Shown here: piece after piece, positions 1-64,000 of the stretch
Layout: the number at the start of each line of letters is the position of its first letter
Position numbering within the stretch: position 1 is the first letter of the stretch
NCBI RefSeq assembly: GCF_014205135.1
Contig: NZ_JACHMY010000001.1
Location: 7,688,001 to 7,752,000, forward strand
Direction of reading: 5' to 3'
DNA from: Kribbella italica
GTDB taxonomy: Bacteria > Actinomycetota > Actinomycetes > Propionibacteriales > Kribbellaceae
DNA: 64,000 nt
Notes under the pieces: model-generated
Database searches by the model: none
Told to the model about the DNA's origin: nothing
Seen by the model: only the letters and a program-made list of their open reading frames with translations
Position numbers and translations under genes: made by a program

Positions 1-2829
1 GTGCGGCAGCAGGCGGTGCTGGCTGTCCTGGCGTTGAACGCCAATCACGTGCTGACGGCGGAAGAGCTGCTGAGTGCGGCGTGGGGTGATGCGGCGCCGG
101 CCAGCGGGGCGAAGGTGGTGGCGCCGTACGTGTACCGGGTGCGGCAGGCGCTGCCTGACGGTGAGCTCTTGCGACGAACCCGGCATGGGTATGTCCTCGA
201 TCTTGCTCCGGATCAGCTCGATGTCAGCGCCTTCGAGGCCACCGTCGCCGAGGCTCGCCGTACGTCGGACAAGTGCTCCGCCGCCGACCTCTTCACCACC
301 GCTCTGGGACTGTTCGACGGCGAGCCTCTCGCAGGGCTTCCCGGCCGGTACCTCGCTTCCGAGCGTCATCGGCTGAGCGAACTGCGGCGCAAGGCGCGGG
401 CCGAGCAGATCGACCTCGAGCTCGAACTCGGCCGGCATGCCGAGGTGATCGCCGAACTGAAGGCCCGGGTGGGCGACGACCCGATGGACGAACACTCCAC
501 CGCTCAGCTGATGACCGCGCTGTACCGAGCCGGCCGGCAGGCCGAGGCACTCGACGCCTACGCCCGAGCGCGCGAGGCCCTCGTCGCCGAGCTCGGCGTC
601 GAGCCCGGCCCGGGCCTCCGCGCGACCCATCGGCAGGTCCTGAACAACGCCGAGCGGCCGACGGGCCGCGACGAACTGCCGTACGGCGGCTCGACGTTCA
701 TCGGTCGGGCTGGGGACCTGCAGACTCTGACCTCGGCGTTGACCCAGCCGGGCGTGATGCCGCTGGTCTGCGTCGACGGCATGGCCGGCATCGGCAAGAC
801 CACGCTCGCGGTGCACGCCGCACGGGCGGTCGCGGAATCCTTCCCGGACGGCCGGTTGTTCGTCGATCTGCACGGCCACACACCAGGCCGTACGCCGATG
901 GCGGCGGCCGACGCGATCAACCACCTGCTGCGAGGTGTCGGGGTCGGTGTCGATCGGATCCCTGGTGATCTCGGTGAGGCCGCGGCGCTGTGGCGTGCTG
1001 AGACCGCCGGGCGCCGCGTACTCGTTGTCCTCGACAACGCGCCGGGCGGTTCCGTCGTACGGCCGTTGTTGCCGGGAGCACCTGGTTGCGCGGTGATCGT
1101 CACCAGTCGTGGGCATCTGTCGTCGCTCGACGTCTCCGCCCGGCTCGCCCTTGACGGTCTCGCCGCCTCCGACGCCGCCGAACTCGTCGCGACCGTCTCG
1201 GGTCGCGAAGGCTCCGATCCCGCGCTGCCGGACCTCGTCGAGCGCTGCGGCCGGGTTCCGCTGGCGCTCTCGATCGCCGGCTCGAAACTCCGGCACCGGA
1301 AGAGCTGGACCGTTGCTCACCTCAACGACCGCCTGGAGGCCAACCGTCTGGTCGAGCTGAGCGTCGACGGCCGGAGCGTGACGGCGGCGTTCATGGTGTC
1401 GTACGAGCAGCTTCCTGTATCGCAGCAGGGGCTACTGCGGTTGGTTGCCCTGGTCCCCGGCCGGGACTTCGACCGGTACGGCGCGGCGGCGCTGTCGTCG
1501 CTCGAGGTCTCGGCCGCTGAGGACGCGCTCGACGCGCTCGTGGACGCGAACATGCTGCTGGACAACGGTCCTGGGCGTTACCGCCTGCACGACCTGATCC
1601 GCGAGTTCGCCGCCGGGCTGCCGGGGGATTCCTTGCCTGGGGCCCTTTTCGGCTACTACACCGCGGCGGCGCGGGCGACCGCCGTACATCTGCTCGGTGA
1701 TCCTCCGTTCGAGCAGCCCGCTTCACCCGTATCGCTTCCGCCGCTCGCCACCGCCGAGGAAGCCGAGGCCTGGCTCGCGAGGGACGCCGAGAACGTGCTC
1801 GACGCGGTTGCCTGGACGGTCGCGCACGATCGGCCGGCCGACACCGTTGCCCTCACCCTCGGGATCTACCCGTTCGTCTTCACCGCCGACCGCAACGACC
1901 TCGGCAGCAAGCTGCTCGCCTCGGCGATCGCTGCCGCGCGGCGGGCGGGTGATCGGGCGAGCGAGGTCTACTTCCTGGTCCAGTCGGGCTGGCTCGAGCT
2001 CACGCTGAACGACCGCGAGACCGGGCTCCGCCTGATCGACCACGCGATCACGCTGGCCGACGGCTTAGGCGACGTACGGCTGCAGGCGTACGCCGCCGCT
2101 CAGCGCGGCCGTGCATCGCTCCGGATCGGCCGGCCCGCGCGGGCGATCGCCGAGCTGACCCGGGCTCTGTCGCTGTCGGGGGAGCTGTCGCCGCGCACTG
2201 CCACGATGTATCACCACACTTTGGCGATCAGCCTCTGGACCCAGGCCCGGTACGCCGAAGCGGCGGACGCCGTTCGCGCGGCGTACTCGGCAGCGGAGCA
2301 GGGCGGCTTCCGCCTCCGAATGGCCCGGCTGCTCAGCTTCCTCGCCTGCTGCCAGGTCGACCTCGGCCAACCGGTCGAAGCGCTCGCGACCATCCGGCGT
2401 ACGGCGGACCTCGGCGCGCCGACGACGCCGCGCTTCAGTTCGGAGATCCTCGCCATCCGTGGCAGCGCGCTCGAACAACTCGGCGACCTCGACGGCGCCC
2501 TCGACGCCCACCACCGCGCCCTCGAACAAGCCGCCTTGACCGGCAACGCCGACGGCGAGGCCGAGGTCCGGCTACGCCTCGGCAGCACGCTCCGCGCCGC
2601 CGGCAACCACCGCCGAGCCGCCGACGAATTCCAGCGGGCCCTCGCCCTCGTGGCCGAGAACGGAACCGCCTTCGATCAAGCCCGAGCCCTCGACGGCCTC
2701 TCCGACTGCCTGCGCCTGACCTCCCCCGAACAGTCAGCCGCCGATCGCCGGCAAGCCTTCACCCTCTACCAGCAACTCGAGTCCCTGGAAGCTCGCCGAC
2801 TGGCCGAGGAAGGCCTTACTGTTCGGTAA
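1..2829 (+). CDS. AfsR/SARP-family regulator with NB-ARC and TPR domains (5' partial)
   Basis: Large transcriptional regulator of the SARP/AfsR class, which typically activates secondary-metabolite or export genes. The visible protein (942 aa) opens inside the N-terminal winged-helix domain (residues 1-70), so the usual first 15-25 residues lie upstream of the window. A bacterial transcriptional activation (BTAD) helical domain follows (about 73-216), then an NB-ARC/STAND ATPase with P-loop GMAGIGKTT near residue 259 and a hydrophobic strand ending in LDN near 345. TPR-like helical repeats run from about 640 to the end. Its TAA stop overlaps the ATG of the downstream MFS gene, so the exporter is a likely co-transcribed target. 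The domain order is well established for the family; the regulated pathway is unknown. Confidence 0.9.
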   Translation: MRQQAVLAVLALNANHVLTAEELLSAAWGDAAPASGAKVVAPYVYRVRQALPDGELLRRTRHGYVLDLAPDQLDVSAFEATVAEARRTSDKCSAADLFTTALGLFDGEPLAGLPGRYLASERHRLSELRRKARAEQIDLELELGRHAEVIAELKARVGDDPMDEHSTAQLMTALYRAGRQAEALDAYARAREALVAELGVEPGPGLRATHRQVLNNAERPTGRDELPYGGSTFIGRAGDLQTLTSALTQPGVMPLVCVDGMAGIGKTTLAVHAARAVAESFPDGRLFVDLHGHTPGRTPMAAADAINHLLRGVGVGVDRIPGDLGEAAALWRAETAGRRVLVVLDNAPGGSVVRPLLPGAPGCAVIVTSRGHLSSLDVSARLALDGLAASDAAELVATVSGREGSDPALPDLVERCGRVPLALSIAGSKLRHRKSWTVAHLNDRLEANRLVELSVDGRSVTAAFMVSYEQLPVSQQGLLRLVALVPGRDFDRYGAAALSSLEVSAAEDALDALVDANMLLDNGPGRYRLHDLIREFAAGLPGDSLPGALFGYYTAAARATAVHLLGDPPFEQPASPVSLPPLATAEEAEAWLARDAENVLDAVAWTVAHDRPADTVALTLGIYPFVFTADRNDLGSKLLASAIAAARRAGDRASEVYFLVQSGWLELTLNDRETGLRLIDHAITLADGLGDVRLQAYAAAQRGRASLRIGRPARAIAELTRALSLSGELSPRTATMYHHTLAISLWTQARYAEAADAVRAAYSAAEQGGFRLRMARLLSFLACCQVDLGQPVEALATIRRTADLGAPTTPRFSSEILAIRGSALEQLGDLDGALDAHHRALEQAALTGNADGEAEVRLRLGSTLRAAGNHRRAADEFQRALALVAENGTAFDQARALDGLSDCLRLTSPEQSAADRRQAFTLYQQLESLEARRLAEEGLTVR

Positions 2830-3971
2830 TGCGCAGCCGCTGGACGCCGATCATCGCGTACTCCCTGGTCGGCGCCGCGACCCAACTCGTCTGGCTCAAC
2901 TTCGCCGGCGTCACCACCGTCGCCGCCGACCGCTACGACGTCACCGAAAACACCATCGGCTGGCTGGCCCAGGTCTTCCCCCTCTTGTACGTCGTACTCG
3001 CGATCCCCGCAGGCCTCCTCTTGGACCGCTGGTTCCGAGCTTCTCTGCTGGCCGGCGCTCTGTTGACGGCTGTCGGTGCTCTGATCCGCCTGGGCGACAC
3101 GTACCCCTGGCTCCTAGCCGGCCAAATCCTCGCCTCGATCGCCCAACCGTTGGTCCTCAACGCCGTCACCGGCATCACCGGCCGCTACCTCGCGGTGAAG
3201 GACCGTCCCACAGGCATCGCGGTCGGCACCGCCAGCATCTTCGCCGGCATGGTCATCGCCTTCGTCCTCTCCGCAATCTTTGCCGCAGGCAACCAACTCC
3301 CCGCCGTACTACTGATCTCAGCCGTCTTCTCCGTTATTGCTTCCCTTGTCCTGTTTGTGGCCCTCCGCCTCCCCGCAGACCACAAACCCGTGGCGATCCG
3401 CCCCGACCGCAACGCCCTCCGCACAGCCTGGAGCGACCCCCTCATCCGCCGCCTCTGCGTCCTGGCGATGTTCCCCTTCGGCGTCTTCGTGGCCATGACC
3501 ACCTTCGCCCAACCCCTCCTGGAACCAGCCGGCGTCTCCGCCAGCACCGCCAGCACCATCCTCCTGGTCAACGTCATAGCCGGCGTCCTCGGCAGCGCCA
3601 CCATCCCCATCTGGGTCTCCCGCCACAACGCCGCCTCAGCCCAACTAGCCGTAAGCCTCACGGCCACAGCCATTGCCTGCGCCCTACTAGCCCTAGCCCC
3701 CAGCACCCTCATCGCCTACCTAGCCATAACCACCATCGGCCTCCTACTCCTCCCAGCCCTCCCCGTAGTCCTAGAGGTAGTAGAACGCCGCACAGGCGAA
3801 GCAGAAGGCACCGCCGCAGGCCTCATCTGGATGTCAGGCAACCTAGGCGGCCTCCTAGTCGCCACCGCGGTCGGCGTCCTGGTCGACCACCCCACCCCAG
3901 CTTTCATGGTCATGGCCGCCATAGCCCTGATAGCCGTCCCCGGAGCCCGAGCCCTCCGCCACTCCCTCTGA
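2829..3971 (+). CDS. MFS transporter
   Basis: 380-aa integral membrane protein with about 12 hydrophobic segments and the short loops of a major facilitator superfamily carrier. The region around residues 50-66 (ending LLLDRWFR) matches the MFS motif A position between helices 2 and 3. It is of CynX/nitrate-transporter-like length; the substrate is unknown. The ATG overlaps the stop of the SARP regulator (TAATG), implying translational coupling and a regulator-exporter pair. The last 350 bp use CTA leucine and ATA isoleucine codons far more often than neighbouring genes. The stop is about 30 bp upstream of tRNA-Thr. Confidence 0.85.
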   Translation: MRSRWTPIIAYSLVGAATQLVWLNFAGVTTVAADRYDVTENTIGWLAQVFPLLYVVLAIPAGLLLDRWFRASLLAGALLTAVGALIRLGDTYPWLLAGQILASIAQPLVLNAVTGITGRYLAVKDRPTGIAVGTASIFAGMVIAFVLSAIFAAGNQLPAVLLISAVFSVIASLVLFVALRLPADHKPVAIRPDRNALRTAWSDPLIRRLCVLAMFPFGVFVAMTTFAQPLLEPAGVSASTASTILLVNVIAGVLGSATIPIWVSRHNAASAQLAVSLTATAIACALLALAPSTLIAYLAITTIGLLLLPALPVVLEVVERRTGEAEGTAAGLIWMSGNLGGLLVATAVGVLVDHPTPAFMVMAAIALIAVPGARALRHSL

Positions 3972-4000
3972 CCCATCCACTACAATCGACAAGCACACCG

Positions 4001-4076
4001 GCCGGTGTGGCGCAACTGGCAGCGCACCGCTCTTGTAAAGCGGGGGTTAGGGGTTCGAGTCCCCTCACCGGCTCCA
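4001..4076 (+). tRNA. tRNA-Thr (TGT anticodon)
   Basis: 76-nt cloverleaf that folds fully by eye: acceptor GCCGGTG/CACCGGC, D-stem GCGC/GCGC, anticodon stem CCGCT/AGCGG with loop CTTGTAA (anticodon TGT, reading ACA), T-arm AGGGG-TTCGAGT-CCCCT, discriminator T and encoded CCA. It is the integration target of the adjacent element: its 3' half is duplicated at 15163-15200, so the element restores an intact tRNA on the left. Confidence 0.97.
4037..4074 (+). repeat. attL: 38-bp direct repeat in tRNA-Thr 3' half
   Basis: Thirty-eight bases running from the anticodon-loop/stem boundary to the first C of CCA are repeated identically at 15163-15200. They begin AAAGCGGGGG and end ACCGGCTC. A tRNA 3'-end duplication flanking an integrase gene is the classic footprint of tyrosine-recombinase insertion in pSAM2-type elements. 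Confidence 0.93.
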
Positions 4077-4079
4077 CCA

Positions 4080-4097
4080 CCAGGGCATATGCCCCGG
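4080..4097. terminator. 18-bp near-perfect palindrome at element left end
   Basis: CCAGGGCATATGCCCCGG contains a perfect 12-bp palindrome at 4083-4094 and lies just past the integrase stop codon (integrase reads leftward) and just inside attL. An almost identical palindrome sits at the same distance from the second att copy (15206-15223). It could be an integrase-gene terminator or a recombinase/accessory-protein binding site; there is no T-run to settle it. Confidence 0.5.
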
Positions 4098-4100
4098 TGA

Positions 4101-5573
4101 TCATGAACCAGAGCCGCTCGACCCATGGTTTACCCCATGCTTTTCATTCTCGGCGACTCCCGGCATGACCTCGTCGAGCGCACTTGCCGCCTCCGGGTTC
4201 GCGGCCCGACGACCGAAGTAGACATCCTGAGTCATGGATGGTCGAGATTGCCCAAGCTGGTCAGCGACCTGACGTGGTGACTGTCCGGCTTCATCGAGAA
4301 GGGTCGCTGTCGTCTTCCGGAAGGTGTGCGACGTCACCCAGGCCAAGAGGTCAGCCGTCGACGTCGCTCCCGCGTGGGCCACCAGGTCCATCAGTCGTGC
4401 TCGCTCAGACCGTGCGACTCGGTAGACATTGAACAGCCGCTCCGCATCTTCGGACCCAACTCGTACTCGTGCAGTCTCCATAAGACTGAGCCGGTTCTTG
4501 GACCACCCCAACTGCTGTGCGACATCTGTCTGCAAAAGGCCGGCCGCGCGTCGGGCGTCTCGCAATTCGTGACCCAGTTTGCGGCGAATTTCGCTGCCGA
4601 TCGGCTGTCGAGCGAGCCGGAGATCCTTTCGCACATTGTTGGGGTCTCTAAATCCTCCCAGCGAGTCGGGGAATACCGGGCCATTCAAGTGCACTCCTGC
4701 TGCGAATCGGCGTTGGAGCATGGCCATAGCCCAGTTCGGCAAGGTCAATACCCGGACACCGGCGCGAGATTTGGTCCGACGACGTACAAGCCCTGCGCCT
4801 ATAACGCGATTGATCTGGGATGTAATCTCGACTTCTCGCCGCTCGAAATTGACCTGAGTCCACAAGACCGCTAGAGACTCCGCAATTCGGACTCCAGTGG
4901 CCAACAGGAACATCGAGAGGTCAGGAACGTCAGCCTGTATCGCACGGTCGTCTTCATTGAGCATTGAGAACCATTGCTGACGCTCGTCCTCACTTAAGGC
5001 GCGTGGCGCGTTCTTCGGGGTCGCCTCGATGGATTCCAGCTCGCGAACCGGATTGGAAGAAATTGCCCCGTGTCGAACGGCGAGTGCCAAGATGCCGGAA
5101 ATTACGCTCTTACATGTTTTGGCAGACGCTGCACCTACCTCCTCTTTGATTGCTGTAACGACTTTGTCGAGTAGCGGGGTCGTCAACTCTCCTAGTCGAA
5201 CTTCGCCGATACGGGGAATGACGTTCGTCGCAAGCTGCTGTTGGTAGGTGTACAGCGTGCCTGGCGACCTCTTGTCGTCCTTCACCATGGTTGTGAGCTT
5301 GGTGAGATACATTTCAGCGGCAACAGAAAATCGCGTCAGCGAGGTCAGCATGCCGGAGCGACCTAGCTGCGACCGCTCCTTTAGTTTCGTTTGGAGATTA
5401 TTCTCAGCCGCCGACGAAGTCTTCCCGTAAGCCTCAACCTGCCGCACATGACCGTCAAAGTCACGGTAGCCCGCCATCGCCCGATAGCTATCCGCCTTCC
5501 CTTTTCCGTTCGTATGCGCTACATAAGTACGAATCTTGCCCCATGATCCCAGCGGCAATGGCTTTCTCGGCAT
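4101..5573 (-). CDS. int: Tyrosine integrase with embedded XRE helix-turn-helix
   Basis: Site-specific recombinase of 490 aa that would integrate and excise the element at tRNA-Thr. An N-terminal AP2-like/SAM-like arm- and core-binding region covers about 1-180. The catalytic domain shows Arg229 (ATGVRIAES), His416-x-x-Arg419 (SHTFRK) and nucleophile Tyr452 (DVYFG). Two oddities stand out. Residues about 327-411 form a complete XRE-type HTH (LGHELRDARRAAG...LGWSKNRLSLMET) spliced between the box I region and the WVTSH box II, where actinobacterial integrases normally run straight through. Also, the usual LGH third-box histidine is Gln442. A Shine-Dalgarno-like AGGTAGGAAG precedes the ATG. It lies 10 bp downstream of xis, and its base composition is lower in GC than its neighbours. 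Confidence 0.93.
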   Translation of the reverse strand: MPRKPLPLGSWGKIRTYVAHTNGKGKADSYRAMAGYRDFDGHVRQVEAYGKTSSAAENNLQTKLKERSQLGRSGMLTSLTRFSVAAEMYLTKLTTMVKDDKRSPGTLYTYQQQLATNVIPRIGEVRLGELTTPLLDKVVTAIKEEVGAASAKTCKSVISGILALAVRHGAISSNPVRELESIEATPKNAPRALSEDERQQWFSMLNEDDRAIQADVPDLSMFLLATGVRIAESLAVLWTQVNFERREVEITSQINRVIGAGLVRRRTKSRAGVRVLTLPNWAMAMLQRRFAAGVHLNGPVFPDSLGGFRDPNNVRKDLRLARQPIGSEIRRKLGHELRDARRAAGLLQTDVAQQLGWSKNRLSLMETARVRVGSEDAERLFNVYRVARSERARLMDLVAHAGATSTADLLAWVTSHTFRKTTATLLDEAGQSPRQVADQLGQSRPSMTQDVYFGRRAANPEAASALDEVMPGVAENEKHGVNHGSSGSGS

Positions 5574-5583
5574 AACTTCCTAC

Positions 5584-5769
5584 CTAAGCGGATTTCTGTG
5601 CGTTGAACCATGCAACGACCTCATCAGGGTCGTACCGCAGATACTTGCCGACACGAACTCCCGCAGGCCCGTACTTCTGGCAGCGCCATTTGTAGAGCGT
5701 TTTCACGGGTACACCCAGATAGACGGCAACGTCATCAACTGTCCATCGCCGCTGCGTATTGGCAACCAT
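5584..5769 (-). CDS. xis: Excisionase / MerR-like HTH DNA-binding protein
   Basis: 61-aa protein made almost entirely of a winged-helix excisionase fold (HTH_17 type): WTVDDVAVYLGVPVKTLYKW is the helix-turn-helix and VGKYLRYDPDEVVAWF the wing and recognition strand. Proteins of this size next to an AICE integrase act as recombination directionality factors. A very strong GGAGGAGG Shine-Dalgarno lies just upstream of the ATG, and copy 1 of the 17-bp repeat is immediately before that, so its expression may be controlled from this site. Confidence 0.88.
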   Translation of the reverse strand: MVANTQRRWTVDDVAVYLGVPVKTLYKWRCQKYGPAGVRVGKYLRYDPDEVVAWFNAQKSA

Positions 5770-5784
5770 GTCGTTCCTCCTCCG

Positions 5785-5801
5785 TTGACAGTTACGTGTC
5801 A
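5785..5801. repeat. 17-bp dyad repeat, copy 1 (TTGACAGTTACGTGTCA)
   Basis: Inverted arms TGACA/TGTCA. On the minus strand the first three bases are the TGA stop of repSA, and the site lies 16-32 bp upstream of the xis start. One of seven copies in this element only. Confidence 0.85.
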
Positions 5802-7361
5802 GGCTTCGTTGTTCTCGGCAATCAGTTCCTTCACGAGTCGTCTGTGTTCGCGGGCTTTAGCAGCGGCTGTGTTGGCGAGGAATGCGTCGCCGATGGTTCG
5901 CCAGCCGGTGTTGGCGTAGGTGAAGTTGCCGACGATCAGGGTGGTTTCGACGTCGTCGGTGTGGTCGGCGGTGCGGTGGCGTTCTTGCCGCCAGTCGCTG
6001 CGGGCTTGGCGGAGGGCTTTGAGGGTGGTGGAGTACTGGCGGGATTTGGTGGAGAAGTGGCCGCCGAAGCCGAGCATGTGGGCCCACTTCTGGAGGCGTC
6101 GGTACGACAGCCGTGCGGAGTTCTTGGCTGCTTCGTCTTCGTCGAGGTCGGAGCCGGGGCGTCCGAGTCGCCAGCAAGCGTCGACCAGTCGGCCGGCGTG
6201 GGTGTCGAGGGTGGCGTAGCGGCGGACTGTGGAGTTGGTGAGCCTGGCGGATGAGTGGCCGGTTGCTTCGGCTGCTTTGGTGGCGTACTTGGCCAGGTAT
6301 CCGGCGACGGCGGTTTCGGTGATGACTCCGTCGACGGTTTGCCGGACGGGGCGCAGGTCGAGTTGGGTGCCCCAGGCGATCTCCCAGCCGTTGGGGGCGT
6401 CGGGGTGGGGCAGGGACCGGAACCGGGTGCCTTCGACGGCGCGGCGGATCGCGTAGGCCAGGAGTGTGAAGTCTGCGGAGGCGTGAGGTACGGCGATCTC
6501 GTGGGGTGCGATGGGGTTGATGCCGTCGAGGCGGACCAGGGCGTGGAAGTGGGCGACGCCTCGAGCCTGCATTTCGGCGACCTTGCCGTAGGAGAGCTTG
6601 ACCCGGAGGCCGTGGTGTTTGCCCCAGGTGCGGAGTGTGTCTTTGACGCGTTCCATGGTGCGTCGCCACAGTTCGCCGGACAGGGCGTTCCAGACGACTT
6701 GGTGGTCGTGGTCGTAGCAGTCCAGGCACAGTGGTTTGCCGAGTGCTTTGTCTCCGTCGCCGTGGGTCTGGTGGCAGGTGAGGTCGACGCCGTGGGGGCA
6801 GGGGTCGGGGTTGCGGCGGGGGCGGCAGGGCCGGTTGCGGAGCTTGCCGTCTTTGTCGCGGGCTTTGCGGGTGCCGTGGACCGGGCCGAAGCTGGGTGCG
6901 GTGAAGGTGACGAAGGCGCAGGGGTGTTGGGTGACCGTGGCCGGGATGCCTTTGCCGCCTTGGAGTCCGGCGAGGACGAGTTGGTAGGTGTCCCCACGGT
7001 AGACCTCGGCGCAGGAGGGGCAGACGGCGGCGCGGCGGTTTCCGCAGGCTTTGTAGATGACGCTGTCGGGCATGTCGTCGGTGTGGCGGGTGGAGATGAT
7101 CCGGCCGGTGCGGGTGGAGACCACGTGGGCTTCGCCGCGTAGCTGGATCGGGCGGACACAGCCACCTGCCGACGCGGTGTGGTCGAGCCATTCGCCGTAG
7201 TTGGCGGTGGTCGCGGCACGCTGGATGGCTTGTTCGACGCCTGAGGTGGGGTTGCGGCGGTTGCCGGGGTCGAGGGTGTGGTTGTGCTCGGAGATGATCT
7301 CGACGCCGCCCAGGAGGCCACCCAGGACGTTCAGCGGGTCTCGTGCGGGTGTGGTGGTCAT
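5799..7361 (-). CDS. repSA: Replication initiator RepSA
   Basis: 520-aa rolling-circle-type initiator of the pSAM2 RepSA family, which nicks the element's double-strand origin for replication after excision. Visible family hallmarks are a cysteine-rich N-terminal region (CGNRRAAVCPSCAEVYRGD, then CPHGVDLTCH and CLDCYDHDHQ), TAPSFGPVHG, an ARGVAHFHALVRLDG segment with an HxH metal-binding pair (HFH), and a C-terminal YLAKYATKAAE region that carries candidate catalytic tyrosines. I chose the ATG at 7361 because AGGAGG sits at ideal spacing before it; the open frame runs further upstream but without family similarity. Its TGA lies in repeat copy 1. Length is normal for the family. Confidence 0.92.
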   Translation of the reverse strand: MTTTPARDPLNVLGGLLGGVEIISEHNHTLDPGNRRNPTSGVEQAIQRAATTANYGEWLDHTASAGGCVRPIQLRGEAHVVSTRTGRIISTRHTDDMPDSVIYKACGNRRAAVCPSCAEVYRGDTYQLVLAGLQGGKGIPATVTQHPCAFVTFTAPSFGPVHGTRKARDKDGKLRNRPCRPRRNPDPCPHGVDLTCHQTHGDGDKALGKPLCLDCYDHDHQVVWNALSGELWRRTMERVKDTLRTWGKHHGLRVKLSYGKVAEMQARGVAHFHALVRLDGINPIAPHEIAVPHASADFTLLAYAIRRAVEGTRFRSLPHPDAPNGWEIAWGTQLDLRPVRQTVDGVITETAVAGYLAKYATKAAEATGHSSARLTNSTVRRYATLDTHAGRLVDACWRLGRPGSDLDEDEAAKNSARLSYRRLQKWAHMLGFGGHFSTKSRQYSTTLKALRQARSDWRQERHRTADHTDDVETTLIVGNFTYANTGWRTIGDAFLANTAAAKAREHRRLVKELIAENNEA

Positions 7362-7454
7362 GGTGGCCTCCTTTCGGGTGGTGTGGCCGGAGATCTTGCG
7401 CGCCGGCCAGCTGGTTTCGCGGGGTCGAACAGGAAGTTCTGCGGTCAGGCGTTG

Positions 7455-7471
7455 TTGACGGCTACGTGTCA
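7455..7471. repeat. 17-bp dyad repeat, copy 2 (TTGACGGCTACGTGTCA)
   Basis: Supplies the TGA stop of the 138-aa gene at 7469-7885 and lies about 94 bp upstream of the repSA start, in the repSA leader. Differs from copy 1 at three positions, all within bases 6-8 after TTGAC (AGT to GGC). Confidence 0.82.
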
Positions 7472-7885
7472 GCGGGGTCGGGGTGACGGTTTGAGGCCGT
7501 GGTGGGTGGCGTAGCTGGGCTGGACGAAACCAAGACCGGGGATCTCCACGACCAGGCGGCTGGCCTCGCACTCGGAGCGAATGGTTGCGTTGAGGACAGC
7601 GAAGTCGTTGCTGCCGCTGGCGCGGATGCCGAGGGCCTGATGGGCGAATCGCACGACGGAGTAGTAGTGATCCAGCCGGGCAGTGCATGCGGTGTCGGTC
7701 GAGTGTGTCCAGATCCCGCCGGGTGACCAGGCGCCGTGTTCGTCCCAGGCATCGGCGGGGGTTGTTTCGTCGGCGTGACGCTGGACGAACGCGGCCCGTA
7801 GTGCGTCGATGACGAACGGGACGGTGTTGGCTGGGATCAAGGTGCTGAAGTAGGCGGGGACCGTGGCGGTCTTGGTGTCGGTCAT
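7469..7885 (-). CDS. Hypothetical AICE protein, 138 aa
   Basis: I do not recognise a domain. The chosen ATG (MTDTKTATVPAY) follows CGAAAGGAACC, a good Shine-Dalgarno; the frame extends a few codons further upstream. The protein is soluble, mixed alpha/beta in appearance, has no transmembrane segment, and ends in a short basic proline-rich tail (KPSPRPR). It sits in the leftward AICE operon directly upstream of repSA, so a role in replication or maintenance is plausible but unproven. Its stop codon is part of repeat copy 2, and copy 3 lies just upstream of its start. Confidence 0.7.
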   Translation of the reverse strand: MTDTKTATVPAYFSTLIPANTVPFVIDALRAAFVQRHADETTPADAWDEHGAWSPGGIWTHSTDTACTARLDHYYSVVRFAHQALGIRASGSNDFAVLNATIRSECEASRLVVEIPGLGFVQPSYATHHGLKPSPRPR

Positions 7886-7929
7886 GGTGGTTCCTTTCGT
7901 TGTGGTGGGCAACGACGCCGGTTGGGTCG

Positions 7930-7946
7930 TTGACGGTCACGTGTCA
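7930..7946. repeat. 17-bp dyad repeat, copy 3 (TTGACGGTCACGTGTCA)
   Basis: Supplies the TGA stop of the 83-aa gene at 7944-8195 and lies about 45 bp upstream of the 138-aa gene. TACGTG has become CACGTG, a 6-bp palindrome. Confidence 0.8.
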
Positions 7947-8195
7947 GGCGGTGCGTGCGGGTGCGGGTTCGAGTTCGGGGGTGCCGAAGAGGTGGTAGCC
8001 GCAGCCGGTGCAGTAGCGGCCGACGATGGTGTCTGCCATGACGACCAGGGCGTAGGTGTCGCCGGGTTCCAGGACGGTGGGGCACCAGTCGTGGCCGCCG
8101 AGGTGTTCGTTGGCGACCCAGTCGCACAGGAACGTGTCGGTGGCGGTGTCGCGGTGGGCGGTGAGTTCGGCGTAGGCGTTGAGATCGATCGTCAT
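7944..8195 (-). CDS. Small CxxC protein, 83 aa
   Basis: Unrecognised small protein in the AICE operon. The ATG at 8195 follows AAGGACACC. Visible features: an acidic-aromatic first half (FLCDWVANEHLGGHDWC) and RYCTGCGYHLFG near the C-terminus, so two cysteines plus a CxxC could form a zinc knuckle with the histidines. No membrane segment or signal. It is one of several small Cys-pair proteins encoded in series in this element. Confidence 0.68.
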   Translation of the reverse strand: MTIDLNAYAELTAHRDTATDTFLCDWVANEHLGGHDWCPTVLEPGDTYALVVMADTIVGRYCTGCGYHLFGTPELEPAPARTA

Positions 8196-8223
8196 GGCGG
8201 TGGTGTCCTTCCGGTTGGTGTGG

Positions 8224-8466
8224 TCAGTGGGAGGTGACTGCGCTCGAGTGCTGGGTGATGCCGTTGTCGCAGTGCAGGTAGGGGCAGTGGGCAACCATCG
8301 GGGTTCCGAGCTGGGCGGTGAGAGCCCAGACGTAGACGGGGTTCAGCCACTCCATCCGGGCGGCGACGATCGGCCGGCCACAGCCGTTGCAGTGGAAGGC
8401 TCGGTAGATCGAGCCGAGCAGCCAGGCGGCGAGGTCTTGATCGATGCGGTGCTGATCGATCGTCAC
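8224..8466 (-). CDS. Small CxxC protein, 80 aa
   Basis: Unrecognised. I start it at the GTG at 8466 because AAAGGAGA is correctly spaced; upstream codons read into the intergenic hairpin. The protein has FHCNGCGRPIV in the middle and HCPYLHCDNG near the end, giving four cysteines and nearby histidines consistent with one zinc-binding site. It lies between the SprT-like gene (with a hairpin between them) and the 83-aa protein. Confidence 0.68.
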   Translation of the reverse strand: MTIDQHRIDQDLAAWLLGSIYRAFHCNGCGRPIVAARMEWLNPVYVWALTAQLGTPMVAHCPYLHCDNGITQHSSAVTSH

Positions 8467-8517
8467 CTTTGGGTTCTCCTTTCGGTGGTTGCCGTTTGGG
8501 GGTTCGGTGTTCGCCCT

Positions 8518-8542
8518 CACCTCCGGGGTTCGCCCAGAGGTG
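8518..8542 (-). terminator. Hairpin between SprT-like gene and downstream small genes
   Basis: CACCTC pairs with GAGGTG around an inner GGG-GTTC-CCC helix, a compact GC-rich two-part stem just past the SprT-like stop codon and 50 bp before the next start. There is no T tract, so attenuation or mRNA processing is as likely as termination. Confidence 0.5.
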
Positions 8543-8563
8543 GGAGCCAGCAACGAAGCCGTG

Positions 8564-9628
8564 TTACTCGTCGGGTTCGAAGTTGGATTCGCAGACGCTG
8601 CAGGTGATCTCGCCTTCTGCGAGGACTGCTTTGGCGACGCGGATGCGGCGTGGGCACTGGCACACGCACGGCACGGCGTTGTTGTTGTTCTTCTTGGTTC
8701 CGCCTCCGGTGACTTCGGGATGCCGGTAGGCGATGAGCGCCGACTTCAGTTCGGCCAGGACGGCTTTGTAGGTGGCTGCGGTCTCCGTGCGGAGCTTGCA
8801 CAGTGACCACCCGATGCGGGGGTCCCTGGTGGTGTCGAGGCCGAGCTCGCCTGCGAGGTCGGAGAACTTCTGGTTATGCCAGCGGCCTTGGCGACTGGTG
8901 TCTTTGATCTCGCGGATGTGCGCGAGAGAGTGGGTGGCTTCGTGGAGCAGGGTCGTGAAGACCTCTTCCACGGGGCGTTTGAGTCCTTCGCCGGAGATCA
9001 GGACTTCGGCCAGGCGCTGTTCGCCGTGCTGCCAGCGGATCGGGGCGAAGTGCCCGTACTTGGCCTGCTTCGAGGCGGTACCGGAGCCGACGATGATCAC
9101 GACGGCCGGGATCTCCTTGTGGTTGGTCCGGATCGCGGTCCAGGCGTTTTCGAGTGCGGCGACCAGTTGTGCGGTGGTGTAGGTGTCTTGACGCTTACGT
9201 GTCAGTCGCGCCTTCGGGGACAGACCGGACGACCCGGTACGGGTCTTGGTGGTGGTCTTCTTCGCCCGTTTCACCGTGACGGTGACGGCGGGGTGGCTGG
9301 TGCCTGTGGAGCACTCGCGGAGCTTGTTACGGACCGCAATGAGTGAGGCGTAGCCGGTAGCTCTGCCGCCTTGCGTGGCGCGGACCTTGTCCATGTGGGT
9401 CTGGACGGCGTCCAGGGCTGCTGTAGGGCTACCGGAATAGGTGGCGGTGGTCTTGGTGACCTCCCAGCCACTCAGGCCCGTCAGGGCGTTGGTATTGGAG
9501 TTCGTCAAGCCGGTCAGCTTGGTCGTGGTCGCAGGCTTCGCGGCGACCGGTGCCGGGGTGATCGGCATCTGGGGCAGGTCGAGTTGGCCAGGAACCTGGA
9601 CGACAGGTGTGAGGGTGTCAGTGCTCAT
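8564..9628 (-). CDS. SprT-like zinc metalloprotease
   Basis: 354-aa protein with a SprT-type metallopeptidase centre: LLHEATHSLAH gives HExxH at residues 229-233, and RWHNQKF supplies a third histidine at 251. A C-terminal zinc ribbon (CVCQC at 321-325, CSVC at 343-346) matches the SprT architecture. SprT/Spartan-type proteases cleave DNA-protein crosslinks in other systems, so processing of covalent Rep-DNA or Int-DNA complexes is an attractive inference, not shown. The ATG at 9628 overlaps the upstream stop (ATGA). Residues about 1-60 are Thr/Pro-rich linker. Repeat copy 4 lies inside the gene and encodes LTRKRQ. Confidence 0.85.
   Translation of the reverse strand: MSTDTLTPVVQVPGQLDLPQMPITPAPVAAKPATTTKLTGLTNSNTNALTGLSGWEVTKTTATYSGSPTAALDAVQTHMDKVRATQGGRATGYASLIAVRNKLRECSTGTSHPAVTVTVKRAKKTTTKTRTGSSGLSPKARLTRKRQDTYTTAQLVAALENAWTAIRTNHKEIPAVVIIVGSGTASKQAKYGHFAPIRWQHGEQRLAEVLISGEGLKRPVEEVFTTLLHEATHSLAHIREIKDTSRQGRWHNQKFSDLAGELGLDTTRDPRIGWSLCKLRTETAATYKAVLAELKSALIAYRHPEVTGGGTKKNNNNAVPCVCQCPRRIRVAKAVLAEGEITCSVCESNFEPDE
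9188..9204. repeat. 17-bp dyad repeat, copy 4 (TTGACGCTTACGTGTCA), inside SprT-like CDS
   Basis: Falls within the coding region, upstream of the protease domain. Matches the consensus TTGAC(A/G)(G/C)(T/C)(T/C)ACGTGTCA. Confidence 0.8.
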
Positions 9629-9963
9629 CGCAGGCACGACCCGTCGCAGTAGGTGGCTTCGCCGATGCCGACTCCCGAGGTCAGGGTGTAGTCGTCGTCG
9701 TAGTGGCCTTCGCATTCGTCGTCTTCGTCGTCAGTGGCTTCGACTGCGGCGACTGCGTCGAGAGCGAGCTTGCGGTTGACGGAGGGGCGCTGGTTCGGGT
9801 CGAGGTGCTGTGTCCAGGCCTCCAGCGTTTCGATGCTGTTCTTGAGCAGCCGCACTTGGGCGTAGTAGTTGGATGCCGACTCGCTGGTAGAGGCGAGGGC
9901 CTTCGAGCGCTGCGCGATGCTGTTCACGAGTTCGCGGATCTGGCTCGTAGTTGCGTTCACCAT
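9625..9963 (-). CDS. Hypothetical helical protein with acidic tail, 112 aa
   Basis: Unrecognised. The N-terminal 70 residues look strongly helical (TSQIRELVNSIAQRSKALAS...LLKNSIETLEAW) and could form a coiled coil. The C-terminal half has an acidic stretch (ATDDEDDECEGHYDDDY) and ends with YCDGSCLR. The ATG at 9963 is preceded by CGAAAGGGGAG. The stop overlaps the SprT-like start by ATGA, so the two are likely made in equal amounts and may be partners. Confidence 0.68.
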   Translation of the reverse strand: MVNATTSQIRELVNSIAQRSKALASTSESASNYYAQVRLLKNSIETLEAWTQHLDPNQRPSVNRKLALDAVAAVEATDDEDDECEGHYDDDYTLTSGVGIGEATYCDGSCLR

Positions 9964-10244
9964 TGCTCTCCCCTTTCGAGGGCTTCGGTTCTGGCACAGG
10001 TCATGTGGCAGGCACGCCCGTTGGCGGGGTCGCGCAGGAGGGCTGGGGATCCGCACAGGAAGCAGGGCTGTGGGTTGCCGACTTCCGCGTGTGCCCAGTC
10101 ATCGGCCCGTTGTGTGCGGTAGGCCTTCTTGGATCGGGTCTTCTTGGCCACCGGCTCGGGGGCCGGGATGGTGTCGAGGTCGGCCGGGATGGCCTGTTGT
10201 CCTTGACAGTTACGTGTCACGCGGCGTTTCGTTACCGCGCGCAT
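9957..10244 (-). CDS. Small zinc-finger-like protein, 95 aa
   Basis: Basic N-terminus (MRAVTKRRVTRN, AKKTRSKKAYRTQR) followed by a C-terminal Cys/His cluster: PCFLCGSPALLRDPANGRACHMTCART, i.e. CxxC then CHxxC, a plausible treble-clef zinc site. The start is fixed by a TGATG overlap with the upstream gene at 10244. It overlaps the next gene by 7 bp. The charge pattern suggests nucleic-acid binding; no family recognised. Repeat copy 5 lies in its 5' end. Confidence 0.68.
   Translation of the reverse strand: MRAVTKRRVTRNCQGQQAIPADLDTIPAPEPVAKKTRSKKAYRTQRADDWAHAEVGNPQPCFLCGSPALLRDPANGRACHMTCARTEALERGEQW
10203..10219. repeat. 17-bp dyad repeat, copy 5 (TTGACAGTTACGTGTCA)
   Basis: Identical to copy 1, but located inside the 5' end of the 95-aa gene, where it encodes VTRNCQ in the same codon phase as copy 4. 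Confidence 0.82.
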
Positions 10245-10516
10245 CAGTCGCTTCTTCCGGTCCGGCGTAGCTGGCAGGAGTTGCGGAAACACGCGGGCGA
10301 CCAGTCGTAGCCATCGCCGTGTTCGATGAGTTCGGGGACGTCGATGACGATGTGCCATTCGTCGGGTCCGCACTGTCCCAGAACGGTTCCCAGGAGCCAC
10401 GGCCAGGAGCCGTCAAGGCAGGCCGTGAGGGTGTTCTCTTCCTCGGTCAGGGGGTAGGGGGTCCACACGGTGGTGTCGTTGGGGAATCGGCCGTCGTTGG
10501 GCGGGTAGGCGCTCAT
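10244..10516 (-). CDS. Hypothetical AICE protein, 90 aa
   Basis: Unrecognised small soluble protein, rich in Trp, Pro and acidic residues (TVWTPYPLTEEENTLTACLDGSWPWLLG, DEWHIVIDVPELIEHGDGYDW). GGAGGACC precedes the ATG at 10516. The stop overlaps the 95-aa zinc-finger-like gene (TGATG). The pattern is reminiscent of acidic DNA-mimic or regulatory proteins, but no assignment is justified. Confidence 0.65.
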   Translation of the reverse strand: MSAYPPNDGRFPNDTTVWTPYPLTEEENTLTACLDGSWPWLLGTVLGQCGPDEWHIVIDVPELIEHGDGYDWSPACFRNSCQLRRTGRSD

Positions 10517-10839
10517 GGCTGGTCCTCCGTCCAGTCACCGGGGATGTAGAGGGGTTCCTCTGTCGAGGACTCGTTGTCGGTGACGTGGGTGACGTGGGTG
10601 ACCTGGTGGTCTTCGAGCAGTGCTCGGGCTTCGTAGAGTGCGTCGATCAGGTGGCTGATCGCGGTGACGGAGCCGGTGACGAGTTCGATCTCGATCGGGT
10701 TGGCTCCCAGATCGATGACAACCTTCGCGGTTTGGCCGTTGCAGGCCAGATTGATGCCGGCCACGGAGTGGTCGGTGAAGTCGTAGCCGATGATGATGCG
10801 GTCTTCGCGTTCGCCGCTGTTGGCGTCGTAGAAGGTCAT
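10513..10839 (-). CDS. Hypothetical AICE protein, 108 aa
   Basis: Unrecognised. A beta-rich first half (IIIGYDFTDHSVAGINLACNGQTAKVVIDLG) is followed by a helix (AISHLIDALYEARALLEDHQ) and an acidic tail. It starts at the ATG at 10839 after GGGAGGCGTC; the frame continues upstream through other genes without coding character. It overlaps the 90-aa gene and the 65-aa gene by four bases each. Confidence 0.65.
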   Translation of the reverse strand: MTFYDANSGEREDRIIIGYDFTDHSVAGINLACNGQTAKVVIDLGANPIEIELVTGSVTAISHLIDALYEARALLEDHQVTHVTHVTDNESSTEEPLYIPGDWTEDQP

Positions 10840-11033
10840 GACGCCTCCCGGTTGGTGTAGGCCTTGGTCCAGGAGCCGTTGAAGGCTTGGCGATTGCGCA
10901 TCGCTGACCAGCAGACACCGCAGCGGTTGGGGCGTACGTCGTAGTAGACGAAGGCTCCGCAGTTGTGGAGCCAGCCTGTTCGGCCGATCCCGTCGCGAAC
11001 GACGATGAGTGGTAGGGGTTTGATGGTGCTCAT
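10836..11033 (-). CDS. Small CxxC protein, 65 aa
   Basis: Compact zinc-ribbon-like protein: WLHNCGAFVYYDVRPNRCGVCWSAMRNRQ offers three cysteines and a histidine. Unrecognised family. It overlaps both the FtsK-type gene (ATGA) and the 108-aa gene, placing it directly behind the DNA translocase in the transfer operon. Confidence 0.65.
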   Translation of the reverse strand: MSTIKPLPLIVVRDGIGRTGWLHNCGAFVYYDVRPNRCGVCWSAMRNRQAFNGSWTKAYTNREAS

Positions 11034-11872
11034 GCGGCCCTCCGGAGGTACGCGGCACGGCGGACGAGTTGGTTGATTTCGTCGTCTTTGAGGTGTGCGG
11101 TCTTGAGACGGCGGGGGAATCCGCCTTCGGCGCGAAGGAGTCCGACACCGAGTGCTTCGGGTGCGATGTCCACGGCGGTGTGACCTTGGGAGGCCCAGCC
11201 GGTGCCGAGGATGATGTCCGAACTAGAGTCGGTGGCGCAGCGGAATGCGAGGCGGTAGCCGAAAAGGTCCCGCAACGAGGTCGGGACGATGTCAGCGCTG
11301 GGGCGCTGAGTAGATGCGATCGTGATGATGCCCGCAGCGCGGCCACGAGCGACGATGTCCCGCACGAGGACGCGGAACTCTTCTTGCTGTTCTTTGGTGC
11401 CTACGGTGACGGTGAAGTACGCCAGCTCGTCAACGACGAGCAACTTGGCGCGAAATCCGTCGCCGGGGACGATCTTCTTGCGGCCGTTACGGGCCAGGTG
11501 CAGGTAGCGTTCGTCCAGGTCGGCTTGCAGGTCCTTCAGCACCCGCAGTGCCTTGGGCATGTTGTTGCCGACGAACTCTTTCGCCACGGGGGCGTAGGGC
11601 AGCAGTTCGACAATCTTGCCGTCGATCAGGATGAGATCGACATCGGTGCACAGTGCAGCGTGTGCGACGAAATTGCCCTGGGCAACAGACTTTCCTGCTC
11701 CCGGCTCTCCGCCGATCAGGATGTTGCGGTACGGCAGTGTGACGTGGACTCGCTTACCGCGAGCGTCGAGGCCCAGGTAGGCCGGGTTGTAGATGGACAG
11801 TGCGCTCAGTGGCGCGGGGGTGGCCCCCGGCTTGCGCCGGGGGAACACCTGTCGTGGGTCGAAGCTAGACAT
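11030..11872 (-). CDS. traSA: FtsK/SpoIIIE-type DNA translocase (TraSA/TraB-like)
   Basis: 280-aa P-loop motor that would drive double-stranded DNA transfer between hyphae, as TraB/TraSA does for Streptomyces plasmids and AICEs. Walker A is GGEPGAGKS (about residue 50) and Walker B LLVVDELAYF; ASTQRPSADIVPTSLRDLFGYRLAFR is the FtsK-family sensor/arginine region. There is no transmembrane segment in this protein; the membrane part is encoded by the preceding overlapping gene. No obvious C-terminal winged-helix (gamma-like) domain is seen. The start chosen (MSSFDPRQVF) overlaps the upstream stop by 8 bp. The symbol is by analogy to pSAM2. Confidence 0.88.
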   Translation of the reverse strand: MSSFDPRQVFPRRKPGATPAPLSALSIYNPAYLGLDARGKRVHVTLPYRNILIGGEPGAGKSVAQGNFVAHAALCTDVDLILIDGKIVELLPYAPVAKEFVGNNMPKALRVLKDLQADLDERYLHLARNGRKKIVPGDGFRAKLLVVDELAYFTVTVGTKEQQEEFRVLVRDIVARGRAAGIITIASTQRPSADIVPTSLRDLFGYRLAFRCATDSSSDIILGTGWASQGHTAVDIAPEALGVGLLRAEGGFPRRLKTAHLKDDEINQLVRRAAYLRRAA

Positions 11873-12707
11873 AGTCGGACACGTCTTCTCCGTTGGCGCC
11901 AAGCACCACGGTGTTGCCGTCGTTCACGGCGGCGGTGGTCTTGGTCTTCGAGGTTCGGGTACGGGTCTCACCGCTGCCGGTTTTGGCCGGCACCTGATCG
12001 GTGGTCCCTTCGGAGGCGGGGTCGGGGCCGAGGAAGGCCATGACCGCGTCGTCTGCGACGGCCGCTTCGGGCATATCGCTGGTGTCGTTGAGCAGCGGCG
12101 AGACGATGTGCTGTTTGGACAGCGGGTCGCGCCGGTCGATGTCGATCCGCACGAGTGCGGCGTTACGGGTCGAGCGGATGATGTTCGCGCTGCGTGCCCA
12201 GCACGCCGACGCCAGCGTTTCGGCCTTGTTCTCGAGGTCTTCGGCCGACAGGCCGGGACGCATGAACAGCCAGACGACCTGACCGGTTCTGGTGGACAAG
12301 CACCCGACGATGAACGGCAGGTTGCCCGACCAGTTCAGGGTGCGCATTTCGGTGAGGCAGGCCCGGACACGGTGCCGGGTGATGACACACCAGATCCGGT
12401 TACGAGCGAAACGCCGTACCAGGTTGTCGGTGAAGATCCATCCACTCAGGACGATGACCAGCAGAGCGTTCAGCCACAACGGGTTCGACTCGAAGTAGCC
12501 GGTGATCGCCGCGCCGTGCGCGATGACGATGTAGGCCACAGCGGCCAGGACGTAGAGTTCCCAGCGCCAGCGCCACAGGCTCAGCATGATGACGACCGGC
12601 AGCGACTGCGACGGCCGGGTGATGGTTTCGACAGCACTCGTGGCGGTGCCACGTCCGCGACGGCCGGATACTCGACCGTTGGAGCGGTTGCGGGTAGATT
12701 TGGGCAT
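11865..12707 (-). CDS. Two-TM membrane partner of the FtsK-type translocase
   Basis: 280-aa protein with a basic N-terminus (SGRRGRGT), two adjacent membrane segments at about 48-65 (LYVLAAVAYIVIAHGAAI) and 76-92 (PLWLNALLVIVLSGWIF), then a cytoplasmic domain resembling the non-catalytic N-terminal part of TraB/FtsK proteins, and a Thr/Lys-rich linker. It overlaps the ATPase gene by 8 bp. The likely function is membrane anchoring and pore assembly for the translocase; this is inference from topology and gene order. Confidence 0.72.
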   Translation of the reverse strand: MPKSTRNRSNGRVSGRRGRGTATSAVETITRPSQSLPVVIMLSLWRWRWELYVLAAVAYIVIAHGAAITGYFESNPLWLNALLVIVLSGWIFTDNLVRRFARNRIWCVITRHRVRACLTEMRTLNWSGNLPFIVGCLSTRTGQVVWLFMRPGLSAEDLENKAETLASACWARSANIIRSTRNAALVRIDIDRRDPLSKQHIVSPLLNDTSDMPEAAVADDAVMAFLGPDPASEGTTDQVPAKTGSGETRTRTSKTKTTAAVNDGNTVVLGANGEDVSDYV

Positions 12708-12805
12708 GACAAGACCTCCCGATCAGGGGGTTGCGTCAGGAAAGACACGAAGCCGGGAAAGGTTCCTAGGCCAAAAGCCCGACTTCGCGTCTCGGTTCCA
12801 GGGAG

Positions 12806-12823
12806 CGGCCCTTTCGAGGGCCG
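12806..12823. terminator. Intra-operon hairpin with TTCG loop
   Basis: CGGCCCT-TTCG-AGGGCCG, a perfect 7-bp stem with a UNCG-type loop on the plus strand, followed there by T-rich sequence. On the minus (operon) strand it lies in the 160-bp gap between the 104-aa gene and the membrane-protein gene, so it could attenuate transcription into the transfer genes. Confidence 0.5.
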
Positions 12824-12853
12824 TTCTTGGTTTCTAGCGGTAGTTCAGCGACG

Positions 12854-12870
12854 TTGACACTTACGTGTCA
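12854..12870. repeat. 17-bp dyad repeat, copy 6 (TTGACACTTACGTGTCA)
   Basis: Supplies the TGA stop of the 104-aa gene and opens the intergenic gap before the transfer genes. Confidence 0.82.
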
Positions 12871-13182
12871 GCCGCGGTGAGGTTCGACCGAAGCCGACTT
12901 CCAGACCGCATACGCGTGGTCGCGGGCGGCAGTGGCGTCACGGAGCAACTTCTCCGAGTCGCTGTAGATGTCCAGCAACAGCCAGAACATGTCCACGGCG
13001 TGGACCGTGTTCCCGATCTCCGGGAACAGCACCAGCGGTTCAGTCCGCTGCAAGACCCTGTTGAGGGCCACTTCGAGGTACCGCTGAGCGGTCTTGATCA
13101 TCTTGATCTCGTTGCACTTGGCCACGTACTCGGTACGTGCCTGATTCGCTGTGACGGTTCGGTCTTCCATCGGCTGCGACAT
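12868..13182 (-). CDS. Hypothetical helical AICE protein, 104 aa
   Basis: Almost entirely helical by composition (TANQARTEYVAKCNEIKMIKTAQRYLEVALNRVL...LLLDIYSDSEKLLRDATAARDHAYAVW). No family recognised. The ATG at 13182 follows GAGGGG. It is second in the leftward operon after the SCO3933-like gene and ends in repeat copy 6. Confidence 0.68.
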   Translation of the reverse strand: MSQPMEDRTVTANQARTEYVAKCNEIKMIKTAQRYLEVALNRVLQRTEPLVLFPEIGNTVHAVDMFWLLLDIYSDSEKLLRDATAARDHAYAVWKSASVEPHRG

Positions 13183-13229
13183 GACTACCCCTCGCTTGGC
13201 AGTTGCACGAATCACGGGACGAGTGGAGA

Positions 13230-13547
13230 TCAGGCCTTCGCGTTACCGGCAGCGTTCAGCGACTTCGCCTTGTAGGCAACACCGTTCCGCCCGTTGGTAG
13301 CCCACGGCATGGCAATCAGCTCGACCGGCATGACGACGGCACCCACGTTCACCTTCGGGGCAGCATTGCCCGCCAGAGTCACGTTGATCACCTCGCCACC
13401 CGTCTCGTCAAGCGCCATCACCTGAACCGTCCAGAGCAGCTCGTTAGTGTTCTTGTCCGCCTTCTGCCGGCCGTTCTGGTCCTTCTTCTCCTCCACAGCC
13501 TTCGTGACCGTGAACGACTTGCCCGTGATGTCGACGTTGAGGTTCAT
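13230..13547 (-). CDS. SCO3933-family AICE protein
   Basis: 105-aa beta-rich protein matching the SCO3933 family found near AICE replication/transfer genes: TVTKAVEEKKDQNGRQ, then LWTVQVMALDETGGEVINVTLAG, and the terminal PVELIAMPWATNGRNGVAYKAKSL, where the PW-NGR-G-Y-A pattern is characteristic. The family is described as regulatory, but its molecular role is not established. It is the first gene of the leftward operon, about 70 bp from the divergent promoter region. Confidence 0.75.
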   Translation of the reverse strand: MNLNVDITGKSFTVTKAVEEKKDQNGRQKADKNTNELLWTVQVMALDETGGEVINVTLAGNAAPKVNVGAVVMPVELIAMPWATNGRNGVAYKAKSLNAAGNAKA

Positions 13548-13575
13548 GGAATCGCCCCTTCTAGGCGTCTAGGGC

Positions 13576-13642
13576 GAGCACCTCTCGTGATGCTCACCTC
13601 TACTGTGAGCAACACTTTATAATGAGTAGTACAAGCTGTCAA
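13576..13642. promoter_or_regulatory. Divergent promoter/operator region between AICE operon and gntR
   Basis: On the minus strand TTGACA (13637-13642) is followed after 15 bp by TATAAA (13616-13621), a candidate promoter for the leftward operon. On the plus strand TATAAT occurs at 13618-13623. A perfect inverted repeat TGCTCAC-N7-GTGAGCA (13591-13611) and an extra GAGCA half-site (13576-13580) lie just downstream of the minus-strand -10. These are likely repressor sites, with GntR the obvious candidate. Confidence 0.6.
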
Positions 13643-13737
13643 CATGCTGGCATCTCGACACGCGGACCCCACGCTCCGCTGTGAACAGAGGAGGGTGGGA
13701 GACTTGTCCTGATGAGTAGCAGAAGGGAGATGCGGCC

Positions 13738-14496
13738 ATGACCAACTTCACGGGTCGTCCTGCCTACCTGCAGATCGCTGACGACATTCGTAGTCAGATT
13801 CTTGAAGGCACTCTTCAAGCCGGGGATCAACTGCCTAGCGAACCCGGTCTGATGGCCGACTACGGTGTTTCTCGAATTGTCGTTCGGCAAGCTCTTGAGG
13901 TGCTTCGCTCTGAGGGACTGATAGTCAAACAGCAAGGGCGCGGCTCATTCGTACGCGAACAGCAGCCAGCTAAGAAGCGAGTACTAGGAAGTCTCTATTC
14001 AGAGAGACCAGGCTCGTCCCCGTTTGCGGCAGCCGCCTCGGCAAGCGGACAGGTTCCAGAGTGGGACTACCAATCCAGACGGACGACCGCGTCCAAAGCG
14101 ATTGCTGACCGGCTCAACATCGAACAGGGTGACCCTGTAATGCGCACCAGCTATCGGTTCTTGGCTGATGGGGCCCCGGTCATGCTGTCGACCTCCTTCG
14201 AGCCCTTAGCGATCACCGGAGGCACTCCGATCGAGCAACCCGAGGGTGGCGCGATCACAGGTGTAATTCCCAGGATGGACAGCATTGGTGTGCGCATCAC
14301 CCACGTAGGCGAAGACGTCACTGGCCGTTCTGCGAGGCCTTACGAGGCTGAGACGCTAGTGGTTCCTCCTGGAGTGCCCGTACTTGTTATCGAGCGTACC
14401 TACTACGATCACGATCGTCCGGTAGAGACAGCGGACATCATCGTGTCTTCGGATCGGTACATCCTCTCGTATCGCCTTGCTATTCCTGAGCGGTAG
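13738..14496 (+). CDS. GntR-family (HutC/UTRA) transcriptional repressor
   Basis: 252 aa. The N-terminal winged helix (PAYLQIADDIRSQI...GDQLPSEPGLMADYGVSRIVVRQALEVL...LIVKQQGRGSFV, residues 5-75) is GntR/HutC type, and residues about 95-250 form a UTRA ligand-binding fold (GDPVMRTSYRFLADGAPVMLSTSFEPL...VLVIERTYYDHDRPVETADIIVSSDRYIL). In pSAM2 the equivalent gene product KorSA represses transfer and replication genes; by position and family this is its counterpart. It is transcribed away from the main operon, with an AGAAGGGAGAT Shine-Dalgarno before its ATG. Likely targets are the divergent palindromes and possibly the 17-bp repeats. Confidence 0.88.
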   Translation: MTNFTGRPAYLQIADDIRSQILEGTLQAGDQLPSEPGLMADYGVSRIVVRQALEVLRSEGLIVKQQGRGSFVREQQPAKKRVLGSLYSERPGSSPFAAAASASGQVPEWDYQSRRTTASKAIADRLNIEQGDPVMRTSYRFLADGAPVMLSTSFEPLAITGGTPIEQPEGGAITGVIPRMDSIGVRITHVGEDVTGRSARPYEAETLVVPPGVPVLVIERTYYDHDRPVETADIIVSSDRYILSYRLAIPER

Positions 14497-14568
14497 AAAC
14501 CATTTCCTGTTAGCTACCACCACATCTACCGCCCAGTCGCCCTGACAAGTTTCTCTACGTCTTCAAGA

Positions 14569-14588
14569 CGGGCCCCCTCGGGGGCCCG
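14569..14588 (+). terminator. Rho-independent-like hairpin after gntR
   Basis: CGGGCCCCC-TC-GGGGGCCCG, a perfect 9-bp stem 73 bp past the gntR stop. No T-run follows, which is common for actinobacterial terminators. Confidence 0.65.
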
Positions 14589-15162
14589 AAATGCGCGCCG
14601 CCACCGTAGGGCGGGCCGCCTGCCCTCCACTGCGCTAGCGCTCCGTTCTGGGCGCGTCCCTTGGCCTGGCGCGCACGTGCAGCAGGGTGCCGGGTCGAAG
14701 ACAGCAGAACTCGCCGTCAACGGCTCGACACCCTGATCGGTGCACCACTCACTGAACCGGCCGGCACCCGCCGCCGATGGCTGGACATGCCTGCCGTCTG
14801 ACCGTGGGTTACCGGATCGTCCCGACAGCAATCATGGGAGGGACGGCCCTACGCAGCGCGCGTCAAGGGCGCCTACGGCGTCGCTCCGCGATCGAGCAAG
14901 CTCGACCCTGGACACCCACCGCTACGGTCCTTGGGCGGCAGCTATCGGGACGATCCGGCGGACTGGCCGCGGTTGACACGTAACCGTCAACTTGGGCTGA
15001 GGTAGCGACCCCGCGCAACACGTCGACCCATGGTTTAGGCCATAGGTTTCAACGCAGAACGATGAACAATGGCGCGGCACATCGAACACTGGACCGACAC
15101 GGATTCCCAAGCTGGCAACGGTTGTGAGCATCATCGAGCAATGACGCCAGGTGAGTAGCCGA
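14589..15162. other. Non-coding right end of the AICE
   Basis: I see no gene supported by start site or codon bias in this roughly 570-bp stretch. It contains the reversed seventh 17-bp repeat (14974-14990) and, at 15023-15037, the 15-mer TCGACCCATGGTTTA that also occurs at the left end (4118-4132, inside the integrase 3' end). It may hold recombinase arm sites or a replication origin; neither is proven. Confidence 0.5.
14974..14990. repeat. 17-bp dyad repeat, copy 7 (reverse orientation)
   Basis: TGACACGTAACCGTCAA is the reverse complement of the consensus, one base from copies 1 and 5. It is the only copy in this orientation and the only one outside the leftward operon. Confidence 0.75.
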
Positions 15163-15200
15163 AAAGCGGGGGTTAGGGGTTCGAGTCCCCTCACCGGCTC
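15163..15200 (+). repeat. attR / central att: second 38-bp repeat
   Basis: Identical to 4037-4074. Only the 3' half of a tRNA is present (no acceptor 5' strand or D-arm), so this is not a functional tRNA. It is the right boundary of the AICE and the left boundary of whatever is linked to the second integrase. Confidence 0.93.
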
Positions 15201-15205
15201 TCTCA

Positions 15206-15223
15206 CCAGGACATATGCCCTGG
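15206..15223. terminator. Second element-end palindrome
   Basis: CCAGGACATATGCCCTGG, an 18-bp palindrome with one mismatch, at nearly the same distance from att as the left-end palindrome at 4080-4097; CATATG and the flanking CACCAGG and GATGAAC are shared. It lies downstream of the second integrase gene, so it could be its terminator or a recombination accessory site. Confidence 0.5.
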
Positions 15224-15294
15224 CGGCGATGAACTTTTAGGCCCTAACTCGCCGTTTACTCGCCGCTTTGCCTCTCCGAACGTCAGATTTGTCA

Positions 15295-16755
15295 TCAGAG
15301 ATCAGGGCCGACCGACGGTTGTTGATCCTGCTCATGGATCTGCCTCAGTGCCTCGTTGAGGATGCGAGCCGCCTCTGGGTTGAGCACCTTTCGACCGACG
15401 TAGGAGTTCATGGTGGTGGTCGTGTCGGCTTGGCCCAGCTGGTCCGCGATCTTGCGAGCGGACTGCCCGCCGTCGTCCAGGATGGTCGCGGTTGTCTTCC
15501 GGAACTTGTGTGAGGTCACCCAGGCGAGTTCATCCGCGAGCGATGGCAGGCCGGCCAACTCCACTGCCTCCAACAGGGCCGCGCGGTCTGTCCTGGCCAA
15601 TCTGTACATCTGAGCCAGGACGGCAGCCTCCTCAGGCCCCACCTTGACCCTGCCCGTCTCGATCAAGCTGATCCGGGTCGTACGCCAGCCCAACTTGGCC
15701 ACGACCTCCTCTTGCGTCATACCAGCGGCGCGCCGGAACTCCTTCAGCGTCTTCCCGAGCTCGGCACGGCGGCGACTGCCGACCGGTCGACGCGCACTGC
15801 GCAGCGCCTTCTGCACGTTGTGTGGATCCCGAAAGCCTCCGACCGAGTCCGGGAACAGCGGTGAGTCGGGTGGCGTCTCAGGCGTCCACCGCGCGTTCAC
15901 CATTTCCAGCGCCCAGTCGGGCAAGATCAGTTGACGCTCTCCGGCCGCCGTTTTCACCTCTCGCCGTACCAGCCCCTTTCCGACGAGGCGCTGGATCTGG
16001 TGGCTGCAGTCGACGAGCCCGGATCCTCGATCGATTCCACTCCAGATCACCGCAAGCGTCTCGCCGATCCGTTCGCCAGTTGCCAGCATGAACTTGCTGA
16101 TGTCGATCAGGTCGGCCCGGACGGCGCGCTCGTCCTGCCTGAGAAGCTCGAACCACTGCTGCCGGTCCTCGGCGTCCAGTGCTCTGGCCGGCGTACGCCG
16201 CTTCTTCCCCAGGGGCTCGATCTCTCGTACCGGGTTGTGGGTGAGGGCGCCGTACCGGACGGCGAGCGCGAACACACCGGTCAAGATGCTCTTGCACGTC
16301 TTCGCGCTCGCGACCCCCACCTCATCTTTGATGCCGACCAGGACGGTGTTCACCCGCGGAATGGTCGCCTCTACCAACTGAAGCTCCCCGATCCGGGGCG
16401 TCAGGTTCTTCGCCGTCTGATATCCATAGGTCTCCAACGTCCCCGGCGCAAGCCACCCACCGTCGACCTTGTTCTTGACCTCCGCGAGGTACAGCCCGAT
16501 CGCCACAGCCACGCGATCGGTGGACTTCAACACGGCAGCGCCCTCGGTTCTCACCCGAGTCTTCAATCGCTCTCGAAGCTTGTCTTTCGCGTCAGATCGC
16601 GATGTTCCCCAGGCCGCCACCTTGCGAGTTCGCCCGTCGAAGTCACGGAACCGGGCGTTCGCCTCGTACTTCGTCGCGCGCCCTCGGTCGTCGCGGCTGG
16701 CCACAACCGTCGTGATCTCCCCCCACGTCCCGATCGGCAGTGGACTCCTCGGCAC
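15295..16755 (-). CDS. int: Second tyrosine integrase with embedded XRE helix-turn-helix
   Basis: 486-aa paralogue of the first integrase, colinear throughout (same N-terminal PLPxGxWGxI and FRDFDGxxRxV motifs). Catalytic Arg229 (ATGERIGET), His416-x-x-Arg419 (SHKFRK) and Tyr452 (NSYVG) occupy the same numbers as in the first integrase. Gln442 again replaces the usual LGH histidine, and the same XRE-type HTH (LGKTLKEFRRAAGMTQEEV...LGWRTTRISLIETGR) is embedded at about 327-411. It starts at a GTG after GGGAGG. No excisionase, Rep or transfer gene follows immediately, so it is either the integrase of the large resistance island to its right or the remnant of a second AICE. Confidence 0.92.
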   Translation of the reverse strand: MPRSPLPIGTWGEITTVVASRDDRGRATKYEANARFRDFDGRTRKVAAWGTSRSDAKDKLRERLKTRVRTEGAAVLKSTDRVAVAIGLYLAEVKNKVDGGWLAPGTLETYGYQTAKNLTPRIGELQLVEATIPRVNTVLVGIKDEVGVASAKTCKSILTGVFALAVRYGALTHNPVREIEPLGKKRRTPARALDAEDRQQWFELLRQDERAVRADLIDISKFMLATGERIGETLAVIWSGIDRGSGLVDCSHQIQRLVGKGLVRREVKTAAGERQLILPDWALEMVNARWTPETPPDSPLFPDSVGGFRDPHNVQKALRSARRPVGSRRRAELGKTLKEFRRAAGMTQEEVVAKLGWRTTRISLIETGRVKVGPEEAAVLAQMYRLARTDRAALLEAVELAGLPSLADELAWVTSHKFRKTTATILDDGGQSARKIADQLGQADTTTTMNSYVGRKVLNPEAARILNEALRQIHEQDQQPSVGPDL

Positions 16756-16904
16756 TTGACCTCCCGTGATCAGCGCCTGCCCGACTTCCGGACAGTCACG
16801 CGATCAACGGCTGAGCCAGGGGTCGGGATGCCATTCTTCAAAGTGGTGAGCTTTCCTGCTGAAACGTTGGCAACGGGTGGTACTTGAAGCGTGCTCTCGG
16901 CGGG

Positions 16905-17720
16905 TCAGTGTCGCCAGACCTTGATGGCTGACAGGACGAGCAGGAGAACGAGTAGTGGGATCAGGACGCTGGCGGAGACCACACCGAGGAGGAGGCCGCC
17001 GACGATGGTGCCGGCGATCGACCCCGCGGTCATGGACGTGACGAAGCCGAGGTTGGAGCGGAGGACGCTGAAGCTGTTGTCTCGGCTGTAGCGAGCGAAG
17101 GCGACCAGCATGGTGGGGAGCGAGACCGCGAGCGACAGGCTGCCGGCGACGGTGATGTCGACGCCGAACAACAGCACGATGGTGGGGATGAGCAGCTCGC
17201 CGCCGGCCACGCCCATGAGGGCCGCGACAATGCCGATCGCCAGTCCGGCCGCGGCTCCGGCCGGGACCCGGACGACGTCGGGCAGGTCGGGTGAAGGCAG
17301 GGTGCCGAGGTGGTTGGCGGCCAGTGCGGCGGCGATGACCACGAGCAGCGCGGCGAGCACGCGGTAGAGCGTGGATGAGCGCATTCGGGTTGCCCAGGTG
17401 GCGCCGAGCCAGGCGCCGGCGAGGCTTCCGGCCAGCAGGTTCACCACGATTGGCCAGTGCGGCGTCAGCTCGCTCACTGGCACTGAGACCAGGCGGGCGG
17501 GGAGCGCGGTGAGCACCACGACGAGGCTCATGGCCTTGTTCATAATCACCGCTTGCAGGGCAGCGAAGCCGAACAGGCCAATGAGTAGCGGCAGCCTGAA
17601 CTCGGCGCCCCCGAGGCCGATCAAGCCTCCGAGGGTGCCGATCGCTGCGCCGGCGGCGAAAGCGGCGATGCCTGATCGCCGGACGGGGGCAGTGGCAACC
17701 GGTTCGGGCGGGGTCTGCAT
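16905..17720 (-). CDS. Sulfite exporter TauE/SafE family permease
   Basis: 271-aa membrane protein of the TSUP family, with about 8 hydrophobic helices in two pseudo-repeats, each opening with a glycine-rich motif (GTLGGLIGLGGAEFRLPLLIG and GIVAALMGVAGGELLIPTIVL). Family members move sulfite, sulfonates or other organic sulfur anions; substrate unknown here. It stands alone on the minus strand beside the integrase and reads toward it. A second TSUP gene occurs at 25155. Confidence 0.85.
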   Translation of the reverse strand: MQTPPEPVATAPVRRSGIAAFAAGAAIGTLGGLIGLGGAEFRLPLLIGLFGFAALQAVIMNKAMSLVVVLTALPARLVSVPVSELTPHWPIVVNLLAGSLAGAWLGATWATRMRSSTLYRVLAALLVVIAAALAANHLGTLPSPDLPDVVRVPAGAAAGLAIGIVAALMGVAGGELLIPTIVLLFGVDITVAGSLSLAVSLPTMLVAFARYSRDNSFSVLRSNLGFVTSMTAGSIAGTIVGGLLLGVVSASVLIPLLVLLLVLSAIKVWRH

Positions 17721-18317
17721 AGCTGCATCTAACCGCCGATGTCGGTGTCGTGCGCTGTGAGGGCGGCTGATGTCGGACCGCGGGACAGGCTGGACGTCGC
17801 GTCCGTTGGAGTGCGGAGGCGTCGCACACGCCGACTAGGTCGACACGCACTGTGGTGGTAGGTCTGCGGCCCGAGCGATGAGGAGGGCGTTGCGAGAGGC
17901 GCGGGGCCGGCCGGATCCCGTTGCTGTCTGAGCCGTGTGGCGATCACCGAGGGGTCAGGTTGCCGTGCACGGATTGACCGGGAAACAGCCAGGCAACGAC
18001 GGGATGCGCAGATGACTGGACCAGCACGACCGCGCTCGGGTTGCGTGGCGTGGCGGGAGCTGGACACCCATCTTCAGCATCAGACACCGTTGCATCTAAC
18101 ACAACAGTGACGAGTCGTGGCTAGAGGCAACCAGCATCTTCAGCGCCAGCGCCAGCGCCTCCGCTCCTGCCGAATCCCGACGCGAAAGCCATCGTCGCCG
18201 GTATCACAAAGTGTCGGAACGTCCTTTGGCTGCAACTCTGCTCGATACAACGAAGGTTGATGAGGTGCTCCCACGGACTTGTCGATCTGGCCCGGTGTGC
18301 GCTTGAGGAGAGGTGGT
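17721..18317. other. About 600 bp without a supportable gene
   Basis: Open frames here lack Shine-Dalgarno sites and GC-third-position bias. I see no RNA gene, repeat or clear promoter; it separates two minus-strand transcription units. Confidence 0.5.
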
Positions 18318-18887
18318 TCAGGCGAAGAGGCGTGGAAGGCTGCGCGCGGTCAGTACGATGCGCGCGAGGCTCGCGGAGATGGCGAGGGCCATGGACCAGG
18401 TGATGGTGGGGGCCGTGGTTGCGACCGTGGCGAGCATGCCGAGGTCGAGCAGGATCATGGCGATGCTCGCGGGTCCGACGAGTTGACCGGTTGTCGGGTT
18501 GTTGCTCGTGGCCACTGCTAGGAGTGTGGCTGCCACGGTGACGAGGATGGCGCCGTAGGCGATGGCGGCGGTTGCCGGGATCTGCCACTGCCAGGCTTTC
18601 GTGGTGATGAGAGTGGTTCCCCACAGGAGTGCGAATGCCGGGGCGGTGGCTAGCAGGGCGATCGCGGTGCGCCTGCCGGGGGCCTGGTGAGCGAATGCGG
18701 TGGCGACTTGGGCTGGCTGGCCGAAGTCGGCGATGGCCCATTGGGCTGCGTCAGTCGGGGGCAGGCCGCGGCGCAGGTGGTGCTGGAACGTTTCTTCGAG
18801 GCCGTCGGCGAGTTCCTCTACGGCCGCGGCCGGGAGGAGCCGAGCGAGTTCGTCCAGGTAGTCGTGGATCAGTTCGTGGTTGGCCAT
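18318..18887 (-). CDS. HAAS-domain membrane protein (PadR partner)
   Basis: 189 aa. The N-terminal 70 residues (HDYLDELARLLPAAAVEELADGLEETFQHHLRRGLPPTDAAQWAIADFGQPAQVATAF) match the HAAS/permease-prefix helical domain, followed by about four transmembrane helices. Such proteins are typically encoded directly after a PadR regulator and are thought to take part in signal-dependent control or in an ABC exporter complex. It overlaps padR by 19 bp. Confidence 0.75.
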   Translation of the reverse strand: MANHELIHDYLDELARLLPAAAVEELADGLEETFQHHLRRGLPPTDAAQWAIADFGQPAQVATAFAHQAPGRRTAIALLATAPAFALLWGTTLITTKAWQWQIPATAAIAYGAILVTVAATLLAVATSNNPTTGQLVGPASIAMILLDLGMLATVATTAPTITWSMALAISASLARIVLTARSLPRLFA

Positions 18888-19213
18888 GGGCCTGGCTCCA
18901 GCAGCGAAGTGACCGCGGTCGCGAACTTGCGCCAGTTGGCGCGGTCACCGGCCAGTTTCTGATGCCCGTCGTCGGTCAGTTCGTAGGTGCGGCGTCGACG
19001 CCCGTCGACTACCGACCAGGACCCGGCGATCAGCCCGGCTCGTTCGAGGCGATGCAGCGCCGGGTAGACGGTGCCGGTGGGCAGGTCGAACCGGCCGCCG
19101 CTGCCGTCGCGCAGTGCTTCCTTGATCGCGTAGCCGTGCCGGGGTCCGTCGGTCAAGGTGGCGAGCAGCAGGACATCAAGGTGCCCCTTCAAGGCTTGCG
19201 CATCCGCCTTCAT
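18869..19213 (-). CDS. PadR-family transcriptional regulator
   Basis: 114-aa winged-helix regulator with the PadR signature HGYAIKEALRD...FDLPTGTVYPALHRLERAGLIAGSW...RRRRTYELTDDGHQKLA. The ATG overlaps the first of two TAGG-N7-CCTA operators in the divergent region, so autoregulation and control of the ABC transporter at 19272 are likely. It is co-transcribed with the HAAS membrane protein. Confidence 0.88.
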   Translation of the reverse strand: MKADAQALKGHLDVLLLATLTDGPRHGYAIKEALRDGSGGRFDLPTGTVYPALHRLERAGLIAGSWSVVDGRRRRTYELTDDGHQKLAGDRANWRKFATAVTSLLEPGPWPTTN

Positions 19214-19253
19214 AGGTAGCTATCCTACAACAAGCGCATAGGTAGTAAACCTA
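19213..19253. promoter_or_regulatory. Two PadR-type operators
   Basis: TAGGTAGCTATCCTA (19213-19227) and TAGGTAGTAAACCTA (19239-19253) share TAGGTAG-N4-CCTA and are spaced 26 bp start to start between divergent padR and the ABC operon. The first covers the padR start codon. Confidence 0.7.
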
Positions 19254-19271
19254 GCTATAGGCGGTGGTGTC

Positions 19272-20249
19272 ATGAGCGAGCCGGCGATCGTGGCCGAGGG
19301 GCTGGTAAAGCGGTTCGGAACTGTCGAAGCGCTGTCCGGTGTCGACCTGCGGGTCCCGGCCGGATCGATCCTGGGATTGCTGGGACCGAACGGCGCAGGC
19401 AAGACGACTACGGTCCGGGTTCTCGCGACACTGCTGCACCCGGATGCCGGTACTGCGCGGATCGCGGGTCTCGATGTGGTCAGGCAGGCGGTCGCGGTGC
19501 GGCGCCGGATCGGGTTGGCGGGACAGTACGCGGCGGTCGATCCGTATCTGACGGGCCGGGAGAACCTGCAGATGATCGGGCGCCTTTCGGGACTCAATCG
19601 CGCAGCTGCTCGAGCTCGGGCCATCGAGCTGCTCGACACTTTCGATCTGGGCGCGGCAGCGGACCGGCTCCTTCGTGGCTATTCGGGCGGTATGCGCCGG
19701 CGGCTGGATGTCGCGGCCAGTCTGGTGGCCAAGCCGTCGGTGTTGTTCCTGGACGAGCCGACAACCGGTCTCGATCCGCGGGGCCGGATCGGGTTGTGGC
19801 ACACGATCGCGGCTCTGACCGCGCAGGGCACCACGGTGTTGCTCACCACCCAGTACCTGGAGGAGGCCGACCAGGTGGCCGACAGCATCGTCGTCATCGA
19901 CACGGGCCGGGTGATCGCCGAGGGAACGTCGGAGGAATTGAAGGCGCAGGTCGGTGGCGACCGGCTCGAGTTGCGCGTGGCATCGGGCGTCGATCCGGGT
20001 GTGGTGGCAGGGGCGGTGGCCGACCTCGGCGCCGGACCACCGGTCGTCGATTCGGGCGAGGGCACGGTGGTGATGCCGGTGATCGACGGTCCGGGTGTGC
20101 TCGGTGAGGCAATGGCCAGGCTGTCGGCGGCCGAGTTGCGGGTGACCGACGTGGCGCTGCGCAGGCCGTCGCTCGACGATGTCTTCCTGGCGTTGACCGG
20201 TCAGTCGGCAACCGCTGGGTCGGATCTGGCCGAGGCTGGGAGCCTGTGA
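19272..20249 (+). CDS. ABC transporter ATP-binding protein (DrrA-like)
   Basis: 325 aa. Walker A GPNGAGKTT (about residue 39), Q-loop region near AGQYAAVD, signature YSGGMRRRLD, Walker B VLFLDEPTTGLDP and switch-histidine region LLTTQYLEEADQ. The C-terminal extension of about 90 residues is of the DrrA/daunorubicin-resistance type. It is the motor of a drug-type exporter with the overlapping permease. It reads divergently from padR, whose operators lie in its promoter. Confidence 0.92.
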   Translation: MSEPAIVAEGLVKRFGTVEALSGVDLRVPAGSILGLLGPNGAGKTTTVRVLATLLHPDAGTARIAGLDVVRQAVAVRRRIGLAGQYAAVDPYLTGRENLQMIGRLSGLNRAAARARAIELLDTFDLGAAADRLLRGYSGGMRRRLDVAASLVAKPSVLFLDEPTTGLDPRGRIGLWHTIAALTAQGTTVLLTTQYLEEADQVADSIVVIDTGRVIAEGTSEELKAQVGGDRLELRVASGVDPGVVAGAVADLGAGPPVVDSGEGTVVMPVIDGPGVLGEAMARLSAAELRVTDVALRRPSLDDVFLALTGQSATAGSDLAEAGSL

Positions 20250-21094
20250 TGACTCTCGGACCGGTGGTGTCTGCCTCGCGATCAGTCGATGACGCAGCTG
20301 CGACGGATGGTGCCAGAGCGTGGGGCGTGCGGTGGTTGCTGGGTGATGTCTTGGTGATCACGGGCCGGAATCTGCGGCGGCTGGTGCGGGTGCCGACGTT
20401 GATCGTGTTCGCCACCGTGCAGCCGGTGTTGTTCGTGTTGCTGTTCACCTACGTGTTCGGCGGGGCGATCCGTCCGTCCGGGGTCGAGCATTACGTCGAT
20501 TTCCTGTTGCCGGGGATCTTCGTGCTGGCGATCGCGTTCGGTGCTTCGCAGACCGGGGTGGCGATCGCGGATGATCTGGCCACCGGCATGATCGACCGGT
20601 TCCGTGCGCTGCCGATGACCCGGTCCGCGGTACTCGCCGGGCGGACCGTGGCAGACGCGGTGCGGAACTTGTTCGTGCTGCTGCTGATGACCGGTGTCGG
20701 GTACGCGATCGGGTTCCGCTTCCACGCCGGGCCTGTGGCGGCAGCCGGTGCGATCGGGCTGGCGTTGCTGATCGGGGTTGCGTTGTCGTGGATCAACGCT
20801 CTGGTGGGCTTGCTCGTTCACGACGCGGAGACGGCCGGGCTGGCCGGGCTGATGCCGGTCATCGTGCTGGTGTTCACCAGTTCCACTTTCGTCCCGATCG
20901 CCACGATGCCGGGCTGGTTGCGCGCGTTCGCCGAGATCAATCCGGTGACTGTCACGGTCGACGCTTTGCGCGCTCTGGTGCTCGGTGGCCCGACCGCCGA
21001 GCACGTGTGGCAGGCCCTCGCCTGGATTGTCGGGCTGCTTGTGGTCACCGTTCCCGTCGCGGTGCTCCGGTACCGCCGCACCGTCGCCGGCTGA
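20249..21094 (+). CDS. ABC-2 type permease (DrrB-like)
   Basis: 281-aa ABC-2 membrane component with about six helices and the NodJ/DrrB motif region YVDFLLPGIFVLAIAFGASQTGVAIADDLATGMIDRFRALPM. It pairs with the ATPase; stop and start overlap (GTGATG; either the GTG at 20246 or the ATG at 20249 could be used). Export of a small hydrophobic compound under PadR control is inferred. Confidence 0.9.
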   Translation: MTLGPVVSASRSVDDAAATDGARAWGVRWLLGDVLVITGRNLRRLVRVPTLIVFATVQPVLFVLLFTYVFGGAIRPSGVEHYVDFLLPGIFVLAIAFGASQTGVAIADDLATGMIDRFRALPMTRSAVLAGRTVADAVRNLFVLLLMTGVGYAIGFRFHAGPVAAAGAIGLALLIGVALSWINALVGLLVHDAETAGLAGLMPVIVLVFTSSTFVPIATMPGWLRAFAEINPVTVTVDALRALVLGGPTAEHVWQALAWIVGLLVVTVPVAVLRYRRTVAG

Positions 21095-21119
21095 CTCTGC
21101 AGGTGATGCCGTGGCACCG

Positions 21120-22145
21120 TCACAGCCAGAGGGGCGCAAGCCAGCCGAGCGCGACAGCGCCGACGTACAGGAGTCCGACGACTAAGGCGACTACGCGGCG
21201 GCGGGCGATGAGCAGCATGCCGCTGATCGCGCCGACGCTGGTGCCGGCGCCGGTGATCAGGAACGCCAGCGCCGGGCCGGCGCCCATGCCACCGTCCATC
21301 AGGGTCGCCACCAGCGGCCGCGATCCGTCGGTGTTGAGGTAGACCGGGATGCCGATCAACGCGGCCAGCGGGACGGCCAGCACGGAGTCTCCGCCCAGGT
21401 AGTCGGTGAGCCAGTGGGTCGGTACGGCCTCGATCAGCAGGTAGCCCAGGGTTGCGAAACCGAAGAAGAACAAGGCCAGGCGACGGCCCGTGACGAGAAT
21501 CTCGCGTACCAGCAGGTCGAGCTTGTAGCGCGCGAGCACGGGGGTGCGCCGGAGCGGAACCGCCAGCGTCACGACCGGCGCAGCTTCACCTGACGACGCT
21601 GCGGTCGCGCAGCATGACGGCTCTGGATCGGCTTCCTGTGCCGGCGCTTCGCAGCTGCTGGCGCAGGCAGTACCGCTTTGCCTGCTGCTCATCCGGGCCT
21701 GACCGGCAAGCCAGCCGGTGCGCTCGATGAGGAAGGTGACGACGCCGGCGACGAGGCCGAGAACGATGGCCGCGACGAAGAACGTGAGCGCGAACGAAGC
21801 ACCGAACAAGCCCGTCGACAGCACGAGCTCTTCAGGGCTGGTCAGCGGCGAGGATACCATGAATGCGACGACCGGTGCCCACGGAACATGAGAGGCCATC
21901 GCGCCCAGCACGACTGCGGTGGTGCCGCACGAACAGAACGGGGTGAGTGTCGCCAGCGCGACCGCGCCGAGCACGGCGATCGGAGTGCTCTTGCGCAGCC
22001 AGGTCGCGAGCCGGTCGGTGCCGACGTAGACGACCAGGATCGAGGCGATGATGATGCTGGCAGCCAGGAACGGCCACACATTGGTGAACGTCGTCCACAC
22101 GTCACCGCTCACGCGTCCCAGCAGGTGCAGCACTGACTCGATCAT
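21120..22145 (-). CDS. ArsP/DUF318-type permease
   Basis: 341-aa membrane protein with two blocks of hydrophobic helices separated by a Cys-rich cytoplasmic loop (SGTACASSCEAPAQEADPEPSCCATAAS). The motif TPFCSCGTTAVVLG in the first block and NTDGSRPLVATLMDGGMGAGPALAFLITG in the second match the PF03773 permease family, which includes ArsP exporters of trivalent organoarsenicals. The Cys-rich loop could bind thiophilic metalloids. It overlaps the upstream arsR gene (ATGA), so the substrate is probably an arsenical or another thiophilic metal; the exact one is uncertain. Confidence 0.78.
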   Translation of the reverse strand: MIESVLHLLGRVSGDVWTTFTNVWPFLAASIIIASILVVYVGTDRLATWLRKSTPIAVLGAVALATLTPFCSCGTTAVVLGAMASHVPWAPVVAFMVSSPLTSPEELVLSTGLFGASFALTFFVAAIVLGLVAGVVTFLIERTGWLAGQARMSSRQSGTACASSCEAPAQEADPEPSCCATAASSGEAAPVVTLAVPLRRTPVLARYKLDLLVREILVTGRRLALFFFGFATLGYLLIEAVPTHWLTDYLGGDSVLAVPLAALIGIPVYLNTDGSRPLVATLMDGGMGAGPALAFLITGAGTSVGAISGMLLIARRRVVALVVGLLYVGAVALGWLAPLWL

Positions 22146-22498
22146 GAAGGCGCACCGTCGTGCCGGTTATCGCACATCGTGAGGAGGGCGCCGAGGCGGT
22201 TCAGTGCGATCAGGTCGGCGCGGTAGTTGATCCGGTTGCCGTGCCGGTCGCTGTGGATGAGCCCGCCTTGGCGAAGGACCTTCAGATGGTGGCTGATCGT
22301 AGGTCCTGTGACGCTGAACCCGCTGGCCAGCTCACACACGCACAACGAATCGGTCCCGCAGGACGCGATCATCGACAGAAGCCGCAGCCGCACCGGATCA
22401 CCCAGTGCCCGGAACGAGGCCGCCGCTACGGCCGCCTCCCTTTCGCCGATCGGCTCGGTGCTCAGCGCCCGGCCAGGTTCGGCGATGGTCAGCAACAT
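22142..22498 (-). CDS. arsR: ArsR/SmtB-family repressor
   Basis: 118-aa winged helix with ALGDPVRLRLLSMI and GPTISHHLKVLRQGGLI; SLCVCEL is the CxC inducer site of ArsR proteins sensing As(III)/Sb(III). It overlaps the rhodanese gene upstream and the permease gene downstream, so the three form one operon. Confidence 0.88.
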   Translation of the reverse strand: MLLTIAEPGRALSTEPIGEREAAVAAASFRALGDPVRLRLLSMIASCGTDSLCVCELASGFSVTGPTISHHLKVLRQGGLIHSDRHGNRINYRADLIALNRLGALLTMCDNRHDGAPS

Positions 22499-22842
22499 TG
22501 GTCGAGTTGATGGGCGGGCTTCTCGATCGGCAGGCCGGCATCGAGCCAGTCCTGTTTGCCACCGGTGTAGCGGTGAACGTCGCTGTACCCGAGCTCCGTC
22601 AACCGCTGCGCGACCCGCAGCGAGGCATCGCAGTCGGCACTACCGCAGTACACGACGACGCGGCGGTCCAGGTCAGGTAGCAGCGTCTTGGCCAACTCGA
22701 CAACGCGCCGGGGCCGAATGTTCACCGCCCTCGGCAGATGTCCCTGCGCGTAAACGTCTTCGGGCAGCGCCTCGACCACCACGGTGTTGCCGGCGGCGAT
22801 CAAATCAGCCACCTCGGCGCGGTCAATTTCTGAAACAGGCAT
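22489..22842 (-). CDS. Single-domain rhodanese (sulfurtransferase)
   Basis: 117 aa. EALPEDVYAQGHLPRAVNI is the rhodanese N-terminal motif, and VVYCGSADCDAS carries the active-site loop with catalytic Cys. It transfers sulfane sulfur to a thiol acceptor; in an ArsR/ArsP operon it may handle persulfides or thio-metalloids, which is inference. The start (MPVSEI) follows GGAGGGTT. Confidence 0.87.
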   Translation of the reverse strand: MPVSEIDRAEVADLIAAGNTVVVEALPEDVYAQGHLPRAVNIRPRRVVELAKTLLPDLDRRVVVYCGSADCDASLRVAQRLTELGYSDVHRYTGGKQDWLDAGLPIEKPAHQLDQCC

Positions 22843-22904
22843 GACGGAACCCTCCGATGGCGCTGGTGTGATTGAAGTGCGGGTGATCCGGGAGTAAGCG
22901 CGGG

Positions 22905-23252
22905 TCAGGCGGTCGAGTCGGTCAGGCACCACGCCAGATCGATCAGACCCACCACGCAGCGGTCATCGATGCGGTACCAGATCCGGTTGCCGTCTCGGCG
23001 GGACGCCAAGATGCCTTTGTCGACCAGGCGCTGCAGCTGGTTGGAAACTGCCTGCGGCTTCAACTCCACCGCCTCGGCCAGCTGAGTCACCGACAACTCC
23101 CCGTCGCGGACCAACGCGTGCAGCAGCCGCAGGCGGGTGTCGTTGGCCAGCACCTTGAACAGGCCTTCCAGCCGTGACGCGTCCACCGGACCGATCAATG
23201 GACGGTCGGCCAAGGCCGGCCGCCGATCGGCCGACACCACTCGTTCACTCAT
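22905..23252 (-). CDS. ArsR-family regulator
   Basis: 115-aa winged helix: LANDTRLRLLHALVRDGELSVTQLAEAVELKPQAVSNQLQRLVDKGILASRRDGNRIWYRI. It lacks the N-terminal CVC site of the downstream ArsR but has Cys in DDRCVVGLIDLAWC near the C-terminus, the position used by some C-terminal metal sites. It is preceded by a 32-bp palindrome that begins 4 bp before its start codon and heads the rhodanese-ArsR-permease unit. Confidence 0.88.
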   Translation of the reverse strand: MSERVVSADRRPALADRPLIGPVDASRLEGLFKVLANDTRLRLLHALVRDGELSVTQLAEAVELKPQAVSNQLQRLVDKGILASRRDGNRIWYRIDDRCVVGLIDLAWCLTDSTA

Positions 23253-23255
23253 GAG

Positions 23256-23287
23256 TTCACTATTACACGAGTCGGTGTAATAGTGAA
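23256..23287. promoter_or_regulatory. 32-bp perfect palindromic operator
   Basis: TTCACTATTACAC and GTGTAATAGTGAA form perfect 13-bp arms around GAGTCG, between the start of the ArsR gene at 23252 and the divergent 99-aa gene. AT-rich in a GC-rich context; a strong candidate ArsR-family operator. Confidence 0.82.
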
Positions 23288-23356
23288 GTGTTCGTGGTGG
23301 TCGTACGACCGGGGCTTTCGGTGTCGCAGTGGAGTGGATGAGCTGATGATGGCTGT

Positions 23357-23656
23357 ATGACTGTTGCGGAAGAGACGTTCCAGCCGTCGGAGCCGGGGTG
23401 TTGGTGCTGCGGTGGCGAGTTCGAGGATCGCGACTTGGTGCGGCTGGGGGCGCACCCGGAAGTCGGGGTCTGCATTGGGTGTGCGAAGTATTTGCAGCGC
23501 CGCGCGGCCGAGCGCGAGGACGAGCTGCGGCCGTCACGGGGTGCGCGGGCGCGGGCTGTGGTGAGGGGTGTGCGTGGCTGGGTGGTGGGTCGGCGCTGGC
23601 ACGATCTGCCGGTCTTGGGGCGGTTGCTGCGTCGGATCGACCGTCACTTGCCTTAG
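23357..23656 (+). CDS. Small Cys-rich protein, 99 aa
   Basis: Unrecognised family. EPGCWCCGGEFEDRDLVRL...VGVCIGCAKYL gives two Cys pairs that probably bind zinc. The basic C-terminal half (SRGARARAVVRGVRGWVVGRRW) suggests nucleic-acid or membrane-surface contact. It reads divergently from the ArsR gene across the 32-bp palindrome and so may be in its regulon. Confidence 0.72.
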   Translation: MTVAEETFQPSEPGCWCCGGEFEDRDLVRLGAHPEVGVCIGCAKYLQRRAAEREDELRPSRGARARAVVRGVRGWVVGRRWHDLPVLGRLLRRIDRHLP

Positions 23657-23668
23657 GCAGAGCTGGTG

Positions 23669-24625
23669 TCAGATTGCGAGGAGCGGGTGGAACAGGCGGG
23701 CGGCGAGGTCCTCGGCGTCGGCCCGGTTGAGGATTTGTCCCGGGATAGTTGGGTGACTGCTGGCCCAGGCCTGCGCCGTGTCGTGGTCGGTGAAGAAGTT
23801 GAGGTAGTCGCAGCAGCAGTCGGCTGACGGGCCGCCGCCGGCATCGGCGCCGATGAAGACGACCGCCTGCTCGGGCTGCCAGGTGGTGCGGCCGCTGGTG
23901 CTGGTCACGGTGATGGGTTGCCGGGTGGTGTCGTCGACGGACTCGATCCGGGTGTCTCGTCCGAGCATGGGCGCGATGCCGAGCGCGTCGATCGCGCACA
24001 TCGCGTAGACGTCGACCTCGCCGCCGTTGGAGTCGGCGATGTGGACGCGGTGCCGGGTCGCGGTGGCTGAGAACGGGTACGCGACGGCGATCTGGCCGTC
24101 GGCGTCCAGCCGGATCGCGTCGGCTTCGTGCAGCGCGGTCAGCACGTCGTCCACGGTTCTGTTGCTTTCGGCAACGAGCGCGTCCAGGTCTTTGCCGCTG
24201 GGTGGAACAGCGTTGGCCGCGAAGGCGCGCAAGATCGCCTGGTGTGCTGCTTTCTCGACCGGATCCAGCGGGACGGCGCGGGTGCGCCAAGCGCTCAGGA
24301 CCTCCCCCGGCGCCGGGGCGCCGACGTGGCCAGCCGCTGTGATCGCGGCGCGCAGCTGGGCGGTCGACGGGGCGGGCACGATCCGGCCGGCCTCGTCGCG
24401 GTAGAGCCGGCACGACACCCCACAGGCGCAGTCGTCGCCGGCGCCGGCGAACGGGTCGGTGCCGTCGATCAGCAGAGTCGGTGAGCCGGCCATGCCGTAC
24501 CGGGCGGCGTCTGCGTCGGTTTCGATCAGCCGGGTGGTGACCGGCAGATCGGTGACCTCGGCGAGGCGTTGCAGCATCGGCGACAGGTTCGGGCAGTCCG
24601 GTACGTGCAGAACTTCGAAGTTCAT
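23669..24625 (-). CDS. merB: Organomercurial lyase MerB with N-terminal thioredoxin-like domain
   Basis: 318 aa. The C-terminal portion (about 105-318) is alkylmercury lyase: YAMCAIDALG supplies catalytic Cys210 and Asp213, and SADCCCDYLNFF the second cysteine site near 270-272. It cleaves carbon-mercury bonds, releasing Hg(II). The first 95 residues form a separate thioredoxin-like unit (FEVLHVPDCPN...GSPTLLIDGTDPFAG) with its own Cys cluster (DDCACGVSC). Canonical MerB is about 210 aa, so this is a fusion. The ATG at 24625 follows GGAGGCAACC and overlaps the merR stop. No merA is visible in the window. Confidence 0.9.
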   Translation of the reverse strand: MNFEVLHVPDCPNLSPMLQRLAEVTDLPVTTRLIETDADAARYGMAGSPTLLIDGTDPFAGAGDDCACGVSCRLYRDEAGRIVPAPSTAQLRAAITAAGHVGAPAPGEVLSAWRTRAVPLDPVEKAAHQAILRAFAANAVPPSGKDLDALVAESNRTVDDVLTALHEADAIRLDADGQIAVAYPFSATATRHRVHIADSNGGEVDVYAMCAIDALGIAPMLGRDTRIESVDDTTRQPITVTSTSGRTTWQPEQAVVFIGADAGGGPSADCCCDYLNFFTDHDTAQAWASSHPTIPGQILNRADAEDLAARLFHPLLAI

Positions 24626-25029
24626 CGGGTTGCCTCCGGGCGATGGTCGATCGCTTCCAGCAGCGCGCAGTTGCGGTCGGCGCGGGGCAGGTCGCAGGTC
24701 GCGACCAGGTCGGCCAGCGAGTCGTGCATCCGTTGCAGGTCGCGGATCCGGGCCTCCAGGTCCGCGCGGCGGTGCTCGGCCAGCGCCCTTGCGGCGTCGC
24801 ATGCGTCCGGGCCGCCGTTGTCGAGGTGCAGCAGTTCCTCGATCTCGTCGAGGGTGAAGCCGAGTTCCTGGGCGCGTTTGATGAACCGCAGCAGTTCGAC
24901 CGTGCTCGGCGGGTAGTCGCGGTAGCCGCCCGGAGTGCGCGGCGGTTGCGTGAGCAGTCCTCGGCGCTCGTAGTAGCGCAGCGTCTCGGTGTTCACCCCG
25001 GCCTGGCCGGCCAGCTCACTGGTTCGCAT
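24622..25029 (-). CDS. merR: MerR, mercury-responsive regulator
   Basis: 135 aa. HTH TSELAGQAGVNTETLRYYERRGLL at the N-terminus, a long dimerisation helix, and three Hg(II)-binding cysteines: one in GPDACDAAR and the pair CDLPRADRNC with the diagnostic Cx8C spacing. It activates merB by twisting the mer promoter when Hg(II) binds. Unusually the regulator is the first gene of the same operon rather than divergent. Confidence 0.92.
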   Translation of the reverse strand: MRTSELAGQAGVNTETLRYYERRGLLTQPPRTPGGYRDYPPSTVELLRFIKRAQELGFTLDEIEELLHLDNGGPDACDAARALAEHRRADLEARIRDLQRMHDSLADLVATCDLPRADRNCALLEAIDHRPEATR

Positions 25030-25036
25030 GAACCCA

Positions 25037-25067
25037 TCGTCAACCCTGGACCCAACTACAGAGTCAA
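25037..25067 (-). promoter_or_regulatory. merR-merB promoter with 19-bp spacer
   Basis: TTGACT (25062-25067) is separated by 19 bp from the -10 position at 25037-25042. This is the elongated spacing of MerR-controlled promoters. The start codon at 25029 would make the transcript nearly leaderless. The -10 itself is weak (TGACGA), which limits confidence. Confidence 0.55.
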
Positions 25068-25154
25068 GGCTGCTTTTCGAGACGCAGTGGCGAGGCCATC
25101 TTCGCTGAACTCGATCGAGTCGGTGCGGAGCGCTGGATCAGCTGAGCTTGAAGC

Positions 25155-25880
25155 TCACACGCCGATGAGGAAGAGCACTCCGGCGGTGATGAGGCCGAGT
25201 TCGACGAGGAGGACGAAACCGCGTTCGCTGATGCGGTTCACGAACTTCTTGCCAACCCAGGCGCCGGCGAGGGTGGCGGGGGTGAGCGCGGCGCCGTAGA
25301 TGAGCACGGTGTGGGTGATGAGGTCCCCGGCGCCGTAGGCGGCGATCTTTGACAGGTGCATGGTGAGTGCGCTGGCGGCCTCGGTGCCGATGTAGGCGGC
25401 CCGGGTCAGGCCGTAGGCGAGGAAGAACGGGGCGGTCAGCGGACCGACTGAACCGAGCAGCGCTGAGCCGAGCCCTGACGCGGCGCCGACACCGACGAAG
25501 CTGTGGTCGGGTGGTTTTCGGGGGCGCCGGTTCAGCCGGCGCCAGATGACCACACCGATCAGGAACACGCCGAGCAGCCGTTTGAGCGGGCTAAGCGGAG
25601 CGTGTGCGAGCAGCAGTCCACCGACGACGGCGAGCGGGACGGCTCCTGCGGCGAACCAGCCGATGAGCGGCCAGTGAAGTTCGCGGCGGTTGAACCAGAC
25701 CCGGGATGCGTTGCTGGACAACTGGGTGATGGTGAGCATCGGGACGGCGACTCGGAGCCCGAACAAGGCGGTGAACACTGGCAGCAGCAGCACCCCGCCA
25801 CCAAACCCTGCCACCGCCGACAGCAGCGCCAGCGTAAACGCGGCGGCCGAAGCGGCAAGAAGAGTAGGGAGTTCGTGCAT
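25155..25880 (-). CDS. TauE/SafE family permease
   Basis: 241 aa with about eight hydrophobic helices; AGFGGGVLLLPVFTALFG and GLGSALLGSVGPLTAPFFLAYGL are the paired TSUP motifs. The start MHELPT is chosen because it precedes the first membrane helix directly. Anion exporter, substrate unknown; it lies between the mercury gene sets and reads leftward, with no overlap with neighbours. Confidence 0.83.
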   Translation of the reverse strand: MHELPTLLAASAAAFTLALLSAVAGFGGGVLLLPVFTALFGLRVAVPMLTITQLSSNASRVWFNRRELHWPLIGWFAAGAVPLAVVGGLLLAHAPLSPLKRLLGVFLIGVVIWRRLNRRPRKPPDHSFVGVGAASGLGSALLGSVGPLTAPFFLAYGLTRAAYIGTEAASALTMHLSKIAAYGAGDLITHTVLIYGAALTPATLAGAWVGKKFVNRISERGFVLLVELGLITAGVLFLIGV

Positions 25881-25970
25881 CACCGCCTCAGCTTGGCAGA
25901 CCGCGCCGACCAAGAGGCGGGTGCGCCTACCTGCACTGAACTGGTGAAGTGTTGAGGGAAACGTCGGTCG

Positions 25971-26378
25971 CTACTCGTCGTGTCTGGTGGGGAGCAGCCC
26001 CAGTTGGGTGAGTCGGTCGAGATTGTCTTCGAGGGTCCAGGTGTCGGCGATGCGGCCGTTGTCGATTCGGTAGCGGTTGACCTCGTCAATGGCCACGAAC
26101 CGGCGTCCGGTGGGTGGGTGCCCTAGCCAGGTGCCGGTGTGAGTGGCGGTGCAGGTGAAACGCCCGATCACGATGTCGCCTTCGGCGAGGAGTTCGATCG
26201 TGTCCATGCGGACGTCGGGGAACGAGGCCCGGAACGGCTCGATCCACTCCCGGGCCGCCGAAGCCTGGTCGGGGGTGTAGAGGTCGTCGATCAGGTCGAG
26301 GTTGCCGCCGTTGAGGACTTCATCGACCAGGCGCTGCACGACCGCTTTGTTCGCCGCGAGCACGGCTGGTGTGCTCAC
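25971..26378 (-). CDS. SnoaL-like / ester cyclase-family protein
   Basis: 135-aa NTF2-like fold: [80 protein letters not shown], and [21 protein letters not shown] are typical of SnoaL-like polyketide cyclase-family proteins, many of which act on small organics. A GTG start overlaps the YnfA-like stop (GTGA). A role in a metal operon is unexplained. Confidence 0.8.
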
Positions 26379-26713
26379 GAGGCGCTCCGAGGCGCGTACA
26401 TGATGACGACGACTCCGATCAGGCAGATCGCGGCGCCGGCCAGGTCCCATCGGTCGGGGCGGAATCCGTCGACGAGCATGCCCCAGGCGAGGGAGCCGGC
26501 GACGAAGATGCCGCCGTAGGCGGCCAGGATGCGGCCGAAGTTGGGGTCGGGCTGGAAGGTCGCGACGAAGCCGTAGGCGCCGAGGGCAAGGATGCCGCCG
26601 GCGATCCACCACAGGCCGCGGTGTTCGCGCCAGCCTTGCCAGATCAGCCAGGCGCCGCCGATCTCGGCGATGGCAGCCACAACGAACAGCGCGATGGATT
26701 TGACGATCGTCAT
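26375..26713 (-). CDS. YnfA/UPF0060 family small membrane protein
   Basis: 112 aa, four transmembrane helices, [21 protein letters not shown]...[76 protein letters not shown]: the conserved AEIGGAW, AAYGG and DxxRPDRWD motifs identify the family, related in fold to small multidrug transporters. Function unproven. Confidence 0.87.
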
Positions 26714-26716
26714 GGG

Positions 26717-27055
26717 TCAGAACGTATCCACCGACTTGTCCGCCGCGCGACTCGCCCCGGTCCGCGGCGGGGTCGGCGGCATGCCGAGGTCGATCGGTCC
26801 GGCCGGGGCCGCGCAAGTGGCGTTGCGTCGTCTGCGCAGCACCAGCACCATCGCCACCATCGGTGCGACAGCGATGACGGCCAGTACCGGCATCCACACC
26901 GCACTGGCCAGCGAGGCGATCGACAGGCCGCCGAGCGCAGCCAGGACCGGCCCGGCGCAGCACGCCGCGCAGGCGCCGACCGCGGCGGCTGCGGCACCGG
27001 CCACCTGCCACGGCCGGTGGGTCTTCGGTGCTTGATTGGTGTCAGCAGCAGTCAC
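26717..27055 (-). CDS. MerT-like small membrane protein
   Basis: 112 aa with two or three hydrophobic segments; AVGACAACCAGPVLAALGGL resembles the vicinal-cysteine first helix of MerT-type mercuric transporters (CC followed by GP), and a second segment follows at about 55-78. A soluble Cys (NATCAAP) lies after the membrane part. The GTG start overlaps the MerR-family gene by 14 bp. A role in uptake of Hg(II) or another thiophilic ion is inferred from the motif and operon. Confidence 0.62.
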   Translation of the reverse strand: MTAADTNQAPKTHRPWQVAGAAAAAVGACAACCAGPVLAALGGLSIASLASAVWMPVLAVIAVAPMVAMVLVLRRRRNATCAAPAGPIDLGMPPTPPRTGASRAADKSVDTF

Positions 27056-27536
27056 GGCGCGGCTCCGGTTCGTCGGCAAGTTTCAGGTGGGTGCCGGTGG
27101 GCGCCTCGGCGGCCAGGTCGGCGAAGGGCAGCGGGCAGCTGGGGCTGTGCGCGCAGGCGATCAGATCGTCGCAGCCGGCATCGAGCGCGGTCCGAAGCGA
27201 CGCGGCGATCACGGTCAGGTCAGCGATCTTGGCTTCGACGTCGACGAGCTTGTCCCGGGCCCGGGCCTGCAAACCTTCGTCGGCTTTCGCGCCGTGGTGG
27301 TGACGGCCGGCCTCCAGCAGGTCGGAGATCTCCTCCAGGGTGAACCCGAGCCGCTGCGCGGCCTTGATCACCCGCAGCACGGTCACCGCTTCCGGCGGGT
27401 AGAGGCGATGACCGCCGGGGCTGCGATCAGGTTCGGCCAGGAGCCCTCGGCGTTCGTAGTAGCGCAAGGTTTGCAGGTTCACCCCGGCCGCGTCAGCGAC
27501 CTGGCCCGACCGCAGGCCTCCGTCGACAGTGGTCAT
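27042..27536 (-). CDS. MerR-family regulator with Cys-rich C-terminus
   Basis: 164 aa. HTH SGQVADAAGVNLQTLRYYERRGLL, dimerisation helix, then CDDLIACAHSPSCPLPF in a possible metal-binding loop, and a terminal RRDCC. The spacing differs from Hg-MerR (no Cx8C), so the inducer may be another thiophilic metal. It probably acts at the dyad promoter at 27917-27947 of its own operon. Confidence 0.83.
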   Translation of the reverse strand: MTTVDGGLRSGQVADAAGVNLQTLRYYERRGLLAEPDRSPGGHRLYPPEAVTVLRVIKAAQRLGFTLEEISDLLEAGRHHHGAKADEGLQARARDKLVDVEAKIADLTVIAASLRTALDAGCDDLIACAHSPSCPLPFADLAAEAPTGTHLKLADEPEPRRDCC

Positions 27537-27537
27537 G

Positions 27538-27909
27538 TCAGCCCGCTGCCCGTGCGCCATGACCGACCGCCGCTGTGGCGCGGGTGGCGAACGCGTCCAG
27601 CACCGCGACGTGCGCGGCCGGGACGGTCACCGTCATCTCCACCACGTCGCCGACGGGAGCGAAGTCGAACCCGAAGAACGAGCAGCAAGTGCTCTCTCGA
27701 CTGGCCAGGTCGCGCGCACGCGCCTCGGCGTCCGCGGCGACGTCTAGCCGCAGCGTCGTGGCGTCGATACGCTCCGCGCCGCGGACGGAGGAGGAGAACA
27801 GGTCGTCGAACTCGGCGACCCGGATCGGCTGCTCGACGGTCGGCAGCGTGCAAGAAGCCGGAACCCAGTCGAGCCCGGTCGAGGAAGGGCTGGTGTCTGA
27901 GGTGCACAT
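27538..27909 (-). CDS. CC-motif protein of the MerR operon, 123 aa
   Basis: Unnamed family seen beside MerR genes: LPTVEQPIRVAEFDDLFSSSV, then LRLDVAADAEARARDLASRESTCCSFFGFDF, where the CCSFF motif is the most conserved feature and could bind a soft metal. The ATG at 27909 lies about 8 bp past the predicted -10, implying a leaderless mRNA. It is the first gene of a five-gene operon (this gene, MerR, MerT-like, YnfA, SnoaL-like). Confidence 0.7.
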   Translation of the reverse strand: MCTSDTSPSSTGLDWVPASCTLPTVEQPIRVAEFDDLFSSSVRGAERIDATTLRLDVAADAEARARDLASRESTCCSFFGFDFAPVGDVVEMTVTVPAAHVAVLDAFATRATAAVGHGARAAG

Positions 27910-27916
27910 ACCTCGA

Positions 27917-27947
27917 CGGTAAACCTGTACCCCAGTACCGGATGCAA
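27917..27947 (-). promoter_or_regulatory. MerR-type promoter with 7-4-7 dyad
   Basis: Minus strand: -35 TTGCAT (27942-27947), 19-bp spacer holding CCGGTAC-TGGG-GTACAGG, and -10 TTACCG (27917-27922). The arrangement copies the mer operator (CCGTAC-N4-GTACGG between -35 and -10). One mismatch in the dyad. Confidence 0.78.
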
Positions 27948-28141
27948 CCCCGATCTCACCCTGTTGGTTCAGCGGCAGTTCTGCACGTAGGTCTGTGGTC
28001 GGCGAGCGCTGCGGCGCCGCCATGCTCGTCTGCCCTGAGCTACGCGCGGCCTCTGGCTTCGACTAGGCGCGTCTCGACGTTGCTGATCATCTCTTCGATC
28101 CGGACGCCGGGGCCGATCATCGACTGAAGTTGCGGTGGAGG

Positions 28142-28471
28142 TCAGCAGCAGTTCTGGAGGTATGCCTGGAGGTCGGACAGGGCTGCGGCGGCGCCGGCCT
28201 TGTCGGCTCGGTAGAGGACGGCTTTGCCTTCGCGGCGGGAGGTGACGATGCCTCCGCGGCGGAGGAGGTCGAGTTGCTGCGAGGCGGTGGACTGGCCGAT
28301 GGCGGCTTGTTCGGCGACCTCGTTGACGGACAGCTCGGCGCCGCGGGCGAACAGGAGCATGATGCGCTGGCGGGTCGGGTTCGACAGGGCCTTCAGGAAG
28401 TCGTGAGTGGCGGGCCGGAGCTCCGCCGGTTCTGCGGGAGCGCAGGTCGCGCTGTCAGCCTTCTTCGCCAT
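28142..28471 (-). CDS. arsR: ArsR-family regulator
   Basis: 109-aa winged helix: FLKALSNPTRQRIMLLFARGAELSVNEVAEQAAIGQSTASQQLDLLRRGGIVTSRREGKAVLYRA, ending YLQNCC; the terminal CC and an N-terminal Cys (SATCAP) could form the metal site. It is divergent from the flavin monooxygenase at 28534 across an AT-rich dyad. Confidence 0.87.
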   Translation of the reverse strand: MAKKADSATCAPAEPAELRPATHDFLKALSNPTRQRIMLLFARGAELSVNEVAEQAAIGQSTASQQLDLLRRGGIVTSRREGKAVLYRADKAGAAAALSDLQAYLQNCC

Positions 28472-28485
28472 GGGGTCCAGCGTAG

Positions 28486-28519
28486 CCAATATTGAGGTTT
28501 CGTCATATAACGATATTGG
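28486..28519. promoter_or_regulatory. AT-rich ArsR-type operator in divergent region
   Basis: CCAATAT (28486-28492) and ATATTGG (28513-28519) are perfect inverted 7-mers 20 bp apart; ATATAACGATAT lies between. This region must contain both promoters. Confidence 0.65.
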
Positions 28520-28533
28520 GATATGTTTGGTTC

Positions 28534-29577
28534 ATGACTTCTGACTCTGTGGTGATCATCGGCGGCGGCCAGTCCGGGCTTGCCGGCGCGTTCGCCGTTC
28601 GCGACGCCGGGATGCGTCCGGTGCTGCTGGAGGCCGGCGATCGCACCGTTGGATCCTGGCCGAACTACTACGACAGCCTGACGCTCTTCTCGCCGGCTCG
28701 GTACAGCGGCTTTCCCGGCGCGCCGTTCCCTGGTGAGCAGGACCGCTACCCCACGCGGGACGAGGTGGTCTCCTACCTCGACAAGCTCGCCGCGGGACTC
28801 GACGCCGAGGTCCACCTCAACACTCGCGCTACGGCGGTGGAGAGCTCCGCCCGCAGATTCGTCGTACGGACAGCTGGCGGTGAGGAGTTCCCGGCTGCCG
28901 GTGTCATCTGTGCCAGCGGATCATTCAGCCGGCCGTACGTGCCGCAGATCCCCGGCGACTTCACCGGCCAGATTCTCCATGTGGCGCAGTACCGCGATCC
29001 TCAGCAGTACGCCGGTCAGCGGGTCGTCGTGGTCGGTGCGGGCAACTCCGCAATCCAGGTCGGCTACGAGCTGGCCGCGTTGGCCAAGGTGACCCTGGCC
29101 GTACGGCGACCCGTCCAGTTCGTGCCCCAGATCCGCGGCGGCCGCGACATGCACTACTGGCTGCACGCCCTACGCCTGGATCTTCTGCCACCTTCGATCC
29201 TGAGCAGGCTTGTCCGCGGGACCCTGGTCTTCGACACCGGTATCTACGGCGACGCGCTCAAGTCGGGGCTGCTCGACCAGCGGCCGATGTTCAGTCGGTT
29301 CGACGGTGATCAGGTGGTCTGGGCCGACGGCAGCCACGAACACGTCGACACCGTCATCATGGCGACCGGCTATCGACCGAACCTCCCGTACCTGGAGGGT
29401 CTGGGCGCACTCGACGACACAGGCCTGCCCCTGCACAAGCGCGGCATCTCGCTCACGCACCCGGGCCTGGCCTACCTCGGACTCGAGTTCCAGCGCTCCT
29501 TCTCGTCGAACACGCTGCGTGGAGTCTCCCGGGACGCCCAGTACGTCGCCAAGGCGCTCGCTAGCGCAGGAAGGTAG
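28534..29577 (+). CDS. Flavin-containing monooxygenase (ArsO/CzcO-like)
   Basis: 347 aa. FAD-binding IIGGGQSGLAGAF at the N-terminus, NAD(P)H-binding VVVGAGNSAIQVG around residue 170, and ATGYRPNLPYL near the end, in the order of ArsO/CzcO-type flavoproteins. NYYDSLTLFSPARYSGFPG is the ArsO-like region. It is flanked by two ArsR genes, so it is probably metalloid-inducible. No Shine-Dalgarno is seen before the ATG, suggesting a leaderless transcript. Its 3' end overlaps the convergent ArsR gene by 17 bp. Confidence 0.85.
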   Translation: MTSDSVVIIGGGQSGLAGAFAVRDAGMRPVLLEAGDRTVGSWPNYYDSLTLFSPARYSGFPGAPFPGEQDRYPTRDEVVSYLDKLAAGLDAEVHLNTRATAVESSARRFVVRTAGGEEFPAAGVICASGSFSRPYVPQIPGDFTGQILHVAQYRDPQQYAGQRVVVVGAGNSAIQVGYELAALAKVTLAVRRPVQFVPQIRGGRDMHYWLHALRLDLLPPSILSRLVRGTLVFDTGIYGDALKSGLLDQRPMFSRFDGDQVVWADGSHEHVDTVIMATGYRPNLPYLEGLGALDDTGLPLHKRGISLTHPGLAYLGLEFQRSFSSNTLRGVSRDAQYVAKALASAGR

Positions 29578-29929
29578 GGCCGGGCAGAAGAGCGCGAAGA
29601 GTCTGCAGCTGATCCGGCACGATCGAGTACCAGGACCACAGACCGCGCTTGTCGCGCGCCAGGATTCCGGCCGTCACAAGGATCTTGAGGTGGTGGCTGA
29701 TCGTCGGCTGACTGAGCTCGAGCGGCTCGGTCAGGTCGTTCACGCACGCCTCGCCGTCGGGGCTCGCCTCGATCATCGCCAGGAGCTGCAGGCGGGTGGG
29801 ATCCGAGAGGGCCTTCAGTACGACGGCCAGCCGCTCGGCCTCGTCGCGGCCGATCGCGACACCGGTCACCTGATGCGAGTCGCCGCTGCTCGGCGCACCG
29901 ACCCGCTCGGCGCCTCGACGTGTACTCAC
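29561..29929 (-). CDS. arsR: ArsR-family regulator
   Basis: 122 aa with VLKALSDPTRLQLLAMIEASPDGEACVNDLTEPLELSQPTISHHLKILVTAGILARDKRG; EACVND has one Cys where As(III)-sensing ArsR has CVC. GTG start at 29929. Convergent with the flavoprotein gene. Confidence 0.87.
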   Translation of the reverse strand: MSTRRGAERVGAPSSGDSHQVTGVAIGRDEAERLAVVLKALSDPTRLQLLAMIEASPDGEACVNDLTEPLELSQPTISHHLKILVTAGILARDKRGLWSWYSIVPDQLQTLRALLPGPTFLR

Positions 29930-30038
29930 GTCAACAGTCTAGATCGCTGCCACCGCAGAAACCTATCGGCCACGAATATGTTCACCCGCCAGACACGAAC
30001 TGGGCCGGCCGCCCCGTCGCCGAGGCGGCCGGCCGCGA

Positions 30039-32147
30039 TCAGGAGCCGATCTCGCTTCCGTCGGGCCGCCAGGTGACGATCACCGCGGGCCGGGCGAAGT
30101 CGCCGTCGGGCCAGGTGCTGGCCGGGTTGTCGACCGAGGCGCCGGTGATCTCACCGGGATGCTGGACCGAGACCACGACCGACTTGTTGTCCGGTACGAC
30201 GTACGCCGACGCCTGCTCCGCGCCCCGCGGAACCGACAGGAACTGCTTCGCCTTCCCCCGGTCCGGCCCCTCGACCGCCACCGCGAACAGTCCGTCGTGG
30301 AAGTTCGTGCCCGCGTGGTCGACCAGCGCGTTGCCGTCGGTCGAGATCCACAAGTTGCCGTGGGCATCGAAATCGAGATTGTCCGGGCACGAGATCGGCG
30401 AGACCTCCGTCTTGTCGTAACCCGCGAAGTACGTCGACGGGTCGGCCGGATCGCCGCAGACGATCGGCAGTGACCAGGTGAAAGTCTCGCTCGCGTGGTT
30501 GCCGCCGATCTCGACGAGCTCGAAGACCTGGCCGTGCTTGTTGCTCTTGCGCGGGTTGGCCTCGTCCGCTGCCGCCTGACCCGCGGCGCCGCGGTTGCTG
30601 TTGTTCGTCAGCGCGACGTACACCTTGCCGGTCAGCTTACTGACCTCGATGTCCTCGGGCCGGTCCATCTTGGTCGCGCCGACCTTGTCCGCCGCGAGGC
30701 GGGTGTGCACGAGCACCTCGTCGATCGCCATCCCGGGCACGAGTGACTTGCCACCACGGGTCAGCGGGATCCACGTACCGGTTCCGTTGAACGCTCCGTC
30801 GCTCGGCAGCTTGCCGGACCCGTCGATCTCGGAGGCGCTGGTGAAGCCGAGCTTGGCGACGTACAGGCTGCCCGACTCCAGCAGACGGCTGTTGCTCTCG
30901 CGATCGGCCTTGGAGTCTCCGGTGCGGAGCTTGCGGTCGGAGACGAACTTGTAGATGTAGTCGAAGCGCTCGTCGTCTCCCATGTACGCGACGACGTAGC
31001 CGGACTTCGCGACCACGACAGCAGCACCCTCGTGCTTGAAACGGCCGAGAGCGGTGTGCTTGCGAGGAGTCGACTGCGGGTCGTAAGGATCGACCTCCAT
31101 GATCCAGCCGAACCGGTTGGGCTCGTGCGGGTTCTTCGTCACGTCGAAGCGGCTGTCGGCCTTGTCCCAGTAGCGGCTGCCGGACGGGTAGCGCTTGGTG
31201 ATGTCGATGCCGTACCGCGCGAGTGCGGGCTTGGCGTCCGCCGGTGCACCGTCGGCGCCGACGAAGTACTGGTTGAAGTTCTCCTCGCCGGACAGGATCG
31301 TGCCCCACGGCGTCAGTCCACCGGAGCAGTTGTTCAGCGATCCGAGCACTCGTACGCCGCGAGGATCGGCGGTGGTCCGCAGCAGCTGCGATCCGGCCGC
31401 CGGGCCGGTGAACTTCATCGGCGTCGAGGCGGTCAGCCGCCGGTTGTAGCGGCGTCGGCCTTGGCTGACCACGCGCCACTCGCCGGTGCGCTCGACCCGT
31501 TCGACCTCGACGACGCTCATGCCGTGCGCGGCGAGGGCGATCCGCATCTGTTGCGTGGTGGCCGTCGCGCCGCCGGCGTAGCCGCGGAACATCAGTTCCT
31601 CGTTGGTGTACTCGTGGTTGACCACCAGCAGGCCCCGCGTGAAGTGACGGTCGAGCGGCACGATGACCAGGAAGTCGTTGTTGTACCCGAACTGACCTGC
31701 CTGGGCCGTCGGGCTCTGCCTGTCGATGTCGAAGGCCGGAGCGCCCGGCAGGATCGGGTCGCCCCAGCGAATCAGGACCTTCTCGTCGTACCCGTTGGGC
31801 ACGATCACAGTGTCGAGGGTGTTCGGCGGGATCGCCTTGAAGGTCAGCCCGGCGCCTGATCGGCTGCCCGCCGACGATGCGGCGGAACCGCCCGACGGCG
31901 CAGCAGCTGCCGGTACGGCGCCGGCAGCACCGGCGCCGATCACGAGCGCGCCGACGGCGCCCGCCTTGAAGATGCCTCGCCGCGAGACCTCCGCCTTGAC
32001 GCCGTCGGCGAAGTACTCGTTGCCGGACGAGTTCGGCGCCGGGTGCGCGCAGGCGTTGCCGCACCGGTAAAGACAGGTCATCGAGCTGCGGCCTCCGTGG
32101 CCGTCGGCCAGCGGCAGCAGCCGGCGTGGCTCGTCTGCGAGCGTCAT
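30039..32147 (-). CDS. phoX: PhoX-type alkaline phosphatase (DUF839)
   Basis: 702-aa secreted phosphomonoesterase of the calcium/iron-dependent PhoX family. A twin-arginine signal (SRRGIFKAGAVGALVIGAGAAGA, about residues 55-80) follows the MTCLYRCGNACAHPAPN N-terminus seen in actinobacterial PhoX. The catalytic domain contains FGYNNDFLVIVPL, NHEYTNEELMFRGY, NNCSGGLTPWGTILSGEENF, GWIMEVDPYDP and ARPAVIVTWR. ATG at 32147 after GGAGGGG. It releases phosphate from organic esters outside the cell to feed the divergent Pst system. A PHO box precedes it. Confidence 0.93.
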   Translation of the reverse strand: MTLADEPRRLLPLADGHGGRSSMTCLYRCGNACAHPAPNSSGNEYFADGVKAEVSRRGIFKAGAVGALVIGAGAAGAVPAAAAPSGGSAASSAGSRSGAGLTFKAIPPNTLDTVIVPNGYDEKVLIRWGDPILPGAPAFDIDRQSPTAQAGQFGYNNDFLVIVPLDRHFTRGLLVVNHEYTNEELMFRGYAGGATATTQQMRIALAAHGMSVVEVERVERTGEWRVVSQGRRRYNRRLTASTPMKFTGPAAGSQLLRTTADPRGVRVLGSLNNCSGGLTPWGTILSGEENFNQYFVGADGAPADAKPALARYGIDITKRYPSGSRYWDKADSRFDVTKNPHEPNRFGWIMEVDPYDPQSTPRKHTALGRFKHEGAAVVVAKSGYVVAYMGDDERFDYIYKFVSDRKLRTGDSKADRESNSRLLESGSLYVAKLGFTSASEIDGSGKLPSDGAFNGTGTWIPLTRGGKSLVPGMAIDEVLVHTRLAADKVGATKMDRPEDIEVSKLTGKVYVALTNNSNRGAAGQAAADEANPRKSNKHGQVFELVEIGGNHASETFTWSLPIVCGDPADPSTYFAGYDKTEVSPISCPDNLDFDAHGNLWISTDGNALVDHAGTNFHDGLFAVAVEGPDRGKAKQFLSVPRGAEQASAYVVPDNKSVVVSVQHPGEITGASVDNPASTWPDGDFARPAVIVTWRPDGSEIGS

Positions 32148-32186
32148 GCGTCCCCTCCAGAGATTCGAAGCAGTCGCGGCGACGCT

Positions 32187-32220
32187 AACAACTGGATAGG
32201 CGTTCATCTATGTAGTTGTT
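32187..32220. promoter_or_regulatory. Imperfect 34-bp palindrome in phoX promoter
   Basis: AACAACT-N2-ATAG-N8-CTAT-N2-AGTTGTT, centred between the PHO box and the phoX start, about where the -10 and start point should lie. A repressor site is plausible; its owner is unknown. Confidence 0.5.
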
Positions 32221-32231
32221 GGTGGCCAGTC

Positions 32232-32249
32232 CGTGACCATCAGGTGAAC
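32232..32249 (-). promoter_or_regulatory. PHO box for phoX
   Basis: On the minus strand GTTCACC-N4-GGTCACG, two direct repeat units at 11-bp pitch, the arrangement bound by PhoP in Streptomyces. Confidence 0.78.
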
Positions 32250-32332
32250 GACCGCCGATCGAGGTCGACTCGTCACAGTCGGAGCGCCTGTACATCGAGA
32301 TTCGTCTATATAGAGCCTGGAGATCACCGCCC

Positions 32333-32350
32333 GTTCACCTGCCGTTTACA
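32333..32350 (+). promoter_or_regulatory. PHO box for pstS
   Basis: GTTCACC-N4-GTTTACA, two direct repeat units at 11-bp pitch, followed 17 bp later by TAGTTG as a possible -10. Drives the pst operon. Confidence 0.85.
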
Positions 32351-32437
32351 TCGAACTTCTTCGATCTAGTTGTTACGTGAAACGCGTGGCAGCTCGCGGT
32401 GTCCCGGACACGGGACCTAACTCAGGAGGGGTGCCCG

Positions 32438-33412
32438 GTGGTCATCCGCCCGGTCAAGCACTTGCGATACGTCGCCGTCACGGCGGCGGCCCTGCTCGCC
32501 CTGTCGGCGTGCGGTGGGAACAACAACGAGACGCCGGCCGGCAGCGGTGGAGGCAGCGGTGAAGCGCTGTCGGGCCAGGTCGTCGTCGACGGCTCCAGCA
32601 CGGTCGAGCCACTGACCGCGGCCGCGGGCGAGCTCTTCAAGGAAGAGCAGAAAGGCGTCGACGTCGCGGTCGGCACCTCCGGTACCGGCGGCGGCTTCAA
32701 GAAGTTCTGCGCCGGCGAGACCGACATCTCGAACGCGTCCCGGCCGATCAAGGACGAGGAGAAGGCGCTGTGTGACAAGAACGGCGTCAAGTTCTCTGAG
32801 CTCCAGGTCGCCAACGACGCGCTGACGGTCGTCGTCAACAAGGACAACGACTGGGTCGATTGCCTGACTGTGGCCCAGCTGAAGAAGATCTGGGAGCCGG
32901 GGTCGAAGGTGAAGACCTGGAACCAGGTCGACCCGAAGTTCCCGAACGAGGCGCTCCCGCTGTACGGCGCGGGGTCGGACTCCGGCACCTTCGACTACTT
33001 CACCGGTGAGATCAACGGTGAGGAAGGCAAGAGCCGCACCGACTACAACCCGACCGAGGACGACAACGTCACCGTCCAGGGTGTCTCCGGCGCCAAGGGT
33101 GCGCTCGGGTACTTCGGCTTCTCGTACTTCGAGGAGAACGCGGACAAGCTGAAGGCGGTCAAGATCGACGGCGGCAAGGGATGCGTCGAGCCCTCGGTCG
33201 CCACCGCGCAGGACGGCAGCTACACGCCGCTGGCGCGTCCGCTGTTCATCTACCCCTCCGACAAGGGCCTGGCCAAGAAGCAGGTGCTGTCCTTCGTCGA
33301 GTTCTACCTGGAGAAGAACCAGGAGATCGTCGAGGCGGCCAAGTTCGTGCCCCTGACCGACGCCCAGAAGACGACGGCGAAGACCGAGCTGGACAAGCTG
33401 AAGGCTCAGTGA
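32438..33412 (+). CDS. pstS: Phosphate-binding lipoprotein PstS
   Basis: 324-aa periplasmic-type phosphate receptor anchored as a lipoprotein (signal LLALSACGG; lipid-modified Cys25). [39 protein letters not shown] and [14 protein letters not shown] are the phosphate-ligand motifs. GTG start at 32438 is chosen because AGGAGG precedes it by 8 bp and the signal peptide begins there. First gene of pstSCAB under a PHO box. Confidence 0.93.
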
Positions 33413-33414
33413 CG

Positions 33415-34407
33415 ATGCCGGACACGACGGCGGTTCCGTCGACGGGTGCCTCCTCCGTGAGGAGGGGGCACCCCGGCGTGTGGCGCGGACCCAGCATCGA
33501 CCTGGGACAGCAGCATCCCCGGCACGGCGAACGAGTGATCAAGGTCGTTCTGGTCGGGGCGGCCTGGTTGTCGGTCGCGGTGACGATCGGCATCGTGGTG
33601 TCGCTGCTCGCCCCGACGGTCACCTTCTTCACCCACGTCGGGATCGTGGACTTCCTGTTCGGTACCGAGTGGACCGCGGGGTTCGGCAACAAGTTCAGCT
33701 GGACCGACAAGGCCTGGGGCGTACTGCCACTGGTCGTGGCGACCGCGATCGTCACCGTGATCGCGCTGGCTGTCGCGGTGCCGCTGGGACTCGGTGCCGC
33801 GATCTATCTCAGCGAGTACGCGTCCGAGCGGGTCCGCAAGGTGCTCAAGCCGATCCTCGAAGTGCTGGCCGGTGTTCCGACCGTCGTGTACGGCTTTCTG
33901 GCGCTGACGATCTTCACGCCGATCTTCGCTCACGTGGTGCGGTTCGACACGATCCACAACATGCTGTCGCCGGGCATCGTGATGGGGTTCATGATCGTCC
34001 CGACGATCGCCTCACTGGGTGAGGACGCGATGTCCGCGGTGCCGCTGGCGCTGCGGCAGGGGTCGTACGCGCTCGGCGCCAACCGGATGAAGACCACGCT
34101 GCGGGTCGTCTTCCCGGCCGCGTTGTCCGGCATCGTCGCCGCGATCGTGCTCGGCATCTCGCGAGCGGTCGGCGAGACGATGATCGTCACGATCGCGGCC
34201 GGCAGCCGGGCCCAGCTCACGTTCGATCCCCGCGAAGGTGCCCAGACCATGACCGGGTTCATCGCCCAGATCGCCAGCGGTGACGCGCCGCAGGGCTCGC
34301 CGGTCTACTACTCGCTGTTCGCCGTCGGCGCGCTGCTGTTCGCGATCACACTGCTGATCAACCTGGCCAGCATCCGTTTGGTGCGCAAGTACAGGCAGGT
34401 TTACTGA
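33415..34407 (+). CDS. pstC: Phosphate ABC transporter permease PstC
   Basis: 330 aa, about six membrane helices, BPD-transport motif near EDAMSAVPLALRQGSYALGANRMKTTLRVVFPAALSGI. Starts three bases after the pstS stop. The N-terminal 40 residues are a hydrophilic extension. Forms the channel with PstA. Confidence 0.93.
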   Translation: MPDTTAVPSTGASSVRRGHPGVWRGPSIDLGQQHPRHGERVIKVVLVGAAWLSVAVTIGIVVSLLAPTVTFFTHVGIVDFLFGTEWTAGFGNKFSWTDKAWGVLPLVVATAIVTVIALAVAVPLGLGAAIYLSEYASERVRKVLKPILEVLAGVPTVVYGFLALTIFTPIFAHVVRFDTIHNMLSPGIVMGFMIVPTIASLGEDAMSAVPLALRQGSYALGANRMKTTLRVVFPAALSGIVAAIVLGISRAVGETMIVTIAAGSRAQLTFDPREGAQTMTGFIAQIASGDAPQGSPVYYSLFAVGALLFAITLLINLASIRLVRKYRQVY

Positions 34408-35303
34408 TGACCACCACAACAGTGCCCAGGGCAAACATGCTGACGCGCACGCGGAACCGCGACGGCATCACGTCGGCCGTTTTCGCCGCGTTGCTGTGGC
34501 TGTGCCTGGCGTTGATCTGCATCTTCTTGTTCTTCGTTCTCGCGGTGATCGTCCAGAAGGGCCTGGCCCGTTTCGACGCGAACCTGGTGACCCACCAGCC
34601 GTCCAAAATTCGTCCGGAGACCGCGGGTGTGCAGTCCGCGTTGCTCGGCACGCTGTGGGTCGGCGGGATCACGGCGGTGATCGCGCTGCCGCTGGGCATC
34701 GCCGCCGCGGTCTACCTGGAGGAGTACGCCAACCCCGCCAAGTGGTGGAACCGCGCGATCGAGCTGAACATCCAGAACCTCGCCGCAGTCCCCGCGGTCA
34801 TCTACGGCATCCTCACCCTCGGGTTCGTCGTCCGCGGCCCGGTGTCGATCGGTGCCGTCGTGATGGCCGGTGGTGTCGCGCTCGCGCTGCTGATCCTTCC
34901 GGTCATCATCATCACGACCAGGGAGGCGTTGCGGTCGGTACCGAGGGAGATCCGGGACGGCTCGCTCGCGCTCGGCGCGACGCAGTGGCAGACCACTTGG
35001 CGCCAGGTCCTGCCGGCCGCCGTGCCGGGTATCGCGACCGGCTCGATCCTGGCCATGTCGCGGGCGATCGGCGAGGCGGCGCCGCTGATCCTGGTCGGCG
35101 CGACCACCTTCGTGACGTTCAACCCGGACGGCGTGCTGTCGAGGTACACGACGTTGCCGGTGCAGATCTACAACCTCGTCCCGCAGGACCGTGACGCGTT
35201 CCGTGATCTCGCGTACGCGGCGATCCTGCTGCTGATCGTCGTCCTGCTGGCCATGAACGCAGTCGCGATCTGGCTCCGCAACCGCTACCAGCGTCGCTGG
35301 TGA
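34407..35303 (+). CDS. pstA: Phosphate ABC transporter permease PstA
   Basis: 298 aa, six helices, permease motif [42 protein letters not shown] overlap with pstC. Its terminal GTGA overlaps the first possible pstB start. Confidence 0.93.
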
Positions 35304-35329
35304 CCATGAACACCCCGGGAGACCGCTCC

Positions 35330-36229
35330 ATGACGAACGTCGAACCGGACCTCGCCACCGTTCCCGAGACGGTCGGCGCGGTCGGTGCACCGCACGAGAT
35401 CCATGTCGAACTCGGTGACCGCGCCAACCACCGATCGCCCTCGGCCGAACCCGACGGCGTGATCGAACTGCACGACCTCGAGGTGTACTACGAGAAGTTC
35501 CTCGCGGTGTCGGGGGTCGACATGGTCTTCGGCAGCAAGGAGATCACGGCGCTGATCGGTCCCTCCGGCTGCGGCAAGTCGACCGTGCTGCGGTGCCTGA
35601 ACCGGATGAACGACCTGGTTCCCGGTGCCCACGTGATGGGGGACGTGAGGTTCCACGGCGTGGACATGTACGCGCCGGGCGTCGACGTCATCGAGGTCCG
35701 CCGCCGGATCGGCATGGTGTTCCAAAAGCCCAACCCGTTCCCGAAGTCGATCTACGACAACGTCGCCTACGGTCCGCGGGTCACCGGGATGAAGACCAAG
35801 AACATGGACGAGGTGGTCGAGAAGGCTTTGCACGGTGCGGCCTTGTGGGACGAGGTGAAGGACAAGCTGAAGCAGAGTGCGTACGGGCTGTCCGGCGGTC
35901 AGCAGCAGCGGCTGTGCATCGCGCGGACGATCGCGACCAGTCCCGAGGTGATCTTGATGGACGAGCCGTGTTCGGCGCTGGACCCGATCGCGACTGCGAA
36001 GATCGAGGACCTGATGGTCGAGCTGGCCAAGACGTACACGATCATCATCGTCACGCACAACATGCAGCAGGCCGCCCGCGTCTCTCATCGCACGGCCTTC
36101 TTCACCGCCGCCGCCGACGAGCACGGGCAGCGCACCGGCCGCCTGGTCGAGTTCGACAACACGAGCAAGATCTTCGGCAACCCGTCCGACCAGCGCACGG
36201 AGGCCTATATCACCGGCCGGTTCGGCTGA
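35330..36229 (+). CDS. pstB: Phosphate ABC transporter ATPase PstB
   Basis: 299 aa. Walker [11 protein letters not shown]-loop [15 protein letters not shown] (the PstB hallmark), signature [15 protein letters not shown], Walker [15 protein letters not shown] start at the ATG at 35330 after GGGAGA; GTG 35300 and ATG 35306 are alternatives in frame. About 40 extra N-terminal residues compared with typical PstB. Confidence 0.92.
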
Positions 36230-36234
36230 TCGGC

Positions 36235-37065
36235 ATGGCGACCCCGATGACGGATGCCCGAGAGCCTCATGCCCAGCCCATCCGCGCCCGTCGCCGATCT
36301 GGTCATCCGGCCCACCGGAACGTGCACTTCCGGGTCTCGGTGCTGGTCGTCGACCACGGCGACGAGGTGAACGAGTTGCTGGCGGTCGCGGCCGACCAGC
36401 CGCTGGACGTCCATGTCTGCAGCGACGCGGCCGAGGCTCTGCTGCACGTCGGCAGGTTGTGCCCCGACGTGATCCTGCTCGGGCCGTGCGCGGGGCTTCT
36501 GGACCCGATCGAGTTCCTCACCATCGTCCGCACCGACGACCCGCTGCAGCCGATCATCGTTGGCGCGGATCTGGGCGGCAACGAGTTCACCAGTCGCGCC
36601 AGCGACGCCGGCGCCAGTGCCGTCATTCCCCGGCCGTACCGGATCCGGGAGTTGCTCGCGCTGATCAGCTCCCTCGCGCCGGTGCCGAATCAGGTCGACC
36701 TGCGGCCCTTGGCCGTCGATCTGGGCAGGCTTCGGGTCGACGGCGCGGTTCCGCAGATGTGGCTCGACGGCCGGCAGGTCGAGTTGCCGCCGATGGAGTT
36801 CCTCCTGCTGAGGTTCTTCGCTGAACGCCCGGGTGCCCTGGTGACCCGGCAGGAGGTGCTCGACGCGGTCTGGGGACAACAGGCCACGGTCCGCAGCAAC
36901 ACGCTCAACGTCCACGTGATGCGCTTGCGGAAGAGGCTGAGCGGTGACGATCACGGGCCGGAGTGGATCAAGGTGGTCCGCGGGATCGGCTACCAGTTCA
37001 AGGTTCCGCCCGTGCCACGCCACGGTGGCGTGGCACCTGATGTCGGTCAGGAGTTCGCCCAATGA
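36235..37065 (+). CDS. Orphan OmpR/PhoB-type regulator with degenerate receiver
   Basis: 276 aa. The C-terminal winged helix (ELPPMEFLLLRFFAERPGALVTRQEVLDAVWG...TLNVHVMRLRKRL...WIKVVRGIGYQF) is intact. The N-terminal receiver has lost the key residues: the acidic pair is DH (40-41), the phosphoacceptor Asp is Gly83 (VILLGPC), and the conserved Lys is Arg133 (VIPRPY). It therefore probably works without phosphorylation. No histidine kinase is adjacent. It sits between pstB and the flavoprotein gene in the same direction, suggesting it regulates this island or its PHO-type sites. Confidence 0.85.
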   Translation: MATPMTDAREPHAQPIRARRRSGHPAHRNVHFRVSVLVVDHGDEVNELLAVAADQPLDVHVCSDAAEALLHVGRLCPDVILLGPCAGLLDPIEFLTIVRTDDPLQPIIVGADLGGNEFTSRASDAGASAVIPRPYRIRELLALISSLAPVPNQVDLRPLAVDLGRLRVDGAVPQMWLDGRQVELPPMEFLLLRFFAERPGALVTRQEVLDAVWGQQATVRSNTLNVHVMRLRKRLSGDDHGPEWIKVVRGIGYQFKVPPVPRHGGVAPDVGQEFAQ

Positions 37066-37146
37066 TGACCGGCACGGAAGCTCTGCGCCTCCCTGCTTTG
37101 ATTGCCTGAGGCAAACTCACTGGACGGCGATGGGAGCTGGGAACAG

Positions 37147-38502
37147 ATGCGGATTCTGATCGTGGGAGGTTCCGACGCGGGGATCAGTGCGGCGTTGCGG
37201 GCTCGCGAGTACGCACCGGACAGCACCGTGACGATGCTGCTCGCCGACGAGTACCCGAACTTCTCGATCTGCGGGATCCCTTACCACCTGTCCGGCGAGG
37301 TGCCCGACTGGCGCGATCTGGCCCACCGTACGGCGGCGGACATCGCAGCGAGCGGTATCGACGTGCGGATCAACCACACGGTCACCGCTGTCGACCCGAC
37401 CGCCAAGAGCGTCACCGCGACCACGCCCGACTGCCCGGTCGAGCTGACCTTCGATCGGCTGGTCATCGGTACGGGCGCCGATCCGCTGCGCCCGCCGATC
37501 GCCGGCCTGGACTCTCTCGGTCCGGCCGACGGTGTCCACCTGCTCCACACCATGGGTGAGGCGCGACGCCTCGACGCCGATCTCGAGAGCCGCGGCGTAC
37601 GACGGGTCGTGATCATCGGCGCGGGCTACATCGGGATCGAGATGGCCGAAGCGCTCACCAACCGCGGCGTCGCCGTCGCTGTCCTGGAGCGCCTCGACAA
37701 CGTCCTGCCTCGCACGCTCGACCAGCAGCTTGCTGCCGAGATCACTGCCGAGCTCGAAGCACACGGGGTCGAGGTCCGGTGCGGCACGACCGTGACGGAG
37801 TTGCGACGCGAGGGCGACGGGTTGACCGTCGTTGCCGCGGACGGCGAACGCAGCGCTGACGCCGTCCTCGTCGTCAGCGGGGTCAAGCCTGCTACCGCGC
37901 TGGCCGCGGCGTCCGGCGTAGAGCTGGACAATCGGGGCGCGATCGTCGTCGACCGGCAGATGCGGACCAACGTTCCCGATGTGTGGGCCGCGGGGGACTG
38001 CGTCCACACCCATCACGCTCTGCTCACCGAACCCAGTTACGTCCCGCTCGGCACCACTGCGCACAAGCAGGGCCGGATCGCTGGTGAGAACGCGGCCGGT
38101 GGCTCCAAAGAGTTCGCCGGGATCGTCGGCACCCAGGTCGTCAGGGTCTTCGAGCGGGTGGTCGCCGCCACCGGCCTGCGTGACCAGGAGGCGTCGGCGG
38201 CCGGATACGTGCCCTTCACCGTGCAGACCACCGCCGACGACCACAAGCGTTACTACCCCGGGGCGACGCCGATCCAGGTCAGGTTGACCGGGGACCGGGA
38301 GACCGGCCGCTTGCTCGGTGCACAGCTTGTCGGCACGCACGGAGCCGAGATCGCCAAGCGGGTCGACACCTACGCGGTCGCGCTGCAGCACGGGCTCAGC
38401 GTCGAACAGCTTCTCGACCTTGACCTCGCTTACACACCGCCCCTGGGAAGCCCCTGGGACGCCATCCAGGTTGCCGCGCAGAACTGGCTAGCGGCGCGGT
38501 AA
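37147..38502 (+). CDS. CoA-disulfide-reductase-like FAD/NAD(P) oxidoreductase
   Basis: 451-aa pyridine nucleotide-disulfide oxidoreductase. FAD motif VGGSDAGISAA, active-site Cys42 in SICGIPYHLSG (the single-cysteine CoADR/NADH oxidase arrangement), second nucleotide motif IIGAGYIGIEMAE, and VWAAGDC. C-terminal dimerisation domain present. Substrates may be CoA disulfide, persulfides or polysulfide. It lies inside the pst-phoU unit next to arsenic genes, so thiol redox during arsenate reduction is a possible role (inference). Start ATG 37147. Confidence 0.87.
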   Translation: MRILIVGGSDAGISAALRAREYAPDSTVTMLLADEYPNFSICGIPYHLSGEVPDWRDLAHRTAADIAASGIDVRINHTVTAVDPTAKSVTATTPDCPVELTFDRLVIGTGADPLRPPIAGLDSLGPADGVHLLHTMGEARRLDADLESRGVRRVVIIGAGYIGIEMAEALTNRGVAVAVLERLDNVLPRTLDQQLAAEITAELEAHGVEVRCGTTVTELRREGDGLTVVAADGERSADAVLVVSGVKPATALAAASGVELDNRGAIVVDRQMRTNVPDVWAAGDCVHTHHALLTEPSYVPLGTTAHKQGRIAGENAAGGSKEFAGIVGTQVVRVFERVVAATGLRDQEASAAGYVPFTVQTTADDHKRYYPGATPIQVRLTGDRETGRLLGAQLVGTHGAEIAKRVDTYAVALQHGLSVEQLLDLDLAYTPPLGSPWDAIQVAAQNWLAAR

Positions 38503-38522
38503 CCGGCACCATGGAGGCAGAC

Positions 38523-39173
38523 ATGCGCGACCAGTACCACCAGCAGCTCGACGAGGTCCTGACCGAGCTCGAACGCATGACCGGGATCGTCTCGACCGCC
38601 GTACGGCGCTCGACCAGCGCGCTGCTCACCGCTGATCTCGGCACAGCCGAAGAAGTGATCGCCGCCGACTCCCAGCTCGACCTGGCTGGCGAGGTGGTCG
38701 AGGAGAAAATCTTCGACCTGATGGCCCTGCAAGCGCCGGTCGCTGTGGAGCTGCGGATGCTCGTCGCGGCCCTGCGCATGGTGGCGGACCTCGAGCGGAT
38801 GGGTGACCTCGCGGCCCACGTCGCCAAGATCACCCGGATGCGCTATCCCGCCGCGGCCATCCCGGTCGAGCTGCACGGCCTGATCGAGGACATGGGCCGG
38901 GTCGCTCAGCGGATGGTCGACCAGGCGGGCGAGGTCATCAAGACCCGCGACGTCTCGGTCGCGCAGCGGATCGAGTCGACCGACGACGAGATGGACACGC
39001 TCCGCAGCAGTCAGTTCCGGCAGATGATGGACGCCGCCTGGCCGTACGGCGTGGAGGTCGCCGTCGACCTTGCTCTGCTCGGCCGGTACTACGAGCGCAT
39101 CGCCGACCACGCGGTCTCGATGGCGCAGCGCATCATCTTCCTCGTCACGGGTGAGATGCCTGCCTCGCAGTAG
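38523..39173 (+). CDS. phoU: Phosphate regulator PhoU
   Basis: 216 aa of two three-helix bundles, with the repeated motifs DLERMGDLAAHVAKI and YYERIADHAVSMAQRI that bind metal clusters. PhoU restrains Pst and PhoR signalling when phosphate is plentiful. The ATG at 38523 follows GGAGG; an in-frame ATG at 38511 is possible. It overlaps the convergent MFS gene by 29 bp. Confidence 0.92.
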   Translation: MRDQYHQQLDEVLTELERMTGIVSTAVRRSTSALLTADLGTAEEVIAADSQLDLAGEVVEEKIFDLMALQAPVAVELRMLVAALRMVADLERMGDLAAHVAKITRMRYPAAAIPVELHGLIEDMGRVAQRMVDQAGEVIKTRDVSVAQRIESTDDEMDTLRSSQFRQMMDAAWPYGVEVAVDLALLGRYYERIADHAVSMAQRIIFLVTGEMPASQ

Positions 39174-40374
39174 GCAGGCGCGACACCAGGAGGAGCAGAA
39201 GGCCCGCCACGACGCAGGCGCCGGCAACCATGACGACGAGGATCCGGTAGCCGGCGGCTGCCGCGATCAGGGCGCCGCCGAGCGGCGCCGATGCTCGGGC
39301 CACCAGCACGGGCGCGGCCAGGGTGCCGGCGATCGTGCCGTACCCGCTGGCGCCGTACCGGTCGAGCAGGATGGCGGGCGTCGCGATCGAGGCAACGCCG
39401 AAGCCGAGGCCGAACAGGACGAGGCAGCCGACGGCTCCGAGCACGTGCCGGCCGACGACCGGGAGCATCGACAGTGCTGCGCCTTGGACGACGAAGATCA
39501 CCCCGGCAATGGTGGCCATCGGCAACCAGCGTGTCGACACCGTGGTGACCACGCGCCCGGTGACCGACAGCAGCCCGAGGAGACCCGCGAGCGTCGCGGC
39601 CAAGGCGGCCGGATGACCGAGGCTGATCAGGTACAGCACGAGGTGGACGGCGATGACGGCGAGGGCGGCGCCGTGCAGCACGAAGGTTGCTGCGAGCAAC
39701 CAGAACGCGGGATCGCGGAGCGCCCGGCTGGGCGCCGGGCGGCCGTGGGGTGCAACTCGGTCGGCGCTCGTACGGGTCCGGCGCAACGCCAGCCCGTGCG
39801 AAGGCACAGTGACGGCTGCCAGGAGAACGGCCAGCAGGACCAGGGCGGAGCGCCATTCCAGTCTCGCCACCAGTTGCCCGGTGAGCGGGATGAAGATCGA
39901 GCTGGCGAACCCGGCGACCAAGGTCACGGCGAGCAAAGCCTTCGCTCGCCGTGCGGGACTGGTGACGGCCACGATCACGGCGAACGCCGGCTCGTACAGC
40001 ACCATGGCCGAGGCAACACCGATCAGGATGAAGACCGCATAGAGCCCTCCGACGGTCCGGACCTGCGACCACCCCAGGACGGCCAGTGCGCCGACTGCCG
40101 AACCGACGGTCATCAACCCATGACCGCCCCGGGCATCGAGCCACCGTCCTACCGGGATCGACAGCAGGCCGGACACGAGAACCGCGACGGTGAGTGCACC
40201 GGCCGCCGTCGCGGTCGAGATGCCCAGCTCGTCGCTCATCGGGCCGAGGATGACGCTGAAGGCGTAGTAGAGAACGCCGTACCCGACGGTCTGCGTCGCG
40301 GCGAGTGCGCTGATCAAGCGCCTTGGTCCAGGTCTGACGTCGGTCTCCACCGCCAGACCTGGACCGGAGGACAT
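39145..40374 (-). CDS. MFS transporter in arsenic cluster
   Basis: 409 aa, 12 hydrophobic helices, PVGRWLDARGGHGLMTVGS as motif A. Monocarboxylate/oxalate-porter-like appearance; in ars islands such carriers may export arsenical products, but the substrate cannot be read from sequence. Stop/start overlap (TGATG-type) with the upstream flavoprotein gene at 40374 indicates one transcription unit. Confidence 0.83.
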   Translation of the reverse strand: MSSGPGLAVETDVRPGPRRLISALAATQTVGYGVLYYAFSVILGPMSDELGISTATAAGALTVAVLVSGLLSIPVGRWLDARGGHGLMTVGSAVGALAVLGWSQVRTVGGLYAVFILIGVASAMVLYEPAFAVIVAVTSPARRAKALLAVTLVAGFASSIFIPLTGQLVARLEWRSALVLLAVLLAAVTVPSHGLALRRTRTSADRVAPHGRPAPSRALRDPAFWLLAATFVLHGAALAVIAVHLVLYLISLGHPAALAATLAGLLGLLSVTGRVVTTVSTRWLPMATIAGVIFVVQGAALSMLPVVGRHVLGAVGCLVLFGLGFGVASIATPAILLDRYGASGYGTIAGTLAAPVLVARASAPLGGALIAAAAGYRILVVMVAGACVVAGLLLLLVSRLPTARQASHP

Positions 40375-41780
40375 CAGCCGCAGCAGCCCGACTGTGTGGT
40401 GGGCTTGGACTCGACGACGGTCAGCAGGCCACCGCTGATGCCGGTGGCCAACCCGCGGCCGGCCGGTGCGCTGATCGTGACCGCCTCCGGGGCCGGTCCG
40501 CAGCAGCCGCCGGCGGCCTCGTCGGCCGAGCCGCCGAAGGCGAGGTTCGACGAGCAGACGCCGGTCTCGGGGAGATTGAGCTGTACGTCGCGGGCGGCTT
40601 CCCAGTCTCCGGCTAGTGCGGCGACCACCGAGCGGGCCTGCTCGTAGCCGGTCGCCAGCAGGAAGGTCGGTGCCCGGCCGTACGACTTCGCCCCGACGGC
40701 GTAGTAGCCCGGTTCCGGGTGCTGGAGCTCGTCGACGCCGTGCGGCGGCACGGTGCCGCAGGAGTGCTGGTTGGGGTCGATCAGCGGGGCCAGGTCCCGG
40801 GTCGAGCCCAGGATCGGGTCCAGGTCGAGCTGCAGCTCGCCGACCATGTCGTGGTCGGGGCGGAAGCCGGTGGAGTTCACGATCGTGTCTACCACCACGC
40901 GGCGCTCGCCCGCGGCCAGCTCGGCCCGGCCGTCCGCCGTACGGGAGATCGACTCGATGCGGAAGCTGCTCACCAGTTCGACCCGGCCTGACCGGACGAG
41001 CTTCTTCAGCCGGGCGCCGAGCGCGCCGCGGGCCGGGAGCTCGTCGGCGTCGCCGCCGCCGTACGTCCGGGCCTGGTCCTCGCCTCGGACCACCCAGAGC
41101 ACCTCGGTGCCCGGCTCGTTGTCGGCCAGTTCGCCGAGTTCGAGCAGTGTGGTGGAGGCTGAGTGGCCCGCTCCGACGACCGCCGTACGGCGGCCGGCGA
41201 AGCGCTCGCGGTCACGCCCGAAGACGTCCGGGAGTGCGGTCGAGACGGCGTCAGCGAGTTCGGCCTCGCCGCGGGCGGGGATGCCCGAGCCGCCGAGGAC
41301 GTTCGGCCGGCGCCAGGTGCCGGCGGCGTCGATCACCGCGGAAGCGAGCAGTTCCTCGCCGTCGGCCAGGCGCACCAGGAAGGGAGCTTGCTCGCGACCT
41401 GCCGTACGGATGCGGTCGAAGCCGACTCGGGTCACGGCGGTCACCTGGGCGCCGTACTGGATCCGGTCGGCCAGTTGCGGGGTCTTGGCCAGCGGCGCCA
41501 GGTAGGCGTCGATGAGGTCGCCGCCGGTCGGCAGGTCGTCCAGGTTCGGCTCGATCCAGGAGGTCTGCTCGAGCAGGCGGCGGGCGGCGCCGTCGATGTC
41601 GTAGCGCCACGGGCTGAACAGCTTCACGTGCCGCCACTCGTCGATCGCCGCGGCCACGCCCGGGCCGGACTCCAGTACGACGAACTGCAGCCCGCGGTCG
41701 GCGAGGTGGGCCGCGGCCGCCAGCCCCACCGGTCCGGCGCCGATGACGACTACCGGCAGGTCCTTCGATGAAACGCTCAT
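40374..41780 (-). CDS. FAD/NAD(P)-binding flavoprotein with Cys-rich tail
   Basis: 468 aa. VIGAGPVGLAAAAHLADRGL (FAD), TAVVGAGHSASTTLLELGEL (NAD(P)H) and NSTGFRPDHDMVGEL. KLFSPWRYDIDG matches flavoproteins of actinobacterial ars clusters. The C-terminal 60 residues carry Cys pairs (VCSSN, GGCCGPAPE, terminal SGCCG) that may bind As(III) or Hg. Divergent from an As(III)-type arsR. The reaction is not established; monooxygenase or reductase of arsenicals is inferred. Confidence 0.82.
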   Translation of the reverse strand: MSVSSKDLPVVVIGAGPVGLAAAAHLADRGLQFVVLESGPGVAAAIDEWRHVKLFSPWRYDIDGAARRLLEQTSWIEPNLDDLPTGGDLIDAYLAPLAKTPQLADRIQYGAQVTAVTRVGFDRIRTAGREQAPFLVRLADGEELLASAVIDAAGTWRRPNVLGGSGIPARGEAELADAVSTALPDVFGRDRERFAGRRTAVVGAGHSASTTLLELGELADNEPGTEVLWVVRGEDQARTYGGGDADELPARGALGARLKKLVRSGRVELVSSFRIESISRTADGRAELAAGERRVVVDTIVNSTGFRPDHDMVGELQLDLDPILGSTRDLAPLIDPNQHSCGTVPPHGVDELQHPEPGYYAVGAKSYGRAPTFLLATGYEQARSVVAALAGDWEAARDVQLNLPETGVCSSNLAFGGSADEAAGGCCGPAPEAVTISAPAGRGLATGISGGLLTVVESKPTTQSGCCG

Positions 41781-41817
41781 GGGTCTGTCTCCAAAGACTG
41801 TCCTGAGTTGATGATCA

Positions 41818-41864
41818 TCTAATCAACGAGCCCCACCTTGCCTCTTGATTAGACATAAGTCAAG
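41818..41864. promoter_or_regulatory. ArsR-type operator between flavoprotein gene and arsR
   Basis: TCTAATCAA (41818-41826) and TTGATTAGA (41845-41853) are perfect 9-bp inverted arms; CTTGA/TCAAG pairs again at 41844-41864. AT-rich, between divergent starts at 41780 and 41873. Confidence 0.72.
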
Positions 41865-41872
41865 ATAGACAC

Positions 41873-42232
41873 ATGTCAAAACAGCAGCTCTCGCTCGAAC
41901 CCGTCGGCGGGTGCTGCGTCCCGATCATGGACGCGGCCCTCGACAGTGCCGCCGCGGTCGAAGGTGCGTCGGTGTTCAAGGCGCTCTCCGACCCGATCCG
42001 GCTGCGGCTGATGTCGATCATCGCGTCGGCTCCCGGGGAGGTCTGTGTTTGTGACGTCACCCCGCTGTTCAACGTTTCGGGCCCGACGATCTCCCATCAC
42101 CTGAAGGTGTTGCGCGAAGCCGGACTGGTCGACTGCGAGCGCCGCGGCACCTGGGTGTACTACTGGGTGCTGCCCGAGCGCCTGACCTGGATGTCGACGT
42201 TGCTGTCGGTTCCGGCCCCGGCCGCGGGCTGA
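41873..42232 (+). CDS. arsR: ArsR As(III)-responsive repressor
   Basis: 119 aa. ALSDPIRLRLMSIIASAPGEVCVCDVTPLFNVSGPTISHHLKVLREAGLV: the CVC motif in the DNA-binding helix region is the classical As(III) site. An N-terminal GGCCVP adds a further Cys pair. First gene before arsO-like; the ATG at 41873 has almost no leader after the operator. Confidence 0.9.
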   Translation: MSKQQLSLEPVGGCCVPIMDAALDSAAAVEGASVFKALSDPIRLRLMSIIASAPGEVCVCDVTPLFNVSGPTISHHLKVLREAGLVDCERRGTWVYYWVLPERLTWMSTLLSVPAPAAG

Positions 42233-42251
42233 TGCTCGGTACAGAACCGGC

Positions 42252-43310
42252 GTGACGTCGCCTCCACGCGAGATCCGCGTCGTCGTGATCGGTGGCGGTC
42301 AAGCGGGACTGGCCACCGGCTTCTCCCTGCGTCGCTCCGGGCTGGTGCCCGGCGAGGACTTCGTCATCCTCGACGCAGTCGAGCAGCCCGGCGGCGCTTG
42401 GGCGCGGATGTGGCCGACCTTGCGGACGTTCTCTCCCACGCAGTACTCGTCGCTGCCCGGCTGGATGATGCCGCGGTGGACCGGTGATTCCGGCTACCCG
42501 CTAGCGGCGCACGTCGTCGACTACCTGACGCGGTACGAGAAGCGCTACGAGCTCGATGTACGTCGCTCCGCCGCGGTCGACTCCGTGAGCCGCGAGGGCG
42601 AGCGCCTCGCGGTCCGCAGTACCGCTGGTGAGTGGCTGGCCGAGCAGGTGATCTCGGCGACCGGCACGTGGTCGAGACCCTTCATCCCGACGTACCCAGG
42701 ATCGTTCGCCGGGCGGCAGTTGCACACTGCTTCGTATCGGGACGCAGTCGGCTTCGCCGGTCAGCGCGTCCTGATCGTCGGCGGCGGCAACTCGGCCGCA
42801 CAGATCCTCGCCGAGGTCTCCGAGGTTGCCGACACGACCTGGGTGACCCTGCGCCCGCCGCAGTTCCTTCCCGACGACGTCGACGGCCGGGCGTTGTTCG
42901 AGATCGCGACCAGGAGGCATCGTGCGCGGCAGCTCGGCGAAGCCGACAGCGGTGGCGTCTCCGGGCTCGGCGACATCGTGATGGTCGAGAGCGTTCGCAA
43001 GGCCCGTGATCGCGGCGTACTGCAGGCTCGCGAACCGTTCGCCAGGCTGGTCGAGCACGGTGTTCGATGGCGCGACGGCACCGAGTCGCCGTACGACGCG
43101 ATCATTTGGTGCACCGGCTTCCGGCCGGCGCTCGGTCACCTCGCACCCCTCGGCCTGCGCGGAGCGGACGGCACCATCCCCACGGACGGAACCCACGCGA
43201 TCAAGGAGCCTCGCCTGCACCTGATCGGCTACGGCGACTGGACGGGACCGGCCTCGGCCACGCTCATCGGAGCAGGCCGCACGGCCCGCGACCTGGTCGC
43301 CGACCTCTGA
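42252..43310 (+). CDS. arsO: ArsO-like flavin monooxygenase
   Basis: 352 aa. VVIGGGQAGLATGFSLRRSGL (FAD), GAWARMWPTLRTFSPTQYSSLPGWMMP (ArsO-like region), VLIVGGGNSAAQILAEV (NAD(P)H), WCTGFRPALGHLAPLGL. Co-directional with the CVC-type arsR 20 bp upstream. ArsO proteins occur widely in ars operons; the substrate is still debated. GTG start at 42252. Confidence 0.85.
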   Translation: MTSPPREIRVVVIGGGQAGLATGFSLRRSGLVPGEDFVILDAVEQPGGAWARMWPTLRTFSPTQYSSLPGWMMPRWTGDSGYPLAAHVVDYLTRYEKRYELDVRRSAAVDSVSREGERLAVRSTAGEWLAEQVISATGTWSRPFIPTYPGSFAGRQLHTASYRDAVGFAGQRVLIVGGGNSAAQILAEVSEVADTTWVTLRPPQFLPDDVDGRALFEIATRRHRARQLGEADSGGVSGLGDIVMVESVRKARDRGVLQAREPFARLVEHGVRWRDGTESPYDAIIWCTGFRPALGHLAPLGLRGADGTIPTDGTHAIKEPRLHLIGYGDWTGPASATLIGAGRTARDLVADL

Positions 43311-44294
43311 TCACGCAGGCGTAAGCAGCTCGGCCGCGAGGTCTCTGACCTGCTGATCGATCTCGTCGCGGATCCGCCGTACGACGGGAAGCGGCCGGTT
43401 CTCGGGATCCTCGACCGGCCAGTCGAGGTATCGCTTGCCCGGGTAGACCGGACAAGCGTCGCCGCAGCCCATCGTCACGACGACGTCGGCCGCGCGGACG
43501 ATCTCGTCGGACAGTGGTTTCGGATAGGCGCCGCCCAGATGTACGCCGACTTCGTCCATGGCGGTGACGACGTTGGCGTCGACGAGTGCCACAGGCAACG
43601 ATCCGGCCGATCTGACGAGGACGCGGTCGCCGGCCAGCTGGTTCAGGAAGCCGGCCGCCATCTGTGACCGGCCGGCGTTGCGAACGCAGACGAACAGCAC
43701 CTCGGGGACCGAGCCACGGGCCTTGCCTTGTGCCTTCGCCAGTGCGGCCAGCCGCTCGGCGGCGAAGCTCGCGGTCAGGGACGGCAGGAACCTTCGTACG
43801 CGGGATCGGTCGGCCAGCATGGTGTAACTCTCGCCGACGTACCGCCGTACCGTCGCTGGTGAGAAGACGCCGGTGAAGCGGGTTGCCAGCTGGTCGGAGA
43901 TGCGCTCGAGCTGACGGTCGACAACAGCCGCGCTCAGGTCGACCGTCGACTCGCGGGCCGGACCTTGCTCGGGTGTCTCCACCCCGAGCAAGGTCGCCAA
44001 CTGCTCCACCGCGTGATGGGTCGGCCGGTAGTAGTTCGACGACTGCCGTCGCTCCCGTGTCAGCAGGTCCGCTTCACACAGCAATCGCAGCTGCTGGCTG
44101 ATGGCGGTCGGTGACTGGGTGAACTCCGCGGCGAGCTGGCCAACGCTCGCCTCGCCGGCCGGGTGGGTCAGGACGAGACTCATCAGCCGTAGCCGGGTCG
44201 GATCCGCGACGACACCGAGCTGGGCCGCACGCCGCTCTGCGTCTTCCCGCGACAACGGCATCATCACCGATGGCCGCAGAGACGGATTCGACAT
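43311..44294 (-). CDS. ArsR - three-helix - ArsC fusion
   Basis: 327 aa with three units: an ArsR-type winged helix (20-100; VVADPTRLRLMSLVLTHPAGEASVGQLAAEF...AISQQLRLLCEADLL), a three-helix bundle (about 125-190; ERISDQLATRFTGVFSPATVRRYVGESYTMLADRSRVRRFLPSLTASFAAERL), and a low-molecular-weight phosphatase-fold arsenate reductase (198-327; VLFVCVRNAGRSQMAAGFL with Cys203 and Arg209, later GCGDACPVYPGKRY). The usual CVHNAGRS has Arg for His. It should couple arsenate reduction to gene control. Convergent and abutting with arsO; terminal codons overlap. Confidence 0.9.
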   Translation of the reverse strand: MSNPSLRPSVMMPLSREDAERRAAQLGVVADPTRLRLMSLVLTHPAGEASVGQLAAEFTQSPTAISQQLRLLCEADLLTRERRQSSNYYRPTHHAVEQLATLLGVETPEQGPARESTVDLSAAVVDRQLERISDQLATRFTGVFSPATVRRYVGESYTMLADRSRVRRFLPSLTASFAAERLAALAKAQGKARGSVPEVLFVCVRNAGRSQMAAGFLNQLAGDRVLVRSAGSLPVALVDANVVTAMDEVGVHLGGAYPKPLSDEIVRAADVVVTMGCGDACPVYPGKRYLDWPVEDPENRPLPVVRRIRDEIDQQVRDLAAELLTPA

Positions 44295-44348
44295 GGCTTT
44301 ATATTCACAGTCGTCTATGTAGTGGTCAATGTGCCGGGGTGGACGGCG

Positions 44349-44750
44349 TCATGCGGCCTGCAGTTCGCCGACGAGCTTCTCGATCCGGGCGCGGATCTCG
44401 TCGCGCACCTGACGGACGACCTCGATCGGCTGCCCGGCCGGATCGGTGAGCTCCCAGTCCTCGTACCGCTTGCCCGGGAAGATCGGGCAGGCGTCGCCGC
44501 AGCCCATGGTGACGATGATGTCGCTCTCGCGCACGGTCTCGGTCTCGAGGCGCTGGGGGACCGCGCCGGTGATGTCGATTCCGACCTCCTGCATCGCCTG
44601 GACCGCGATCGGGTTGATCTGGTCGCGGGGCGCGGATCCGGCTGACCGTACCTCGACCGTGTCGCCGGCGAGGTGCCGCAACCATCCGGCGGCCATCTGG
44701 GACCGGCCGGCGTTGTGGACGCAGACGAACAGAACGCTTGGCTTGCTCAC
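44349..44750 (-). CDS. arsC: Arsenate reductase ArsC (LMW-PTP type)
   Basis: 133-aa stand-alone reductase. VLFVCVHNAGRSQMAAGWL holds the catalytic Cys-x5-Arg loop; VTMGCGDACPIFPGKRYEDWEL contains the additional cysteines of the actinobacterial mycothiol/thioredoxin-linked group. Overlaps the aquaporin gene by ATGA. Confidence 0.92.
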   Translation of the reverse strand: MSKPSVLFVCVHNAGRSQMAAGWLRHLAGDTVEVRSAGSAPRDQINPIAVQAMQEVGIDITGAVPQRLETETVRESDIIVTMGCGDACPIFPGKRYEDWELTDPAGQPIEVVRQVRDEIRARIEKLVGELQAA

Positions 44751-45496
44751 GGAGATACTCCAGTACTCGCAGGGTTTTCGGTGTGGGGTGTGACAACATC
44801 ATCGGCCGCTCGTCCGGCCGTGGGGTAGAGCAGTCTGAGAAGTGCTACGCCGGCGGCGGCTCCGATCACCTGTGCGATCACGAAGCCTGGCAGCGATCCC
44901 GGTGCGATTCCGGCGAAGGTGTCGCTGAAGGCGCGGCCGATCGAGACGGCCGGGTTGGCGAAGGAGGTCGAGGAGGTGAACCAGTACGCCGAGCCGATGT
45001 ACGCGCCGACGGCCGCGGGCGCGACCGAGGCTCGCCCGGATGCCGCGAGGGCGAAGATCAAGACGATCAGGCCCGCGGTCGCAACCACCTCGCCGAGCCA
45101 AAGATGGCCCGCGCTGCGATCTGTGGTCGACCAGGACACTGCCGCTTCGGCGTACATGAGATTGGCCAGTACGGCGCCGAGTGCTGCGCCGATGATCTGC
45201 GCAGGGATGTAGGCGGCCAGGTCGCGCGGTGTGAGGCCGGCGCCGCTGCGTCGTCCGATCCACCAGTCGACCGCCGAGACGACCGGGTTGAAGTGCGCGC
45301 CGGACACCGGTCCGATCATCAGGATGAGGACGGCGAGGCCCAGTGCGGTGGCGAAGGCGTTCTCCAGGAGTTGCAGCCCGATGTCGTTGGGCGACAGCTT
45401 GGCGGCGGCGATGCCGGACCCGACCACGACGGTCACCAGCAGTCCGGTCCCGACTCCTTCGGCGACCGAGCGTCGCCACAAGGGGATGGTGTTCAC
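44747..45496 (-). CDS. Aquaglyceroporin of the ars operon (AqpS/ArsAqp-like)
   Basis: 249 aa, six helices with MIP half-helix motifs HFNPVVS and FANPAVS. In ars operons such channels let As(III) leave the cell down its gradient after ArsC action. GTG start; overlaps arsC and the upstream reductase gene by four bases each. Confidence 0.9.
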   Translation of the reverse strand: MNTIPLWRRSVAEGVGTGLLVTVVVGSGIAAAKLSPNDIGLQLLENAFATALGLAVLILMIGPVSGAHFNPVVSAVDWWIGRRSGAGLTPRDLAAYIPAQIIGAALGAVLANLMYAEAAVSWSTTDRSAGHLWLGEVVATAGLIVLIFALAASGRASVAPAAVGAYIGSAYWFTSSTSFANPAVSIGRAFSDTFAGIAPGSLPGFVIAQVIGAAAGVALLRLLYPTAGRAADDVVTPHTENPASTGVSP

Positions 45497-46164
45497 TCGC
45501 GACCCGCCGCGGCCGGGACGTTGATCTCGTTGAGCAACTGACGGACCCGGCGTTCGATCTCGTCGCGGATCGGCCGGATGGCGGCGACGTCGAGTCCGGC
45601 TGGGTCGTCGAGTACCCAGTCCTCGTACCGCTTGCCGGGGAAGATCGGGCAGGCATCGCCGCATCCCATGCTGATCACGACGTCCGCGGCGCGCACTACT
45701 TCGTCGGTCCAGGGCTTGGGGTACTCGGTGGAGATGTCGATCCCGCGCTCGGCCATCGATGCGACGGCGGCGTCGTTCACCTCGATCCCTGGCTCCGAGC
45801 CACCCGACCAGGCGATCGCACGGTCACCGACCAGGTGCTCGAAGAAGCCGAGAGCCATCTGGGACCGGCCGGCGTTGTGGACGCAGAGGAACAGCACCAC
45901 CGGACGGCCGTCGTCATGGTGGCCTTCCACTCTGGCCAGCGCGGTCAGCCGCTGGCGGGCGAATCGTTCGGCCAGCAGGGGAAGGAAGTTCGGGACGGTG
46001 CTGCCGGTCGCGAACTGGTCGTAGCTGGAGTGCAGGAACCGCTCGATCGTCTCCGGTCCGTAGATCCCGGTGAACTGTTCCCCCAGCCGGGAGGCCGCCG
46101 TACGCAAGGCAAGGTGCTGGTCGATGGAGAGGTCTTCGCGTTTGTAGCCGGGGACTTCGGTCAT
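45493..46164 (-). CDS. arsC: Three-helix - ArsC fusion arsenate reductase
   Basis: 223 aa. N-terminal helices (AASRLGEQFTGIYGPETIERFLHSSYDQFA...FLPLLAERFARQRLTALAR, about 20-85) are the same dimerisation-like module as in the 327-aa fusion but without the HTH. LMW-PTP domain from about 90 with LFLCVHNAGRSQMALGFF and GCGDACPIFPGKRYEDW. Overlaps its upstream neighbour by ATGA. Confidence 0.9.
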   Translation of the reverse strand: MTEVPGYKREDLSIDQHLALRTAASRLGEQFTGIYGPETIERFLHSSYDQFATGSTVPNFLPLLAERFARQRLTALARVEGHHDDGRPVVLFLCVHNAGRSQMALGFFEHLVGDRAIAWSGGSEPGIEVNDAAVASMAERGIDISTEYPKPWTDEVVRAADVVISMGCGDACPIFPGKRYEDWVLDDPAGLDVAAIRPIRDEIERRVRQLLNEINVPAAAGRE

Positions 46165-46865
46165 GACTTGCTCCTCGGGCGTTTCGCCTCGGTGGACGAG
46201 ACCAGTGGCGCCAGCCGATCGATGCGGCCGGCGAGTTCGCTGTAGGCGGCCTCGAAGGCCGCATCGGTGTCGGTCGGTGCGGGATCGGGCACCGACCAGT
46301 GCACTCGTGGCCGCGCCTCGACCGGCAGGTCCTCGTAGGCGATGTCGCACACGGCGATGACCAGATCGTCGCTGCTCACGACGTCGTCCACCTGAGCCGT
46401 CCGCCACGCGTCGGTGTCGAGACCGTGGCGTCGAGCAACCTTCAGCGCCCGCGGATGCACCCGCTCTGCCGGCCGAGTGCCGGCAGATGCCACCGGTACA
46501 TGACTGCGCCGCGCCCAGATCGCCGCGGCCAACTGCGACCGCGCCGAGTTGTGCGTACACACGAACACCACGCGTGGCACCTCGGTCAGTGAAGGGCTCG
46601 TGACGATCGCCAGCGTCTCGGGGACCAGCCGAACGTAGGTGCGCCGGTGGTCTCCCTCGGATCGCGTGCGTACCACCAGGTCGGCTTCTTCCAGGACCTT
46701 CAGGTGGTGGGCGACGAGATTGGTCGGCATCTCGAGAAGCGCGCCCAGCTCACTGGGGGCCGCGTCTCCCACCATCAACGTGTCGACGACGGCCAGCCGT
46801 GCGGGATCCCCGAGGGCGGCATGTACCCGCGCCCGCTTGATCCTGGACTTCTCCTCAATGTTCAT
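46161..46865 (-). CDS. ArsR-ArsC fusion
   Basis: 234 aa. Winged helix (RVHAALGDPARLAVVDTLMVGDAAPSELGALLEMPTNLVAHHLKVLEEADLV) directly joined to a phosphatase-fold domain of a different subgroup (VVFVCTHNSARSQLAAAIWARR; CTHNSARS rather than CVHNAGRS), without the three-helix module or the GCGDACP motif. First gene of the leftward arsC-aqp operon. Start MNIEEKSR at 46865. Confidence 0.88.
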   Translation of the reverse strand: MNIEEKSRIKRARVHAALGDPARLAVVDTLMVGDAAPSELGALLEMPTNLVAHHLKVLEEADLVVRTRSEGDHRRTYVRLVPETLAIVTSPSLTEVPRVVFVCTHNSARSQLAAAIWARRSHVPVASAGTRPAERVHPRALKVARRHGLDTDAWRTAQVDDVVSSDDLVIAVCDIAYEDLPVEARPRVHWSVPDPAPTDTDAAFEAAYSELAGRIDRLAPLVSSTEAKRPRSKS

Positions 46866-46929
46866 TGCCTCAATAGTCACTGAGCTATCCGTCGCTGTCA
46901 ATCTGAGGACTCGGTGGGCCGGAAGTTGC

Positions 46930-46969
46930 ATCAGTGAGTACTGACATGCAAGCATCAGTGCATGCTGAT
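46930..46969. promoter_or_regulatory. Tandem operators over the arsR start
   Basis: ATCAGTGAGTACTGAC (46930-46945) and ATCAGTGCATGCTGAT (46954-46969) are two near-identical dyads 24 bp apart; the second covers the arsR ATG. They probably regulate both directions. Confidence 0.68.
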
Positions 46970-47273
46970 ATCAGCCGAAGCTGATCTGATTCGAGTACTG
47001 GCCGATCCGCTGCGACTTCGGATCGTCGGCCTGCTCGCGCAGGAGACGCTCTGCACGACGCACCTGATGACCGAGACGGGTGCGCGACAGACGAACCTGT
47101 CCAATCACCTGCGGCTGCTCCGCGAGGCCGGAGTGGTGGAGACCGAACCGTGCGGCCGCTTCACCTATTACAAGCTGCGCCCCGAGGTGCTCGACAGCCT
47201 CGCATCGCTGTTCGGCGGCCTGGCCGAGACCGCCCGGAAGACCATCGCCGACGATCGAAAGAGAGCGTGCTAG
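46962..47273 (+). CDS. arsR: ArsR-family repressor upstream of ACR3
   Basis: 103 aa. VLADPLRLRIVGLLAQETLCTTHLMTETGARQTNLSNHLRLLREAGVVETEPCGRFTYYKL. Cys in TLCTTHL and EPCGR are possible As(III) ligands, a different arrangement from the CVC type. Stop overlaps the acr3 start (TAGTG). Confidence 0.89.
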   Translation: MLISAEADLIRVLADPLRLRIVGLLAQETLCTTHLMTETGARQTNLSNHLRLLREAGVVETEPCGRFTYYKLRPEVLDSLASLFGGLAETARKTIADDRKRAC

Positions 47274-48373
47274 TGACGCAGACCCTCAACACAGCGGACG
47301 CGAAGGTCGTTGCGAAACTGTCGACGCTCGATCGCTTTCTGGCTGTGTGGATCTTGGCGGCGATGGCCGTCGGCTTGACGTTGGGCCGCGTCGTCGGCGG
47401 GTTGAACGACGCTCTCGCGAAGCTCGAGGTCGGTGGGATCTCGTTACCGATCGCCCTCGGGTTGTTGCTGATGATGTACCCGGTGCTGGCCAAGGTCCGC
47501 TACGACAAGCTCGACGCCGTCACGGCCGACAGGCGACTGATGATCCTGTCGCTGGTGATCAACTGGGTCCTCGGTCCGGCCGTCATGTTCGCTCTGGCCT
47601 GGATCTTCCTTGCCGATCTGCCCGAGTACCGCACCGGTCTGATCATCGTCGGTCTGGCGCGGTGCATCGCCATGGTCATCATCTGGAACGACCTCGCGTG
47701 CGGCGACCGCGAAGCCGCTGCTGTCCTGGTGGCCCTTAACTCGGTGTTCCAGGTGGTGGCCTTCGGCCTGCTCGGGTGGTTCTATCTCGATCTGCTGCCG
47801 CAGTGGCTCGGCCTCGGCGACGGCCAGGGCCTGGACGTTCCGGTCTGGCACATCGCCCTCAATGTCGTCGTGTTTCTCGGCATCCCGCTCGCGGGCGGCT
47901 ACCTGACCCGCCGGGTCGGCGAGGCGCGGCTCGGCCGCACCGGCTACGAGCAGAAGTTCCTGCCGCGGATCGGCCCCTGGGCCCTCTACGGCCTGCTGTT
48001 CACGATCGTGATCCTCTTTGCGTTGCAGGGCAGGACGATCACCTCGCAGCCACTGGACGTCGCCCGGATCGCCCTGCCGTTGCTCGTGTACTTCGCGGTG
48101 ATGTGGTTCGGCAGCTTCGCCATCGGTAAGGCAGCCGGCCTCGCCTACGACCGCACCGCCACGCTCGCCTTCACTGCCGCCGGCAACAACTTCGAGCTGG
48201 CCATCGCCGTCGCGATCGCAACCTTTGGCGTGACGTCCGGTCAGGCATTGTCGGGGGTGGTGGGTCCGCTCATCGAGGTGCCGGTACTTGTGGCCCTGGT
48301 TTACGTCTCCCTCGCTCTCCGCCGCTCGTTCCGCGGCGATCGGCAGGCCACCCCTACATCCCGGGAGAGCTGA
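47273..48373 (+). CDS. acr3: Arsenite exporter ACR3
   Basis: 366 aa, ten helices. GLARCIAMVIIWNDLACGD has the essential TM4 cysteine, and AAGNNFELAIAVAIATFG the conserved Glu of TM9. Extrudes As(OH)3 using the proton-motive force. GTG start at 47273 (GTG 47267 is also possible). Confidence 0.94.
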   Translation: MTQTLNTADAKVVAKLSTLDRFLAVWILAAMAVGLTLGRVVGGLNDALAKLEVGGISLPIALGLLLMMYPVLAKVRYDKLDAVTADRRLMILSLVINWVLGPAVMFALAWIFLADLPEYRTGLIIVGLARCIAMVIIWNDLACGDREAAAVLVALNSVFQVVAFGLLGWFYLDLLPQWLGLGDGQGLDVPVWHIALNVVVFLGIPLAGGYLTRRVGEARLGRTGYEQKFLPRIGPWALYGLLFTIVILFALQGRTITSQPLDVARIALPLLVYFAVMWFGSFAIGKAAGLAYDRTATLAFTAAGNNFELAIAVAIATFGVTSGQALSGVVGPLIEVPVLVALVYVSLALRRSFRGDRQATPTSRES

Positions 48374-48618
48374 TGGAGTGTCATGAGTGCCAGGCCGCGC
48401 AGCAAGTGAGCCCCGCCAGCGCCATCTGCAGCCATTGCGGCGCTGCCGTGTGTGCGGACCACACGGTGGCGATCTCCGAGAGCCTGACGTGCACCCGGCC
48501 GATCGCCCAGCAAATCACCGTCACTCCGCCGGCCCGTCGCCTCCTGTGCCCGGTGTGTGCGCTGGCACGACAGGCGTTCTCCACCTGCTGCTCCCAGGCC
48601 GTCCCCGCAGGGCGCTGA
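48373..48618 (+). CDS. DUF2180-like Cys-rich protein
   Basis: 81 aa, nine or so Cys: MECHECQAAQQ, ICSHCGAAVCADHTV, LLCPVCALARQAFSTCC. Zinc-ribbon-like small protein commonly seen at the end of actinobacterial ars operons; could bind metal or As(III). TGATG overlap with acr3. Confidence 0.75.
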   Translation: MECHECQAAQQVSPASAICSHCGAAVCADHTVAISESLTCTRPIAQQITVTPPARRLLCPVCALARQAFSTCCSQAVPAGR

Positions 48619-48729
48619 CTTCCCGCCTTCCGTCGCTGAGCGTTCCGCTGTCCCCGCATGACGCCGAATCCCGGTACTCCTGGATGTGGTGATCGCGGTT
48701 CCGTGAGGTCCGTTGCTTCCCAAGGCTGG

Positions 48730-48750
48730 ACCCGACGAAGTACGTCGGGT
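48730..48750. terminator. Hairpin between ars operon and conjugation module
   Basis: ACCCGACG-AAGTA-CGTCGGGT, a perfect 8-bp stem. Possible terminator of the acr3 operon; no T-run. Confidence 0.5.
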
Positions 48751-48764
48751 TCTGGTTCGAGGGC

Positions 48765-49874
48765 GTGCCGGACTACGGGAAGGCGCGATCTGTGGAGGTT
48801 GCACACGAGCGATTGGTCCAGGCGCAGGTTGCGGCCATGGAGTTTTTCCGCACGGAACTGAGACTGCGACCCAAAGGGTGGGCGCGGCGCCATCTGCAGT
48901 CGCGCCGGCTTGATCATGTGCGGGAGCCGGGGTCGCGGTGGGCGGTGGGGTATGCGCCGGACGCGTGGGCCCATCTGGTTGATCACTTGCGGAGCGGGGG
49001 ATTCGACGAGCAGACGATGGTGGCGGCTGGGTTGGTCGTTGCCACTCGCAAGGGCTACCTGATCGATCGGTTTCGGGACCGGATCGTGTTTCCGGTGCAC
49101 GACATCGATCTGCGGCTGGTGGGGTTCGCCAGCCGTGGCCGTGGAGGGATTGCGAAGCATCTCAATTCGCCGACCACCGCGATTTACCGCAAGGCGGAGG
49201 CGTTGTTCGGTGTCGCGCAGCAGAGGCGCCTGCTGGAGAACGGTGCTGTTCCGGTCCTGGTCGAGGCCCCGTTCGATGCCCTTGCGGTGGGTTCTGCAAG
49301 CGGTACCAGTTCCCGATGGGCGGGTATCGGGCTGTGCGGCCTCGCGCTGAGCGAGGCTCAGGTTCGGATCATTCAGTGCTACGCGGGAACCGACTCCGTC
49401 ATTGTCGCCCTGGATGGAGACAGCAGTGGCAGGCTGGCCGCCGTACGGCATTTAGATCTGCTGAGCCGGAGCTTCCGGAATGTCCTGGTCGCAGATCTGC
49501 CTGATGGCGAAGACCCGTCGGAGATCTACAGCTCCGAAGATGGGCAGAGGCGACTTCGGGGCCAGCTCGAGAACACGCGGCCACTCGTGAGTCTGGTGAT
49601 CGAGCTGGAGCTCGGTCGCTGGGACCGGGTCCTCGACCACGTGAGCGGCCGGGTCGGTGCGCTTCGTGCGGTGGCCGGTCTGGTGCCGCGGTTGCCAACC
49701 AGCCTGATTGCGGACGAGGTGCAGCGGCTCTCCCGGGTGCTGAACCTCGATCCGCAAACAGTGTCGAGGGAGGTTCTCGCTGCCCATGGCAAGACTGCCT
49801 CGAAACGTCAGACGCGGCGCCTCGAACCGCTGCGTTCGGAGCCTGATCCGCCGGCGAATGTGATCCAGATGTGA
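48765..49874 (+). CDS. DnaG-like primase/Toprim protein
   Basis: 369 aa. The N-terminal part (SRWAVGYAPDAWAHLVDHLRSGGF...DRIVFPVHDIDLRLVGFASRG, KHLNSPTTAIYRKAEALFG) matches the DnaG catalytic-core N-subdomain; VLVEAPFDALAV and IVALDGDSSGRLAA are the Toprim Glu and DxD motifs. The zinc-binding and helicase-binding domains are absent. Probably a mobile-element primase for incoming single-stranded DNA. GTG start at 48765 is tentative; ATG 48840 is possible. Confidence 0.8.
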   Translation: MPDYGKARSVEVAHERLVQAQVAAMEFFRTELRLRPKGWARRHLQSRRLDHVREPGSRWAVGYAPDAWAHLVDHLRSGGFDEQTMVAAGLVVATRKGYLIDRFRDRIVFPVHDIDLRLVGFASRGRGGIAKHLNSPTTAIYRKAEALFGVAQQRRLLENGAVPVLVEAPFDALAVGSASGTSSRWAGIGLCGLALSEAQVRIIQCYAGTDSVIVALDGDSSGRLAAVRHLDLLSRSFRNVLVADLPDGEDPSEIYSSEDGQRRLRGQLENTRPLVSLVIELELGRWDRVLDHVSGRVGALRAVAGLVPRLPTSLIADEVQRLSRVLNLDPQTVSREVLAAHGKTASKRQTRRLEPLRSEPDPPANVIQM

Positions 49875-49979
49875 GTGCCGGTTCAGGACTCCTGGACCTC
49901 TGAATCCGGGTTCTGAGTCGTTGCTTCAAGCACCAGATTTTCCCCACAGATCACAAACGGTGAATGTGGGGAGCAAGCA

Positions 49980-50726
49980 ATGACGATCGAATTGCAGGAG
50001 CTGCTCGCTGATGCGGCGGCATCGAAGTGGGAGCCCGAGATCTCGGAGGAACTGGCCCGAGGCATCGAGGAACGAATCATCGCCTTCCTCCCGAGCCGGG
50101 CCAAGGCGGCCCTCGGGGCAGAGGAAGCGGCGCAGCGTGCTCGGGTCATCGCGTGGGAGCGGTGCAAGATCCTGGCCGCCCGGCCAGAGGTGACAGCGTC
50201 GTGGGGCTACTTGGCCAACACCGTGCGGTGGCGGCTGGCTGACTCCGTCCGTGCTGAGGCGCTACGGCGCCAGCGTCATCCTCTGATGCAGGTGCTGCCC
50301 GATCGGGCGGATGTCCGAGTCATGACGGAGCTCGGCCCGTTGCTCGAAGCGGTCGCTGTCGAACTGACCCGGATGGGTCTACCTGAGTGGACCGCCCGGC
50401 GGATTCTGATGGTCGCCACTGAGGGCCCTCGGCTCGAGCGCTCGGCCATCCGAAGCCGTCTGGTGAGCACCGGCATCGCGACAAGTCAGGCCGAGGGCAT
50501 CGCCTGGCTGCTGCGCGGAGGTGCGGCCAACCGGTCGGCGGTGGCCCGGCTGGCGACAGGCCAGCACCGCGCTGAGGTGTTCAGCGATCCGCTGGTCCGC
50601 CGATGGCTGGCCGCGGCCGCCGGCATGGACGCCACCTTCAGCGGAGGCAGGCGGGGCACCTGTCGCGCTTCCGCGGTCCCGCCGTCTGCCGAATCGTCGA
50701 GCCCTGGTCTGGCCAGGACGGCGTAG
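49980..50726 (+). CDS. Sigma-factor-like or hypothetical conjugation-module protein
   Basis: 248 aa. The segment AQRARVIAWERCKILAARPEVTASWGYLANTVRWRLADSVRAEALRRQRHP resembles sigma-70 region 2 (helix, then ARxLANDxxR-like pattern), and LPEWTARRILMVATEGPRLERSAIRSRLVSTGIATSQAEGIAWLLRG could serve as a region 4-like HTH, but neither is a confident match. Strong GTGGGGAG Shine-Dalgarno. Possibly an element-encoded regulator. Confidence 0.55.
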   Translation: MTIELQELLADAAASKWEPEISEELARGIEERIIAFLPSRAKAALGAEEAAQRARVIAWERCKILAARPEVTASWGYLANTVRWRLADSVRAEALRRQRHPLMQVLPDRADVRVMTELGPLLEAVAVELTRMGLPEWTARRILMVATEGPRLERSAIRSRLVSTGIATSQAEGIAWLLRGGAANRSAVARLATGQHRAEVFSDPLVRRWLAAAAGMDATFSGGRRGTCRASAVPPSAESSSPGLARTA

Positions 50727-50762
50727 GTGCAAACCGCCGGACGCCCAGCCGTTGAGTCCGGC

Positions 50763-50924
50763 ATGACGACGAACAGTCCCCGACGTACCCACTGGCTTGT
50801 CCGCTACTACCGCTGGCAAGCCCGCCTGTACCTGCGCATCCTGCGCGCTGTCTGGATCATCCCGGCGCCGGTCGAGGCCTCGATCCAGAAGCGCCTGGCG
50901 CGCCGACCTGGAGGTGGAAGCTGA
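50763..50924 (+). CDS. Small basic protein, 53 aa
   Basis: Unrecognised; MTTNSPRRTHWLVRYYRWQARLYLRILRAVWIIPAPVEASIQKRL has one amphipathic/hydrophobic helix and many Arg, so may sit on the membrane. In-frame GTG at 50727 is an alternative start. Directly precedes the VirB8-like gene. Confidence 0.55.
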   Translation: MTTNSPRRTHWLVRYYRWQARLYLRILRAVWIIPAPVEASIQKRLARRPGGGS

Positions 50925-50925
50925 C

Positions 50926-51522
50926 ATGGCAGGAATCCTGCGATCCAAGCTGGTTGTCCTGGCAGCCGCCGGCCTGGTGCTCCTCACACTGATCGCCGTG
51001 ACCGTCGCCCGTTGGCAGCGGCCATCGAAAGAACAGCCGCAAGTCACGGCGACTCAGAGCGGCGACGCGGGCAAGCCATGGCTCGACGCGTGGCAGCGCC
51101 CGGAGACCACCGATCCGAAGGTGTACGCCTCGGCGTACGCGACGGCGATCTGGACCTACGACACCACGGTGCACGGCTACTTCGATTGGCAGAACGCGGC
51201 CAAAATGTTCGCCGACCCGATGGATGAGGGCGGGCCGCGGGTGGCCGGCAGCATGCTGCCGGACTTCGGGCAGTGGGAGCAACTGGACCTGCACAACGCG
51301 AAAGCCTCCGTGAGCGATGTGTCGGCGGAGACCCCGCCGGAGCTGGTCCGCCTCGGGAAGAGACCTGGCACTCCCGAGGGCTGGCACGGCTTCGCCGTAC
51401 GGGGCCAGCAGACCAACGTGATCGACGGCGAACCCCGGATCACCTCGCGGTCGGTAACTGTGGCCGTGGTCTGTACGCCGCAGTGCCGATTCTGGTCCGC
51501 GACGGCCGAGGGACCGTTGTGA
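50926..51522 (+). CDS. Single-TM conjugation protein (VirB8/TcpC-like?)
   Basis: 198 aa: N-terminal membrane helix (LVVLAAAGLVLLTLIAVTVA) and an extracytoplasmic domain of about 160 residues ending VTVAVVCTPQCRFWSATAEGPL. Size and topology resemble VirB8/TcpC NTF2-like T4SS components; sequence alone does not prove it. GGAGG before the ATG; GTGA overlap with the hydrolase gene. Confidence 0.6.
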   Translation: MAGILRSKLVVLAAAGLVLLTLIAVTVARWQRPSKEQPQVTATQSGDAGKPWLDAWQRPETTDPKVYASAYATAIWTYDTTVHGYFDWQNAAKMFADPMDEGGPRVAGSMLPDFGQWEQLDLHNAKASVSDVSAETPPELVRLGKRPGTPEGWHGFAVRGQQTNVIDGEPRITSRSVTVAVVCTPQCRFWSATAEGPL

Positions 51523-52463
51523 TCGTCAAAGCAGCTCTGGCCGGTGTGTGCTTCGTCCTCGGGGTCGCGCTGGTCCCGCCGATCGCGGCAGCCAGGGGCG
51601 GGTCGAGTGCCTGCGTGGCTGTTCCGGGTGCGGGCGAGGTCAGCCTCGACGCTGAGCAGCAGTCGAACCTCTCGGTCGTGTTGGCGACCGGTGATCAGCT
51701 GCGCGTCAGCCCGGAAGGCAAGGTCATCGCGGTGATGACCGCTCTGACCGAGTCGGCGCTGCGAAACCTGGGCCACGGCGACACGGCCGGCCCGGACTCG
51801 CGCGGGCTGTTCCAGCAGCGCAACGGCTGGGGACCACTCGCCGTACGGATGGATCCCGAAGGGGCCTCGGTCCTGTTCTACACCGCCTTGCTCAACGTGC
51901 CCGGGTGGCTGGAAATGGACCCGTGGCTCGCGGCCCAAGAGGTCCAGCGGTCGGCGTTCAGCGACGGCTCCAACTACAAGGCCAACTACGCCCGCGCCCA
52001 ACGCCTGTCCGGATCGTCGGCTGATTCGCCTTGTGGGCCAGCGACCCCGGCGGTCGACGACGGTGAACTGCCAGGCGCGCAGGCTGCCGTCACGCGGGCG
52101 CTGGAGTTGGTGGGGCAGCGCGGCTACTACCAACTCTGCGCCCGGCTAGCCGCGAACATCTGGGGCCGCCCGCGCGCCGGCTATGCCTCAGCTGCTGAGC
52201 AGTGGTCGCAGATGGTTGCGTCCGGCAACGCCCACGTCGACCGGCAACCCCCGGTCGGCGCCCTTGTCTTCTGGGACACCGGCGGACTCTACGGCCACGT
52301 CGCCGTGTACGTCGGCGACGGCCGCATCGTCTCCAACGACATCAACGACCAGGTCCCGGGTGAAGGCGGCGTCTACCTCGTCGACCTCACCACCATCGAG
52401 ACCGAGTGGAACGCCACATACCTCGGCTGGGCGCCGCCGATCTACCAAAGCACCTCAACATGA
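51519..52463 (+). CDS. Secreted peptidoglycan hydrolase of the T4SS
   Basis: 314 aa, signal peptide (ALAGVCFVLGVALVPPIAAARG). Residues about 70-130 (VIAVMTALTESALRNL...DSRGLFQQRNGWG) look like a lysozyme/SLT-type region; the C-terminal part (RALELVGQRGYYQLCARLAANIWG...PPVGALVFWDTGGLYGHVAVYVGDGRIVSND) is a CHAP/NlpC-P60-type amidase with Cys and His in place. Opens the cell wall for the conjugation channel. Confidence 0.82.
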   Translation: MIVKAALAGVCFVLGVALVPPIAAARGGSSACVAVPGAGEVSLDAEQQSNLSVVLATGDQLRVSPEGKVIAVMTALTESALRNLGHGDTAGPDSRGLFQQRNGWGPLAVRMDPEGASVLFYTALLNVPGWLEMDPWLAAQEVQRSAFSDGSNYKANYARAQRLSGSSADSPCGPATPAVDDGELPGAQAAVTRALELVGQRGYYQLCARLAANIWGRPRAGYASAAEQWSQMVASGNAHVDRQPPVGALVFWDTGGLYGHVAVYVGDGRIVSNDINDQVPGEGGVYLVDLTTIETEWNATYLGWAPPIYQSTST

Positions 52464-52807
52464 CCAACGAGAAGGGCTGGACGATGTCCACATTCCTCGC
52501 GCCCGTTCGCGACAGACTCCTCATCACGATCGCCACCCAAGACCCTGGCGTCACCCCGAACTCCAACGGCCTGCCGGGGTTGTCAGCGCTGAAGCAGATG
52601 GCCGGCGCCCTGGTCACCTTCGGTCTGGTGATCTGCGTGGCCGGCTTCGTCATCTCGGCCGCTGCCTGGGCGCTGGGCAGCTTCAAGGGCAATTCGCACT
52701 ACGCAGGCAACGGAAAGACGGGCTGCCTGGTCGCCGCAGGCTGCGCGATCCTCATCGGCTCGGCCAACACCATCGTCCGCTGGGCCAGCGGCATCAGCAT
52801 CAGCTGA
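52460..52807 (+). CDS. Pilin-like two-TM protein (DUF6112-like)
   Basis: 115 aa with two membrane segments (ALVTFGLVICVAGFVISAAAWALG and CLVAAGCAILIGSANTIVRWA) separated by a short loop, the layout of VirB2/TrbC pilins. The start overlaps the hydrolase stop (ATGA); ATG 52484 is an alternative. Immediately before the TrbL-like gene. Confidence 0.7.
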   Translation: MTNEKGWTMSTFLAPVRDRLLITIATQDPGVTPNSNGLPGLSALKQMAGALVTFGLVICVAGFVISAAAWALGSFKGNSHYAGNGKTGCLVAAGCAILIGSANTIVRWASGISIS

Positions 52808-52817
52808 GGTGGCCGCG

Positions 52818-54098
52818 ATGAGCTGGTCCGACTGCCTCATCAACCCCGTCAGCTGCGTCGTATCCGACGTCGGCAACTCGGCCGCGAACTCGGTCTGGGA
52901 GTCGTTCCTCAAGTGGACCGCGAGCGGCCTCGGGGACCTTGCCGCCACGGTCTTCCAGACCTTCAGCACCGGCACCACCCCACGATTCGACCAGGACTGG
53001 TGGCAGACCAACCTCGCCCTCATCGTCACGATCTCGCTGCCGATCCTGGTTGCCCTGTTCGTCTTGCAATGCATATCGGCCGTAGTCCAACGCGAACCAC
53101 GCAAGGTCGGCCGCGCCTTGGTCGGCGCTGTGGTCGGTACGGCGGGGGTGCCGCTCGCCGTCGCGGTGATCAGCTCCTGCGGGGCGATCGCCGACGAGAT
53201 ATCGCTGGCCATCCTGGGCAACCGTGCGACTGCGGATGGGATGAAGCGGCTCACCGACATCAGCACGTTGCTGACCACGGCGTCACTCGGAGGGTTCCTC
53301 CTGCTGGCCGTCCTGCTCGCGCTCGTTGCCCTGTTCGCCCTCTACTTCGTGCTCCTCTTTCGAGAAGTGGCGCTTGTCGCTTTCGTCGTGTTCGCTCCGA
53401 TCGCGTTGGCGAGTTGGACCTGGTCGGCGACTCGGCACTGGCTGCGCCGCTGGATCGAAGTCATCGGTGCGCTGCTGTTCTCGAAGATCGCGATGGCGGT
53501 CGTCTTCGCGCTCGGTCTGTCGGCCACCGGCGCCGCGGACCAGGGCAACAACCCCGCGAACCTGAGCACGTTCCTGGCCGGCGTTCTCCTGGTCGCCATG
53601 GCTGCCTTCGCACCCGCGGCGACGTTCTCGTTCATCCACTGGGCCGGCGACCAAGGACATACCGCTGCCCGCGCGATCCAGCAAGGTTCGGTCGGTGCCG
53701 CGGCGGCGCGGGACAGTGTCGAGAAGGCCCAGCACTGGGGTGCAGAACACCTGGGCACCTCGCTCGACAAGGACGAGTCGCCCGTCGTCGGCGACGGCAC
53801 CGACGGGGTCGACACCGACGACGCGATCATCGACCGGGCAGAAGCCGACGCCACGAAGTCCGGTGATTCTGGAGGCTCGTCTTCAGGCGACTCAAGCAGC
53901 GCTGCCGAGCGGGCCACCAGCAGCGACGCACCGCCCGCACCGGCGCCAACAGCATCAGCCGCTGACGGCGCGGAAGGCTCGACAGCTATCGCCGTCGCCT
54001 CGAGCGAAGTCTCCGTCGACGCACCGGCCGCGGACAACCGTGCTTCGAGTGCGCCAGGCGACGAATCGACCACCGATATCGGAGAGGACCGCGGATGA
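52818..54098 (+). CDS. TrbL/VirB6-like polytopic channel protein
   Basis: 426 aa. Six or more hydrophobic helices between residues 65 and 290, including the VirB6/TrbL core (FREVALVAFVVFAPIALASWTWSATRHWLRRWIEVIGALLFSKIAMAVVFALG), then a long Ser/Ala/Asp-rich cytoplasmic tail. Forms part of the inner-membrane channel. ATG 52818 chosen for GAGG spacing; GTG 52809 possible. Confidence 0.82.
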   Translation: MSWSDCLINPVSCVVSDVGNSAANSVWESFLKWTASGLGDLAATVFQTFSTGTTPRFDQDWWQTNLALIVTISLPILVALFVLQCISAVVQREPRKVGRALVGAVVGTAGVPLAVAVISSCGAIADEISLAILGNRATADGMKRLTDISTLLTTASLGGFLLLAVLLALVALFALYFVLLFREVALVAFVVFAPIALASWTWSATRHWLRRWIEVIGALLFSKIAMAVVFALGLSATGAADQGNNPANLSTFLAGVLLVAMAAFAPAATFSFIHWAGDQGHTAARAIQQGSVGAAAARDSVEKAQHWGAEHLGTSLDKDESPVVGDGTDGVDTDDAIIDRAEADATKSGDSGGSSSGDSSSAAERATSSDAPPAPAPTASAADGAEGSTAIAVASSEVSVDAPAADNRASSAPGDESTTDIGEDRG

Positions 54099-55528
54099 CG
54101 ACCACGATGGCGGCCCGCTTCCCCAGACCTGAACGCAACACCGTGCTGCTCGGCCTGCGACCGATCCAGGTCGCACTGCTGGCGCTCGCGATCCTCCTGC
54201 TCGTGCTGTCACTCATCGCCGATTCGAGCCCGGCAGGGCGGATGGCCTGTATCGCGGTCTCCACCGGTTGCGCGGTCGCGGCCTTGGCTCGCATCGAGGA
54301 TCTTCCGTCGTACCGCTGGATCCTGCTCCGCGCGCTGCACGTACTCCGGATCGCGAAGAAGCAGCAGTCCTACCGAGCCTCCTTCACCCGTCCACGCGCG
54401 CACGGATCGCTGCACCTGCCCGGCACCGAGAGCGCCCTGAAGATCCTCGACACAACCGCCACCATCGCCGCCGTCCACGACCCCCGCCGCCGGCGGCTCA
54501 CCGCGGTGGCCCGCATCGAGGGACCGGCGCACCTGCTGCAGAACAGCGACGAGCAGGACCGCCGCGTCACGGCGTACGGACAACTGATCGCCGGCCTGTG
54601 CCAGAGCAGCCGGATCGTCCGCGCGCAAATCCTCGAACGCACGCTCCCCGACCCCGGCGATGGGCTGAGCCGGTGGGCGCAGCAACGACGGCTCGACCCG
54701 ACCCAGCCCGCCGGAGCGATCTACCGCGATCTCCTCAAGCACGCGGCCCCCGCGCCGGCACGGCACGAGACGCTGTTCGCGTTCACGCTGAATCTGGACG
54801 CAGTGTCGAAGGAGGTCCGCAAGCACGGCGGGGGAGCCGCCGGCGCCATGACGGTGCTGGAAGCCGAAGCCCGTGGCTTCGAAATCAGCCTCGCCGCGGC
54901 AGGAGTCGCCGGATGCTGGCTGAACGCCCCCGAGCTGGCGATGAGCCTGCGCGTCGCGTTCGATCCCTCGGCGACCCGCACGATCCCCAGCCTCGAGGCG
55001 CTGGACCCTTCGGGCGCCGGTCCGTTGGCGATCGATGCCGGCTGGGATCAACTGCGGACAGACTCGTCCGTCCACCGCGTCTACATCGTGACTGAGTGGC
55101 CGCGCGTGAAAGCGACCCCGGCCTTCCTCGGGCCACTCCTTTTGAAGCCCGGCGTACGTCGGACCTTCTCCCTTGTCCTTCAGCCGATCCCGGTCGGGAA
55201 GGCGCTGCGCGACGCCCGCCGCCACCAGGTCGACCGCGCCACCGAGCGGGCCACCCGACGCAAGATCGGCCAACTGGAGACCGAGGAAGATCGCCAGCTC
55301 GATGCCGATGTAGCCCAGCGCGAGAAAGACCTGGCCGCCGGGCACGGCGATGTTCGATGGATCGGTTTGCTTGCGGTCTCTGCGGACGACGAGGAGAAGC
55401 TCGACGAAGCCTGCACCGAGATGGAAATCGCCGCTGCCCGAGCGCTGATCGACCTGCGACGCCTGGTCGGCCAGCAGCTCGACGGGTTTCTCGCGACCAC
55501 CCTGCCGTTCGGAACGGGGCTGCGATGA
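54095..55528 (+). CDS. PrgI/SCO6880-family T4SS protein
   Basis: 477 aa. Two N-terminal helices (about 25-65, PrgI-like) and a large soluble domain with the SCO6880 features LYRDLLKHAAPAPARHETLFAFTLNLD, VAGCWLNAPELAMSLRVAFDPSATRTIPSLE and WPRVKATPAFLGPLLLKPGVRRTFSLVLQPIPVGKALRDARRHQVD. Encoded directly before the VirB4 ATPase, as in other actinobacterial T4SS loci. ATGA overlaps at both ends. Confidence 0.83.
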   Translation: MTTTMAARFPRPERNTVLLGLRPIQVALLALAILLLVLSLIADSSPAGRMACIAVSTGCAVAALARIEDLPSYRWILLRALHVLRIAKKQQSYRASFTRPRAHGSLHLPGTESALKILDTTATIAAVHDPRRRRLTAVARIEGPAHLLQNSDEQDRRVTAYGQLIAGLCQSSRIVRAQILERTLPDPGDGLSRWAQQRRLDPTQPAGAIYRDLLKHAAPAPARHETLFAFTLNLDAVSKEVRKHGGGAAGAMTVLEAEARGFEISLAAAGVAGCWLNAPELAMSLRVAFDPSATRTIPSLEALDPSGAGPLAIDAGWDQLRTDSSVHRVYIVTEWPRVKATPAFLGPLLLKPGVRRTFSLVLQPIPVGKALRDARRHQVDRATERATRRKIGQLETEEDRQLDADVAQREKDLAAGHGDVRWIGLLAVSADDEEKLDEACTEMEIAAARALIDLRRLVGQQLDGFLATTLPFGTGLR

Positions 55529-56970
55529 ACAGAAGAGACGTCGCTTCGTACGAGCCGAGCGGCCTGGACAGAGCCGCTCGGCGCGCAAGCCGTAAGAACA
55601 CCGAGCTCCTCCGAGCAGACTCACCTACCAGCACGGTCCGCGAACGCGGGACCTTCGAGGCATTCGTCGAACCGGCGAGAGCTCCGTACGACGCCCGGCA
55701 TGCCATTCCGCTGCTCGTGGATTCTCACCGAGCCACGACGCGGATACTGCGCGCCGCCTACCCCTTCCTCGCCGAAGGAGGACTCGGTGCCGACGGCACC
55801 TACATCGGATCCGACATCTTCAGCGGTGGATCGTTCGTCTACGACCCCTGGGTCCTCTACCAGGCGAAGGTCATCACCAACCCGAACCTGCTCCTGGCCG
55901 GCGTCATCGGCAGCGGCAAATCCTCAACCGCCAAGGCCTTCATCACCCGCTCGATCGCCCTCGGCCACCGCGCCTACGTCCCGTGCGACCCGAAAGGCGA
56001 GTGGACCGCCGTCGCCGAAGCAGTCGGCGGAGTCGCCATCCAACTCGGCCCCGGCCTGCCGACGCGCCTCAACCCACTCGACGCCGGCACCCGGCCCACC
56101 GCCGTACTGCCCGACGAATGGCACAAGATCGTCTGGTCCCGACGCCGCGCACTCCTCGGCACCCTCGCCGAATCCACCCTCGGCCGCCCGATGACCGCCG
56201 TGGAGCACACCGCACTCGACCTCGCCCTCGAGACCGCCTCCACCGACCGTCCGGCGCCAACCATTCCCGACGTGGTCACCGCACTGTTCGCTCCCGACGA
56301 CGACCACGCACGCAGGGTCGGCCTCCAGACCAACTCGGTGCTCGAAGACGGCCGCGAAGTCGCCCACGCCATCCGTCGACTCGTCCACGGCGACCTGTCC
56401 GGCATGTTCGACGGCCCATCCACCACCGAGTTCGACGCCACGCTCCCGATGGTCTCCCTCGACTCGTCCCGCATCGGCTCCGGCGGCAACGACCACGCCC
56501 TGCGCCTGGCACTGGCGTGCGCTTCCTCCTGGATGGAAGCTGCCGTGGCCGACCCGTCAGGAGGGCAACGTTTCATCGTGTACGACGAAGGCTGGCGCGT
56601 GATGCGCGACCCCGCCCTGCTACGCAGGATGCAGGAGCAATGGAAGCTGTCCCGAGCCTGGGGAGTCTCCAACGTCCTCATCATCCACCGCCTGTCCGAC
56701 CTGGCCGCCGTCGGCGACCTCGGCTCCGAAGCCCGCGCCCTGGCCGAAGGCCTCCTCGCCGACTGCTCGACCCGGATCATGCTTCGCCAAGAACCCGACC
56801 AGCTCGCCCGGACCGCGACCCTGCTCGGCCTCACCGACGTCGAGATCGCCACCATCGCCAAGCTCCCCAAAGGCCGCGCCCTGTGGCGCCTGCCGGACCG
56901 CTCGTTCGTCGTACAGCTCGTACGGCACGCCCGTGAAGTTGAACTCTTCGACACCGACGCCCGGATGTAG
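55525..56970 (+). CDS. VirB4-like T4SS ATPase
   Basis: 481 aa. Walker A GVIGSGKSS (about residue 130) and Walker B RFIVYDEGW with the family's DEGW signature; SNVLIIHRLSDL and ADCSTRIMLRQEPDQL match VirB4/TrbE C-terminal motifs. The long N-terminal region of classical VirB4 is supplied by the SCO6880-type protein here. Energises substrate export and pilus assembly. Confidence 0.88.
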   Translation: MNRRDVASYEPSGLDRAARRASRKNTELLRADSPTSTVRERGTFEAFVEPARAPYDARHAIPLLVDSHRATTRILRAAYPFLAEGGLGADGTYIGSDIFSGGSFVYDPWVLYQAKVITNPNLLLAGVIGSGKSSTAKAFITRSIALGHRAYVPCDPKGEWTAVAEAVGGVAIQLGPGLPTRLNPLDAGTRPTAVLPDEWHKIVWSRRRALLGTLAESTLGRPMTAVEHTALDLALETASTDRPAPTIPDVVTALFAPDDDHARRVGLQTNSVLEDGREVAHAIRRLVHGDLSGMFDGPSTTEFDATLPMVSLDSSRIGSGGNDHALRLALACASSWMEAAVADPSGGQRFIVYDEGWRVMRDPALLRRMQEQWKLSRAWGVSNVLIIHRLSDLAAVGDLGSEARALAEGLLADCSTRIMLRQEPDQLARTATLLGLTDVEIATIAKLPKGRALWRLPDRSFVVQLVRHAREVELFDTDARM

Positions 56971-56976
56971 GCATCG

Positions 56977-58740
56977 ATGCTCAACAGAAACCCCACCCAA
57001 GGCGGCAGCAACATCGATCTCGCAATCATCGCGCTCGTAGTCGTCGCCGCCAGCGCGATGATGCTCAGGACGGCCGGCGGACTGAGCAGCCTGATCACGA
57101 CCGGAGAGTGGATCAGCACCCCCTTGCCCTCGAGCCTCAGAGTTCTGATCGACCCGGCACACCCAGCCCGAGCCTTCGATCTCCAGGCCGAACCGTTCGG
57201 ACCCACGTTGTACTGGGCGGTCGTGGCGTTGTTCATCGCCACACCCGTTGGCGTTGGCGCCGCCGCGTCGCGGATCTGGCAGCACCGTCGGGCAAGTACG
57301 CGCGGCAGGACTGGGCATCTCACGTCCCGCCCCGGTCTGGCCACCCGCGCCGACGTCGAGCACGCCGTCGGCCGTCGCCAGGTACTGCGCCGCGGCCGCT
57401 CAGCCAGACCATGCCTCAAGAACCCACGACCCGAGGACGTCGGCGTTCTCCGCGGTTACTCCCGAGGCCGCGAGTGCTGGTCCTCGGTCGAAGACTCCGA
57501 GATCCTCGTCGGCCCACCCCGGTCCGGCAAAGGCCTGCACATCGTCATCAACGCCATCCTCGACGCCCCCGGCGCAGTGGTCACCACCTCCACCCGACCC
57601 GACAACCTCGTCGCAACTCTCGGCCCGCGCAGAGCGGCCGGCCCGGTCGCGGTCTTCGACCCCCAAGGCCTCAGCAAGGCCGAGGGCATCCGCTGGTCAC
57701 CCGTCCGCGGCTGCGAGAACCCGACCACCGCCATCGTCCGCGCCTCCGGCCTCGCCGCAGGCGCCGGCTTCGCCAAAGGCGGCGTCACCGACGGCGCCTT
57801 CTGGCACGGCCAAACCGAAATGGCGCTGCGCGGACTCCTCCACGCCGCCGCCATCGACGACACCGGCATCGACCGCCTCTACCGCTGGGGCCTCGAACCA
57901 GCCTCCGCCATCGAAGCCGTCACCATCCTCAACCACTCAGGCGACGCCGCCGAAGGCTGGGGCGACACCCTCGACGGCATCGTCCGCATGGACGGCCGCA
58001 CCCGCGACGCCATCTGGGCCGGCGTCCGCTCCGCACTCTCAGCCCTCGCCGACCCCGCCGTACGCCGAGCCTTCGACCCACCACCCGGCGAAGGCCTCGA
58101 CCCCAAGACCTTCCTCGCCGACAAAGGCACCATCTATCTCCTCGGCACCGGAGCTGGCGCCAGCGCCACCTCGGCGTTCATCGCCGCCCTGCTCGAGGAC
58201 ATCACTGAAACAGCGCGCCAGATCGCTGCCCACCAAGAAGGAGGCCGAATGGAACCCCCGCTGGCGCTGGTCCTCGACGAAATCGCCAATCTCTGCGCTG
58301 TGCCCTCGCTGCCCTCTCTCATGGCTGACGGGGGCGGGAACGGCATCTCCACGCTCGTCGTCATCCAGTCCTTGGCCCAGGCCAGAGACCGCTGGGGCGA
58401 ACAAGCCGCCGCGGCCATGTGGGACGCCGCCACCCTCCGCCTCATCCTCGGCGGGTCGGCCCAACCCCGAGACCTCCAAGACCTCTCCGCCGTCTGTGGC
58501 GACCGAGACGAAGAACTCCGCAACTGGAGCCGCGCCCCCGACGGCGGCCGAACTTGGTCCACCACCACTCGCCGCATGCCGATCCTGCCCCCCGACGCCT
58601 TACGAACCCTGCCCTTCGGTACCGGGATTCTCCTGGCCCGCACCGCCCCGCCGATCCTTCTGAGGCTGAGAGCCTGGAGCGATCGGCCCGACGCTCCGGC
58701 CATCCGGCGAAGCATCCAGGCCAACGGGCAGCGATCATGA
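56977..58740 (+). CDS. VirD4/TraG-type coupling protein
   Basis: 587 aa. Two N-terminal membrane helices (about 12-28 and 82-100), Walker A VGPPRSGKGLH, Walker B LALVLDEIANL, and SLPSLMADGGGNGISTLVVIQSLAQARDRWG typical of TraG/TraD coupling ATPases. Recruits DNA to the secretion channel. Six bases after virB4. Confidence 0.9.
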   Translation: MLNRNPTQGGSNIDLAIIALVVVAASAMMLRTAGGLSSLITTGEWISTPLPSSLRVLIDPAHPARAFDLQAEPFGPTLYWAVVALFIATPVGVGAAASRIWQHRRASTRGRTGHLTSRPGLATRADVEHAVGRRQVLRRGRSARPCLKNPRPEDVGVLRGYSRGRECWSSVEDSEILVGPPRSGKGLHIVINAILDAPGAVVTTSTRPDNLVATLGPRRAAGPVAVFDPQGLSKAEGIRWSPVRGCENPTTAIVRASGLAAGAGFAKGGVTDGAFWHGQTEMALRGLLHAAAIDDTGIDRLYRWGLEPASAIEAVTILNHSGDAAEGWGDTLDGIVRMDGRTRDAIWAGVRSALSALADPAVRRAFDPPPGEGLDPKTFLADKGTIYLLGTGAGASATSAFIAALLEDITETARQIAAHQEGGRMEPPLALVLDEIANLCAVPSLPSLMADGGGNGISTLVVIQSLAQARDRWGEQAAAAMWDAATLRLILGGSAQPRDLQDLSAVCGDRDEELRNWSRAPDGGRTWSTTTRRMPILPPDALRTLPFGTGILLARTAPPILLRLRAWSDRPDAPAIRRSIQANGQRS

Positions 58741-59105
58741 ACCACGATGACCTCGTCAGCAACCTCGAACAGTTCTTCGAGCCTCAGGTCGTCTGCTGGA
58801 AATCACTCGACCCGGCTGCGGTCACCGAGGAGCTTGCGGCCCTGCAGGATTGGGTCACCTGGGCGGTCGAGCGATACCAACTCGACCACAAAGTCGTCCT
58901 CCCATGCTGGGCGGAGCACGGGAATCTGGTCGAGGAGCTCTCCGCCTTGCGTTCCCTGTGGGAAGCCTGCTTTCAAGAAGACGCGTCCCCCTCCGAGCCC
59001 ATCACCTTCCACCGCGAACTGGACCTGGCCCTCCGCCGGCTGAGGGAGTGGTCATCCCGTCTCGGCTGCTCGCGAACCAGCCACCGCGCTGACCAGCAGG
59101 TCTGA
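58737..59105 (+). CDS. DUF4913-like protein, 122 aa
   Basis: Helical soluble protein with LQDWVTWAVERYQLDHKVVLPCWAEHGNLVEELSALRSLWEACFQ, the W/H/L pattern of DUF4913, a family found in actinobacterial mobile elements, function unknown. ATGA overlap with the coupling-protein gene makes it the last gene of the module. Confidence 0.7.
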   Translation: MNHDDLVSNLEQFFEPQVVCWKSLDPAAVTEELAALQDWVTWAVERYQLDHKVVLPCWAEHGNLVEELSALRSLWEACFQEDASPSEPITFHRELDLALRRLREWSSRLGCSRTSHRADQQV

Positions 59106-59274
59106 TCGCGGCCGGTCGAACGCCTAGCCGAAGAGCTTCATCGCGCGAAGCTGCCAGTCCAGTCACGCCCTGTCGCCCTGCTATGCAGAGGATCGCAGCG
59201 CTCAGACTTAGCCGGGAGGCTACTGGCCGCTGGTAAGGTCGGAAACGCCGTTCTTGGCCTGAAAGGAGGCGCTG

Positions 59275-59427
59275 ATGTCTGGTTCTGCCGGCTGTCCCGT
59301 CTCCGTGTGTTGCGGTCTGCCTCAGCCTCGCGTGTGGGTGACGTTGGAGTTTCGCTCGATCGGCACGAACGGGTATGTGAGTACGTGGGGTGCGATCACC
59401 GGTATCTGTCCACCGAAGGGCCGCTGA
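59275..59427 (+). CDS. Possible 50-aa Cys-rich small protein
   Basis: ATG with strong GAAAGGAGG Shine-Dalgarno. MSGSAGCPVSVCCGLPQPR contains three Cys, followed by an aromatic beta-rich segment (VWVTLEFRSIGTNGYVSTWGA) and a terminal ICPPKGR. Codon bias fits. No family recognised; sits between the T4SS module and nhaA. Confidence 0.45.
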   Translation: MSGSAGCPVSVCCGLPQPRVWVTLEFRSIGTNGYVSTWGAITGICPPKGR

Positions 59428-59546
59428 GCCGACCGTCTCCGGGCGGAGGCTTGCAGCGAGGCGCATCGGCGTCTTGTTGCTGTTCGCGGTGAACCTTCGT
59501 TGTCTGGAGATCCTTCCTGTTCGACCTCAAACCAATCCGTGCTGCC

Positions 59547-60746
59547 GTGCGCTCCGATGTCGCCGGCGGTGCCTTGCTGATCGGTGCGGCTGTCTTGGCG
59601 CTCGTGTGGGCGAACTCGCCGTGGGCTGATGCCTACGAGTCGCTGCGATCGGCGACCTTCGGGCCGTCGAAGCTACACCTGCACCTGTCGGTGGAAACCT
59701 GGGCGGCAGACGGGCTGCTGGCCGTGTTCTTCTTCATCGTCGGCAACGAACTGAAGCAGGAGTTCGTTCACGGCGAACTGCGTGATCCCCGTCGAGCGTT
59801 GCTCCCGATCGTCGCGGCGCTGGGCGGCGTGGTGGTGCCGGCCGGGATCTTCCTGGTGGTCAACGCGACCGCCGCCGGCGAGGAGGCGTCTGGTTGGGGC
59901 GTGCCGATGGCGACCGATATCGCGTTCGCGGTGGCGGTCCTGGCTGTGGTCGGCAGGCACTTGCCGGTCGCTCTGCGTACGTTCTTGCTGACCTTGGCCA
60001 CGGTCGACGACCTGTGCGCGGTACTGGTCATCGCCGTGGCCTACACCTCGCACCTGAGCCTGCCCGCGTTGGGTTACGCGGCGACGGGGTTGTTGGTGTT
60101 CTGGTGGCTGCAGAACGGTGACGACGGTGCCGCGGTGGCGGTGCGGCGGGTGGTGCCTGGTTGGTTGTTGTTCGGTGTGCTAGCGGTGGGAATCTGGACG
60201 GCCATGCACGCCAGTGGTGTGCACACCACGATCGCTGGTGTCGCGATGGGGATGTTGATGCGGACGACGCCGAGGGCTGGACAGGCGGTGTCGCCGTCGC
60301 ATCATGTCGAGCACGTCTTGCGGCCGTTCTCGCAAGTGGTCGCCCTGCCGGTGTTCGCGCTGATGGCGGCTGGGGTCGCTCTGGGTGGTGCTGACGGGTT
60401 CTGGACCAGCACGATCACCTGGGGTGTCGTTGCCGGTCTTGTGGTGGGGAAGATCGTCGGGATCTTCGGAGCGTCCTGGCTGACCGCACGGTTCACCTCG
60501 GCGCACCTCAATCCGGGGCTGGCCTGGATCGACATCGCCGGTGTCGGAGTCCTGGGCGGCGTCGGCTTCACCGTGTCGCTGCTGATCGCCGAACTGTCCT
60601 ACACCGACCCGGCACACCTCACCGACGCCAAGGCCGCAGTGCTGCTCGCCTCGACGACCGCCGCGATCCTGGCCGCGTTGGTGCTTGGGCAACGGAGCCG
60701 TCACTACAAGGCGATGGCCGTACGACGACGCGAAGATGCCGAGTGA
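59547..60746 (+). CDS. nhaA: Na+/H+ antiporter NhaA
   Basis: 399 aa, about 12 helices. ALVWANSPWADAYESL, TWAADGLLAVFFFIVGNELKQEFVHGEL, PMATDIAFAVAVLAVVGRHLPVALRTFLLTLATVDDLCAVLVIAVAYT (with the two transport aspartates) and GVLGGVGFTVSLLIAELSY identify NhaA. Exports Na+ at high pH. The GTG at 59547 is near the first helix; an in-frame upstream stop at 59490 limits extension, and a CTG at 59517 preceded by GGAGA could be the real start. Confidence 0.9.
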   Translation: MRSDVAGGALLIGAAVLALVWANSPWADAYESLRSATFGPSKLHLHLSVETWAADGLLAVFFFIVGNELKQEFVHGELRDPRRALLPIVAALGGVVVPAGIFLVVNATAAGEEASGWGVPMATDIAFAVAVLAVVGRHLPVALRTFLLTLATVDDLCAVLVIAVAYTSHLSLPALGYAATGLLVFWWLQNGDDGAAVAVRRVVPGWLLFGVLAVGIWTAMHASGVHTTIAGVAMGMLMRTTPRAGQAVSPSHHVEHVLRPFSQVVALPVFALMAAGVALGGADGFWTSTITWGVVAGLVVGKIVGIFGASWLTARFTSAHLNPGLAWIDIAGVGVLGGVGFTVSLLIAELSYTDPAHLTDAKAAVLLASTTAAILAALVLGQRSRHYKAMAVRRREDAE

Positions 60747-60756
60747 TCTGCCGGGG

Positions 60757-61134
60757 TCAGCGGGCGAGGACCGCGCCAGCAAGAAGCGAGCCCAGGAGGG
60801 CGAACCCGATCCCGGCCAGCGTGCTGCCGATCGCGTTGGCGATGGCGGTCACTCTGTGCCCTGTCTCGACGAGCCGGACAGTTTCGTAGGAGAACGTGGA
60901 GTAAGTACTGAGCGTCGCGCACAGGCCCGGCCCGACCAGGTGCTGCAGACCTGGCGGTACCGCGGCGACGGTCGCGGCGCCGGTCAGAAAACCGAGGCCG
61001 GCGCAGGCGATCAGATTCACCGCGAGCGTTCCCCACGGGAACGGCGTGCGGTGGCGGGTCTGGATGCCGCGGTCGATCAGGTACCGCAAAGGTGCTCCGA
61101 TCACGGCGCCGGCGATGACCATCAGCCAGGTCAC
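60757..61134 (-). CDS. crcB: Fluoride channel CrcB/FluC subunit 2
   Basis: 125 aa, four helices. GAPLRYLIDRGIQTR, PWGTLAVNLIACAGLGFL (the NxxA/G track) and LCATLSTYSTFSYETVRL (STYSTFS track) are CrcB motifs. GTGA overlap with subunit 1; the pair probably forms a heterodimeric fluoride channel. Convergent with nhaA (10-bp gap). Confidence 0.91.
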   Translation of the reverse strand: MTWLMVIAGAVIGAPLRYLIDRGIQTRHRTPFPWGTLAVNLIACAGLGFLTGAATVAAVPPGLQHLVGPGLCATLSTYSTFSYETVRLVETGHRVTAIANAIGSTLAGIGFALLGSLLAGAVLAR

Positions 61135-61670
61135 GTGTGACTCCTGCGCGATCCGCCCCGGACAGATCGGCGGGCGATTCCTGCAGCAATCCACACCGCG
61201 ATGCCGCCGGCGACCAGTGTGGTGACGACGTAGAGCAGTGCGGTCGCGAGATGCCGGTGGCTCAGAAGTTGCTGCGCGTCCACCGCGAAGGTCGAGAAGG
61301 TGGTGAACCCGCCGAGGACGCCGGTGCCGAGGAACGGCCGCACCAGTGGGTGAGGTGCGGCCGCGCGTTCGGTCAGGACGACCATCAGTACGCCGAGCGT
61401 GGCGCTTCCGATCACGTTGATCCAGAACGTTGTCCACGGAAACGTGCCCGGGACGACTGGCCACAACACGGTTGCGCCGTAGCGGGCGCAAGCACCGGCG
61501 GCTCCGCCCAACGCGATCATCGCGAGAACCTCGCCGTCGCGCTGGCGCTGCCGGGGAACCGGTTGTGGCCATGGACCTACCGCGGTGTCGGGGTCAGTTG
61601 GCTCGGTGTGCCACTGCGTCGCCCCGGGGTCACGCTGGGTGTCAGAGGGCTGGGAGGCTCTGGCAGTCAT
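61131..61670 (-). CDS. crcB: Fluoride channel CrcB/FluC subunit 1
   Basis: 179 aa with an N-terminal hydrophilic extension of about 60 residues, then four helices: GAAGACARYGATVLWP, PWTTFWINVIGSATLGVL, GGFTTFSTFAVDAQQLL. The conserved FTTFSTF phenylalanines line the F- path. Preceded by a structured leader whose hairpin covers the Shine-Dalgarno. Confidence 0.91.
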   Translation of the reverse strand: MTARASQPSDTQRDPGATQWHTEPTDPDTAVGPWPQPVPRQRQRDGEVLAMIALGGAAGACARYGATVLWPVVPGTFPWTTFWINVIGSATLGVLMVVLTERAAAPHPLVRPFLGTGVLGGFTTFSTFAVDAQQLLSHRHLATALLYVVTTLVAGGIAVWIAAGIARRSVRGGSRRSHT

Positions 61671-61682
61671 GGCGATCGGGCT

Positions 61683-61734
61683 CCTACCTGATCGGGAATC
61701 ACGCCGTGCGCAGGCACGACGAAGGTCAGGTAGG
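61683..61734 (-). promoter_or_regulatory. Shine-Dalgarno-sequestering leader hairpin of crcB
   Basis: CCTACCTGA (61683-61691) and TCAGGTAGG (61726-61734) form a perfect 9-bp stem around an inner CGTGC-GCAG-GCACG hairpin. On the mRNA the 3' arm merges with AGGAG, the ribosome site of crcB (ATG at 61670). It does not show the fluoride riboswitch core I would expect. Confidence 0.5.
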
Positions 61735-61770
61735 GACCGTTGGCGAGAACTTGGTAACTCGCGGTTGGTA

Positions 61771-61814
61771 CCGGCGGGCCCCACCGCCGGACAGCTGTCG
61801 AGACAGCGACAGCT
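61771..61814 (-). terminator. Double hairpin after MFS gene
   Basis: AGCTGTCG-N6-CGACAGCT (61793-61814) and CCGGCGG-N6-CCGCCGG (61771-61790), both perfect, lie in the gap between the MFS stop and crcB. Probable terminator of the MFS transcript. Confidence 0.6.
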
Positions 61815-61847
61815 ACTCGGTCAGGATAGCTCGGCCGTACCCACTCG

Positions 61848-63257
61848 CTACGGGCGGCTCGTGCTTGGCGTCGCACTGTCGGTGTCTCGAGTCGATGGCA
61901 GGAGGGCAGCGAGTGCCGCGATGGCAGCCAAGAGACCGGCGATCGCCAGGAAGGCGCGGCCGTAGTTGGAGATCGCCGCGCCTTGGTGGTGGACGAGCAG
62001 GAGGATGAGGGCAAGGCCGAGTGCGCCGCCGACCTGTTTGGCGGTGTTCATGATTCCTGAGACGGCTCCGGTGTCGTGGCGGGGAACGCGGGCCATGACG
62101 ACGGAGGTGATGGGGGTGAAAAAGAAGGCTCCACCGATGCTGAGGACTACGGCTGGTCCGAGAACGCCGGACAGGTAGGTGCTGTCAGCGGTGATCCGGC
62201 TCTGCCAGACGAACGCGGCGGAGTCGATGAGTGCTCCGATGGCGACGAGGGTGCGCGGTTCGAAGCGCCGCATGAGGATCGGTGTCAGGCGCAGCCCTAG
62301 GCCGATGCCGAGCAGGGTGTGGGGCAGGAACGCGAGGCCGGTCTGAAGTGCGTTGTAGTTGAGGACTTCTTGGAAGTAGAAGCTGAGGAAGTACCACATC
62401 GGTATCTGGAAACAGGCGCCGGCGAGCAGGACGATGAAGTTGCCGAGGGCCACGGTCCGGGTGCGGAAAAGCCGGAACGGGATCAGCGGAGCGGCCGCGA
62501 ATCTGGTCTCGACCAGGACGAAGGCGGCGACCGCCACCGCGCCGATGATGAGGCTGAGGTAGCTGCTGGGGTGGTTCCAGGATGTGGCTTCCGCCTGGGT
62601 GACGCCCCAGGTCAGCGCGGCGACTCCGATGGTGGCCAGGCAGGCCCCAGGAACGTCGAGCCGAGGGCGCACTGAGGGTCCTCGGATGCCGGCCGGGAGA
62701 ACCTTCGTTGCGAGGAGCAGTGCGCCGGCGCCGATCGGGACGTTGATGAGCAGGATCCAGCGCCACGAAATGGTTTCGGTGATGAGGCCGCCGAGGACGT
62801 TGCCGGCGGCGCCGCCGATCGAGCCGACCGCGCCGTACACGACCAGCGCCCGGGTGCGGGGCGGCCCTTCGGTGAAGGTCGTGGTCAAGATCGTGAGCGT
62901 TGCCGGTGCGAGGATCGCGGCGCCGATGCCCTGGACGGCGCGGGCACCGACGAGGAGTGCTGGGGTGGTGGCCAGGCCGCCGAGCAGGCTGGCGGTCATG
63001 AAGACGGCGAGGCCGGCGATGAAGACGGTGCGGTGGCCGTAGAGGTCGGCCAGTCGGCCGCCGAGCAGGAGCAGTCCGCCGAAGGTGAGGGCGTAGCCGT
63101 TGGCGACCCAGGAGACGTCGCCGGCGCGGAACTGCAGGTCGGTGGCGATGGTCGGGAGTGCGACGTTTACGACCGACAGGTCGAGCACAACGACGAATTG
63201 TGCGGCGCAGACCAGTGCCAGGATCCACCGCGATCGGCGGGGTTCGTCGGGGTCCAT
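61848..63257 (-). CDS. DHA2-family MFS drug exporter
   Basis: 469 aa, 14 helices. VVVLDLSVVNVALPTIATDLQ, LLLGGRLADLYGHRTVFIAG (motif A), GARAVQGIGAAILAPATLTIL and AAGNVLGGLITETISWRWILLINVPIG (antiporter motif C region) place it with EmrB/QacA DHA2 exporters. Divergent from the TetR gene, its likely repressor. Confidence 0.92.
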   Translation of the reverse strand: MDPDEPRRSRWILALVCAAQFVVVLDLSVVNVALPTIATDLQFRAGDVSWVANGYALTFGGLLLLGGRLADLYGHRTVFIAGLAVFMTASLLGGLATTPALLVGARAVQGIGAAILAPATLTILTTTFTEGPPRTRALVVYGAVGSIGGAAGNVLGGLITETISWRWILLINVPIGAGALLLATKVLPAGIRGPSVRPRLDVPGACLATIGVAALTWGVTQAEATSWNHPSSYLSLIIGAVAVAAFVLVETRFAAAPLIPFRLFRTRTVALGNFIVLLAGACFQIPMWYFLSFYFQEVLNYNALQTGLAFLPHTLLGIGLGLRLTPILMRRFEPRTLVAIGALIDSAAFVWQSRITADSTYLSGVLGPAVVLSIGGAFFFTPITSVVMARVPRHDTGAVSGIMNTAKQVGGALGLALILLLVHHQGAAISNYGRAFLAIAGLLAAIAALAALLPSTRDTDSATPSTSRP

Positions 63258-63274
63258 GCGGTCGCCTCCGTAAT

Positions 63275-63350
63275 CGATGTGGTCGCATCGGTTTGCTGGT
63301 TCACGGTAGGCGCGTAGACTTCGAACGGTCAATTCAATGCGGACACATTG
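63275..63350. promoter_or_regulatory. Divergent operator region MFS/TetR
   Basis: CGATG-TGGTCG-CATCG (63275-63290) and CAATG-CGGACA-CATTG (63335-63350) are two similar dyads with 6-bp spacers, one near each start. Likely TetR operators. Confidence 0.6.
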
Positions 63351-63365
63351 GAAAGGTGGGTCGAG

Positions 63366-63956
63366 TTGCGGGGTCCTGGAGCACATCATGACGACCGTCG
63401 GCGAGAGATCGCCGACGCGGTGCTTGGGGTGGTCGCTGATGGTGGTCTGGCGGCGGTGTCGCTGACCGAGGTGGCCGCGCGTGCGGGGGTGTCGGCGGGA
63501 CGGGTGCAGCACTATTTCCCGTCGAAGGACAGGCTGATCGAGGCGGCGTTCGAGCGGGGCAACGCGTTGAGCGGGGCGCGGATCCGCGACCTGGTCGGGG
63601 TCCAGGATCTTGGCGCTGCCGATCCGCGGTTGGTGCTGGCGACGGTGCTGGGGGAGTTGCTGCCGTACGACGAGGTGACGCGGGTGCATCTGCGGGTGCG
63701 GCAGTTCTTCAACGCCCAGGCGCTGGCCGATCCGGCGATCGCCGAGCGTACTCAGCGGTTGTACGCGGCGTTCCACCGTGATCTAGCGGCCCTGGTCGAG
63801 CGGGCCGCGCCTGAGTTGGCCGGCCGCGCCCGTGATGTCGCGGTCCGGTTGGCCGCGCTGACGGAGGGACTTGCGTACTACGTGCTGATCGATGCCTACA
63901 GCGCAACCGATGCCCGCGCGCGACTGCAGGCCGAGTTGGCCGACGTGCTGGGGTGA
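63366..63956 (+). CDS. TetR-family regulator
   Basis: 196 aa. HTH RREIADAVLGVVADGGLAAVSLTEVAARAGVSAGRVQHYFPSKDRLIEAAF; C-terminal ligand domain of TetR_C type (VHLRVRQFFNAQALADPAIAERTQRLY). Start is a TTG at 63366 behind AAAGGTGG; TTG 63348 is an alternative. Represses the divergent exporter by inference. Confidence 0.9.
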   Translation: MRGPGAHHDDRRREIADAVLGVVADGGLAAVSLTEVAARAGVSAGRVQHYFPSKDRLIEAAFERGNALSGARIRDLVGVQDLGAADPRLVLATVLGELLPYDEVTRVHLRVRQFFNAQALADPAIAERTQRLYAAFHRDLAALVERAAPELAGRARDVAVRLAALTEGLAYYVLIDAYSATDARARLQAELADVLG

Positions 63957-63981
63957 GCGACCCGGGCGCCGGGTCGCTCAC
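63953..63981 (+). terminator. Strong hairpin at the tetR stop
   Basis: GTGAGCGACCCGG-GCG-CCGGGTCGCTCAC, perfect 13-bp arms, including the TGA stop. Probable terminator. Confidence 0.75.
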
Positions 63982-64000
63982 CCCAAGGGTCAGTGCCCGC

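Follow-up and report, generated by a model that had tools for sequence, protein, structure and literature searches.

An XRE-type helix-turn-helix domain embedded in the catalytic domain of a pSAM2-type AICE integrase of Kribbella

We report here that a tyrosine integrase of the pSAM2/Tn916 type from Kribbella carries an XRE-type helix-turn-helix (HTH) domain between box I and box II. The integrase is encoded 24 bp from a tRNA-Thr(TGT) in the window, that is, the whole 64-kb stretch of DNA analysed here, and the embedded-HTH architecture is real, conserved, and undescribed in the open-licence PMC literature. The domain is complete and predicted to fold; its insertion is precise, and it is constrained and inherited together with its host protein. 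No existing description was found in open-licence PMC full text, including the available text of PMC8138268, PMC3218068, PMC11631766 and PMC3558466, although domain databases may show the architecture uncommented; the two surveys among these (PMC8138268, PMC3218068) describe no XRE insertion of this kind in the portions available.

The insertion and its host integrase

The preliminary description placed a complete XRE-type HTH at residues 327-411, and both the Pfam match and the predicted fold bear this out. HTH_31 covers residues 333-394 with an E-value of 7.2e-15 and 55.5 bits (cut-off 27), which as a sequence match is far above chance, and HTH_3 is also above its cut-off on the integrase. 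The AF2 model of the whole 490-residue protein, a monomer without DNA computed from an 18-row alignment with 3 HTH-bearing rows (mean pLDDT 80.8, pTM 0.58), predicts a five-helix insert (helices 325-343, 348-355, 359-366, 374-384 and 388-401) and then the box II helix 415-428, with block-mean pLDDT of 82-92 across residues 331-400 and of 66 and 69 in the flanking blocks. Folded alone, the 85-residue piece gives the same helices (pLDDT 88.1), and Foldseek returned for it mostly XRE/lambda-repressor proteins, the best at E 7.8e-3 and none below 0.001, while VIA-align superimposed residues 326-400 on the XRE protein 3eus_B with Z 11.4 and an rmsd of 2.1 over 74 aligned residues. Therefore, the alternative that residues 327-411 are ordinary catalytic-domain helices fails in the whole-protein model, in the model of the piece and in the structural alignments.

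The boundaries of the insertion are given by the closest HTH-less relatives, L127 and L135-L138, which are 49-53% identical to the integrase N-terminal of the insert. In these five aligned relatives the chain passes straight from the AR...G segment into the WVTSH box, as the preliminary description had stated for known actinobacterial integrases, with the junction ...(A/V)RG(D/E)-[DGE](A/V)(L/M)(A/S)W(L/I)TSH. This junction puts the inserted stretch at about residues 324-408, a small correction to 327-411, and the HTH is a clean, precise insertion into an otherwise normal integrase.

Pfam recognizes Phage_int_M at residues 98-180 and Phage_integrase in two stretches, the best at 197-339, and NCBIfam integrase models match residues 403-449 or 405-449, C-terminal of the HTH. 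The N-terminal arm-binding domain is predicted as expected (strands 15-21, 27-37 and 43-50, helix 53-74), residues 76-451 align with the Tn1549 Int 6en2_A (VIA-align, Z 20.3, rmsd 3.2, 277 aligned), and the catalytic R229, K268, H416, R419 and Y452 are all invariant among 18 sequences. The second His/Trp of the pentad is absent, with Q442 in its place, as in the second integrase of the window (486 aa). The Q442 codon lies at 4248-4250, and many relatives, whether HTH-bearing or not, have Gln there as well, e.g. the HTH-less L135. By most features tested, the integrase is a pSAM2/IntTn916-type tyrosine recombinase plus a domain insertion, and since the pentad His/Trp position varies in the set, the class is placed by the other features, so that the statement that the protein works like this class is firmer than strict membership.

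The host element is bounded by two copies of a 38-bp core from the tRNA-Thr 3′-end, which give it a length of about 11.1 kb (Table 1). An integrase, a replication initiator, an FtsK-type transfer protein and tRNA att repeats are all present, as in an AICE, and the element is a pSAM2-type AICE because int is accompanied by an HTH_17 excisionase-like protein, RepSA, the FtsK-type transfer protein and a GntR/UTRA regulator, the last of which we take to be KorSA-like by name. Just past the element (15163-16755), a second HTH integrase occurs with its own attL-like tRNA end and a hairpin, so that this tRNA-Thr carries a second element in tandem or the remnant of one. Further on, at 21120-27560, Pfam identifies metal-related genes, namely an ArsP-type permease, the alkylmercury lyase MerB, a MerR regulator, a TauE exporter and an ArsR-like domain.

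Table 1. Coordinates in the window of the integrase, its embedded domain and the surrounding element.
Feature	Position	Strand	Basis or remark
tRNA-Thr(TGT), attachment site	4001..4076	+	ARAGORN
att core copy 1 (attL), 38 bp	4037..4074	+	direct repeat D2
Tyrosine integrase gene, 490 aa, embedded XRE HTH	4101..5573	-	ORF, Pfam, AF2 model
Putative arm-type sites: two TTT units about one turn apart, within int 3′-end	4118..4146	+	direct repeat D5
Box II WVTSHTFRK, residues 412-420	4314..4340	-	alignment; H416, R419 invariant in 18 sequences
XRE HTH as first delimited, residues 327-411	4341..4595	-	HTH_31 E 8.4e-15 on piece; AF2 of piece
Inserted segment, residues ~324-408, missing in HTH-less relatives	4350..4604	-	MAFFT alignments of relatives
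Predicted recognition helix + first turn, residues 358-366, SKNRLSLME	4476..4502	-	AF2 helix 359-366; conservation
Excisionase-like HTH_17 protein, 61 aa, immediately upstream of int	5584..5769	-	Pfam HTH_17 E 3.1e-11
RepSA replication initiator, pSAM2 type; ORF start uncertain	5799..7940	-	Pfam RepSA E 3e-152, residues 248-694
FtsK/SpoIIIE transfer protein (Tra)	11030..11902	-	Pfam FtsK_SpoIIIE E 1.2e-14
GntR/UTRA regulator	13738..14496	+	Pfam GntR E 2.1e-19, UTRA E 3.5e-20
Putative arm-type sites, opposite element end	15023..15051	+	direct repeat D5
att core copy 2 (attR), 38 bp, identical to attL copy	15163..15200	+	direct repeat D2
Second HTH-embedded integrase, 486 aa, 49% identical, adjoining attR copy	15295..16755	-	Pfam HTH_31 332-394, E 1.4e-12
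Embedded XRE HTH of second integrase	15523..15777	-	alignment
TGAC-N8-GTCA copies	5786, 7456, 7931, 9189, 10204, 12855, 14974		one 16 bp upstream of excisionase start

Distribution, origin and selection

A search for other integrases with the same embedding found many more, nearly all of them in Kribbella. The 8.9-Mb source genome has three HTH-integrase copies, and a profile search of the order sample (293 genomes, 38 Kribbella and 255 others; profile of 19 rows and 166 positions, units of at least 155 positions) found 48 HTH+box II units, spread over 26 of its 38 Kribbella genomes; with 12 candidates scored per genome this is a lower bound, and some of these units come from reading frames that are broken or short. 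The copies spanning the HTH are 43-74% identical to the window integrase, and the family-level sample is the same as that of the genus, the family containing only Kribbella. All 38 Kribbella genomes match the tRNA-Thr and left flank, whole or in part, and in at least 7 of them, among these the genome of the window, a whole HTH integrase lies no further than 120 bp from tRNA-Thr(TGT). The 255 other genomes of the order yielded a single unit, L244 in genome G438 of another family. In L244 (13504-14070) the HTH integrase is truncated N-terminally, is 74% identical to that of L087 and adjoins a tRNA-Lys(CTT).

Beyond the order, where the searches were samples or limited by similarity, the fused unit was absent outside its own genome from 394 class genomes (9 candidates per genome, E <= 1e-13) and from 346 phylum genomes (10 candidates per genome, E <= 1e-18), each match there covering either box II or an XRE protein but not both. 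Ten plasmid records matched, none covering 80% of the query; among the best 30 of 303 phage records, the best Rhodococcus phage match and one of two records that cover 80% of the query lack the HTH, and in viral contig loci no fused unit was found, HTH matches lying only in separate reading frames on the opposite strand. Separate XRE genes were sought in 23 loci (the window copy as a 4.5-kb locus, 12 further HTH-bearing A-type and 10 HTH-less loci), and outside the HTH integrases only L088 (E 6e-6), L089 (0.075) and L139 (0.19) gave matches, a scarcity that is weakly informative because XREs are diverse.

In a tree of 87 integrases with the HTH columns removed, the 44 HTH rows fall into groups A and B. 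Group A comprises 15 rows, that of the window among them, and has five HTH-less integrases as its sister (support 96/93); group B comprises 29 rows together with L129, whose HTH region is partly deleted. The HTH integrases occur in two element arrangements. At locus L087 of genome G317 (2836-18714), a group A and a group B HTH integrase flank one element at the same tRNA-Lys, an A-type element thus lying between the tRNA and the B-type integrase. Many group B integrases are transcribed away from the upstream tRNA-Lys.

The XRE domain was probably captured once, as far as the sequences can tell. Conserved linker residues (P324 in 32/32 and G326 in 30/32 copies) and the split of embedded from free XREs in the HTH tree (FastTree support 0.895; 52 rows including 8 free XREs, after removal of gappy rows) favour one capture. 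In the 49-row tree, grouping every HTH row into one clade was not rejected (p-AU 0.222), two independent insertions being the possible alternative. In favour of more than one change, the free trees need three: with 87 rows and L129 taken as HTH-less, the starred branches force two and 0% of the bootstrap trees need one, and with 49 rows, incomplete rows and L129 having been removed beforehand, the starred branches force one and 2% of the bootstrap trees need one.

Pairwise distances of the HTH track those of the catalytic part (r 0.89). Judged from the aligned copies, the HTH is under purifying selection yet is the fastest-evolving domain: its dN/dS is 0.49, and those of the remaining domains are 0.35-0.42 (sums over 288 pairs that are not independent). 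The recognition-helix stretch has a mean pairwise identity of 67.5% vs 49% for the whole HTH, eleven positions within residues 324-408 are invariant among 32 non-redundant copies, and the net charge of the embedded HTH averages +4.6 (range 0 to 8).

Candidate DNA contacts and sites

The residues of the domain were compared between 46 distinct embedded copies and 12 free XREs. R369 is found in all 46 embedded copies vs 5 R and 2 K among the free XREs, K/R371 likewise in 46/46 vs 4/12, and position 361 is R or K in 45/46 of the embedded set; positions 369 and 371 are presumably the backbone-contact positions of the XRE fold on DNA. R341 and E366, which we take to be the buried Arg-Glu pair of this fold, are conserved in both sets. 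Position 364 is Leu in 44/46 embedded copies, whereas 11 of the 12 free XREs have R or K. The invariant basic residues would thus speak for DNA contact, while Leu364 in place of the usual R/K suggests that the classical base reading may be altered.

In the AF2 order of elements, the insert comes after helix 311-321 and before box II, and we equate this helix of the model with helix J of Cre, residues 259, 262 and 263 of which are at the DNA interface in Cre (PMC7438526, available text). An hhalign alignment to phage P1 Cre places the insert between Cre residues 283 and 284 and pairs LAWVTSHTFR with LAW-SGHSAR, with a very weak score (E 0.053, probability 1.0%), so that the correspondence with Cre depends on box II as an anchor and on the order of elements; a global hhalign of the insert-free alignment vs Cre gave no useful alignment. 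Mukhametzyanova et al. (2024) put zinc-finger domains (ZFDs) between the Cre-type residues 278 and 279, eleven residues N-terminal of His289, in a region that accepts five-residue insertions, and in E. coli these Cre-ZFD fusions were inactive at the plain site and active with a zinc-finger site 5 bp away, and worked better with long linkers (PMC11631766, in the part of the article available). By analogy, the natural insert site is apparently the same helix J-box II loop, and the HTH in such a position would be near DNA just outside the core site, a placement inferred from topology, as the AF2 model is a monomer without DNA with a pTM of 0.58 and 3/18 HTH rows.

The preliminary description suggested that the embedded domain could target extra sites or sense an inducer. 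Taken as choice of the tRNA, the former is not supported, and a general role in picking the tRNA is rejected, since the HTH-bearing L087 and the HTH-less L127 share the tRNA-Lys(CTT) core (repeats of 41 bp and 38 bp, respectively). The HTH-less L139 likewise lies at a tRNA-Thr(TGT), and the relation by eye of recognition-helix residues 358-360 to the tRNA used is confounded with phylogeny. Inducer sensing is so far unsupported, the insert being an HTH alone, without a ligand domain.

Several DNA sites in the element were considered for the HTH. Each end of the window element carries paired TTT-containing direct repeats with a spacing of about 11 bp, and by eye such pairs also accompany the HTH-less L135 and L136; binding to the arm-type repeats or to the post-tRNA hairpin was rejected because both are seen, by eye, with HTH-less integrases too. 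When 3 HTH and 5 HTH-less elements were compared by eye on the left side of the attR core, no motif specific to the HTH elements was seen, and by eye nothing beside the att cores was common to the HTH elements only. The palindrome TGAC-N8-GTCA occurs 7 times in the 64-kb window, every copy being inside the element (1.36 expected; 0/100 shuffles reach 7). Scanning whole 20-kb loci, flanks included, found 6, 4 and 5 copies in the close HTH relatives L084, L085 and L086, 8 in each of three HTH-less loci (L127, L130 and L131) and either 0 or 1 in ten other HTH A-type loci (L087-L091, L093-L095, L098 and L119). As a site specific to the HTH it was therefore rejected, and its distribution assigns it to an element regulator rather than to the HTH.

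In group B, a tRNA-Lys lies upstream of int in 19/29 rows, and the otherwise diverged int leader contains a box with the consensus GTGAC-TGTGC-GTCAC-ATCACATCG. With a pattern and PWM derived from these same sites, 20 group-B leaders were scored, the tRNA-Lys(TTT) subgroup of nine being excluded; the box lies at -103 to -108 in 17/20 copies and at -121 in one more, those of L097 and L123 being missed by the pattern and scored by the PWM, and the GTGAC-N5-GTCAC palindrome is perfect in 11/20. The window has no such box. By eye, the group-B leaders (L097-L118) have a repeat pair spaced by 11 bp, matching within an element and differing between elements, and many of them have a CCAACC..GGTTGG hairpin over the ribosome-binding site, with the box near -106.

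Possible roles of the embedded domain

Based on these findings, we tentatively propose that the integrase is a natural insertional fusion, in which the HTH serves as an extra DNA reader stabilising or licensing the integrase-att complex, a reading that we regard as the likeliest of those considered, though possible rather than probable. A stand-alone actinobacterial XRE domain would have been captured by a pSAM2-type integrase, in its helix J-box II loop, and retained as a working part. Positioned alongside the outer, major-groove side of the core-site DNA, the HTH would add a DNA contact, sequence-specific or not, by which the complex is stabilised or licensed, and recombination would then depend on core-flanking DNA in addition to the core and arm sites. 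The domain may tune the timing or efficiency of recombination and not the choice of tRNA, as the HTH-less relative on the same tRNA-Lys site indicates that the HTH does not alone decide the tRNA, and in group B it may bind the int leader as well, damping int expression. The precise insertion and its position just before box II, the spread of the units in Kribbella, the HTH distances that track the catalytic part, the constraint, the conserved recognition-helix stretch, the net positive charge and the fixed basic residues may be counted for a DNA reader; against it stand the search for a cognate site, which found none, the arm repeats common to HTH-less integrases, Leu364, the short natural linkers and the very weak alignment to Cre. 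That the integrase is kept dormant by its XRE domain until a motif close to the att core is bound, as a natural DNA-licensed recombinase that arrived independently at the principle engineered into Cre with inserted zinc fingers, seems to us rather unlikely.

The embedded HTH might instead make the integrase its own regulator, as the preliminary description also suggested, and repress or activate int (or xis/int) with no direct part in strand exchange, an explanation to be taken seriously although we find it doubtful. The donor domain is of a transcription-factor type and the group-B leader box is the best lead for such autoregulation, but that box was seen among HTH copies without an HTH-less control and through patterns built from the same sites, it is missing from the window, the leaders of the tRNA-Lys(TTT) subgroup within group B differ in sequence, and the operator of the window element recurs in three HTH-less loci. 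A role in protein docking, with the XRE fold contacting Xis, a host factor or a neighbouring integrase subunit and DNA reading lost, would account for Leu364 and for the short, conserved linkers, but the nearly or wholly fixed basic residues at 361, 369 and 371 fit DNA contact better, and we consider it distinctly unlikely. Least credible to us is a functionless passenger from a one-off insertion into a permissive loop, which is improbable: the tolerance of the Cre region for five-residue insertions (PMC11631766, available text), the rapid evolution of the HTH and the HTH-less relatives at the same kinds of sites agree with it, whereas purifying selection, the invariant positions and the spread of 48 units across two element arrangements do not.

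Integron integrases (IntI) have an insertion that is short and is not a complete HTH domain. It resembles the present one in being lineage-specific and within the catalytic-domain fold (PMC8138268, available text). With the pSAM2-type AICE integrases of the IntTn916 subgroup, the Kribbella protein shares the arm-binding (AB), core-binding and catalytic domains, the attachment at a tRNA 3′-end and the RepSA/Xis/Tra neighbours (PMC8138268, same portion), but differs in the ~85 XRE HTH residues inserted before box II. The Cre-ZFD 278/279 fusions likewise have a DNA-binding domain in the helix J-box II stretch, but they are engineered, with zinc fingers, long GGS linkers and a measured dependence on binding (PMC11631766, as far as its available text goes), whereas the Kribbella integrase has short linkers and is known here from its sequence and a predicted model. 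Free actinobacterial XRE/HTH_31 regulators are alike in the fold and in the conserved R341 and E366, and the embedded copies differ from them by Leu364, the invariant R369 and K/R371, and the lack of a further regulator domain.

Control of tyrosine integrases is commonly attributed mostly to accessory proteins and arm-binding domains. Here, a transcription-factor domain lies inside the catalytic domain and has persisted over many element lineages. If the HTH autoregulates, the integrase would be its own regulator; if it gates catalysis, the Kribbella integrases would be a precedent from nature for the engineering of insertional recombinases and would supply it with tested linkers.
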